Positions 1 through 38,728 of a stretch of DNA of 38,728 nt are shown piece after piece. The position numbers and the translations under genes are program-made. Numbering within the stretch: position 1 is the stretch's first letter; every line of letters starts with the position of its first letter. The stretch is from Planctomycetaceae bacterium (GTDB taxonomy: Bacteria > Planctomycetota > Planctomycetia > Pirellulales > Pirellulaceae): the NCBI GenBank assembly GCA_015490875.1, contig WFWZ01000151.1:1-38728 (forward strand). The letters are read 5' to 3'. The notes under the pieces are model-generated. The model searched no databases, was not told the DNA's origin, and was given only the letters and a program-made list of their open reading frames with translations.

Positions 1-900
1 ATCGGGATGGTCATCTCGCACGTCGACGAGCAAGGCTTCCTGTACGCTCAGACGATCGGTGGCTGGGATCCCCAGCAACTCATCGGACAACGCATGACAG
101 TCTGGGCTGACCAAGGTCCCGTCCCCGCCGTGATCGCTCGTAAGCCGATCCACCTCCTGACCGACACCGAGCGCCGACAGGTCGTGAAGCTCGAGGAACT
201 CTGGCTAGACATCGGCGCCAAGGACCAGGAGGAAGCTCTCGGACGCGTTCGCATCGGCGACCCCGTCACGCTGGCACTCGGCGCTCAGTGGCTCGACAAT
301 CGCCTGGTCACCGCCCCAGGCCTCGACGACAAGGCGGGCGTTTGGGTCGTCCTCGAGGCATTCCGAAGGGCCGACCGACAGCACCTCAAGGCCGGGCTCT
401 TCACCGTGTCGACCGTCCAAGAAGAAGTCGGACTCCGGGGAGCCATCACCAGTACCTATGGCGTGGCTCCCGACGTGGGCATCGCCGTTGACGTCACTCA
501 CGCAACCGATTGCCCGACGATCGACCGGAGACAAAGAGGCGACATCAAACTGGGAGGCGGGCCCGTCATCTTTCGCGGGCCGAACCTCAACCCGGAAGTC
601 GTGGCACGGTTGATCGCCCTGGCCGAAGAAAACGATATCCCTTATCAAGTCGCAGCCATCGGCCGAGCATGCCCCAACGACAGCAACAGCATCCAGATTT
701 CGCGAGCCGGCGTGGCCACGGGACTTCTGGCTATCCCCAACCGCTACATGCATAGCGCTGTCGAAATGGTGTCGCTCGATGACCTCGATGCGGCCGCCGA
801 ACTACTGGCCAAGTTCGCCCTCGATCTGCAACCGAACTCGTCGTTCGTGCCGGGAAGCCACAGCAACAACGGGCCGTCCGAGACCAGTCGCGCAAGCTGA
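1..900 (+). CDS. M42 family metallo-aminopeptidase, 5' end cut by the window edge
   Basis: This is a cytoplasmic dinuclear-metal aminopeptidase of the M42 family (TET aminopeptidase / FrvX-like), which usually forms large oligomeric shells that trim peptides. The frame is open from base 1 with no start codon needed, so about 60 N-terminal residues are missing compared with the usual 340-360. The metal and catalytic residues of the family are visible in order: SHVDEQGF with the first His near the left edge, GLDDKAG with the bridging Asp, VQEEVGLRG with the catalytic Glu and ligand Glu, AVDVTHATD with a ligand Asp, and NRYMHSAVE with the last ligand His. All expected ligands are kept, so it should be active. 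The stop is at 898-900. The next gene follows after a promoter-like sequence, so this is probably the end of its transcription unit. Family assignment is firm; the substrate is unknown. Confidence 0.93.
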   Translation: MGMVISHVDEQGFLYAQTIGGWDPQQLIGQRMTVWADQGPVPAVIARKPIHLLTDTERRQVVKLEELWLDIGAKDQEEALGRVRIGDPVTLALGAQWLDNRLVTAPGLDDKAGVWVVLEAFRRADRQHLKAGLFTVSTVQEEVGLRGAITSTYGVAPDVGIAVDVTHATDCPTIDRRQRGDIKLGGGPVIFRGPNLNPEVVARLIALAEENDIPYQVAAIGRACPNDSNSIQISRAGVATGLLAIPNRYMHSAVEMVSLDDLDAAAELLAKFALDLQPNSSFVPGSHSNNGPSETSRAS

Positions 901-970
901 AAGCTCGTGTAGACCAAGAAATGCAACACGACCCGCTGCGCGCTCGCCGTGCGGCCTCCTACGCACGACT

Positions 971-979
971 TGGTATAAT
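971..979 (+). promoter_or_regulatory. Extended -10 promoter element
   Basis: The sequence TGGTATAAT is a perfect extended -10 element (TGn followed by TATAAT). No good -35 hexamer is found 16-18 nt upstream, which is usual for extended -10 promoters. Transcription would start near 986, giving about 60 nt of leader before the ATG at 1048. This argues against the alternative GTG start at 988. Confidence 0.6.
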
Positions 980-1047
980 GGCGACCGGTGCGCCCTCGCC
1001 GGAGCCGCCAGAGGCCGTCATGGCTTCTCACGCCACTCGGATCCGCC

Positions 1048-2337
1048 ATGCAGTACCATCTCCGAGACATGCTGCTTCTCTTCTTGACGACAGCGATCGT
1101 CCTACGCGCTGCCATCGTAACACGTGCCTCTTTTGTTTTCTGGGTGTGGTTCGTGTGGATGGCACTGCTCTCCACGGTCTTCGTCATTCTCGGCTCCTTC
1201 CGCCGCGCTCGGGCTCTCGTGCCCGGGATCTTCCTCGGCGCCCTCCTCTTGCTTCACTTGCTCGACGAAAACGATGTGCCAGTGGCAGTCGGCTTCGTCT
1301 TTACCTATTTCATGGCAACGGCGGCCGTGGTTGCCTTAGTCAGAGATGTCATGCGCTGGCGTACCTTGGCTCGCATCGCTCTAGGAGTTATGGCAACAAC
1401 ATGGGGACTGGCACTCGTCGCTTCTCAAGGAGCCGTGCGGCGCATTCATGCGCTTCGACAAGCACATCCTCTGGTGTCGATTGCCGATCGACTGGCGTAT
1501 GAGAAAACAGTGGACACCGAGCAAAGACCGATCCGCACGGCGTTGCGTCCAAATGACCTCGTATTCGAGAGACTTCCGCTGGACTACGTCGCAGGGTACT
1601 CCAATGATCGGTACCGGTCTCTGCTCGAAATCTGGAGCGATGAGACGCTAGCACTGGCGTCATTCAACGGTCTCGGCACTGCGCACCAACATCAGCAGCT
1701 TTCAAGGAGCGCTGCCGTCGCTCCGCTGCGCAACATCCCATTCTCGTTGCCATTGGCTCGTTCTCAACCCTCCTCCGCGAGAGGATGGCGGTGGGCCCTC
1801 CAACGTCCGTCTCGTCTCCCAGATCTTTCACCATGGAAGACTCTGCATTGGCTCAGCGTCGTGGACTTTCTCGATCCGGCCGGTTACGGCGCCCCGAATT
1901 GGCCTCGCAGTGGGATCTCGGCTGGTTTCATTTCCCACGCGTTTCACCGACACCCACTCTCTCTCGTCGACAAGAACTCGCCTCTCACGCAATACGACCT
2001 GCTACGACTCGAGTTGATCAGTTTCTGGAGGTTCGACGAGCCCCGCGTTTACGTATCGGATCATCTGCCCCGGCTCGATCAACTTCGAAACAAAGATGTG
2101 CGGACGCGAGCACTCGACGCCGTGGAAACCGAATTCGTCAAACTCCTCGCAGCTCAGAGAATCGACATGCTGGTACGCCGCGATGCCACAAACCGCACGG
2201 TTCGCGTCGTTGGAGCGATCTGGATTCAACGGGAGTGTTATGCATGCCACCGGATGCTATTCAACCAGCCCATCGGCGCTTTTTCCTATCAGCTCCAACC
2301 TCGAAAACCCGCGGTGGACAAAACCCAGTCGCCGTGA
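1048..2337 (+). CDS. Membrane protein with four predicted N-terminal helices and a C-terminal CxxCH motif, function unknown
   Basis: I do not recognise a named family. From the ATG at 1048 the protein has 429 residues; a GTG at 988 would add 20, but the extended -10 at 971-979 leaves no leader for it. The first 130 or so residues hold about four hydrophobic segments, including LLLFLTTAIVLRAAI, FVFWVWFVWMALLSTVFVIL and FTYFMATAAVVALV. The remaining 300 residues are soluble, probably extracytoplasmic. Near the C terminus is ECYACHRM (C397, C400, H401), a CxxCH motif that normally attaches one c-type haem, followed by IGAFSYQL. I believe similar haem-motif tails occur in planctomycete hypothetical proteins, but this is from memory. 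A lone CxxCH can also be coincidental, so haem binding is an inference. No other cytochrome or maturation gene lies nearby. Confidence 0.75.
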   Translation: MQYHLRDMLLLFLTTAIVLRAAIVTRASFVFWVWFVWMALLSTVFVILGSFRRARALVPGIFLGALLLLHLLDENDVPVAVGFVFTYFMATAAVVALVRDVMRWRTLARIALGVMATTWGLALVASQGAVRRIHALRQAHPLVSIADRLAYEKTVDTEQRPIRTALRPNDLVFERLPLDYVAGYSNDRYRSLLEIWSDETLALASFNGLGTAHQHQQLSRSAAVAPLRNIPFSLPLARSQPSSARGWRWALQRPSRLPDLSPWKTLHWLSVVDFLDPAGYGAPNWPRSGISAGFISHAFHRHPLSLVDKNSPLTQYDLLRLELISFWRFDEPRVYVSDHLPRLDQLRNKDVRTRALDAVETEFVKLLAAQRIDMLVRRDATNRTVRVVGAIWIQRECYACHRMLFNQPIGAFSYQLQPRKPAVDKTQSP

Positions 2338-2461
2338 TCACCGAGGTCGGCGACCGCCTTAGTCGACGAACTGAGGACGAACCCGTGCCGCTTCCTGCGC
2401 TTGGTAAGCATCGGGAAACAGTAAGGATAAGAGACGATAGAACGGGCAACGGTCAGTAAGC

Positions 2462-2485
2462 TACAATTGCCACGTCCTTCGGGAC
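2462..2485 (+). promoter_or_regulatory. Weak -10 (TACAAT) followed by a UUCG-loop hairpin
   Basis: TACAAT at 2462-2467 matches the -10 consensus at five of six positions, but there is no supporting -35. It is followed at 2474-2485 by GTCC-TTCG-GGAC, a four-base-pair stem with a C(UUCG)G tetraloop. This could be the start of the M28 peptidase transcript or a structure at the end of the preceding one. Low confidence in either reading. Confidence 0.25.
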
Positions 2486-2584
2486 AGACTACCTTGCAGT
2501 TCTACGGTCGCTTACCTGTCGCCGCACCAGTTGCGACAGTCGGAACGTTATAGCGGCCGATCGTCGCTTGAGGAGACTCCCACC

Positions 2585-4222
2585 GTGAGCCGCTACAATC
2601 GTCACGATCCGCAAAGTCTCGCTCGCCCTGTTGTAGATCGCCCACTTCGAATCGCCTGCACGCTCGTCGTTGCAGCAACTTTGTGGCTCCCTTCGGTACT
2701 CGCTACCGAGCACGCCTTTCTCGAACGAGCGCTCTCCTCGATCACCTCCGAGGATCTGACGGAAGTCGTCTCAGTCTTGGCGGACGACACGATGGAAGGG
2801 CGAGAAGCAGGAACGCGCGGCGGACACGCGGCATCCGGATACCTGCTCCAGCGTCTCGTGCGTCTGAAACTCCAACCGGCCGGCGAGGAGGGCACCTACG
2901 TCCAGACTTTCGGCGCCGATTATCGTAATGTGCTAGCGATTCTCCCAGGGAGCGACCCCGAACTTGCTCGAGAAGTCGTCGTCGTGGGAGCCCATTACGA
3001 TCACGTCGGCTACGGGACGCGGCGCAATAGCTACGGCCCGATTGGATACATCCACAACGGAGCTGATGACAATGCCAGTGGCACCGCAGCAGTCCTTGAA
3101 ATCGCTGAAGCTCTGTTGCAACTTCCCGAACCGCCAGCTCGAACGATTCTTTTTGCGTTCTGGGACGGCGAAGAAAAAGGGTTGCTCGGCTCGAAACACT
3201 GGCTCGCTCATCCCACGATCGATCGCAGTCGCCTCGTGTTCGCCTTCAACTTCGACATGATTGGTCGACTGCGCAATGACCGCCTCGAGGTCTACGGAGC
3301 TCATACGGCGAAGGATGTACGAGCGTTGTTGCTCCGAAGCAACCATGATCCTACCCTCCGACTCGACTTCCGCTGGAAGATGAAGGCCGACAGCGACCAC
3401 CATGTCTTTTTCAGCTATGACATTCCCGTCGTCATGTTCCATACGGGCTTGCATGAGAACTACCATCGGCCCAGCGACGATGTCGAGACACTGAATACTG
3501 AGGGGATGGAGCGAGTCACACGCTTTGCGCTGGAATCGGTCATCCAGATCGCCGATAGAGACACATCTGTGTCGTTCCGAGAAGCCTCGCAATGGGAAGA
3601 CGTTTCGACGCCCGAGCGCCTTCTGGCGGAAGCGCCGCCCCGACGACTTCGTCTGGGGATCTGGTGGTCGGTAGATGACTCCTCCGAATACCCGCTCGTC
3701 GTTTCCCGCGTCGTACCGGGCAGCCCGGCGGAGCAGGCCGGTGTGCAACCGGGGGACCGCGTGATGCGGCTCGGTGAAACAGCAATCCACAGTGAAGCCG
3801 CCATGCGGAGGACGGTCGACGAATCGTCGGGCGAGACTGTGTTGGTCGTTCGGCGGTTCGGTCACGCCGAACCACTCGAGCTGTCAGTCGCCTTGGCCGG
3901 TCCTCCTCGGCTATTGGGCATCCTCCTGCGGGACGATCCGGCGAACCCGAGCGTGCGGATCGTTACGTTCGTGGATCCGGCCTCGCCGGCCGCCAAGGCG
4001 GGTCTTCGAGTGGGAGATCGATTGTACGGAATCAACGGCCGGAGGTTCGGAGCGGGGGACGACCACGCGATTCTCGATCCCGACGCCCAAGGGCGGTGGC
4101 GTTGTCAGGTCGAGCGGAACGGCCGTCTGGTGGAACTGGTGGCGGAGCGTCTTCAAGTAGCCCATTCTTCGGACGAACCATCGCAGCAGCCCGCTGAAAC
4201 CAATGCGGACGTGACGAACTGA
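2585..4222 (+). CDS. Secreted M28 family zinc peptidase with two C-terminal PDZ domains
   Basis: This is a predicted exported M28 aminopeptidase/carboxypeptidase-type enzyme. I chose the GTG at 2585 because AGGAG lies at 2571-2575, nine nt upstream; the longer TTG start at 2531 has no such site. The 545-residue protein opens with a basic stretch and a hydrophobic core (IACTLVVAATLWLPSVLA), a signal peptide or membrane anchor. The dinuclear zinc site is complete: H137 (HYDHVGYG), D162 (GADDNASG), catalytic E196 and ligand E197 (WDGEEKG), D224 (NFDMIG) and H294 (ENYHRPSDD). Two PDZ domains follow, at about residues 360-440 (PGSPAEQAGVQPGDRV) and 440-520 (PASPAAKAGLRVGDRL), which usually bind substrate C termini or regulate access. 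The gene stands alone, with a promoter-like sequence on either side. Confidence 0.92.
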   Translation: MSRYNRHDPQSLARPVVDRPLRIACTLVVAATLWLPSVLATEHAFLERALSSITSEDLTEVVSVLADDTMEGREAGTRGGHAASGYLLQRLVRLKLQPAGEEGTYVQTFGADYRNVLAILPGSDPELAREVVVVGAHYDHVGYGTRRNSYGPIGYIHNGADDNASGTAAVLEIAEALLQLPEPPARTILFAFWDGEEKGLLGSKHWLAHPTIDRSRLVFAFNFDMIGRLRNDRLEVYGAHTAKDVRALLLRSNHDPTLRLDFRWKMKADSDHHVFFSYDIPVVMFHTGLHENYHRPSDDVETLNTEGMERVTRFALESVIQIADRDTSVSFREASQWEDVSTPERLLAEAPPRRLRLGIWWSVDDSSEYPLVVSRVVPGSPAEQAGVQPGDRVMRLGETAIHSEAAMRRTVDESSGETVLVVRRFGHAEPLELSVALAGPPRLLGILLRDDPANPSVRIVTFVDPASPAAKAGLRVGDRLYGINGRRFGAGDDHAILDPDAQGRWRCQVERNGRLVELVAERLQVAHSSDEPSQQPAETNADVTN

Positions 4223-4259
4223 TCAGCGCACCTGACGCTGACCTGGTTCGCTGGCTTTC

Positions 4260-4288
4260 TTGACACCGCCTTGCGCACTCCTCATGAT
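4260..4288 (+). promoter_or_regulatory. Sigma-70-like promoter for the sulfatase operon
   Basis: A perfect -35 TTGACA at 4260-4265 is followed after 17 nt by CATGAT at 4283-4288, which matches the -10 consensus at four of six positions. Transcription would start near 4295, leaving a leader of about 144 nt before the first sulfatase start at 4439. Confidence 0.5.
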
Positions 4289-4295
4289 GAAGCGG

Positions 4296-4313
4296 GCCGC
4301 ACTCCCGTGCGGC
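4296..4313 (+). other. Perfect 7-bp stem-loop at the predicted transcript start
   Basis: GCCGCAC and GTGCGGC form a perfect seven-base-pair stem around the loop TCCC. It begins one base after the predicted start of the sulfatase operon transcript. There is no T-run after it, so it is not a standard terminator. A 5'-end stabilising hairpin is one possible role. Confidence 0.45.
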
Positions 4314-4438
4314 ACGCGTCTGGCGGACGACTCTCAAGATACGCACACAACAGCGGTGGTCCCCCGATAGGAGATACTGCCGCCCCAGTCGCTCGCCGCG
4401 CCCAGATTACCGGCCGACAAGCCCAGGGAGAGACGAAC

Positions 4439-5980
4439 ATGAGTAGGCAACGGTGGCAGTGGTGGATCGGTGGGCTCGTGGGGATCATGCTGTGCGGAAG
4501 CGGATTGCGTTCGGAGGAAACGCTTCCAATGAAGCGTATACCGGGCGTCAAACCGCGCAACGTGATCTTCATTCTCGTGGACGATCACCGCTATGACGCG
4601 ATGAGCTACATGGGGCATCCGTTTGTCGAGACCCCGAGGCTCGATCAATTGGCTCGCGGAGGCGTCCATTTCGCCAACGGCTTCGTGACCACATCCCTCT
4701 GCTCCCCGAGTCGCGCCTCGGTCTTGACGGGGCAATACATGCACCACCATGGCGTCGTCGACAACAACCGGATGGTGCGCCCGGGAACGATCTTCTTTCC
4801 GCAGTACCTTCAACAGGCGGGTTACGAAACCGCATTTATCGGCAAGTGGCACATGGGAGGGGGTTCGGATGCGCCTCGTCCCGGGTTCGATCATTGGGTC
4901 AGCTTCCGAGGACAGGGATTCTATTATCCGCCCCGGCGAAAACGTCCGTGGGTGCTCAATGTCAACGGCCGTCACGTGCCGCAAAAGGGCTACATCACCG
5001 ACGAACTCACCGACTATGCCATCGACTGGTTGAAAGGGCGTACGGGTGAAAAGCCGTTTTTCCTCTATCTTTCGCACAAGGCGGTCCACGGCATGTTCTA
5101 TCCGGCCAAGCGGCACGAAGGTCGCTACAAGGGCCGCAAGATGCCGATTCCGCCGACGATGGCCAACACGCCTGAAAACCGGCGCAACAAGCCCCGATGG
5201 CTGCTCGATCAACGCAACAGTTGGCACGGTGTCGAATTCGCCTATCACCAGAAGACCGACATCCAAGAGCATTACCGGCTTTACTGCGAGGCGCTCTTGG
5301 CTGTCGATGAGAGTGTCGGGCGCGTGATGGATTATCTCAAGGAACGCGGATGGTACGACGACACGCTCGTCATCTATATGGGCGATAACGGCTTCCAGTG
5401 GGGCGAGCACGGACTGATCGACAAGCGGACCGCGTACGAAGCTTCGATGCGAGTTCCCTTCATCGCTCATTGCCCTTCCCTCTTTTCTCCCAACACGGTC
5501 TGCAAACAAGTCGTCGCGAATATCGACATTGGACCGACGATCCTGGAGGCAGCGGGAATCGAGACGCCCGAACATATGGACGGCCGCAGTTTCCTGCAAC
5601 TGGCGGCCGGCAAGCTCCCGCCGGACCAGTGGCGCAAAACGCTGCTCTACGAATACTACTGGGAATGGAACTTCCCTCATACGCCGACGACGTTCGCGTT
5701 GCGCAGCGAGCGATACAAGTTCATCCAGTACCACGGCATTTGGGACCTGGACGAGTTCTACGACCTTCAAGAAGATCCGCACGAACAGCACAATCTTCTG
5801 GAAGATCCGCGGTATCGCAAACTTGTCGTTCAGTTCCGTCGGGAACTCAATGAACGACTCGAAAAAGCTGGGGCCAACCGCGTGCCTTTCACGGCCAAAC
5901 GGGGGCTCGGCAGCCACTATCGGCTCGAGTCGGGTAGTCATGGAGCCGACTTTCCCAAGAGCTTTTACCGGGACGAGTAA
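4439..5980 (+). CDS. Exported formylglycine-dependent sulfatase (first of two)
   Basis: This is a type I sulfatase that hydrolyses sulfate esters. The ATG at 4439 has AGGGAGAG at 4425-4432 and gives 513 residues; the frame is open further upstream but lacks a ribosome site there. A short signal peptide is visible (WWIGGLVGIMLCGSGL). Metal-binding Asp residues sit in LVDDHRYD, and the active-site signature CSPSRASVLTG places the formylglycine precursor at C88, which needs a maturing enzyme (FGE) encoded elsewhere. GKWHMGG holds the conserved Lys and His, and YMGDNGFQWGEHG the C-terminal metal-site Asp-Asn. The ending DLQEDPHEQHNL is typical of the family. The overall look, with the ITDELTDYAIDWL region, resembles N-acetylglucosamine-6-sulfatase-like enzymes, but the substrate cannot be read from sequence. 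It is the first gene of a five-gene set. Confidence 0.95.
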   Translation: MSRQRWQWWIGGLVGIMLCGSGLRSEETLPMKRIPGVKPRNVIFILVDDHRYDAMSYMGHPFVETPRLDQLARGGVHFANGFVTTSLCSPSRASVLTGQYMHHHGVVDNNRMVRPGTIFFPQYLQQAGYETAFIGKWHMGGGSDAPRPGFDHWVSFRGQGFYYPPRRKRPWVLNVNGRHVPQKGYITDELTDYAIDWLKGRTGEKPFFLYLSHKAVHGMFYPAKRHEGRYKGRKMPIPPTMANTPENRRNKPRWLLDQRNSWHGVEFAYHQKTDIQEHYRLYCEALLAVDESVGRVMDYLKERGWYDDTLVIYMGDNGFQWGEHGLIDKRTAYEASMRVPFIAHCPSLFSPNTVCKQVVANIDIGPTILEAAGIETPEHMDGRSFLQLAAGKLPPDQWRKTLLYEYYWEWNFPHTPTTFALRSERYKFIQYHGIWDLDEFYDLQEDPHEQHNLLEDPRYRKLVVQFRRELNERLEKAGANRVPFTAKRGLGSHYRLESGSHGADFPKSFYRDE

Positions 5981-6010
5981 TTCCGTCGGGCGGGCTCGGG
6001 TGGAGGCACC

Positions 6011-7147
6011 ATGGCGCAGCGCAAGAAACGCGAAATCCGTGACGAAGATTATGCGGTGCGCGCGGCCAGTCCTCGCAGGCGCATCGAAGCCCCGCCGCTC
6101 CCCTACCAACCACCACGGCCTCGCGGCAAGCCGCCAGGGATCGGCGTGATCGGGTGTGGCGGCATCATTCCATCGCATCTGCGCGCCTATCGCAAAGCCG
6201 GCTACCGCGTAGTCGCACTCACCGACTTGGACCGCGCCAAAGCCGAGTCGGCTCGCCGACGCTTCGCTCCGAAAGCCCACGTTTGCCAATCGGCTGCCGA
6301 ATTGCTTGCGCGCGACGATGTCGGTGTCGTCGATATCGCCACGCATCCCGAACCGAGAGTTGAACTGATTCGGCAGGCGATCCGAGCGGGCAAGCACGTA
6401 TTGAGCCAAAAGCCGTTCGTCGAAGACTTGACGGTCGGACGCCGACTCGTCTCGATGGCCCGACGCCGTGGCGTACGTCTGGCGGTCAATCAAAACGGCC
6501 GGTGGGCTCCTCACGTCAGCTACGCCCGCGAGGCGATCGCCGCCGGGCTGTTGGGCGAGGTGATGGCGGTTGACCTTTCGGTCCATTGGAACCACAACTG
6601 GTGCGCCGGCACGCCGTTTGACAAGATCCGGCATCTCGTCCTGTACGACTTCGGCATCCACTGGTTCGACATGGTGCACTGTTATTTGAAAGACCGAAAG
6701 GCTCGATCGGTTTTCGCGTCGGTCACCCGTTCGACTACCCAGCGGACACGGCCGCCGCTGTTGGCTCAGGCAGTCATTCAGTTCTCGAAGGCTCAAGCTT
6801 CGGTATTGTTGCGTGCCGACACGACACATGGAGCCCAGGATCGCACGATCATCGTGGGGACGCGAGGCACACTGGTGAGCGAAGGTCCGGATTTGAATCG
6901 ACAAAAGGTCAAACTCTATCTGCCCGAAGGGATTGCGCGGCCGAAACTAACGACGCGTTGGTTCGACGACGGTTTCGACGGCACGATGTCGGAGCTGCTG
7001 TGTGCGATCGAAGAGGACCGCGAACCCACGAACTCTGCAGCGGACAATTTGCACTCCCTGGCCCTCTGTTTTGCGGCACTCGAGTCCGCGGACACCGGCC
7101 AGCTCGTTTCCCTCCGCAAAGCTCGTGGCACCGTCCACGCTTCGTAG
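6011..7147 (+). CDS. Gfo/Idh/MocA family NAD(P)-dependent oxidoreductase
   Basis: A cytoplasmic dehydrogenase of the family that oxidises or epimerises sugars, inositols and related polyols. The ATG at 6011 follows GGAGG at 6001-6005. After a 45-residue basic, proline-rich lead-in comes the Rossmann nucleotide motif GIGVIGCGGIIPSH. The catalytic Lys lies in SQKPFVEDL, where the more common EKP reads QKP. The C-terminal domain has DFGIHWFDMVHCYL, with the conserved His and Asp of the active site. At 378 residues it is of normal size. It starts 30 nt after the first sulfatase and ends 39 nt before the second, so all three are probably co-transcribed, and its substrate is likely a sugar or polyol released by desulfation (inference). 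The family is certain; the reaction is not. Confidence 0.93.
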   Translation: MAQRKKREIRDEDYAVRAASPRRRIEAPPLPYQPPRPRGKPPGIGVIGCGGIIPSHLRAYRKAGYRVVALTDLDRAKAESARRRFAPKAHVCQSAAELLARDDVGVVDIATHPEPRVELIRQAIRAGKHVLSQKPFVEDLTVGRRLVSMARRRGVRLAVNQNGRWAPHVSYAREAIAAGLLGEVMAVDLSVHWNHNWCAGTPFDKIRHLVLYDFGIHWFDMVHCYLKDRKARSVFASVTRSTTQRTRPPLLAQAVIQFSKAQASVLLRADTTHGAQDRTIIVGTRGTLVSEGPDLNRQKVKLYLPEGIARPKLTTRWFDDGFDGTMSELLCAIEEDREPTNSAADNLHSLALCFAALESADTGQLVSLRKARGTVHAS

Positions 7148-7186
7148 CGTTTCACGTCACGTCGTTCATCTGAAGAGGCGATTCCC

Positions 7187-8812
7187 ATGTGCGAGCATCT
7201 TATGAGTCTCGGAAAGCGATTCCCGCACTGCCGTCGATCATTGGCGGCGCGTAAGCTTGGAAGTCGAAAAAACATTCAGCGAGTGAGTTTCCCGTGTATG
7301 GTCGTCGCCATCACGACTTTGCTTGTGGCGACGACATCGCTGGTCCGCGCCGTGGCAGAGGAAAACTCACCGGGCGCCCACACGAAGAATCGTCCCAACT
7401 TTCTCGTCATCATTACCGACGACCAGGCTCCGGAGTCTCTCCGCTGCTACGGCAATCGCATTTGTCGCACTCCCAATCTCGACCGACTGGCTCGCGAAGG
7501 CATCGTGATCGACGACGCGCACCACATGGGATCGTGGGTGGGCGCGGTTTGCACGGCCTCGCGAACGATGCTCATGACTGGCCGGACGTTGTGGCGCGTT
7601 CCTGGAGCTCGCGGGCCGGGGATCGAGCCGGCCACGAAGGAGGATCGCCGTCGGGCTGCCCACTGGTCATTGCCGGCCGTCTTCCACCGTGCGGGATACG
7701 AGACATTTCGAACGTGCAAGAAAGGAAACAGCTTTCGCGAGGCGAACGCCGAGTTCGCCATTCGGCATGAAGCGACAAAGCGAGAGGGAACGGCCGAGGG
7801 CGGCAGCCAATGGCATGCTGACCGTGTGTTGGATTACCTCGAGGAGCGATCCAAGCGCACCGACCGGCACCCCTTCTTGATCTATTTCGGGTTTTCGCAT
7901 CCTCATGACCCTCGAAACGCGATCCCCGAGTTGGCGGCTCGGTATGGCGCCTCGAACAACGGCCCGCCCGACCAACCCGATCCTCGGTCACCCCCCTTGT
8001 CCGACAATTACTTGCCGCGGCATCCCTTCCACCACGGTCACCCGAACCTGCGCGACGAAGTAAAGGTCTCGGGCGTGATGCGTCGGCGAGACGAACCGAC
8101 GATCCGTAACGAAATGGGGCGTCAATACGCGTGCATCGAAAACATCGATCGGCAGATCGGCCGCGTACTTGCCAAGCTCGAAGAAATGGGAGAACTCGAC
8201 CAGACCTACATCCTTTTCACCTCGGACCACGGCATCGCCGTCGGGCGGCATGGGTTGATGGGAAAACAGAACCTCTATGAACACAGTTGGAAGGTCCCGT
8301 TCATCGTACGCGGGCCCGGCATCCGGCCCGGGACTCGCGCATCGGGCTATATCTACCTGCTCGACATCTTCCCGACGTTGTGCGACCTGGCGGGAATCCC
8401 TGTTCCCGAGACGGTCGAGGGAAAGAGTTTTCGGCCGGTACTGGAAGGTAGACAAGATCGCGTGCGCGATGTCGTCTATGGCGTCTATTGCGGAGGAACC
8501 AAGCCGGGGATGCGCGCCGTCAAATCGAACGGCTGGAAGCTGATCGTCTACAACGTTCTCGACGGTGCGGTGCGCGAAAAGCAACTGTTCGACCTCCGCA
8601 AGAATCCACGCGAATTCCTGCCCGAACATCACAAACCCGAGTTGGCCGAGCGTCTCGGCATTTCGCCGTCCGAGGAACAGACCGACCTGGCGGAGCATCC
8701 TCGGTGGGAGCAGCAACGGCGGAAGATGGAGCGATTGCTTTACCGGGAAATGAAGCGATGGGGCGACCCTTATGCAGACGACTTCGATTTAGACCGAGGT
8801 GACAGCAAGTGA
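7187..8812 (+). CDS. Exported formylglycine-dependent sulfatase (second of two)
   Basis: A second type I sulfatase, 541 residues from the ATG at 7187, with AAGAGG about ten nt upstream; ATGs at 7202 and later are possible and would shorten the unusually long leader. A hydrophobic segment (MVVAITTLLVATTSLVRAVA, about residues 38-57) is the likely signal anchor. Metal ligands are in IITDDQAPES. The active-site signature is VCTASRTMLMTGR with C122 as the formylglycine precursor; it is the C-x-A-x-R form, unlike the C-x-P-x-R of the first sulfatase. FTSDHGIAVGRHG carries the C-terminal Asp-His, with Lys and His following. The two sulfatases are clearly different in sequence, so they probably attack different bonds of one substrate rather than being a recent duplication. 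Confidence 0.94.
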   Translation: MCEHLMSLGKRFPHCRRSLAARKLGSRKNIQRVSFPCMVVAITTLLVATTSLVRAVAEENSPGAHTKNRPNFLVIITDDQAPESLRCYGNRICRTPNLDRLAREGIVIDDAHHMGSWVGAVCTASRTMLMTGRTLWRVPGARGPGIEPATKEDRRRAAHWSLPAVFHRAGYETFRTCKKGNSFREANAEFAIRHEATKREGTAEGGSQWHADRVLDYLEERSKRTDRHPFLIYFGFSHPHDPRNAIPELAARYGASNNGPPDQPDPRSPPLSDNYLPRHPFHHGHPNLRDEVKVSGVMRRRDEPTIRNEMGRQYACIENIDRQIGRVLAKLEEMGELDQTYILFTSDHGIAVGRHGLMGKQNLYEHSWKVPFIVRGPGIRPGTRASGYIYLLDIFPTLCDLAGIPVPETVEGKSFRPVLEGRQDRVRDVVYGVYCGGTKPGMRAVKSNGWKLIVYNVLDGAVREKQLFDLRKNPREFLPEHHKPELAERLGISPSEEQTDLAEHPRWEQQRRKMERLLYREMKRWGDPYADDFDLDRGDSK

Positions 8813-8880
8813 CATGATGGTGTCGCCGCAGGTGTCGGATCTCGAAAGTGCATTCGTTGGAAAAAGGGAGGCGGTAGACG

Positions 8881-9873
8881 ATGGCGACGATTCGGGCGGC
8901 CGTGGCTCAGGCGGCAGGCGTTCCGTTTGACCGGGAAAAGACACTCGAGCGCCTCGAAGCGTGGGCACGGCGGGCGGCGGAAGAAGGAGCTCAACTGATC
9001 GTCTTTCCCGAAGCCTTCGTCGGAGGATATCCGTGGGGCGCCGACTTTGGGGCTTGTGTCGGTCGACGCACACCCGAAGGTCACGAATGGTATCGACGGT
9101 ATCACGCGGGAGCCGTTGATGTTCCCGGCAAGGCCGTCGATCGCATGACTGAAGTGGCTCGGCAGACCGACCTCCATCTCGTCGTGGGCGTGATCGAGCG
9201 GGACGGAGGAACGCTCTACTGCACCGTGTTGTTCTTCTCTCCCGAAGGATACCTTGGGAAGCACCGTAAGGTGATGCCGACGGCTGCCGAGCGGCTTGTG
9301 TGGGGGTACGGGGACGGGTCCACGCTGCCCGTCTTTTCGACGCGCATCGGTCGATTGGGCGCCGTGATTTGCTGGGAAAACTACATGCCCCTATTGCGCA
9401 TGGCCATGTATGGCAAGGGCATTCAGCTCTATTGCGCGCCGACGGCCGACAGCCGCGAACGGTGGGTGGCTTCGATGCGGCATATCGCGTTGGAGGGCCG
9501 CTGTTTCGTGTTGTCGGCTTGCCAATTCTTGCGTCGAGGCGATTTTCCGCCCGAGTTTCCGACTTGTTTCGGTGACGACCCCGAACAGATCGTTTGCCCA
9601 GGGCGGAGTGTGATCGTCAGTCCTGCGGGCGAGGTCTTGGCTGGTCCTCGCGACGACGGCGAGTGTCTGCTCACGGCTGATCTCGATTTGGACGATATCG
9701 TGCGAGGCAAGTATGACTTCGATGTGACAGGGCACTATGCGCGCCCCGATATCTTTCGGCTCGTCGTAAACGAACGGGCGACGCCACCGGTGCAGTGGGA
9801 AAGTGACATATCTTCGTCAGAAAGTTCCGAGCCGCTCCTTCCTTCGCGAACGGAGGAGTCGCATGACCGTTGA
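8881..9873 (+). CDS. Nitrilase superfamily enzyme, nitrilase branch
   Basis: A cytoplasmic carbon-nitrogen hydrolase that converts a nitrile (or possibly an amide) to a carboxylic acid and ammonia. The ATG at 8881 follows GGGAGGCGG. The Glu-Lys-Cys triad is complete: E44 in VFPEAFVGGYPWG, K130 in GKHRKVMPT and C164 in AVICWENYMPLLR. The CWENYMPL context and the PEAF-GGYP segment are those of true nitrilases rather than of amidases or N-carbamoylases, and 330 residues is a normal length. It begins 68 nt after the second sulfatase and its end overlaps the next gene by 11 nt, so it is probably translated together with the aldolase-like protein. The substrate is unknown. Confidence 0.93.
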   Translation: MATIRAAVAQAAGVPFDREKTLERLEAWARRAAEEGAQLIVFPEAFVGGYPWGADFGACVGRRTPEGHEWYRRYHAGAVDVPGKAVDRMTEVARQTDLHLVVGVIERDGGTLYCTVLFFSPEGYLGKHRKVMPTAAERLVWGYGDGSTLPVFSTRIGRLGAVICWENYMPLLRMAMYGKGIQLYCAPTADSRERWVASMRHIALEGRCFVLSACQFLRRGDFPPEFPTCFGDDPEQIVCPGRSVIVSPAGEVLAGPRDDGECLLTADLDLDDIVRGKYDFDVTGHYARPDIFRLVVNERATPPVQWESDISSSESSEPLLPSRTEESHDR

Positions 9874-10891
9874 TGCTCGAGTCACTCGTGTTCTCCAACG
9901 TGGATGTGTGATTCCTGCCAGCCCATTGGCTCTGGATGCCGATCGACGGTGGAATCGCGAACGTCAGAGGAAACTATGGGAGTATTACGACCGCTCGGGC
10001 GTCGGGGGGATGGCGATTGCGGTTCACACGACGCAGTTTGCGATTCGCGATGTCGGCCTCTTTCAGCCGCTGCTGGAGTTTGCCGGGGAAGTTCTCGATG
10101 AGATCGATCGGGGACGGGACGAGCCGCTGGTGCGAGTTGCGGGTGTCTGCGGCCGGACCGATCAGGCGATCCGGGAAGCGGAGTGGGCTCGCAAGCACGG
10201 TTTCCACTATGGCCTGGTCAGCCTGTCAGCGTGGAAGGGTGCGTCGCTCGAGGAGTGTCTCAAGCACTGCCGGCGCGTCGCCGAAGTGATCCCTCTGTTC
10301 GGTTTCTACCTCCAGCCGGCGGTCGGCGGCGTCGAACTTCCTTATCGCTTTTGGCGAGAGCTTTGCGAGTTGGAGAGGCTGGCGGCCATCAAGGTCGCCC
10401 CCTTCGATCGCTACCGGACGCTCGATGTCATGCGTGCCGTCGCCGACTCCGGACGCACGGATGTGGCCCTCTATACGGGCAACGATGACAACATCGTGGT
10501 CGACCTGCTGCAGGTTTATCCATTCGAACGAGACGGAGAGGTCCGCCGAGTTCGGTTCGTCGGTGGATTGCTCGGTCAGTGGGCGTGTTGGACGCGCCAA
10601 GCGGTCGAGTTGCTCGAGCAGTGCCATGCCTATCACCGAGGCGAACGCGACTACTCCTTCTTCGAACCGTGGATCGTGGGCTTGACCGACGCTAATGCCG
10701 CGATCTTCGATGCCGCTCATGGATATGCCGGATGCATCCCTGGAGTCCATGAAGTACTGCGCCGCCAGGGGTTGCTCGAGGGGACATGGTGTCTCGATCT
10801 GAAGGAACAGCTCAGTCCCGGCCAGGCGGAGGAAATCGACCGGGTCATGCGAGACTATCCATTCTTGGTCGATCCTCCCGAGGAGGCATAA
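9863..10891 (+). CDS. Dihydrodipicolinate synthase (DapA)-like class I aldolase/lyase
   Basis: A TIM-barrel Schiff-base lyase of the DapA/N-acetylneuraminate lyase superfamily, in a subfamily of about 340-360 residues that I recognise from planctomycetes and actinobacteria but which has no settled function. The ATG at 9863 follows GGAGGAG at 9852-9858 and overlaps the nitrilase gene by 11 nt, which suggests translational coupling. The Schiff-base Lys is K177 in AAIKVAPFDRY and the partner Tyr is Y149 in FGFYLQPAVGG. The segments GGLLGQWACW and TDANAAIFDAAHGYAGCIPG near the C terminus are characteristic. True DapA is about 290 residues with a different active-site context, so lysine synthesis is unlikely. 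The neighbours suggest that it cleaves or condenses a keto acid in a catabolic route. Confidence 0.88.
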   Translation: MTVDARVTRVLQRGCVIPASPLALDADRRWNRERQRKLWEYYDRSGVGGMAIAVHTTQFAIRDVGLFQPLLEFAGEVLDEIDRGRDEPLVRVAGVCGRTDQAIREAEWARKHGFHYGLVSLSAWKGASLEECLKHCRRVAEVIPLFGFYLQPAVGGVELPYRFWRELCELERLAAIKVAPFDRYRTLDVMRAVADSGRTDVALYTGNDDNIVVDLLQVYPFERDGEVRRVRFVGGLLGQWACWTRQAVELLEQCHAYHRGERDYSFFEPWIVGLTDANAAIFDAAHGYAGCIPGVHEVLRRQGLLEGTWCLDLKEQLSPGQAEEIDRVMRDYPFLVDPPEEA

Positions 10892-10905
10892 GGGGGTGCG
10901 AAGCG

Positions 10906-11409
10906 CTAAGGCTCTCCGTTGCTTGGGAGGAGAGTTGCCGGCTGGTTTGGGGCCACCGAAAGACGCAGGATGCCGGAAAGGTTCAGCGTCTGGCGTAGTC
11001 CTTTCAGTTGCGCAAGGAGGGCGTCGGACTGCTGAAGGTACGTCTCGAGTTGCCCGGCCAGTGGGTTGGCGTCGGCGCGGACGGCCAGTTCGTCGCCGTC
11101 ATATTGCAGTTCGACGGGGGCTTCGAATGGAATGTCGGCATCAGCCAGGATCTGGGAAACCTGTTGGGAGAGTTCGACCAGCTTTTGGGCGATGGCTTGG
11201 CGCCGAGCCCAGTCAGCCAGACGCAGACCGGCGACGGTCTGGACAGAGCCGTCTTGTGCCGCGTCGCTTTGTTGTTGGTGTTGTGAAGCGGAAGTGGTCT
11301 CAGGAGCCAGCCACTGGCGGAATGATTCCTGGAGGCCACGAATTCCTGTTTGGAGGACGTTCGCGGTCGCCTGGATTCCCGCTACCATGACCAGCGGTGA
11401 AATCGACAT
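10906..11409 (-). CDS. Hypothetical 167-residue protein, function unknown
   Basis: I do not recognise this protein. The ATG at 11409 (minus strand) has AAGGAG just upstream, so it is probably a real gene. The N-terminal 25 residues (SISPLVMVAGIQATANVLQTG) are mildly hydrophobic but not a clear signal peptide. A central Gln/Ser-rich stretch (SASQHQQQSDAAQ) looks disordered. The C-terminal half is helical with many Leu and Gln (LVELSQQVSQILADADI and LETYLQQSDALLAQLKGLRQ), which suggests coiled coil and self-assembly. It converges with the aldolase gene 14 nt away and diverges from the DNA glycosylase gene. Confidence 0.7.
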   Translation of the reverse strand: MSISPLVMVAGIQATANVLQTGIRGLQESFRQWLAPETTSASQHQQQSDAAQDGSVQTVAGLRLADWARRQAIAQKLVELSQQVSQILADADIPFEAPVELQYDGDELAVRADANPLAGQLETYLQQSDALLAQLKGLRQTLNLSGILRLSVAPNQPATLLPSNGEP

Positions 11410-11464
11410 CAGACGGTACTCCTTGCGAAAGAACTTGCGATTAGCCTGACGAGGATGCTGCCCT

Positions 11465-12160
11465 GTGAATGAGGGGATCGAAGCGAGAGAGCCGGCGCGG
11501 GTTCGCGTCCACGACGAACTCCCGAGTCAGCCTTTGCTCCCGGTGTCGTTCTATGCCCGTGATGCTCGCGATGTGGCCCGACAGCTCTTGGGCAAGTGGC
11601 TGGTGCGACGTTCGCGTCACGGCATGTGCGTGGTCAAGATTGTCGAGACCGAAGCCTATTTGGCGGAGGGGGATCCGGCCTGCCACGCGGCTCGAGGCAA
11701 GACGCCGCGCAACGAAGCCATGTTCGGACCGCCCGGTCGGTCCTATGTCTACGCCATCCATTCTCGTTGGTGCTTCAACATCGTTTGTCAGGCTGAAGGG
11801 GAACCGGCGGCCGTATTGATCCGGGCGGCGGAGCCGGTGTATGGGGATGCGGTCATGAAGCGGCTGCGTGGTGGCTGCCGGAGACTCGACTGGCTGCGCG
11901 GACCATCGCGGCTGTGCGAAGCGCTGGCGATCGACAAGCGCCTGAACCACTGGCCTTTGTACCGCCCCGAGCGCCTCTTCGTGGTCGGTTCGCCCGATCC
12001 GAGTTTGGACGAGGAAAAGATCGGTGTATCTCCTCGGATCGGCGTCACGTCCGCTCACGACCTTCGACTCCGGTACTTCGTTGATGGTTCGCCTTACGTC
12101 AGCGGCCCGAGAAAATGGCATGCTCGCCCGATCGAGCGATGGACGGTACGTCCTCATTGA
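11465..12160 (+). CDS. mpg: 3-methyladenine DNA glycosylase (AAG/MPG family)
   Basis: A base-excision repair enzyme that removes alkylated purines such as 3-methyladenine and hypoxanthine. The GTG at 11465 follows GAGGA at 11451-11455 and gives 231 residues. The N-terminal domain begins at ARDVARQLLGKWLV. The catalytic Glu is E63 in VETEAYL, with Y65 matching the stacking Tyr127 of the human enzyme. The conserved TPRNEAMFGPPG and ALAIDKRLN segments are present. In the segment YVYAIHSRWCFNI a His stands where the human enzyme has the DNA-intercalating Tyr162 (human motif YIIYGM). I believe this is shared by a bacterial subgroup. Its 3' end overlaps the convergent lipoprotein gene by seven nt. 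Confidence 0.92.
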   Translation: MNEGIEAREPARVRVHDELPSQPLLPVSFYARDARDVARQLLGKWLVRRSRHGMCVVKIVETEAYLAEGDPACHAARGKTPRNEAMFGPPGRSYVYAIHSRWCFNIVCQAEGEPAAVLIRAAEPVYGDAVMKRLRGGCRRLDWLRGPSRLCEALAIDKRLNHWPLYRPERLFVVGSPDPSLDEEKIGVSPRIGVTSAHDLRLRYFVDGSPYVSGPRKWHARPIERWTVRPH

Positions 12161-12642
12161 CCGGCAGCCGCGGCTTCCGAAACGGTTTCCCATTCGGCCA
12201 TCGGTGGCGGAACCGCACAGTCATGCTCCCCGACGACTCCGCAGGTCGGGCAGCCGCTCCCATCGCGGTGTCCCCGAAGCCACGCGAACCACCCCCGACG
12301 GCAGTCGGCACAGGGTTGGGGCCCGATATAGTGTCCGTCTTGATCGCAGCGGTCGCACCCTTTGGCCGGTGGCGGATCGTAGTGCCACTCGCCCCAATAC
12401 CATTCCCCGCAGCCGCTCCCGCACGTCGCCGCGTATTTGATGCGTCCCCAAAGGGTATATCGTTTCCACGGCGGATCGTTTTCGCAGGAAGGACAGTCAG
12501 CCGCAGCCAGGTCGCCGGCGCCTTCCTCAACATAGCCGACTTCTCCAAGTGGCATTGGGTCGTAGGCGTGGTTCCAGGCATGGCATCCTGTGAGAAATGC
12601 CAGACAGAGCGGCAAGAATCCGGCGGCGATAATGCGTCTCAT
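12154..12642 (-). CDS. Small Cys-pair-rich lipoprotein, planctomycete type
   Basis: A predicted secreted lipoprotein of 162 residues if it starts at the ATG at 12642; in-frame ATGs at 12660 and 12705 would lengthen it without changing the mature part, and none has a good ribosome site. The signal ends in the lipobox LTGC (C20). The mature protein carries five close Cys pairs (CPSC, CGSGC, CDRC, CADC, CPTC) and a GEWYWGEWHYDPPP segment, a pattern I recall from small planctomycete lipoproteins. The pairs could bind zinc or form disulfides outside the cytoplasm. The function is unknown. A long frame on the opposite strand covers the same bases but lacks family features, while the lipobox and Cys pairs support this strand. 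It overlaps the convergent glycosylase gene by seven nt. Confidence 0.75.
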   Translation of the reverse strand: MRRIIAAGFLPLCLAFLTGCHAWNHAYDPMPLGEVGYVEEGAGDLAAADCPSCENDPPWKRYTLWGRIKYAATCGSGCGEWYWGEWHYDPPPAKGCDRCDQDGHYIGPQPCADCRRGWFAWLRGHRDGSGCPTCGVVGEHDCAVPPPMAEWETVSEAAAAGQ

Positions 12643-12833
12643 GGAACAGATCATCCGCATACAAGGAGATTCGTGGACCGTGTGCGTCCGGTCCTGCCGG
12701 CGCACCTTCGTGGCACTCGTCCGTGGACCAATATCGGCAGGAGTCTTGTTCTAATCGAGAAAATCCGCAAAACTTTCCCATCTTCACATGGGCTGATCGC
12801 TGGGTTCGATAGAGCGTTTCAGTTTCGTGCGCT

Positions 12834-12859
12834 CCCGCGAGCTTATCGTGCGGCGCGGG
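12834..12859 (+). other. Stem-loop upstream of rsmG
   Basis: CCCGCG at 12834-12839 can pair with CGCGGG at 12854-12859 across a 14-nt loop. Flanking GTTTC at 12822-12826 and GAAAC at 12862-12866 can extend the stem imperfectly. The structure ends about 25-30 nt before the rsmG start and has no T-run. The rest of 12643-12891 shows no clear promoter or gene. Confidence 0.35.
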
Positions 12860-12891
12860 GTGAAACGATGAACTAGAAGGGGCCGTTTGTA

Positions 12892-13554
12892 GTGCAGGAC
12901 GAACGACGGGAATCGGTGACCGTAGCGGAGTTGGCTCGCGCGGCCAAGGAGCTCGAGATCGAGCTCACGGACGACCAGCTGCGCCAGTTGGCGGATTACG
13001 CCAACCGACTCTGGTCGTGGAATGCCCGCGTCAACTTGACGCGGCACACCGATGTTGACGCGTTCGTCCAGCGCGACGTTTGGGATTCGTGGCAACTCGC
13101 CCAGTGCCTCGAGCCGCAGGAAGAGGTCCTCGATGTGGGCAGCGGCGGAGGCGTTCCCGGTATCGTTCTCGCGATTCTGCGGCCGGACCTGCAAATCGTC
13201 CTTTGCGATTCGGTCGGCAAAAAGGCCAAGGTGCTCAACGACCTAGTCACGCATTTGGATCTCCCGATTCCCGTTTATGCGGCTCGAGCCGAGGAGCTGG
13301 TCGAGGAGTTTCGCTTCGATTCCCTGACAGCTCGCGCCGTCGGGCCGCTTCCCAAGCTCGCTCGGTGGTTCCAGGGGCGGTGGCACTATTTCGGCCGCCT
13401 ACTTGCGGTAAAGGGGCCCAAGTGGGTGCAGGAGCGGGGAGAGGCTCGTCATTTGGGCCTGATGCACGGCGTCCGGTTGCGTCGGATTCGCGCCTACCCG
13501 ATGCCCGGCACCTCGTCGGAAAGTGTGATCTTGCAGTTGAGCCGCCAGGCGTAG
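12892..13554 (+). CDS. rsmG: 16S rRNA (guanine-N7)-methyltransferase RsmG
   Basis: RsmG (GidB) methylates N7 of G527 in 16S rRNA using S-adenosylmethionine. The GTG at 12892 gives 220 residues, close to the family norm of 205-240. Family marks are the N-terminal NRLWSWNARVNLT segment, the SAM-binding loop VLDVGSGGGVPGI, the acidic CDSVGKKAKVL motif, and ARAVGPLPKL. AGAAGGGG a few nt upstream is a usable ribosome site. There is no neighbouring mnmG, parA or parB, so the common gidA-gidB-par arrangement is absent here. Identification is firm. Confidence 0.95.
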   Translation: MQDERRESVTVAELARAAKELEIELTDDQLRQLADYANRLWSWNARVNLTRHTDVDAFVQRDVWDSWQLAQCLEPQEEVLDVGSGGGVPGIVLAILRPDLQIVLCDSVGKKAKVLNDLVTHLDLPIPVYAARAEELVEEFRFDSLTARAVGPLPKLARWFQGRWHYFGRLLAVKGPKWVQERGEARHLGLMHGVRLRRIRAYPMPGTSSESVILQLSRQA

Positions 13555-13681
13555 CGAGTGCTCTTCATCGTTGTGCCCATGCGTACTGGGGCTCCGAGAT
13601 CTCCGCGGGAAGTCCCGTGAGCTAGGCTTTTCAGAGCGACACGGCGTCTATTCCCCTGGAGGGACAGGCGGCAATTCGATT

Positions 13682-13710
13682 TTGCCCCGGCGCGTTGGAT
13701 TTGGTACAAC
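13682..13710 (+). promoter_or_regulatory. Possible promoter for glmS
   Basis: TTGCCC at 13682-13687 (four of six to -35 consensus) and TACAAC at 13705-13710 (four of six to -10) are separated by exactly 17 nt, and a TGG precedes the -10. Transcription would start near 13717, leaving a leader of about 104 nt that begins with the stem-loop at 13721-13755. Confidence 0.4.
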
Positions 13711-13720
13711 GATGCGCGAG

Positions 13721-13755
13721 GAGCCCCTTCCGGTGAGGGGCGAACCGGGGGGCTC
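13721..13755 (+). other. Strong 12-bp stem-loop in the glmS leader
   Basis: GAGCCCC plus CCGGT on the left arm pair with ACCGG plus GGGGCTC on the right arm; the only irregularity is a two-base TT bulge on the left. The loop is GAGGGGCGA. It ends 65 nt before the glmS start codon and is not followed by a T-run, so it is either a leader structure or a factor-dependent stop signal for rsmG. It does not resemble the much larger glmS ribozyme. Confidence 0.55.
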
Positions 13756-13820
13756 GGGAGCGGGGGCTCGGTGATGGCGTAGGGACAAACGGGGCGTAAC
13801 ATCCAACAGGTATCTGAGCC

Positions 13821-15686
13821 ATGTGCGGCATTGTGGGATACGTCGGGAAGGACCGAGCGGTCGATTTCCTCTTGGAGGGTCTTCGGCGATTGGAATACCG
13901 CGGGTATGACAGTGCGGGGATCGCGACGCTCGACGATCGGCGTCGCCTGCATGTACTCAAGTCTCCCGGTCGGATCGAGACGCTGGCGGACGAGGTTCGA
14001 AAGCAGACGCCGACAGGTGCGACGGGGATTGGCCATACTCGCTGGGCCACGCATGGGGCGCCGACCGAACGCAATGCGCATCCTCATTTGGGAGGCGATG
14101 GCGTGGTGGCGTTGGTGCACAACGGTGTGATCGAGAACCATGCCTCACTGCGCGAGCGTCTCGCGGCGGCTGGCTACGAATTCCGGTCGCAAACCGACAG
14201 CGAGGTGGTCGCTCATTTGATCGCCGAATCGCTGCGCCAGATCGACCGACGCGGGCCGGCGCCGTCGCCCAAGGATCGGTTGATCCAGGCGGTGGAACTA
14301 GCTGTGGCTCAGTTGCAGGGCACCTATGGTTTGGCCATTCTCTTCCGAGACGCTCCCGAGTGGCTCATTGGTGTCCGTCTGGGAAGTCCGCTCGTCGTCG
14401 GGATTGGGGACGGAGTCCACTATCTGGCAAGCGACGCATCGCCGCTTGCTGGCCACACCGATCGCATCGTCTACCTGGCCGACCATCAACTGGCGCTACT
14501 CATGCCTGACGGTCTGGAGGTGCGGCACCGGGATCATGGTCGCATTCGTCATCAGATCGAGTCGCTCGAGTTGGACGCGGCCGACGTCGGCACCGGCGGC
14601 TACGACCACTACATGTTGAAGGAGATTTTCGATCAACCCGAAGCGCTGCGCAACACGATGCGAGGCCGCTTGAGTGACGACGATGCGACAGCCGTTTTCG
14701 GGGGGCTCAACTTAAGGCCCCAAGAGCTGCGTCAGGTTCGCCGCCTGTTGATCACAGCATGCGGCACGAGTTGGCATGCATCCCTTGTCGGTGAATATCT
14801 CATCGAGGAGTATGCTCGACTGCCGGTCGAAGTCGAATACGCCAGCGAACTGCGTTATCGAAATCCGCCGTTAGAGCCCGACACGTTGTTGTTTGCCGTT
14901 ACGCAAAGCGGCGAGACGGCAGACACGTTGGCGGCGCTGCGAGAACTGAAGCGAAAAGGTCATCCGACGCTGGCGATTTGCAATGTCGTGGGGAGCACGA
15001 TCGCCCAGGAAGCGAACGGAGGTATCTACCTGCACGCGGGGCCGGAAATCGGAGTCGCTTCGACGAAGGCGTATACAAGCCAGTGCCTGGCAATGGCCAT
15101 GTTGGCACTTTATTTCGGGCGGCTTCATCATTTGAGTTACGACCAGGGGCGGCGCATGATCGATGCGATGCGCCGGTTGCCGGACGCCGTCGAAGAGGCA
15201 CTCCAAACGCACGAGGTGACACGTCGGATCGCGGAACGGTATGCCGACGCTGGAAACTTCCTCTATTTGGGGCGGCAGATGAATTTCCCGACGGCGCTCG
15301 AAGGGGCACTCAAGCTGAAGGAGATCAGCTACATCCATGCAGAGGGATACCCAGCAGCCGAGATGAAGCACGGCCCGATTGCTTTAGTGGATGAGCACAC
15401 GCCGAGTGTCTTCCTTATTCCTCAGGGATTCGTCTACGACAAAGTGATGGCGAATCTGGAAGAAATCAAGGCACGAGGTGGTCCCGTCATCGCTGTCACT
15501 GTGGAAGGGGACAGCCAGACGAAGCAACTCGCCGACGAAGTGATCTACGTTCCGCAGGTCGAGGAGTTCTTGCAGCCGATCGTGAATATCGTGCCGCTAC
15601 AGCTACTGGCTTATCATATCGCCGTACTTCGCGGGTGCGATGTCGACAAGCCTCGTAATTTGGCCAAGAGCGTCACAGTCGAGTGA
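13821..15686 (+). CDS. glmS: Glutamine--fructose-6-phosphate aminotransferase (isomerizing)
   Basis: GlmS makes glucosamine-6-phosphate from fructose-6-phosphate and glutamine, the first step to UDP-GlcNAc for cell wall and lipopolysaccharide. The start MCGIVGYVG sets Cys2 as the N-terminal nucleophile after Met removal. Within the glutaminase domain LRRLEYRGYDSAGIA, GHTRWATHG and HNGVIENH are all present. Two SIS isomerase domains follow (about residues 300-430 and 470-600), with TACGTSWHA, TQSGETADT and YPAAEMKHGPIAL, and the protein ends in the typical PRNLAKSVTVE. It has 621 residues against about 609 in E. coli. The ribosome site is weak (ACAGG). It ends 54 nt from the convergent response regulator gene. 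Confidence 0.98.
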   Translation: MCGIVGYVGKDRAVDFLLEGLRRLEYRGYDSAGIATLDDRRRLHVLKSPGRIETLADEVRKQTPTGATGIGHTRWATHGAPTERNAHPHLGGDGVVALVHNGVIENHASLRERLAAAGYEFRSQTDSEVVAHLIAESLRQIDRRGPAPSPKDRLIQAVELAVAQLQGTYGLAILFRDAPEWLIGVRLGSPLVVGIGDGVHYLASDASPLAGHTDRIVYLADHQLALLMPDGLEVRHRDHGRIRHQIESLELDAADVGTGGYDHYMLKEIFDQPEALRNTMRGRLSDDDATAVFGGLNLRPQELRQVRRLLITACGTSWHASLVGEYLIEEYARLPVEVEYASELRYRNPPLEPDTLLFAVTQSGETADTLAALRELKRKGHPTLAICNVVGSTIAQEANGGIYLHAGPEIGVASTKAYTSQCLAMAMLALYFGRLHHLSYDQGRRMIDAMRRLPDAVEEALQTHEVTRRIAERYADAGNFLYLGRQMNFPTALEGALKLKEISYIHAEGYPAAEMKHGPIALVDEHTPSVFLIPQGFVYDKVMANLEEIKARGGPVIAVTVEGDSQTKQLADEVIYVPQVEEFLQPIVNIVPLQLLAYHIAVLRGCDVDKPRNLAKSVTVE

Positions 15687-15740
15687 CGATGGCGGCACAT
15701 TCGTTGCGAAGCAGGGTGGCTAGCGGGGTCCTGTCGCAAG

Positions 15741-16391
15741 CTATCTCTTCGAATCCGGGTCGCGTTCCAATTCGAATTTCGTGACGATCCGCACGAGTTC
15801 CGCCACGGATCGAACGTGCATCTTGCGCGTAACGTGGCTGCGGTGCACTTCGACGGTTTTGGCACTGATCCCGAGCTCTTCGGCGATCTTCTTAGTGGGT
15901 TTGCCCTGTACGACCCGTTCGAGGACTTCGCGTTCGCGTGGCGTCAAGGACTGAAGACGTTGTCCGACTTCTCGCTGCTCGAGGCGCTGGGAGTCTCGTT
16001 GGATTTCCTCCTGAGCCAGCTCTTCGACCCGAGCAATCAGCTCGCGAGTCTCTAGAGGCTTGGTAAAGAAATCCGCAACTCCGGCCTGCATGGCTCGGAC
16101 GGCGGTCGGCACATCACCGTAACCCGTGATGACGACGAACGGGATCGTGCACTGCTCCTGGCGGGCTCGTCGCAGGACATCCACGGCGGTCGCTCCAGGA
16201 AGCCGCCAATCGACGACGGCGCAATGGGCCTTATTTGATGTTGCCCCCTGCAAGAATTCCCCCACCGAATCGAAAGTTTCGACATGGAATCCGCGGGATT
16301 CGAGCAACGCCTGGAGCGATTCCCGGACATCCGGGTCATCGTCCAAGATCAACACCGTTGGCTGGATCGACACCACGGTTTCCCGCCTCAT
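15741..16391 (-). CDS. FixJ/NarL-type response regulator with LuxR DNA-binding domain
   Basis: A two-component transcription regulator. I chose the ATG at 16391 (216 residues); a GTG at 16376 with AGGCGG upstream fits the receiver-domain start equally well, while starts at 16406 or 16451 conflict with the predicted promoter. The receiver domain has the acidic LILDDDPD, the phospho-acceptor Asp in AVVDWRLPG (D61), the Thr in VVITGYGD and the Lys in FFTKPLE, so all key residues are kept. A linker helix leads to the LuxR-type helix-turn-helix: SLTPREREVLERVVQGKPTK followed by IAEELGISAKTVEVHRSHV. The neighbouring divergent kinase gene is the obvious partner candidate. No target can be read from the sequence, though the shared intergenic dyads suggest local control. 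Confidence 0.92.
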   Translation of the reverse strand: MRRETVVSIQPTVLILDDDPDVRESLQALLESRGFHVETFDSVGEFLQGATSNKAHCAVVDWRLPGATAVDVLRRARQEQCTIPFVVITGYGDVPTAVRAMQAGVADFFTKPLETRELIARVEELAQEEIQRDSQRLEQREVGQRLQSLTPREREVLERVVQGKPTKKIAEELGISAKTVEVHRSHVTRKMHVRSVAELVRIVTKFELERDPDSKR

Positions 16392-16745
16392 TGGAGAAGA
16401 GACCATGCCCCTAGTTGGGCGATTATACCCGCTTTGAATGACGCGTTGCAACCGTTTTTTTCGGTTCTTCCGGCGCCGTCTCTTAGACGACCTCGGAGGA
16501 GCAGAATCCGATTCTCGTGCGACAGGGGGGGCGGCGTAGGGTGGGATCCCGGCATACGCCGTGGCCTAGTATGCCTCGGTCGCTGGTTGTGACCCCGATC
16601 CGCAGGTTTTCCGCAAAACGACACGCGTGCCGCGGAAAAGTGGCCGCCTTACGGCCGTGGTCATCGTAGGTTTTTCCACGGCGAGCCTCGTCGGCGTGTC
16701 GGAGACGTGTCGTATCGGGTGCGCAACGGAGCAGGGCAGACACCG
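16392..16745. other. Dyad-rich intergenic region between the divergent regulator and kinase genes
   Basis: This 354-bp gap holds no gene. It contains the regulator promoter and several dyads: AACCG-T7-CGGTT at 16450-16466, GGCATA-N13-TATGCC at 16551-16575, TTTTCCGC-N17-GCGGAAAA at 16607-16639, and GGCCG-N5-CGGCC at 16642-16656. No good promoter for the kinase stands out. The dyads are candidate operator sites for the FixJ-like regulator or another factor. Confidence 0.5.
16422..16451 (-). promoter_or_regulatory. Promoter of the response regulator gene
   Basis: On the minus strand TTGCAA (16451-16446) and a perfect TATAAT (16427-16422) are separated by 18 nt. Transcription would start near 16415, about 24 nt before the ATG at 16391 and about 40 nt before the GTG at 16376. 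Confidence 0.6.
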
Positions 16746-18524
16746 ATGGAATCAGACTATCCCTTATCATCCTTTTCTCTGGTGGAAAGCGAACGACCAG
16801 ACACGACGCATCTTTGCGTGTTGGTCGTCGACAAGGATGGTTCAGTCCATCGTGCCGTGGACCGAGCGCTGATGGGGATGTCTTGCGAGTGTGATACGAC
16901 TCCGCCCTTGCCGCTTGAAGAAGCCTCCCGCGAGGAATCCTCGTACCGGGTCGGGGTCGACCACTGCGAGAGCTCCACGGAGGCGAGGGAGAAAGTCCAA
17001 GAGGCGGCAGCCGCAGGTCACCCCTACAGAATCGCTTTCGTCGGGGTTCCAGCGGCACCAAGTGCCGAGGATCTACCGGCTATCGAGCGGCTATGGGAAG
17101 TTGACCCGGACATCTATGTCGTCCTGTGCGCGTCAGGCTTCGATGCAACATCCTTTCATGTCACAGAAAGGCTCTCTCAGCCCGGCCGATGGCTTCCCAT
17201 ACGAAAGCCGATCGACGTTGTTGAAGTTCGCCAGCTTGTAACCGTTCTTGCACAATGGTGGACGACGAAGCGGGAACTTCAATCAGAAACTACGCGGTTA
17301 CGTCAATCGGCATCTGTGGCAACCCAGCTCGCCCGCCGGGAAATCGAACAGCGCGAGCAGTCCGAGCGGCAGCTCCAAGAACAAGAAGACCGCATCCGGC
17401 AGCTTCAGCGACTCGATGCGATGGGTGTTGTCACAGGGCAGGTTGCTCACGAATTCAACAACCTGTTGCAGGTGATCCAGAGTTACGTTTCGTTTCCGCT
17501 TGAAATCCTTCCGCCGGCCACGTCGGTGGCTGCCGACCTGCAGACAGCGTTGCGAGCCGTGCGGCGCGCCACGGAACTTACGGGAAAGCTACTCAAGTTC
17601 GGTCGCCGCAAACGTCTCCGCAGGCACCCGATCTCCTTGAATCAGCTCGTGCGTTCGTTTGTCAAGACGTGGGAACCGTTACTGGGCACGCACATCGAGA
17701 TTCGGACATCTCTGGAAGCCGTTCCCGCGACGGTCGACGCCGATCCAGACCTGCTTGAGCAGGTTTTGACCAACTTGTGTCTCAATGCGCGAGATGCCAT
17801 GCCGGAAGGGGGTTGGATCGAGATCGCCACGCGCCACAGCGGTCACGCAGAAGACGGTTCGCCGCGAACCGTCGAATTGCGGATGACGGACACGGGGACC
17901 GGCATGGATGAAGCCACTTGCCGCAGGATCTTCGATCCGTTTTTCACGACCAAGGGTGTCGGCAAAGGGACGGGGCTCGGGCTGGCGGTGGCATATGGCA
18001 TCATTCAGGAGCACGAAGGGGAGATCGATGTGGAGTCGGAACCGGGTGTGGGAACGACCTTCCGCATCCAGCTTCCACTCGTTGCCCAGCCGGAAGGGCC
18101 GTGCCATCGTCCCGCCCGGCACGCGACCGTACCAACCCGTGAGCTCCAGGGATTTGGAGAGAAAATCTTGATTGCCGAAGACGAGCCGACGATCCGGGAC
18201 GTCCTCGTCCGCATTTTCGAGTCTCGCGGGTTTGCTCCGGTGGCGGCGGCCAACGGCCACGAGGCATGGGAGCTTTTCGACCGTTATCGCTCGATGTGGG
18301 ACTTGGTGATCCTCGACGAACGGATGCCCGGCCAGAACGGTGGCGACGTCATCGCCAAGATCCGCCAGGTGGCTCCTGACACTCCCATTCTGCTCTGCAC
18401 CGGATACGACATGAGAGCCGAGGAAGACGAGTGGCTCAGAATTGTCGCCAAACCGTTCGAAACGCGAGATCTCCTCGAAGCGGCTGCTTACTTCCTCGAA
18501 AAACCTCATCTCGCGGGAACGTAG
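16746..18524 (+). CDS. Hybrid sensor histidine kinase with a degenerate N-terminal receiver and an intact C-terminal receiver
   Basis: A soluble hybrid histidine kinase of 592 residues from the ATG at 16746 (GGAG lies upstream; a start at 16707 would add 13). Residues of about 20-165 look like a receiver domain (LVVDKDGSVHRAV, then RLWEVDPDIYVVLCASGF, then IRKPIDVVEVRQL), but the phospho-acceptor position reads IAFVGVPAAPS, without Asp. A coiled coil rich in Glu, Gln and Arg follows (about 170-220). The dimerisation domain carries the phospho-accepting His in HEFNNLLQ (H235). The ATPase domain has NLCLNARDAMP, DTGTGMD, FDPFFTTKG and GTGLGLAVAYGI. The C-terminal receiver has the acidic AEDEP and the phospho-Asp in ILDERMPG (D524). 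No membrane segment is seen, so it senses something in the cytoplasm. It is divergent from the FixJ-like regulator, its likely partner. Confidence 0.93.
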   Translation: MESDYPLSSFSLVESERPDTTHLCVLVVDKDGSVHRAVDRALMGMSCECDTTPPLPLEEASREESSYRVGVDHCESSTEAREKVQEAAAAGHPYRIAFVGVPAAPSAEDLPAIERLWEVDPDIYVVLCASGFDATSFHVTERLSQPGRWLPIRKPIDVVEVRQLVTVLAQWWTTKRELQSETTRLRQSASVATQLARREIEQREQSERQLQEQEDRIRQLQRLDAMGVVTGQVAHEFNNLLQVIQSYVSFPLEILPPATSVAADLQTALRAVRRATELTGKLLKFGRRKRLRRHPISLNQLVRSFVKTWEPLLGTHIEIRTSLEAVPATVDADPDLLEQVLTNLCLNARDAMPEGGWIEIATRHSGHAEDGSPRTVELRMTDTGTGMDEATCRRIFDPFFTTKGVGKGTGLGLAVAYGIIQEHEGEIDVESEPGVGTTFRIQLPLVAQPEGPCHRPARHATVPTRELQGFGEKILIAEDEPTIRDVLVRIFESRGFAPVAAANGHEAWELFDRYRSMWDLVILDERMPGQNGGDVIAKIRQVAPDTPILLCTGYDMRAEEDEWLRIVAKPFETRDLLEAAAYFLEKPHLAGT

Positions 18525-18540
18525 CGGCGCCTCTAGACTT

Positions 18541-18586
18541 GGGAACTACCCGTGACGGCGGCTCGCCCACGGGACAACGTGTTCCC
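18541..18586 (+). other. Two-part stem-loop directly upstream of ffh
   Basis: Outer arms GGGAAC (18541-18546) and GTTCCC (18581-18586) enclose inner arms CCCGTG (18549-18554) and CACGGG (18568-18573). All twelve pairs are perfect, separated by small internal loops. The right arm ends two nt before the AGGAG ribosome site at 18588-18592, so folding could affect translation of ffh. There is no T-run. Confidence 0.5.
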
Positions 18587-18604
18587 TAGGAGATCAGGTC
18601 TGCC

Positions 18605-20086
18605 ATGTTCGAATCTCTTCAGGAAGGCCTCCAATCCGCACTAAAGACGCTGCGCGGGAAGGGCAAGCTTACTGAAGCCAATATGCGCGAGGGCTTGAAG
18701 CTTGTCGAGCAGTCACTGCTCGAGGCTGACGTCAGCTTCCCGGTGGTGCGGGAGTTCATGCGTGAGGTCACCAAAAAGGCGCTTGGCCAGCGCGTTCTCA
18801 ATTCGCTCGACCCCAGCCAGCAACTCGTCGGCATCGTCTATGACGAGCTCGTGCGGATTCTCGGGCCGGTAGACCCTTCGTTGCATCTAACCAAGGACGT
18901 CAACGTCCTGATGATGTGCGGCCTGCAGGGATCGGGAAAAACGACCACCTGCGGCAAGTTGGCCAAGCTACTCCTGGAAGAAGGCGTCCAGCCGATGCTC
19001 GTCGCCGCCGACTTGCAGCGCCCGGCTGCCATCGACCAGCTCCATGTGCTGGGTGAGCAACTGGGGGTCCCCGTTTACTCGCGCCGCGACACCAAGGATC
19101 CCGTCACGGTCTGCCGAGATGCCGTGGCGCAGGCTCGTAAGGACAAAGTCCGCGTCGTGATTCTGGACACGGCAGGACGGCTGGCCATCGACCAAGAACT
19201 CATGGATGAGCTCTCCCGCATCGACCGTGAGGTCGCTCCCGACCAGGTCTATCTCGTCGTCGACGGCATGACAGGTCAAGATGCCGTCAACAGTGCCAAG
19301 GCTTTCAACGACGCCCTCGAACTCGACGGCGTCATAATGACCAAACTCGATGGCGATGCGCGCGGCGGTGCTCTTCTGTCGGTCAAGTTCATCACGGGTG
19401 TTCCCATCAAGTTCATCGGTACCGGCGAGCAACTTACGGCGCTCGAACAGTTCTATCCCGACGGAATGGCCAGCCGAATCCTGGGCCTCGGCGACATCCG
19501 ACAACTCGTAACCGAAGCTCGCCGCATCGTCGACGAGAAGGAACAAGCGAAACTCGAGGAAAAACTTCGCGAAGGCAAATTCACGCTCGAGGATTTCAAG
19601 ACTCAGTTCCAGAAGCTGAGCCAACCGGGGCTCATGCAAAAGATGCTGGGGTTGATGCCCGGCATGGGCGAGATCCAGAAACTGATGGCCAACGAGGACA
19701 GCGACGGCGAAATGCGCAGGATCATCGGTATCATCGACGCGATGACGCCTCAGGAGCGCGCCGAGCCGAAGATCATCGACGCATCGCGCCGCCGCCGGAT
19801 CGCGCGAGGTGCCGGCGTTGAGCCTCAAGCGGTGAACGAACTCATCAAACAATTCGAAATGATCAGCCCGATCATGCAGCAACTTGCCGGAAAGGGATTG
19901 GGCGGACGACTCCAGGCCATCCGCGAACTCCAGCAAAGCGGCATGTTCGATCCCGGAGCCCAACTCCAAGTCAAGAAGAAGGGAACCGGACGGCGACTCT
20001 CGCCCAAGGAAAGAGCCAAACTCAAGAAGATGCGCGAGAAAGAACGCCGGCGTAAAAAACGCCAGCAGCGTCAGGGGAAGGGTTAA
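18605..20086 (+). CDS. ffh: Signal recognition particle protein Ffh
   Basis: Ffh is the SRP54 GTPase that binds 4.5S RNA and the signal sequences of nascent membrane proteins, delivering ribosomes to FtsY and SecYEG. The ATG at 18605 gives 493 residues. The N domain is helical (about 1-90). The G domain has the P-loop GLQGSGKTTTCGKLAK (about 101), DTAGRLA (about 190) and the specificity motif TKLDGDARGG (about 245). The Met-rich M domain (about 325-440) has MQKMLGLMPGMGE and RRRRIARGAGV, the RNA- and signal-binding part. The C terminus is a very basic Lys/Arg tail, longer than in E. coli (453 residues). The adjacent stem-loop may regulate it. Its stop is 12 nt from the end of the convergent giant gene. 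Confidence 0.98.
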   Translation: MFESLQEGLQSALKTLRGKGKLTEANMREGLKLVEQSLLEADVSFPVVREFMREVTKKALGQRVLNSLDPSQQLVGIVYDELVRILGPVDPSLHLTKDVNVLMMCGLQGSGKTTTCGKLAKLLLEEGVQPMLVAADLQRPAAIDQLHVLGEQLGVPVYSRRDTKDPVTVCRDAVAQARKDKVRVVILDTAGRLAIDQELMDELSRIDREVAPDQVYLVVDGMTGQDAVNSAKAFNDALELDGVIMTKLDGDARGGALLSVKFITGVPIKFIGTGEQLTALEQFYPDGMASRILGLGDIRQLVTEARRIVDEKEQAKLEEKLREGKFTLEDFKTQFQKLSQPGLMQKMLGLMPGMGEIQKLMANEDSDGEMRRIIGIIDAMTPQERAEPKIIDASRRRRIARGAGVEPQAVNELIKQFEMISPIMQQLAGKGLGGRLQAIRELQQSGMFDPGAQLQVKKKGTGRRLSPKERAKLKKMREKERRRKKRQQRQGKG

Positions 20087-20098
20087 GAGGAGGCAGCA

Positions 20099-23000
20099 CT
20101 ACAGAACGTCCCACTCCTCGTCGTCGTCGCGGTCCTCAAGGATGTCGTCCAAGGCGGCGAAAAACCAGTCCCGTCCTTTCTCCCCTTTGACGATGTCCTG
20201 GACGCCGTCGTCGAAGACGGTGACCTTCGGAAGAAGTTTTGGGCTCGTTCCCGTTCGAAGGCTGGCGACTCGGGCTTGGTACGTATCCTTCTTGGTCCAT
20301 TTTTCCAGGATCTCGTCGAGGGCCTGCGCGTTCTCGTCGAAATTCGTATAGCCGGCGATCACCATGTCGTCGCCTCGCTCTCCCTCCAGTTCATCCGCCC
20401 CGCGACCACCGATCAAGAGGTCATCACCTCGCCCGCCTTCGATTTCGTCGTCCCCGTCACCGCCGACCACGATATCGTTTCCTTTGCCGCCCTCCACCTT
20501 GTCGCTTCCCGCTCCAGCCAAAATCACGTCGTTTCCATCATCTCCGTCGATCCGATCGTCACCGTCCCCGGCGGTCACACGGTCATCGCCTTCTCCCGCA
20601 TGGATCCGGTTGTCGCCGTCACCGGCATCGATCAGATCGTTCCCATGGCCGCCCGAGATGCGGTCGTCTCCGGCGCCGGCCGTGATCGAGTCGTCACCCT
20701 CGCCGGCCCAGATCCGGTTGTCACCGTCTCCGGCGTCGATCACGTCGTCGCCTCGGTCGCTCCAAATCTTGTCTGCTCCAGCCCCCAGAGTAATCGTGTC
20801 ATCGCCCCGGCCACTCCAGACGCGGTTGTTTCCGCTGAGATCGACGATCGTGTCATCGCCCTCTCCGGTAAATAGGTAGTCATTCCCGTCGCCGCCATCG
20901 ATGTAGCTCTGCAAAGCCCGGCTATGGATGTCGTCGTTTCCAGCTCCAGCGAAGATGCTCACCGGTACCTTGATCGTCGAGTGATGTTTCGGCCCTCCGA
21001 TGTAGGCGCGGTCGGCGCCGTCCAGCAGCCAGGCAGAGATGGATTTCACCTGGTCCGCCTTGAACGCAACCTTGTGAGGCTCGAGAAAACTGGCCTTGAC
21101 CTCGATTTTGTCCTTGTGCCGCCTGATGAAGACAATGTCTCTCTTCGGAGTACCGACGATGACGAGCTCGCCATTCTTCAAGGCGACTCCTGTCCGGTAC
21201 GTCTCGGTGACCGCCTGGTCGGCACCTCCGTCGTCGTCCTGGACCACGAGCGCCACCTGATAAACGCCCGCCTCCGCGTAGGTGTGGCGAGCCGAGAGCG
21301 TCCCCGAGCCGCTGCCCTGGTTGAGCGTGATACCGCCCGATGTCGTGCTCCGAGTTCCATCGCCCCAGTCGATCACGGCAGTGTGCGTGTCGAGCAGGCC
21401 GACATCGGAAAACGCAGCCGAGACAGAGACTTCCCGGTTGCTGCCGCCGGCAGGTTCCACGGCGAACGAGTCGATGACGGGCGAAACGTTGAGCACTGTG
21501 ACTTCCAAAGTACCGATCGTCTGCCCACCGTCGTCGTCGGAGACGCGAATGCCGACGGCAAAAGTCCCGTCATCGGGAAACGTCCAGTCGAAGACGCCGG
21601 TGGAATTGCGAGCGTCGAAGGTACCGTTGTTGTCGAAGTCGACTTCGTACGTGAGCGGGTCGTTCGCCCCGCCGGGATCGGAAGCGAGCACCGTGAGTGA
21701 GAACGGTCCGTTCTCCGTAACGCGGCGGTTGACGTCGGCACGGTCGATCGTCGGATCGGCATTCGCCACGTCGACTCGGAGACGGGCGGTCGCCGATGAT
21801 CCGTCTTCGTCGGTGACGCGTACGTTGACGAAATAGACGCCGTCTTCACCATAGACATGCTGTGCCGTCGGCGAAGCCGTTTGGATTTCGAAGAGGCCGT
21901 CGTCGTCGAAATCGAACTCGTACGTCAGCCGTCCCTCGGGAGCCGAGTCGCTCGCGTCGACACGAACGACCGCCGGCGACCCTTCGACGGTGGCGACGTT
22001 CTGCAGGGCGACTGCGGAAATCGTCGGAGCGACGTTGTTGACGGTCACATCGAGCGTACGAACGTCGGAGAGCCCTCCATCGTCGTCGCGCACGCGCATG
22101 GCAACCGTGAACGTTCCCGCCGCGGGGAACACGTGTGGGACGACCCCGTCGCTGTCAGCCACTTCGAATTGGCCGTTGTTGTCGAAATCGAACTCGTAGG
22201 TCAACACATCTGCGGAAGCCGGATCGGAAGCCTGGACCGTGAAGGTAACGGGCGACCCGTCGTCGACCGGACCATCGTGGGCGACGCTGTCGATCACCGG
22301 CGCTACGTTTCGGACCTCGACGAACCAGGGTGTGACGATCGACTCGACTCCCTGCGTGTCGTCGCGCGCGGTGGCCGTGATGCGCACGAGCCCATTGTCG
22401 GCATACGCGTGCGTCGCTTCGGTTGCCGTGCCGGCGACCGTTTCCGTCTTCCCGTCGCCCCAATCGATGATCCATTGATCAATGACGATTCCGCCGGGAT
22501 TCTGCAACTGAAGCGTATAGACGGAACCCTCGTCCACACTTTCTTCCCCAACGATGGCTGGCCGTTCGACGACGGTGACAACGATATCCGCCGTGTATGG
22601 ACCTCCATCTTCATCGAATGCCTCGATAGCAATCGTGTTGTTGCCGACGCGATCATCGGCGTAGACGTGCGTGACCGTCGCGTCGTTCGCCTCGAACGTC
22701 TCGAGTTCCGAGCCGTCTCCCCAGTCGATCGTCCACTGGGTGATCGTGTCGTCTCCCGGATCGGAGGCGGTAAGGTTCAGCGTCACCGGGCGACCCGCCG
22801 CAACCGGGGACGGAGAGGCAATGACGTTCAACACGGGCGCCACATTGGCGACCGAAATCGTCGTGGAACTGATGTCATACTCTTCCGCCTCGCTCGTGAC
22901 TTTCAGGGCGATCGGGTAATCTCCATCGTCGTCGATTCCAAACGCGGCCAGATCCGACCATTCCAGCGAAACCGACTCGCCGACTCGATCTCCGAACGTG

Positions 23001-26000
23001 CCGTCTCCGTCGATGTCCCACTCGAACAGCGCATTGGGGAATAACTGCGGATCCTTGACAGTTCCAGCCAGCGACACACCTTGACCTTCAGTCGTCGTGT
23101 ACGGTCCGCCGGAATCCGGCTGCGGCACCGTGATCGCGGCGAGGTTTTCGATGTCGACGTAGGAGACGCGAGCGCGCCCCAGCGCCTGGATGTTGCCTTC
23201 GGGCACGACGGGATTGGATGAAGGATCCAAGGCGAGGCCGGCCGCATCGTACAACAATCGGTCGAAGGGAGCGGGCGGGTTGTTCGACGGACTACCTCCA
23301 TCGATCGAAACGTCCCCGAACAATTCGTCAGCCGCCACGCGAATGGTATCGGCACCGTCGCCGGCATCGATCGTCGTCAACGAGCCAGTGTTGGTACTCC
23401 AAACAAAGACCCGATCGTCTCCGGCGCCCATGCGGAAGACAGGCTCCGCGCCGACCGCTACGCTGCGAATCTCCAGCGTATCGTTGCCGTCGAGTGCCGG
23501 AGCGCTCGAGCTTCCCAGGTCGACAAACATCGGCGCCGCTGTGCCTGGAGCCGTGTTCAGCACGACGACCTGGTCCGAGCCCCCTTCCGTCCGCACGGTG
23601 AGCGGGATCCGCACATCGCGGATACTGACTTGATCGAACGCGTTGGCCGAGGCGACTTCCAAAGTCGCGACGGCGTCGTCGTACTCCATCTCGTAGCGCG
23701 GCGACTCGACAGAGCGGAACGTCAAACCAAACACCGTAAGCGCATTGAGGGTGGCCGGCGAGGCCGTGTCGTCGGTGATCTCGAGAGTCCAAACGCCATT
23801 GGCGTCCTCGCCGAGGAAACGGTCGAGAGAGCCTTCCGGTCGGAACCGCCCGCGGAAGGGCGCGCTGCCGCCAGCGATGCTGGCATAGGCCTGGTCATCC
23901 AACGTCGTGGCGACGAGGTTGTCACCTGTGCCCCCGACGTCCGTGAAGAGTTCGACGCGCGTTCCAGAAGGGCTGGTCAAGAAGACGTCGAGATCCTCCA
24001 CATTGTCATGCACGATATAGAGGAGCACATCGACATCGTCGATCTCGCTGGGTCCGTCGTTGATCGTCAGCGTGGACGTAATCGTGCCTTGAGACGGAAT
24101 GATCTTGCCGACATCCGGACTGAATGTCGGCTGCACGGCTCGGAAAGACGAGATACCTCCTTGGTTCAACGAGTCACCCAAGTTGGCCGTATAGACGATC
24201 GTGCCGCTGACATTGCCGGCGAGTTCCGTCGGCGCGGCGAGTCCGGTCACGCCCTTCGAGCCGTTGCGCAGCCGCTGGACGTAGACCAGCTTCCCGGAGA
24301 CGGGATCGCGAGCGAAGACGACGATCGTGTTGTCTTCTTCGCCGGCGACGTAGACCAGGCCGTCGTCTCCGCTGACCAACACGTCGCTGAGTCCCCGCAT
24401 GCCGAGCACGCCATCCTCGCCGTTGCGGATGGTTTGGATCTCCGTCAGCACACCGGTCGCCGGATCGCGGCTGAAGACCGAAAGAGTCGCGCCCGCGCGG
24501 CTGCCCACGTAGACGAACCGGTCGTCGCCACTGACCGCGATCGAATCGGGATCGGACAACGCGACATCTCCGACGCTCGTGTATTGGTAATTCGCAGCGT
24601 CAGTCCGCTGCCAGATTCGGATCTGATCCGCATCGGGATCGGTCCAGTAAAGGAAATCGCCGTCGGACGTCACGGCCAGGTCGGCCCCCGTCGCGTCGAT
24701 GTCGGCCTTCCTCGCCAATGTCCCGTCGCTCGCGTTGAAGCTGACGACGGCACTCTTGGTGGTACCGACGAGGTAGATCGTCGAGCCGCCCGGGCCCACT
24801 TGGACAAGTCGAGGAGTTCCAATCGCGACGCTCGAGAGACGGTCCGACATCTGCAACAGCGTGTTGCTGCCTCGCCGAAATCCGGTCAGTGAGGAGCGGC
24901 CGGCAGTTTCCGAGGGCGCGGCGACGAAGACGGTATCCCCATCGACGCTCACGTCGATGTCGACTGCGCCACGCAGCCCGACGACTCCACCCGACCCCTG
25001 CCAAAGCACCGAATACGGTTGGCCGAGCCGCGTCATGTCGATCAGCGCGCCGACCGTCGGACTGACGGCATACACTCGGTTCTTCCGTCGATCGGGCAGC
25101 TCGTCGTCGGTCCCGTACGCGATCGCCTGGATGCTCGGAATGAGCCGCGTCGGATTGGAACCATTGGTCACAGTCTGCATCAGCACTGGAGCGTTCGGCT
25201 GCGTGATGTCGAAGACGCGGATTCCATCACCGACTGGAACGAATAACAGCGGCAGCGACGGGTGCAGCTCGATCCGACCGGTGGATTCGGAGCCGAGCGG
25301 GATATCTTGGCGGGTGACGAGCCGGCGACTGTTGGACAAGATGCGGAAATGCACGAGGGTCCGACCTACCCCGTTGGTATCCTTCAAGACCACATAAAGT
25401 CGTTTGTTGTCGGAGCTGAGTCGAATGTCGCTGGACGACTCGGCGACGCCGGGCAAGGAAATTGTCTGCTGGGGAGCCCACCCCGAGAAGCCGGGTATGC
25501 GACGGAAGAGTTGCAGAGTCGGATTGGGGCCTTTTTTCGAGACATAGTAGAAAGTTGTCGAGTCGAGATACTTCACGGCGCCGGGTGCGAGCGTCGTCGA
25601 AAGAACCTTTTCCGTGCCAAGGATACCGCTGCTGGAACTGATCGGCCTGGTCTCGAGGGTGGCACGGTTGGTTCCAACTTCCGTGCGGCTGATCAACATT
25701 TCCTGGCCGTCGGGTCGGATGTCCAAGTCGACGGCGTATCCGTAGTCGTCGTATTCGATCCATGAGGTCGTCAGTTTGGGAAAGCCCGGATAGGAGCGTT
25801 CGAACTGGTGCATGAGGACGGCAGGAAGCACGTTGGTCGATCGGTTGCCTCGAACGGCCTGATAGACGCGCACCTTGCCGGAAGGAAGTTGGACTACGTC
25901 GAGCGCATCGGATTGACCATAGCCGAACCGGGCTTCGGCGCCCCCCGCTCCTTTCACCAGTTTGAGCGATCCGCTGGCGCGCCGCTGAAAGCTGAAAAAC

Positions 26001-29000
26001 TGATTCTCGGAAACGACCTCGAGAAAGCCGTCGGGAGTGAACTTCATTTCTCCTGACCGCAGACCTCGCCTTGCCGGCAAGACGGGAAGGACGGTCGTGC
26101 CCAGATAGAATAACCGACGGTCGGTCGGATCGATCTCGAATATATTGATGCTGTTGTCGCCGAGCGCATACAGATTGCGCCCGTCGGGACTGACGACGAT
26201 TTCCACGAGATCGTTGAGTCCCTGAACGGCCTTGAAGGGAGCCTGGAGGCCGTTCTCAGTCGCCTCGGCGCGGAGCACTTCCTCGAGTTTCGTGACCGTG
26301 ACGTTCTCGCCCGCGATTTCGATCTGCTTGTCGACCGTACGGCCGTCGCGAACCTCAACGTTGTCCAGGCCGGACGGGTGTCCCAGAAAGACGACTTTCT
26401 CGGCACCGATCGCCTCGATGAACTGCTGTTCTACCGTTCCGGACTCGGCGTAAACGACTCGATTCCGGAGACTCCAGTCGAGGCTGGTCGCGTTGGAAGC
26501 GTTGTCGATGGTGACCGTCTCGACATCGAAACCGAGACCACCGAATTCGGACGGAAGTCCCGCGGGCGCTGAGTTGACGACGAGTGTCACCCTATCGTCA
26601 CCTTCGCCGCCGATCACCGAAGTCAGGGGTCCGCGCACCTTGTCGACGGTGATCCGGTCATCGCCTCCATTCCCTCGGACGGAAATCACGGCCCCCGCGT
26701 TTGTGTCCTCGATGGTCAACTGGTCATCTCCAGCCCCCAATTCGAACTCGAAACGTTCGATCGTGCCGTCGATAGGAACGGGCTGGTTGAAAAAGCCGGA
26801 GATGGAAGTGGGGGTCATGACCGCTGCCATCGGTGTCATCTCGGCGGACCGATCGATGACCAGCGTATCGGTGCCGCCTCCGTCGTCGAATGCAAGCGCA
26901 TCGTCGAAGCGGGCGAGGATCAACGTATCGTCGCCTTGGCCCAAGTGGACGACAGTTGGTGAAGTCACCGAGTCGATGCGGATCCGGTCGTTGCCGCCAC
27001 CAGCATCGACCGTCAGCGGCAAAGTCACGCCGCCGACGGTCAAGTCGTCGGCATCTCCGCTCGTCAAGAGGATGTCGACGAACTCCACATTGGCGTATGG
27101 CACAGTGGCGCTTCCGAGCGAGCTGGCATCGATGCGGTAGAATCGTCCAGTCAGTCGACCGCGGCTTCCCGTCTCCACACCGTTGTAGACGAAGCGGTCC
27201 GTGCCGGTTCCGCCGTCGGCTCGAAGATCTCCGAACCCGACATCGAGGAGGTCGTCCCCCTGATCGCCGAACAACTGATCCCCTCCGGCTCCACCGGCAA
27301 GCTGATCGTCATCCTGGCCGCCGCGGAGTTGGTCGTTCCCGTCTCCTCCACTCAGCAAGTCATCGCCGAACCCACCTTGGAGATCGTCGTCGCCCTCGTT
27401 GCCCACGAGTTGGTCGTCCCCCAGACCGCCGATCAGCACATCGTCGCCGAGAGCTCCGATGAGAATGTCATTGCCTCGACGGCCCTCAAAGCGAACGCCG
27501 CGCATTCCCGTGGCGGTCAGCGTGTCGTCGAAACGCGATCCCAGAACCGTATCGCTGCCGCCGTCGGTAGTGAACGACACAGCCACACTGTTGTCACTAA
27601 AGTCGATCAGGTCGTCTCCGCCTCCGTCCGAGACGACATTCGCCCCGGTTCCCGTGATCAGCGTATCGTTGCCACGGCCGCCCCTCAGGTCGTCGTCTCC
27701 CTCTCCTCCATCGATCTGGTCGTCTCCGGCCCCGCCGATCAGCGTGTCGTTTCCTCCTTGACCGTCCAGTTCCACGGGAATGTCGGCAACGCCGCTCATG
27801 TCGAACGTATCACCGTACGGTCCGCCGATCGCCAGAATGCGGCTGAAATCGCCGTCGTACACCTGGTCCGTGACGCCGAATCCAGAAACGAGGATGCGTC
27901 CGTTCGAATCGGTTCGAACCGTGACCTCCGCCGGGCCATCGGTGTCGTCGGTGTCTCCGAAGAGTCTCGCACTGGCGAACGGTCCCGTGTTGATTCTCAG
28001 CACCCGTTTCGAATGGATCGTGACGGGCTCGGCGAGAACCGGAGGCCGGCTCTTGAACGTTCCGACGATCGTGCTGGAACTACCCGATCCGTCCCCTCCG
28101 CAGAACTTGAACTTCGAGTCGAGCAAGTCGAGCAGGCTGAACGCGCCGGTGTTGAGTCCCATGTCGGCGGAGATGTCGGTGCGAAGATCGGACCCGAAAG
28201 GATTGGGCGCGATCAGCGTGGCGCTCCCGCCGATATCAACGGCTGCTCCGGCTCGCACATCGAACATGCAGAAGAGACGCTCGGGGTTCCGGAAATCGTT
28301 CGTCAGTGCGAACAGTTCATCGAGCCGGAATTTGCCATCGTTGTTGGGATCAAGCAGTTCCAGTCCTACGTAGGCCGGGAGGTTGATGTCGTCCGGATCG
28401 GTAATGAAGACGCGTCCGTCCGCCTCAAAAAAGGGCGTGTCGATACTCCCGGTTCCCGCGAACCTCGCCGTCGCCCCGAATTCGAAACCGTCTTTGTTGT
28501 TCTGGATGGCGAATCCGTCGAGAAGATCCCGGAAGTCGGGGATCTGTCCCGAGGCGGCGGTTCGGACGATCCGTTCCAGGCCCACCGAATCGTAGACGAA
28601 CCGGAGATTGCTGTCGAAGGTCGCCGAGCCTGAGATATCGAATGCCAGGTCCTCGAAGCCGAACCGGACGTCGAACCCGGCGTCGAAGTCGATGGTCGGC
28701 AGCCCGAAGCTCACGATGTTCAGCGGCTCGCCAAGCAGCAAGTTGAAGATATTCTGCGGCTCGAACAGGTCCCAACTGAAACCGGGAGGTTGCGTAGAGC
28801 TCAGAGCGGTAAACGTGCGCATGAAGCTGCCGATACCGATCTCATCGAGGCTATCCGCGACGGACGTCAGGTCGGTCGGCAGGGGAAGTTTGAACTTGGG
28901 AAAGAAGAAAGGACTGGTCGGATCGAACACGAGTTCGAGTCCGCCGAAGGTGAACTTTCCGTTCTCGTCGACCGCCTGCTTGAATTCGTCGCTGTCGAGG

Positions 29001-32000
29001 AAGGATTCGACTTTGTCGCGGAGTCCCGCCACGGCATCGATCACCGAAACGAAACCGTCGATGGCGGCGTCGAGTTCGTCGCCTAGCCCGATGTCCTCGA
29101 TCACACCGGCGATGGAGACCTTCTGGTCGAGAATATCGCTGATCAGCGGGAGGCGCTGATTGAGCAGGCTTCGCGTGTCATTCGCCGAATCGCCGATGAA
29201 CTCGATGGCTGGCTCGAGGACGCCGACGAACGCGTCGGTGATGGGCAGGGCCACCGATTCCATGAACTTCCGAATATCGAGTTGGATGTTGTCGAATTGG
29301 AAGCTGCTGATCTTGAAGACGTCCTTGAGCTTATCGAGGCTCTTCAAGTCGCTCGGCTTCGCATCCCCGGTCGCCACCTTGTATGCCTGTTTCAGGGCTT
29401 CGGCCAGGTCGACGTCGACATCGACCTTGAAGTCGAAGTCGACTTGAGGCAGCCCGATCGTCCCTTGCGTGACGCCCAGCGCCTGCTCGATGAGCCCCGT
29501 GAAGTTGTCCGAGTTGACATTCACATGGAGACGAACCTGGCCTTTGCCTTTCAGTTGCGGCGAGAAGACATTCATCAGATTCTTCTGGTTCGCCACGATC
29601 GTGGTATAGGGAAGCCGATTGAAGAATCGCTGATCGTTGGGAGACGCCTTGCGGCCGGCCGGATCATCGTCAGGGTTCTTCACGTCGACGGCGGCGATCA
29701 CGCGCAACTTGGTCTGATCGACGACGGGAAACGTCGTCGTCAGCAGTGGTGCTTCGGAAAGCGGATCATTGGGATCCGCGTAGGAAATAAGCTTGAACCG
29801 ATCTCCGTTGACGATTTCGACGCCGACGGTCCCTGGGAACAGATTCGTTTTCGAGGCGATTTCCCCCTGGATCAGTTGCTCGAGTTTGGCCCTGAGTTCC
29901 TCGAGCGTGTCGATGCTTCGATTCTTGATTTCCTGAAAGGTGATCCGGATCGCCTTGCCGCCTTGGGTGATCGTTCGTCCATCGACGTCGACGCGCTGCC
30001 CGCCGACCCACAGTCGCCAGTCGGGACTGTCGATCATCACACCCTCGGCCGGAGCGGGGAACTCGGCGACGAGTTCCTGCTTCTTGACGAGCTGCCGTCC
30101 TCCCGCGTTCTGGAATTCCGTCGCCGTGCTGGCGGCGTTGTTTCCGAACCCCATTCCCTGCACCCGGCGATTCTCGTATTGGACCGGCAAGAACCCGAGG
30201 TTTTCCGCGCCACGGATCTCGAGTCGATTGATTTCGGGATACCGTGCGTTGAGGAGAAGAGACGGAGTGGTCGGCGAGTTCGGATTGAAGAACGCGTCGA
30301 TCCGACTGAAATCGAGACTGAAGTTGACCGGAGGAAGTGGAGTCTTGAAAGCGGCGATGATGGCGCCGTTGAGTACGGGAAGCAGTCCGATCGTCGGAAC
30401 ATTCGGCACATCGATGCGCACCGGATCGTTGTCGTCGACGATGATTTCCAGATCGACGTTGTACGTATCGTCCAATTCGATGTCGATCCCACGGGGAGCG
30501 GTAACCTGAACGGCGGCGGGAGTTCCGTCCGTGATCTTGGCCTGGATGAAACCGAGGTTGGCCGTGGCGCTGAGATTCGGCGTCGTGACGACATCGGTGA
30601 ACAAGTCGCCAAAGGAGACCGCTTCTGTGGAGGGAGCCGCGTAGACGTCGATCTTCGCCCGCAACTCCTCAACGCTCGGGCCGTCGGGCAATCCGTTCTC
30701 GGTGGCGAAACTCACGAGGTAGACGTTCTGGGACGCGATTTCACTCAGGCCGAATCCCAGCCGAGCGTCCCAGCGCATGTCGAACCGGATGCCGTTGGAG
30801 GCGCTGACGTTGAACCCGAGCGTATTGAGAAACCCGTCGAAGAAGGAGCCGAAGTCCTCGTCCTGACCGAGGCTGTTCTTGCCGGTCATGAATCGAGCGA
30901 TGTCATCGAAGCCCAAGTCGAAATCGGGAAGATCGAAGACGATGCGCTGGCCGACCTGGAACCGGAACTCGAACCAATACGTCCCTTCGCGGTCCTGTCC
31001 CAGTTCGAACACGATGTCGTCGGGGTCGATGCCCGCTCCGAGGTCCGGTCCGTCCTTGAGCAGATTCAGGTTGAACTTGGGGATGTCGATCCCGAGTCCG
31101 ACGAAAGCATCCTTGAAGAGATCGCTCAATTTCGCCAAGCCGTTGTCGAACGGGGCCAGGGCCAGAAACAGAGCGTTTTGGACGAGTTCCGGGACGGTGA
31201 CTCCCGGATACTTCTCGATCGCGCCACGACTGAAGCTGAGAACTTCAGAGAGGAAGTCGCGCGTCTCGGTGCGCATCGTCTGGAACGCATCGATAACCGG
31301 CTCCAACCCTTCGCGCAGTTGATCTCCGATGATCGGAAGGTCGAAGGTTGCGAAAGCTGGTTCGACGGCGGTGAGCATCTTGTCGAAGAAGGTATCCACC
31401 GCGTCCAGGATTTCGCCGGCCGCATCGACGATCAGCGTGGCGCTGCGAGTCAAGGCCTCTTCGCGGTTGATCCCGTTGGTCGTGTTGTCGAACATCCGCG
31501 TATTGGTCAGGCGAACCAGACCTCGCCGGTTGACATCGGGGTCGGAGATATCGTTGTAGAACGATCCGCCGGCGGAAAAGGCCTCGTTGCCGCGAATGGC
31601 GCTGTCGGCGAGAGTCACGACGCCGCCCCGATTGAGAAGGCCGCCGCCCACATCCTCCGATCCGCCTGTAATTTCCACGCCGGCGATCTTCACCTTGGGG
31701 TTGCCCGAGCTCTGCGGACCGATCAGCACTTCGAACACGCGGTCGAGTCCAGATGCGTTGATAATGGTGGGAGGGGAGAGGAGCTCGTTTTGTCCGGGCA
31801 AGAGCTGTTCACCTCGCAGGACTTTGCCGGCGCCGGCACCGAAGATTGTGACGCTATCGAGAATGTCGAGGTCGCCGGTCCGTGCAGCGTCTTCGCCTTT
31901 TCCGGCGCGAGTCAGATCGTACTGGCCGGAGGGGAGGATGATCGTGTCGGTTCCGGGAGTCGTATTCGAGGCGATGATCGCCTCGCGGAGCGACATCTGA

Positions 32001-32200
32001 CCGTCGTTCGGATCGATCACGTCGGCCGTGGTCGTCACATTGAGCACGGCCAGCATCCGCCGGTCCTCGAGGGGATCGATCGCCAGATGCCGCCGCAGGG
32101 TGGACCCCCTCGCCCGCCGGGACTTGCGGCGATTGCGTTTCGATCGACGCGACTTCCGCGCTCCTGAGCTTCCCGAACTAGAACCGCGACAGACGTGCAT
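20099..32200 (-). CDS. Giant exported multidomain protein (4033 residues) with planctomycete export motif, RTX, propeller, P-domain and PKD modules
   Basis: The ATG at 32200 (minus strand) has GGAGG seven nt upstream. The N terminus is strongly basic and carries the planctomycete exported-protein motif as PLEDRRMLA (43-51). A CSLREA-like module follows (NDGQMSLREAI, 65-75) leading into a beta-helix-like stretch to about residue 250. Residues of about 250-1450 are non-repetitive and match nothing I know. Then come RTX-type glycine/aspartate repeats (about 1475-1670), a lactonase-like beta-propeller (about 1985-2690), a subtilisin-type P-domain (about 2705-2830), a short acidic repeat segment (about 2850-2970), seven PKD-like domains (about 3030-3670), a second RTX array (about 3750-3950) and an acidic tail ending in DILEDRDDDEEWDVL. 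No catalytic domain is recognised. It is probably a calcium-stabilised surface or matrix protein acting in adhesion. The reading frame is unbroken over 12.1 kb. Confidence 0.93.
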   Translation of the reverse strand: MHVCRGSSSGSSGARKSRRSKRNRRKSRRARGSTLRRHLAIDPLEDRRMLAVLNVTTTADVIDPNDGQMSLREAIIASNTTPGTDTIILPSGQYDLTRAGKGEDAARTGDLDILDSVTIFGAGAGKVLRGEQLLPGQNELLSPPTIINASGLDRVFEVLIGPQSSGNPKVKIAGVEITGGSEDVGGGLLNRGGVVTLADSAIRGNEAFSAGGSFYNDISDPDVNRRGLVRLTNTRMFDNTTNGINREEALTRSATLIVDAAGEILDAVDTFFDKMLTAVEPAFATFDLPIIGDQLREGLEPVIDAFQTMRTETRDFLSEVLSFSRGAIEKYPGVTVPELVQNALFLALAPFDNGLAKLSDLFKDAFVGLGIDIPKFNLNLLKDGPDLGAGIDPDDIVFELGQDREGTYWFEFRFQVGQRIVFDLPDFDLGFDDIARFMTGKNSLGQDEDFGSFFDGFLNTLGFNVSASNGIRFDMRWDARLGFGLSEIASQNVYLVSFATENGLPDGPSVEELRAKIDVYAAPSTEAVSFGDLFTDVVTTPNLSATANLGFIQAKITDGTPAAVQVTAPRGIDIELDDTYNVDLEIIVDDNDPVRIDVPNVPTIGLLPVLNGAIIAAFKTPLPPVNFSLDFSRIDAFFNPNSPTTPSLLLNARYPEINRLEIRGAENLGFLPVQYENRRVQGMGFGNNAASTATEFQNAGGRQLVKKQELVAEFPAPAEGVMIDSPDWRLWVGGQRVDVDGRTITQGGKAIRITFQEIKNRSIDTLEELRAKLEQLIQGEIASKTNLFPGTVGVEIVNGDRFKLISYADPNDPLSEAPLLTTTFPVVDQTKLRVIAAVDVKNPDDDPAGRKASPNDQRFFNRLPYTTIVANQKNLMNVFSPQLKGKGQVRLHVNVNSDNFTGLIEQALGVTQGTIGLPQVDFDFKVDVDVDLAEALKQAYKVATGDAKPSDLKSLDKLKDVFKISSFQFDNIQLDIRKFMESVALPITDAFVGVLEPAIEFIGDSANDTRSLLNQRLPLISDILDQKVSIAGVIEDIGLGDELDAAIDGFVSVIDAVAGLRDKVESFLDSDEFKQAVDENGKFTFGGLELVFDPTSPFFFPKFKLPLPTDLTSVADSLDEIGIGSFMRTFTALSSTQPPGFSWDLFEPQNIFNLLLGEPLNIVSFGLPTIDFDAGFDVRFGFEDLAFDISGSATFDSNLRFVYDSVGLERIVRTAASGQIPDFRDLLDGFAIQNNKDGFEFGATARFAGTGSIDTPFFEADGRVFITDPDDINLPAYVGLELLDPNNDGKFRLDELFALTNDFRNPERLFCMFDVRAGAAVDIGGSATLIAPNPFGSDLRTDISADMGLNTGAFSLLDLLDSKFKFCGGDGSGSSSTIVGTFKSRPPVLAEPVTIHSKRVLRINTGPFASARLFGDTDDTDGPAEVTVRTDSNGRILVSGFGVTDQVYDGDFSRILAIGGPYGDTFDMSGVADIPVELDGQGGNDTLIGGAGDDQIDGGEGDDDLRGGRGNDTLITGTGANVVSDGGGDDLIDFSDNSVAVSFTTDGGSDTVLGSRFDDTLTATGMRGVRFEGRRGNDILIGALGDDVLIGGLGDDQLVGNEGDDDLQGGFGDDLLSGGDGNDQLRGGQDDDQLAGGAGGDQLFGDQGDDLLDVGFGDLRADGGTGTDRFVYNGVETGSRGRLTGRFYRIDASSLGSATVPYANVEFVDILLTSGDADDLTVGGVTLPLTVDAGGGNDRIRIDSVTSPTVVHLGQGDDTLILARFDDALAFDDGGGTDTLVIDRSAEMTPMAAVMTPTSISGFFNQPVPIDGTIERFEFELGAGDDQLTIEDTNAGAVISVRGNGGDDRITVDKVRGPLTSVIGGEGDDRVTLVVNSAPAGLPSEFGGLGFDVETVTIDNASNATSLDWSLRNRVVYAESGTVEQQFIEAIGAEKVVFLGHPSGLDNVEVRDGRTVDKQIEIAGENVTVTKLEEVLRAEATENGLQAPFKAVQGLNDLVEIVVSPDGRNLYALGDNSINIFEIDPTDRRLFYLGTTVLPVLPARRGLRSGEMKFTPDGFLEVVSENQFFSFQRRASGSLKLVKGAGGAEARFGYGQSDALDVVQLPSGKVRVYQAVRGNRSTNVLPAVLMHQFERSYPGFPKLTTSWIEYDDYGYAVDLDIRPDGQEMLISRTEVGTNRATLETRPISSSSGILGTEKVLSTTLAPGAVKYLDSTTFYYVSKKGPNPTLQLFRRIPGFSGWAPQQTISLPGVAESSSDIRLSSDNKRLYVVLKDTNGVGRTLVHFRILSNSRRLVTRQDIPLGSESTGRIELHPSLPLLFVPVGDGIRVFDITQPNAPVLMQTVTNGSNPTRLIPSIQAIAYGTDDELPDRRKNRVYAVSPTVGALIDMTRLGQPYSVLWQGSGGVVGLRGAVDIDVSVDGDTVFVAAPSETAGRSSLTGFRRGSNTLLQMSDRLSSVAIGTPRLVQVGPGGSTIYLVGTTKSAVVSFNASDGTLARKADIDATGADLAVTSDGDFLYWTDPDADQIRIWQRTDAANYQYTSVGDVALSDPDSIAVSGDDRFVYVGSRAGATLSVFSRDPATGVLTEIQTIRNGEDGVLGMRGLSDVLVSGDDGLVYVAGEEDNTIVVFARDPVSGKLVYVQRLRNGSKGVTGLAAPTELAGNVSGTIVYTANLGDSLNQGGISSFRAVQPTFSPDVGKIIPSQGTITSTLTINDGPSEIDDVDVLLYIVHDNVEDLDVFLTSPSGTRVELFTDVGGTGDNLVATTLDDQAYASIAGGSAPFRGRFRPEGSLDRFLGEDANGVWTLEITDDTASPATLNALTVFGLTFRSVESPRYEMEYDDAVATLEVASANAFDQVSIRDVRIPLTVRTEGGSDQVVVLNTAPGTAAPMFVDLGSSSAPALDGNDTLEIRSVAVGAEPVFRMGAGDDRVFVWSTNTGSLTTIDAGDGADTIRVAADELFGDVSIDGGSPSNNPPAPFDRLLYDAAGLALDPSSNPVVPEGNIQALGRARVSYVDIENLAAITVPQPDSGGPYTTTEGQGVSLAGTVKDPQLFPNALFEWDIDGDGTFGDRVGESVSLEWSDLAAFGIDDDGDYPIALKVTSEAEEYDISSTTISVANVAPVLNVIASPSPVAAGRPVTLNLTASDPGDDTITQWTIDWGDGSELETFEANDATVTHVYADDRVGNNTIAIEAFDEDGGPYTADIVVTVVERPAIVGEESVDEGSVYTLQLQNPGGIVIDQWIIDWGDGKTETVAGTATEATHAYADNGLVRITATARDDTQGVESIVTPWFVEVRNVAPVIDSVAHDGPVDDGSPVTFTVQASDPASADVLTYEFDFDNNGQFEVADSDGVVPHVFPAAGTFTVAMRVRDDDGGLSDVRTLDVTVNNVAPTISAVALQNVATVEGSPAVVRVDASDSAPEGRLTYEFDFDDDGLFEIQTASPTAQHVYGEDGVYFVNVRVTDEDGSSATARLRVDVANADPTIDRADVNRRVTENGPFSLTVLASDPGGANDPLTYEVDFDNNGTFDARNSTGVFDWTFPDDGTFAVGIRVSDDDGGQTIGTLEVTVLNVSPVIDSFAVEPAGGSNREVSVSAAFSDVGLLDTHTAVIDWGDGTRSTTSGGITLNQGSGSGTLSARHTYAEAGVYQVALVVQDDDGGADQAVTETYRTGVALKNGELVIVGTPKRDIVFIRRHKDKIEVKASFLEPHKVAFKADQVKSISAWLLDGADRAYIGGPKHHSTIKVPVSIFAGAGNDDIHSRALQSYIDGGDGNDYLFTGEGDDTIVDLSGNNRVWSGRGDDTITLGAGADKIWSDRGDDVIDAGDGDNRIWAGEGDDSITAGAGDDRISGGHGNDLIDAGDGDNRIHAGEGDDRVTAGDGDDRIDGDDGNDVILAGAGSDKVEGGKGNDIVVGGDGDDEIEGGRGDDLLIGGRGADELEGERGDDMVIAGYTNFDENAQALDEILEKWTKKDTYQARVASLRTGTSPKLLPKVTVFDDGVQDIVKGEKGRDWFFAALDDILEDRDDDEEWDVL
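20350..20955 (-). repeat. C-terminal RTX (calcium-binding nonapeptide) repeat array within the giant gene
   Basis: About twenty imperfect 27-bp units encode nine-residue repeats of the form GGxGxDxIx, such as AGDGDDRIDGDDGNDVI and GGRGDDLLIGGRGADEL. In RTX proteins these fold into a calcium-bound parallel beta-roll after export. The units differ enough at DNA level that they are old rather than freshly copied. Confidence 0.9.
21180..23120 (-). repeat. Seven tandem PKD-like domains within the giant gene
   Basis: Seven domains of about 80-95 residues share the pattern of a WGDG or DFDNNG loop followed by HVY/HTY and a V.V.DDDGG strand. Four contain acidic loops of calcium-binding type (DIDGDGTF, DFDNNGQF, DFDDDGLF, DFDNNGTF); three contain DWGDG. 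PKD domains act as rigid extracellular spacers or carbohydrate/protein contacts. Confidence 0.85.
23710..24085 (-). other. Proprotein convertase P-domain module within the giant gene
   Basis: The segment runs from the LTINDGPSEIDDVDV region through VEDLDVFLTSPSGTRVELF and GVWTLEITDD to LNALTVFGLTF. This matches the jelly-roll P/Homo B domain of subtilisin-like proteases, but here no protease domain accompanies it. Confidence 0.85.
24130..26240 (-). other. Beta-propeller region within the giant gene
   Basis: Repeated blades of the form SPDGRNLYALGDNSINIFEID, SGDDRFVYVGSRAGATLSVF and SGDDGLVYVAGEEDNTIVVF are typical of lactonase/YVTN-type seven-bladed propellers. The length, about 700 residues, suggests two propellers. 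The role is binding or enzymatic; no catalytic residue can be assigned. Confidence 0.8.
27190..27780 (-). repeat. Central RTX repeat array within the giant gene
   Basis: Imperfect nine-residue repeats such as GGAGDDQIDGGEGDDDLRGG and GGLGDDQLVGNEGDDDL, roughly fifteen in two blocks, precede the propeller region. The DNA repeats are diverged and are interrupted by about 60 non-repeat residues. Confidence 0.88.
32048..32074 (-). other. Planctomycete export motif (PLEDRRMLA) of the giant protein
   Basis: Residues 43-51 read PLEDRRMLA after a stretch of about 25 Arg/Lys/Ser-rich residues. This is the L-E-[PD]-R-x-L-type N-terminal motif known from many large planctomycete exported proteins. It supports both the start codon and the export of the protein. 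Confidence 0.85.
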
Positions 32201-32371
32201 GATGGAACCTCCGGTGAGAGGAATCGAAGACTTGGGCCGAATGGCTCAGGAGAGGAGATTGCGCAAACCGGCTCGATTCTTACACAAAAGCCGCCACATT
32301 TCCGAATTCGCCTGGAGAAGGCACGGGGGCGAGACTGTTGGGACCCCGTCGAAAGTCCCCGTGCGGAACGT

Positions 32372-32399
32372 TTGCAGTCGGCGCCGACCCCGTTATACT
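32372..32399 (+). promoter_or_regulatory. Promoter for the ECF sigma factor gene
   Basis: TTGCAG at 32372-32377 and TATACT at 32394-32399 are 16 nt apart, both five- or four-of-six matches to the housekeeping consensus. Transcription would begin near 32406, 56 nt before the sigma factor ATG. On the opposite strand the same -10 reads TATAAC, so divergent use toward the giant gene is possible, but no -35 supports that. The rest of 32201-32461 shows nothing further. Confidence 0.5.
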
Positions 32400-32461
32400 G
32401 GGTGCCGTCTTTTCCATGCCGGGCGACCGGTCACTTGAGGCTTGGGGCTGAGGACGTCTCG

Positions 32462-33049
32462 ATGGAGTCGACCAGCCACTCGCTACTCGAACAGGTCTCT
32501 TCCGGCGCCCCCAATGCGTGGTGGCGTCTCAATGAACTTTATCGCCCTTTCCTTTATCGATGGTTCCGACGCGGGCCCATCCCTCACGCCGACGCAGAAG
32601 ACCTCGTGCAGGAAACGATGCTGGTGGTGGCACGTGAGCTACCGGCGTTCGTACACTGCGGCAGGCGGGGAGCCTTTCGGCGATGGCTGCGCAACGTCAC
32701 CGTCTACATCGAAAAGAGCTATTGGCGGACGAAGCAGGCACGCGGACAGCCGGTGGGGGGAACGGCTTTCAGCAGTCTGTTGCAGCAAGTGGAAGGCTCA
32801 AGCGGCGAACTCGACCGGATGTGGGATCGGGAACACGACCGATATGTCTTAGCCGAACTGCTGCGACTGATCTCCGTCGACTTTCAACCTCAGACCATGA
32901 AAGCATTCCAGCGGTTGGCGATCGACGGTGCATCGCCGCAGGAAGTGGCGGAAGAGCTGGACATGTCGGTCGGTGCCGTCTACGTCGCCAAGTCCCGCGT
33001 TATGCGAAGACTGCGCACCGAAGCCCGTGAGTTTCTGGAGAATCTGTAG
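32462..33049 (+). CDS. ECF-family RNA polymerase sigma factor
   Basis: A 195-residue alternative sigma factor. The ATG at 32462 is chosen because the region 2 homology begins soon after it and the promoter lies at 32372-32399; the longer open frame to 32195 would start before that promoter. Region 2 spans about residues 10-90, with YRPFLYRWF, DAEDLVQETMLVVARELPAF and FRRWLRNVTVY. Region 4 holds SPQEVAEELDMSVGAVYVAKSRVMRRL, the helix-turn-helix that reads the -35 element. This is the planctomycete type found beside Ser/Thr kinases, and the kinase gene starts 146 nt downstream on the same strand. The kinase's N-terminal zinc-finger-like motif probably holds this sigma factor (inference). The target promoters are unknown. 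Confidence 0.92.
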   Translation: MESTSHSLLEQVSSGAPNAWWRLNELYRPFLYRWFRRGPIPHADAEDLVQETMLVVARELPAFVHCGRRGAFRRWLRNVTVYIEKSYWRTKQARGQPVGGTAFSSLLQQVEGSSGELDRMWDREHDRYVLAELLRLISVDFQPQTMKAFQRLAIDGASPQEVAEELDMSVGAVYVAKSRVMRRLRTEAREFLENL

Positions 33050-33195
33050 GAAAGGTGAAAGAATCTCCTCGGTTTCGTCCATTCTAATGATGCAGGTCTG
33101 CCTCTGGGGGGTTGAGAGCCGTCTCGGACCATCGCCGTACTGGTTCCTCGTCGCCACGCCGGTACGGATGAAGTTTGCATATGGGCGAGGTCAAC

Positions 33196-36100
33196 ATGAG
33201 CGATTCGAATGGAGAACATCCGACGGCAACCCAGCTCCGCGATTTCCTCATGGGACGTCTTTCCGGAGATGCCCACGAGCGCACCGAAGATCACATCCGG
33301 TCATGCCGGCAATGTACCGAAGTACTCGAGTCCGTTCAGACGGAGGACGACCCGCTACTTGCATCGTTGCGAGATGCCGTGAAGGAATCGGCAAGTCGCG
33401 ACCGCACAGGAAATTCGGGAATGCCCCGAAAACTGGAGGGGCCATCGGTCGGGCGTGACGATCCAAGCGACCTCGCGGGGACGCGCATCGGTCCCTACAA
33501 GCTCCTGCAACCGATTGGCGAAGGAGGGATGGGGATCGTCTACATGTGCGACCAGGAGCATCCCGTCAAACGCCGCGTGGCGATGAAGATCATCAAACCG
33601 GGCATGGATTCCAAACAGGTCGTGGCACGGTTCGAGGCGGAGCGGCAAGCGTTCGCCATGATGGACCACATGAGTATCGCCAAGGTCTTCGACGCCGGTA
33701 TGACCGATAACGGGCTCCCCTATTTCGTCATGGAATTGGTGCGAGGCCGCCATATCACGGAGTATTGCGATCACCATAGGCTGACCGTGCGAGAACGCCT
33801 GGAGTTGTTCGTTCCGGTCTGCCACGCAATCCAGCATGCGCACCAGAAGGGGATCATCCACCGAGATATCAAGCCCGCCAATGTCCTGGTATGCCTGTAT
33901 GACGGAAAGCCGGTTCCCAAGATCATCGACTTCGGCGTGGCCAAGGCCCTGGAACAGCGCCTGACCGATCGCACCATGTTCACAAGGTTCGGGCAGGTGA
34001 TCGGCACACTAGAGTACATGTCGCCGGAACAGGCCGAGTTGAGTCAGATCGATGTCGACACCCGCAGCGATATCTACTCCCTCGGTGTCCTGTTGTACGA
34101 ATTGCTCACCGGAACGACGCCACTCGATCAGCATCGCTTGACGCAAACAGTCTTCACCGAATCGCTTCGGCTGATTCGTGAGGAAGAGCCCGCCAAACCG
34201 AGCGCCCGACTGAGCAGCTCCACGGAAATCCTGCCGGCTATCTCTGAACAACGCAGCACCAAGCCGGAAAGGCTGGGGGCCATCCTCCGAGGCGACCTCG
34301 ACTGGATCGTCATGAAGGCCCTGGAGAAGGACCGCAACCGACGCTATGAAACCGCCAGCGCGCTGGCACGCGACATCGAGCGATACCTCCGAGACGAACC
34401 GATCGAAGCACGCCCCCCATCTACCTTCTATCGCATCCAGAAATTCACTCGCAAGAATCGAGGACTCGTGCTGAGCGTGACGATGTTCGTCGCGTTGCTC
34501 ACGCTCGCCGCCGTCGTCTCCGGCTTCTTCGCCATTCAGGCGAGCCATCGCGCTCGAGACGCAGATCGAGCGAGAGAGACGGCCGAAGAGCTGAGACGCA
34601 AAGCGGAGGCCGCCAACCGCGTCGCCTCGCGGGAACGCAACCGCGCCAGGCAGCAATCGGCCGACCTCCTGTTGGAACGGGGACTCGAATTGGCCGATGA
34701 GGGGAGGATCTCCGAAGCTCTTCACTGGATGGTGGCGAGTCTGAAGACGTCGAGCGACCCCGACCACCAACGCATCGTGCGCACCCACCTGGCCTCGTGG
34801 AGCGCCCGCATCCCGACTCTGGTGAGCTGGCTCGACACCCGGCACTCCGTCGGGGCTTTCAGCCGGGATGCTCAACAGTTTCTCACCGCCGGACGCGTCG
34901 GGCCTCGTTCCAAACACGTCCGTTTGCAATATTGGGATGTTCGCTCGGGCATCGCGCTCGGCCTGGCTATCAACACCGACGACCCCGGAGTCGGATCGGT
35001 GGCGTACCACCCGCACGAGGACGCGATTCTGCTTGCGTCGGGATGGGAACAAGACGCTCAGGGATTCCCAGGGTGGGTATCCGATTGGGACTTTTGGAAG
35101 CGCGCGCGCTCGAGGAAGTTCAAAGGCCACAGCAATTGCGTGGTTGCCGCGGATTGGGCGCCGGACGGAACACGGCTCGTGTCGAGTTCCTTCGATGGCA
35201 CCGTTTGGCTATGGGACCGCGACTCGGGCAAGACGGTTTGGAAATCGGCTCCCGCGCCGGCCAAAGTGATGAGCGTGGCCTTCGCTCCCTCGGGAGCCTG
35301 GATTGCGGGAGTCTCCGGTGACTCGATTTTCATCCTCGACGCGACCACGGGCGAATTCATCGGCAAGCCGTTCCAGCCCGCAAGCGACGGGAGTTCCCTT
35401 CGGGGTATTTCGTGGTCTCCTGATGGCCGCTTGCTCATCGCCTTCAGTGAGCGCGCGAGCACCGTGGTGGAGTGGCAAGCGGCTGAACGCAAACTGGTGA
35501 GAATCGCCGGCTACGAGCCCGTTGGTGAGGCGCCCAAGTCCTTCTTGGCCGACGGTCGGATGGTGACGCTTGCGAAACAAGTCATCAGCCCCGATGGTAC
35601 GATGTACTATCAGCGAAATGACGGACTGCAGATCTGGAGACGGCCCCGCACAAACTCGTCGGAGGCGATGTTCGCTCCGGTCCCTCGGACCAGGACTGCC
35701 GTCCAAGTCGATTTCATGCGAACCACGTCTTGTCCTGACGGTAGCCGCGTCTTCCTCGTCGCGTCCGTCCCGAGAATGGTACGGTGCTTCGGCTGGAACA
35801 ACGGTCGGCCGGTCGGCGTGCCCGTACTCCATCAAGCGCGCTGGGGAACACCTCGTCTGGCTGTTTCCCATCGGGGAGACCGCATCGCCGCGGTCGCCTC
35901 GGGATACCAGCCTGGACACTTGGCACCCGTGATCGTTTGGGATGTCGACACAGGGAACATCGTCGGCAAGCCCATTCCCCAACGTAACAGTGCTCAGGCG
36001 CTGGCGTTCTCTCCCGATGACAAACTGCTGGCCGTCGGTGGCCACGATCACACGGTCCGCATCTGGGATCTCGCCACCGGGAAGCAAGTCGGAAAGGCGC

Positions 36101-37398
36101 TCCACCAGCAGGATATGGTCTTGGATCTGGCGTTCTCGCCCGATGGGACAAAGCTCGTGGCGGGCACATGGAGTCGGGAAGCGAGGCTCTGGGATCTGGC
36201 GACGCGCCGCGAAATCGTGCCTCCTTTGCGTCATAACGAGCCGGTACAGGCAATTACCTTCTCCCCCGACGGCACAAAAATCCTTGCCATGTGCTCACGG
36301 ACCGGTTTCCACGTCTGGGACGCACACTCGGGCAAGAAGCTCGGAACGCTTGCCTTCTCGGCTCCCGTCACCGCCGGACGCGTCCTCAAGGATCCGCAGC
36401 AGATCTTCAGTCCCAATGGTCGAACCGTATTGATCAGCAGCGGCTACAGCTCGTTTCAGCTTTGGGACCTTCCAACGCTCAAACCGCTCGGACCTCCGAC
36501 TCCCATCGGAAAGCTCCAGTCCTCCTGCTTCACTTTCAGTCCGGACAGCCGGTACGTGGCGGCAGGGCACGAAGATGGCACCGTACAAGTCTGGGATGTC
36601 GCGGCATCGAAACCGCTTGGAGCGACGCTTTATCAGCCGGTCGGGGTCTGTGGCGTTCGCTTTACGCAGGACGGTCGCAACCTCAAGACCATCGCGGCCG
36701 ACGGCACGATCCGTTCATGGCCGCTTCCCCGCCCGCTCGAAGGAGACGTCGGTCGCCTCACGCGCGCCGTGGAACTGGCTACGGCGATGCGGTACGACGA
36801 GCAAGCGGGCGTCGTTCGTTTGACTCGCGACGAGTTCGAGCGTCGTCGCGCTCGCTGGCAGGCAGATTACGGCTCGGCGCCTTGGCAGCTTGTTCCCCAT
36901 ATGAACCGGCACCGATGGTATCAGGTGCGTGCAAGGGAAGCCGAACAGGCTGGTCGAACGTTTACCGCCAGGTGGCACTTGGACCAACTCCTGGCCAACC
37001 ACAAAGATCACAGGACCTTGCATGCTCGAAAAGGACGATCGTTCGCGCAAGATCACCAGTGGTCGGCAGCCAAGGAGGCCTACCGCCTGGCTGCCGAAGA
37101 GGTTCCAACCGACCAGATGCGAGCCTGGTATTGGGACTGCGCTATCCAATTCGCTCAGGAAGCGAATTGGCCCGCCGCTCGATGGCACCAAGACTTGCTC
37201 GCAAAAATGAATCCCGATCAGTGGCAACCTCTGGTCGCTCGAGCCTGGACATGCCGCAAGACCGGCGATGACGCTGGTTTCCGAGCCGACATCACGAGAG
37301 CCCGCGAGTTGGGAGCCCCTCCCGGCCTACTCGCCGGCCTCGCCGAGAGCGATCGCAAACCAGAGACTGAGGATCAGTTCCGGCATCGTCAGGATTGA
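33196..37398 (+). CDS. Membrane Ser/Thr protein kinase with anti-sigma-like zinc finger and WD40 sensor region
   Basis: A 1400-residue Hanks-type kinase. The ATG at 33196 follows GCGAGG by five nt; earlier in-frame starts add at most seven residues. Residues 33-40 (HIRSCRQC; H33, C37, C40) form the HX3CX2C motif of zinc-binding anti-sigma domains. The kinase domain (about 95-400) is complete: [10 protein letters not shown] loop, K131 in [14 protein letters not shown] (D224), DFG (D245) and SPEQAEL. One membrane helix ([21 protein letters not shown], about 424-445) is followed by an Arg/Glu-rich coiled coil. The outer part has roughly ten WD40 blades ([40 protein letters not shown]) and ends in TPR-like helices. 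It probably senses an extracytoplasmic signal and controls the upstream sigma factor. Its end overlaps the convergent aminotransferase gene by ten nt. Confidence 0.94.
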
Positions 37399-38657
37399 CG
37401 GCTCAGGAGACTGCCGACGGTCGCTACCGTCCGGTCGATCTCCTCACTCGTGTTGTAATGCGTGATCCCCATACGCAGCATCCCGTGCGGCTCGAGTCCC
37501 AACGCACTGGTCAACTCGATCGCATAATAGTGGCCATGCCAAGTAAAGATTCCTCGATCCCCCAGCAGACTTGCCAGTTCGGCCGACGTGTAGTCCGGAT
37601 GAGTCCACGCCACAGTCGGTAGACGCTCAGCCGCGCGCCGCGGATCGGTGATCCCCCAGATCCGCAACCCGGGAATCGATCGCAATCCGTCGATCAGCCG
37701 CCAACAGAGTTGACGCTCATACGCGGCAATCGCCTCATAGGCCACCTCCAACGCGGCTCGCCGATCACGCTGAGGCTCTCCGCAGAGGCGTCGTCCCAGA
37801 TCGGCCAGGTACTCGATCGCCGCCAGAACGCCCGCCAAACATTCATGGTTCTGCGTTCCCGTCATCCATCGATCGGGAACCCGGTCGGGTACCGGACGCA
37901 GCTTGTAAGCCGGCAGCACTTCCATCCGCTCACGCCGCCCCCACAAAATCCCGATGTGCGGTCCAAAGAACTTGTACGCAGAGCAGACCAGATAGTCGCA
38001 TCCTAGTTCAGTCACGTTGGTCCGCCGATGCGGAGCCCAATGGACGGCATCCACGAACACCTCGGCCCCGACGGCGTGAGCTCGTTCCACAATCCGGCCA
38101 ACCGGGTTGACGGTGCCCAAAGCATTCGACGCCAACCCAACAGCGACCAGCCGCGTCCGCTCGTTCAGGTAGCCTTCCAGCTGGTCCAACTCTAACGTCC
38201 CGTCGTCCGGTCGAACGTCGACCCAGCGCACGCGTGCCCCCACATCGCGAGCCGCCAAGACCCAGGGCCGAATGTTGGCGTCGTGGTCCAGACGGGTCAC
38301 GATCACTTCGTCACCCGCATGCCAGGTCCGGGCCAGAGCCCGGGAAAAGTGGAACGTGAGTGTCGTCATATTGGGCCCGAAAGAGACCGTCGCCGGATCA
38401 CTCGTCCCCACGAAGTCGGCCGCCGCCTGGTGCACCTCAGCCAACATGGCGTCACTTTCGCGACTGGTCGCAAACTTTCCACCATGATTGGCGTTCCGGA
38501 GTCGAAGATACTCGCCAATCGCTTCGATCACCTCATGGGGGACCTGAGTTCCCGCCGGTCCATCGAGGAAGATGGCCTGCGAGCCGGCTACGGTTCGCTC
38601 CAGAGACGGAAACTTGGATCGGATCGAGGAGACGTGGGGCGCCAGGCGACTCGGCAT
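37389..38657 (-). CDS. Class V aminotransferase, cysteine desulfurase-like but lacking the catalytic Cys
   Basis: A PLP enzyme of 422 residues with the fold of SufS/CsdB, closest in appearance to the VC1184-type subfamily often annotated as cysteine desulfurase-like. The PLP-binding Lys is K229 in [20 protein letters not shown] supplies the ring-stacking Asp/His, and [12 protein letters not shown] the conserved DHDAN. Where SufS has its persulfide Cys in a GHHCA context, this protein reads GHYYA (Y378), and there is no Cys nearby. It should therefore not make persulfide by the usual route; lyase, transaminase or epimerase activity is more likely. No iron-sulfur assembly genes accompany it. 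The ATG at 38657 has no strong ribosome site, but the protein starts normally for the family. Confidence 0.9.
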
Positions 38658-38722
38658 GGGCGGAATTCCGTTACAGAGAGAGGGATGCTCGGTCGTGCGT
38701 TCGGTAGAAATCCGATCACCAG

Positions 38723-38728
38723 AGTATA
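38723..38728 (-). promoter_or_regulatory. Possible -10 element of the aminotransferase gene, cut by the window edge
   Basis: On the minus strand the last six bases read TATACT, a five-of-six match to the -10 consensus, 65 nt before the start codon. The -35 would lie outside the window, so this cannot be confirmed here. Confidence 0.3.

Follow-up and report, generated by a model that had tools for sequence, protein, structure and literature searches.

Five co-oriented genes of a Pirellulaceae-type planctomycete, encoding two type I sulfatases, a Gfo/Idh/MocA-type oxidoreductase, a nitrilase and a DapA-like lyase, probably make up a lineage-specific heterophyletic sulfatase operon of a single genus. 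The operon would serve desulfation and the breakdown of sugars or sugar acids, with the nitrilase as an accessory gene. On present data, the five-gene set is specific to the genus. Because the set is found together in one genus only, a sugar-salvage operon that was assembled locally is a better fit than a novel pathway acting on a sulfated nitrile.

Organization of the gene unit

The five genes are located on the + strand of the window, the 38,728-nucleotide stretch of DNA that was analysed. They are all intact and follow the order sulfA, gfo, sulfB, nitrilase and lyase. Intergenic distances are 30, 39 and 68 nt, and the nitrilase and lyase genes overlap by 11 nt; these figures, as well as the shared strand, had been given in a sequence-only reading of the window and are exact. 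A purine-rich, RBS-like site of the GGAG/GAGG type is present upstream of all five ATGs. Position 4260, from which that reading started the unit, is the position of the promoter. The sulfA gene itself begins at ATG 4439, and TTG 4271 marks an in-frame extension upstream of this codon. The sulfB gene starts at either ATG 7187 or ATG 7298, the latter of which would widen the 39-nt gap to about 150 nt.

The head of the unit carries a promoter-like element, GCTTTCTTGACA-N15-CTCATGATGA (4254-4292, + strand), with a promoter match of the form TTGACA-17-CATGAT at 4260-4288. Since the number of such matches is at chance level (one found, as against 1.7 +/- 1.1 expected in shuffled sequences), the element was judged by its conservation in a congeneric genome, G001. 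Upstream of sulfA in G001, the GCTTTCTTGACA-N15-CTCATGATGA element is identical in letters and spacing, while the rest of the intergenic region has diverged. The combination occurs only once in its own genome. The promoter is probably real, because both boxes are identical in the second species. The earlier claim of one good promoter is supported by the conserved boxes and not by the match count. No conserved internal promoter block was seen in the aligned gaps between the operon genes. Judged by its layout, the unit is operon-like, and the single promoter near 4260 would drive all five genes.

An 856-codon open frame, probably an artefact of codon composition in a GC-rich genome, runs antisense to sulfA and gfo (4334-6904, - strand). 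In G001, gfo likewise faces an antisense frame, though a shorter one. Further along the window are an open frame of 4033 codons (20099-32200, - strand), a sigma-70-family factor (32195-33049) and a 1407-aa protein kinase fused to WD40 repeats (33175-37398).

Sulfatases, oxidoreductase and nitrilase

SulfA (4439-5980, + strand) and SulfB (7187-8812 or, from the alternative start, 7298-8812, + strand) both combine a sulfatase domain with the C-x-P/A-S-R motif of type I (formylglycine) sulfatases. In SulfA, the domain match (PF00884, E=5e-65) is accompanied by SGSH_C, and the formylglycine motif is CSPSR at residue 88. In SulfB, the PF00884 match is weaker (E=1.5e-42), and the motif is CTASR at residue 122. 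The closest PDB structures to SulfA are mucin-desulfating and GlcNAc-6-sulfatases (7p24, 5g2v). SulfB is far from solved sulfatases, its best match being 5g2v (E=2.5e-35). Inspection of the two N-termini revealed hydrophobic, signal-peptide-like segments. Both sulfatases are probably exported, in keeping with the desulfation outside the cytoplasm that had been proposed earlier. Once exported, they would strip sulfate esters off carbohydrate; to judge from the nearest solved relatives, the target of SulfA would most likely be the 6-O position of GlcNAc or Gal. The presence of two sulfatases in one unit is unsurprising, because the genome is sulfatase-rich and holds 51 sulfatase matches.

The gfo product (6011-7147, + strand) has the organization of a Gfo/Idh/MocA-type NAD(P)-dependent oxidoreductase. 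A Rossmann domain (PF01408, E=4e-19) is followed by C-terminal domains, and QKP (residues 133-135) occupies the usual position of the EKP motif, which supplies the catalytic lysine. Matches in the PDB are weak and include inositol 2-dehydrogenase and 1,5-anhydrofructose reductase structures. No signal peptide was seen in this protein, which may oxidise or reduce an imported sugar in the cytoplasm.

The nitrilase (8881-9873, + strand; PF00795, CN_hydrolase, E=6e-57) carries the three motifs of the catalytic triad, with Glu in FPEAF, Lys in HRK and Cys in CWEN. Its best PDB match is plant NIT4 (6i00, E=3e-119), the next nitrilase scoring 1e-52. On these features the protein is assigned to the NIT4 type, the branch closest to it and the one that includes bacterial 3-cyanoalanine nitrilases such as Nit4 of strain CECT5344. 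NIT4-type enzymes turn 3-cyanoalanine into aspartate and ammonia in both plants and bacteria (PMC8567248). By analogy, the window enzyme would yield an acid and ammonia by hydrolysis of a small nitrile, for which beta-cyanoalanine is the likeliest candidate. Unlike NIT4 systems, it is encoded in a sulfatase operon, and neither a cyanoalanine synthase nor cyanide genes were seen nearby.

The DapA-like lyase

The last gene (9863-10891, + strand) encodes a 342-aa protein which matches no Pfam or NCBIfam model at default thresholds, TIGR00674 included. At a loose threshold, PF00701 is detected with E=0.002 and 17.4 bits, below the curated cut-off of 22.1, whereas 36 of the 37 aligned members of the lyase family match this model. 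An AlphaFold model built from the 37-sequence alignment (pLDDT 93.5, pTM 0.92) is predicted to adopt the class I aldolase fold. Foldseek matched it to structures of human 4-hydroxy-2-oxoglutarate aldolase (HOGA), DHDPS and NAL. Lys177, Tyr149 and T57 are invariant in the 37 sequences, and T57 belongs to a TT motif at residues 56-57. The window lyase thus shares with DapA, N-acetylneuraminate lyase and 4-hydroxy-2-oxoglutarate aldolase (PF00701) the Schiff-base lysine, the active-site tyrosine and the TT motif on a TIM barrel. It differs from PF00701 enzymes in scoring below the Pfam cut-off, in its length (342 aa as against about 290), in lacking the DHDPS arginine and in the usual neighbour of its family, an SDR gene. 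Its aligned residues and predicted fold place the gene 5 product among the pyruvate-type class I lyases of the DapA/NAL superfamily and set it apart from DapA. It would form a Schiff base on Lys177 and make or break a bond adjacent to a pyruvate unit; its likeliest role is that of a lyase for 2-keto(-3-deoxy) sugar acids or hydroxy-keto acids.

If the lyase replaced or supplemented DapA, the aspartate that the nitrilase forms from beta-cyanoalanine could be directed to lysine or dipicolinate. Such a route would suit the products of NIT4-type nitrilases, and nit4 and dapA occur together in the cio cluster of Pseudomonas pseudoalcaligenes CECT5344 (PMC8567248). It is hardly credible here, however. 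The residue equivalent to Arg138, which is specific to DHDPS, is a valine in the window lyase, the YNIPGRTG segment of the organism's own DapA aligning with FYLQPAVGG in hhalign comparisons. Moreover, that true DapA is encoded elsewhere in the same genome and matches PF00701 at full strength (322 bits). A DapA role in lysine synthesis was rejected on these two grounds.

The lyase family spans many phyla, its members showing 50-64% identity. In 61 of the 80 loci analysed (L015-L094), a gene for an SDR (NAD-dependent epimerase-like, ~350 aa) lies directly upstream on the same strand. The pair annotated as 'NAD-dependent epimerase/dehydratase' and 'dihydrodipicolinate synthase family protein' in an Aquisphaera giovannonii plasmid and in Paenibacillus cellulositrophicus contains a lyase of the same family, within the same identity range. 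In contrast, the window lyase gene comes after the nitrilase gene. The SDR gene is present in the genus yet unlinked, on another contig in both species (G000:C61:16690-17709, L244; G001:C85, L245), where its own neighbours are conserved. No reaction assigned to the lyase family was found. In annotated records, the SDR and lyase pair is found near Gfo enzymes, sugar isomerases, mandelate racemase and carbohydrate ABC transporters. Because these neighbours are carbohydrate-related genes, we infer a role of the pair in sugar or sugar-acid breakdown.

Conservation within the genus

The sequence-only reading had made its proposal depend on the gene order not being unique to this genome. The same five genes, in the same order, are present in G001, the only congeneric genome compared. 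They are split there between two contigs by a break that falls inside sulfB. Contig C433 carries a peptidase M28 gene, sulfA, gfo and the first part of sulfB; contig C41 carries the remainder of sulfB, the nitrilase and lyase genes, a small minus-strand gene and a glycosylase gene. A 167-aa protein is encoded between the lyase and glycosylase genes of the window (10906-11409, - strand) and is kept in G001 (L186:2759-3259).

SulfA is 89% identical to its G001 counterpart. Synonymous sites are saturated between the two genomes (dS about 2), and dN/dS values range from 0.05 (sulfA) to 0.13 (lyase); all five genes are therefore maintained by selection. The kept order extends past the operon into the flanking peptidase and glycosylase genes and so forms part of a longer syntenic block. 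Gene order is kept at the unrelated SDR locus (L244, L245) as well. For these reasons, the conserved order does little by itself to support a pathway.

The same observations would suit genes that are neighbours by history and have no functional coupling, their order being kept as it generally is in the genus. The conserved order covers the flanking genes and recurs at the unlinked SDR locus, and every part of the unit is found alone elsewhere. Against this stand the short gaps, the restriction of the conserved element to the head of the unit, with none seen in the aligned gaps, and the clustering above chance of planctomycete sulfatase genes (PMC4807772). We give this explanation a modest chance.

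Distribution outside the genus

Orthologue-like genes were identified for gfo in 25, for sulfB in 39 and for the nitrilase in 4 of 99 genomes, the genus included. Among the ~97 relatives outside the genus, the corresponding figures are 23-24 for gfo, 37-38 for sulfB and 2 for the nitrilase, with 25-26 for sulfA. For the lyase, 12 of 58 relatives have an orthologue-like gene, with a weak match in one. Linkage of at least three of the five genes was found in none of the 98 relatives outside the genus. The sole close pair consists of convergent sulfA and sulfB genes 268 nt apart in G068; next comes G007, where 14 kb separate sulfA from gfo. Complete relatives, G007 and G028 among them, have the genes in scattered positions.

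Phylogenetic profiles, which rest on score cut-offs, were compared by Fisher tests that ignore the relatedness of the 58 genomes of varied completeness. They associate sulfA with sulfB (p=1e-4) and the lyase with the SDR (p=0.002). Across the same 58 genomes, the nitrilase, Gfo and lyase genes do not covary with the sulfatases or with one another. Within the phylum, the nitrilase has a patchy distribution (8 of 392 planctomycete genomes), and it is carried by many proteobacterial plasmids (44 records). None of nine other planctomycete nitrilase loci has a lyase, Gfo or sulfatase gene of this set as a neighbour. Likewise, the neighbours of Gfo orthologues at 15 loci are not conserved beyond an occasional second Gfo or a PhyH-like gene. 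A literature search for planctomycete clusters of sulfatases with a nitrilase returned nothing relevant.

These data bear on the single catabolic route that the sequence-only reading had derived from the combination. A sulfated nitrile or amide compound, for example one of the glucosinolate type, would be desulfated outside the cell; inside, oxidation would be followed by hydrolysis of the nitrile group and cleavage of the product to pyruvate. In favour of this route, both species have all five genes in one unit headed by a promoter, and purifying selection acts on each gene. Two unrelated lyase loci that lack the SDR gene, from Armatimonadetes and Phycisphaeraceae MAGs, also encode a carbon-nitrogen hydrolase. 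In L021, the hydrolase gene (2944-3846) adjoins the lyase gene downstream, and two Gfo genes are located upstream; in L088, the hydrolase gene (7709-9910) lies directly upstream of the lyase gene. These hydrolases, noticed post hoc at 2 of 80 loci, are the sole outside hint of a link between lyase and amidase, and neither was matched at 1e-10 when the NIT4-type nitrilase of the window was used as a query. Furthermore, outside the genus the nitrilase is neither linked to nor co-occurring with the lyase, Gfo or sulfatases, and the lyase family is without a nitrilase in nearly all contexts. One pathway for all five genes is improbable on this evidence. The earlier proposal is not borne out: apart from the sulfatase pair, there is neither linkage nor covariation outside the genus, the nitrilase is NIT4-like, and the usual partner of the lyase is an SDR. 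A sulfated-nitrile pathway was accordingly set aside as unsupported, given the absence of linkage and the failure of the nitrilase to covary with the other parts.

Discussion

Planctomycete heterophyletic sulfatase clusters have been described as operon-like groups of genes of mixed origin that vary even within one genus (PMC4807772). The window operon resembles them in its co-oriented, nearby and dissimilar sulfatase genes, in the differing history and distribution of its members and in its change between genera. It differs in having no glycoside hydrolase and in its additional genes, which encode the Gfo enzyme, the NIT4-type nitrilase and the DapA-like lyase. The operon is a further instance of these described clusters, unusual in its additional genes.

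Under the heterophyletic sulfatase operon that we favour, the exported sulfatases and the cytoplasmic Gfo enzyme and lyase would act on carbohydrate, and the nitrilase would be an accessory gene for nitrogen salvage or detoxification and not a step on the same molecule. Here, co-transcription, export, the substrates, the reaction directions and the uncoupled nitrilase are what we infer. The unit is incomplete as a sugar pathway, because no glycoside hydrolase, transporter or regulator is found within the five genes. An alternative, in our judgement very improbable, is that the operon encodes a novel catabolic pathway for a natural product in which a sulfate ester is combined with a nitrile (glucosinolate- or cyanoglycoside-like). 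The sulfate would be removed outside, and inside the compound would be oxidised, have its nitrile hydrolysed and release pyruvate.

The case shows planctomycetes building sulfatase operons from parts that are separate elsewhere, and cautions that a single gene order is poor ground for inferring a pathway. A useful by-product is the lyase, a member of a cross-phylum family with a frequent SDR partner, which is now open to testing.
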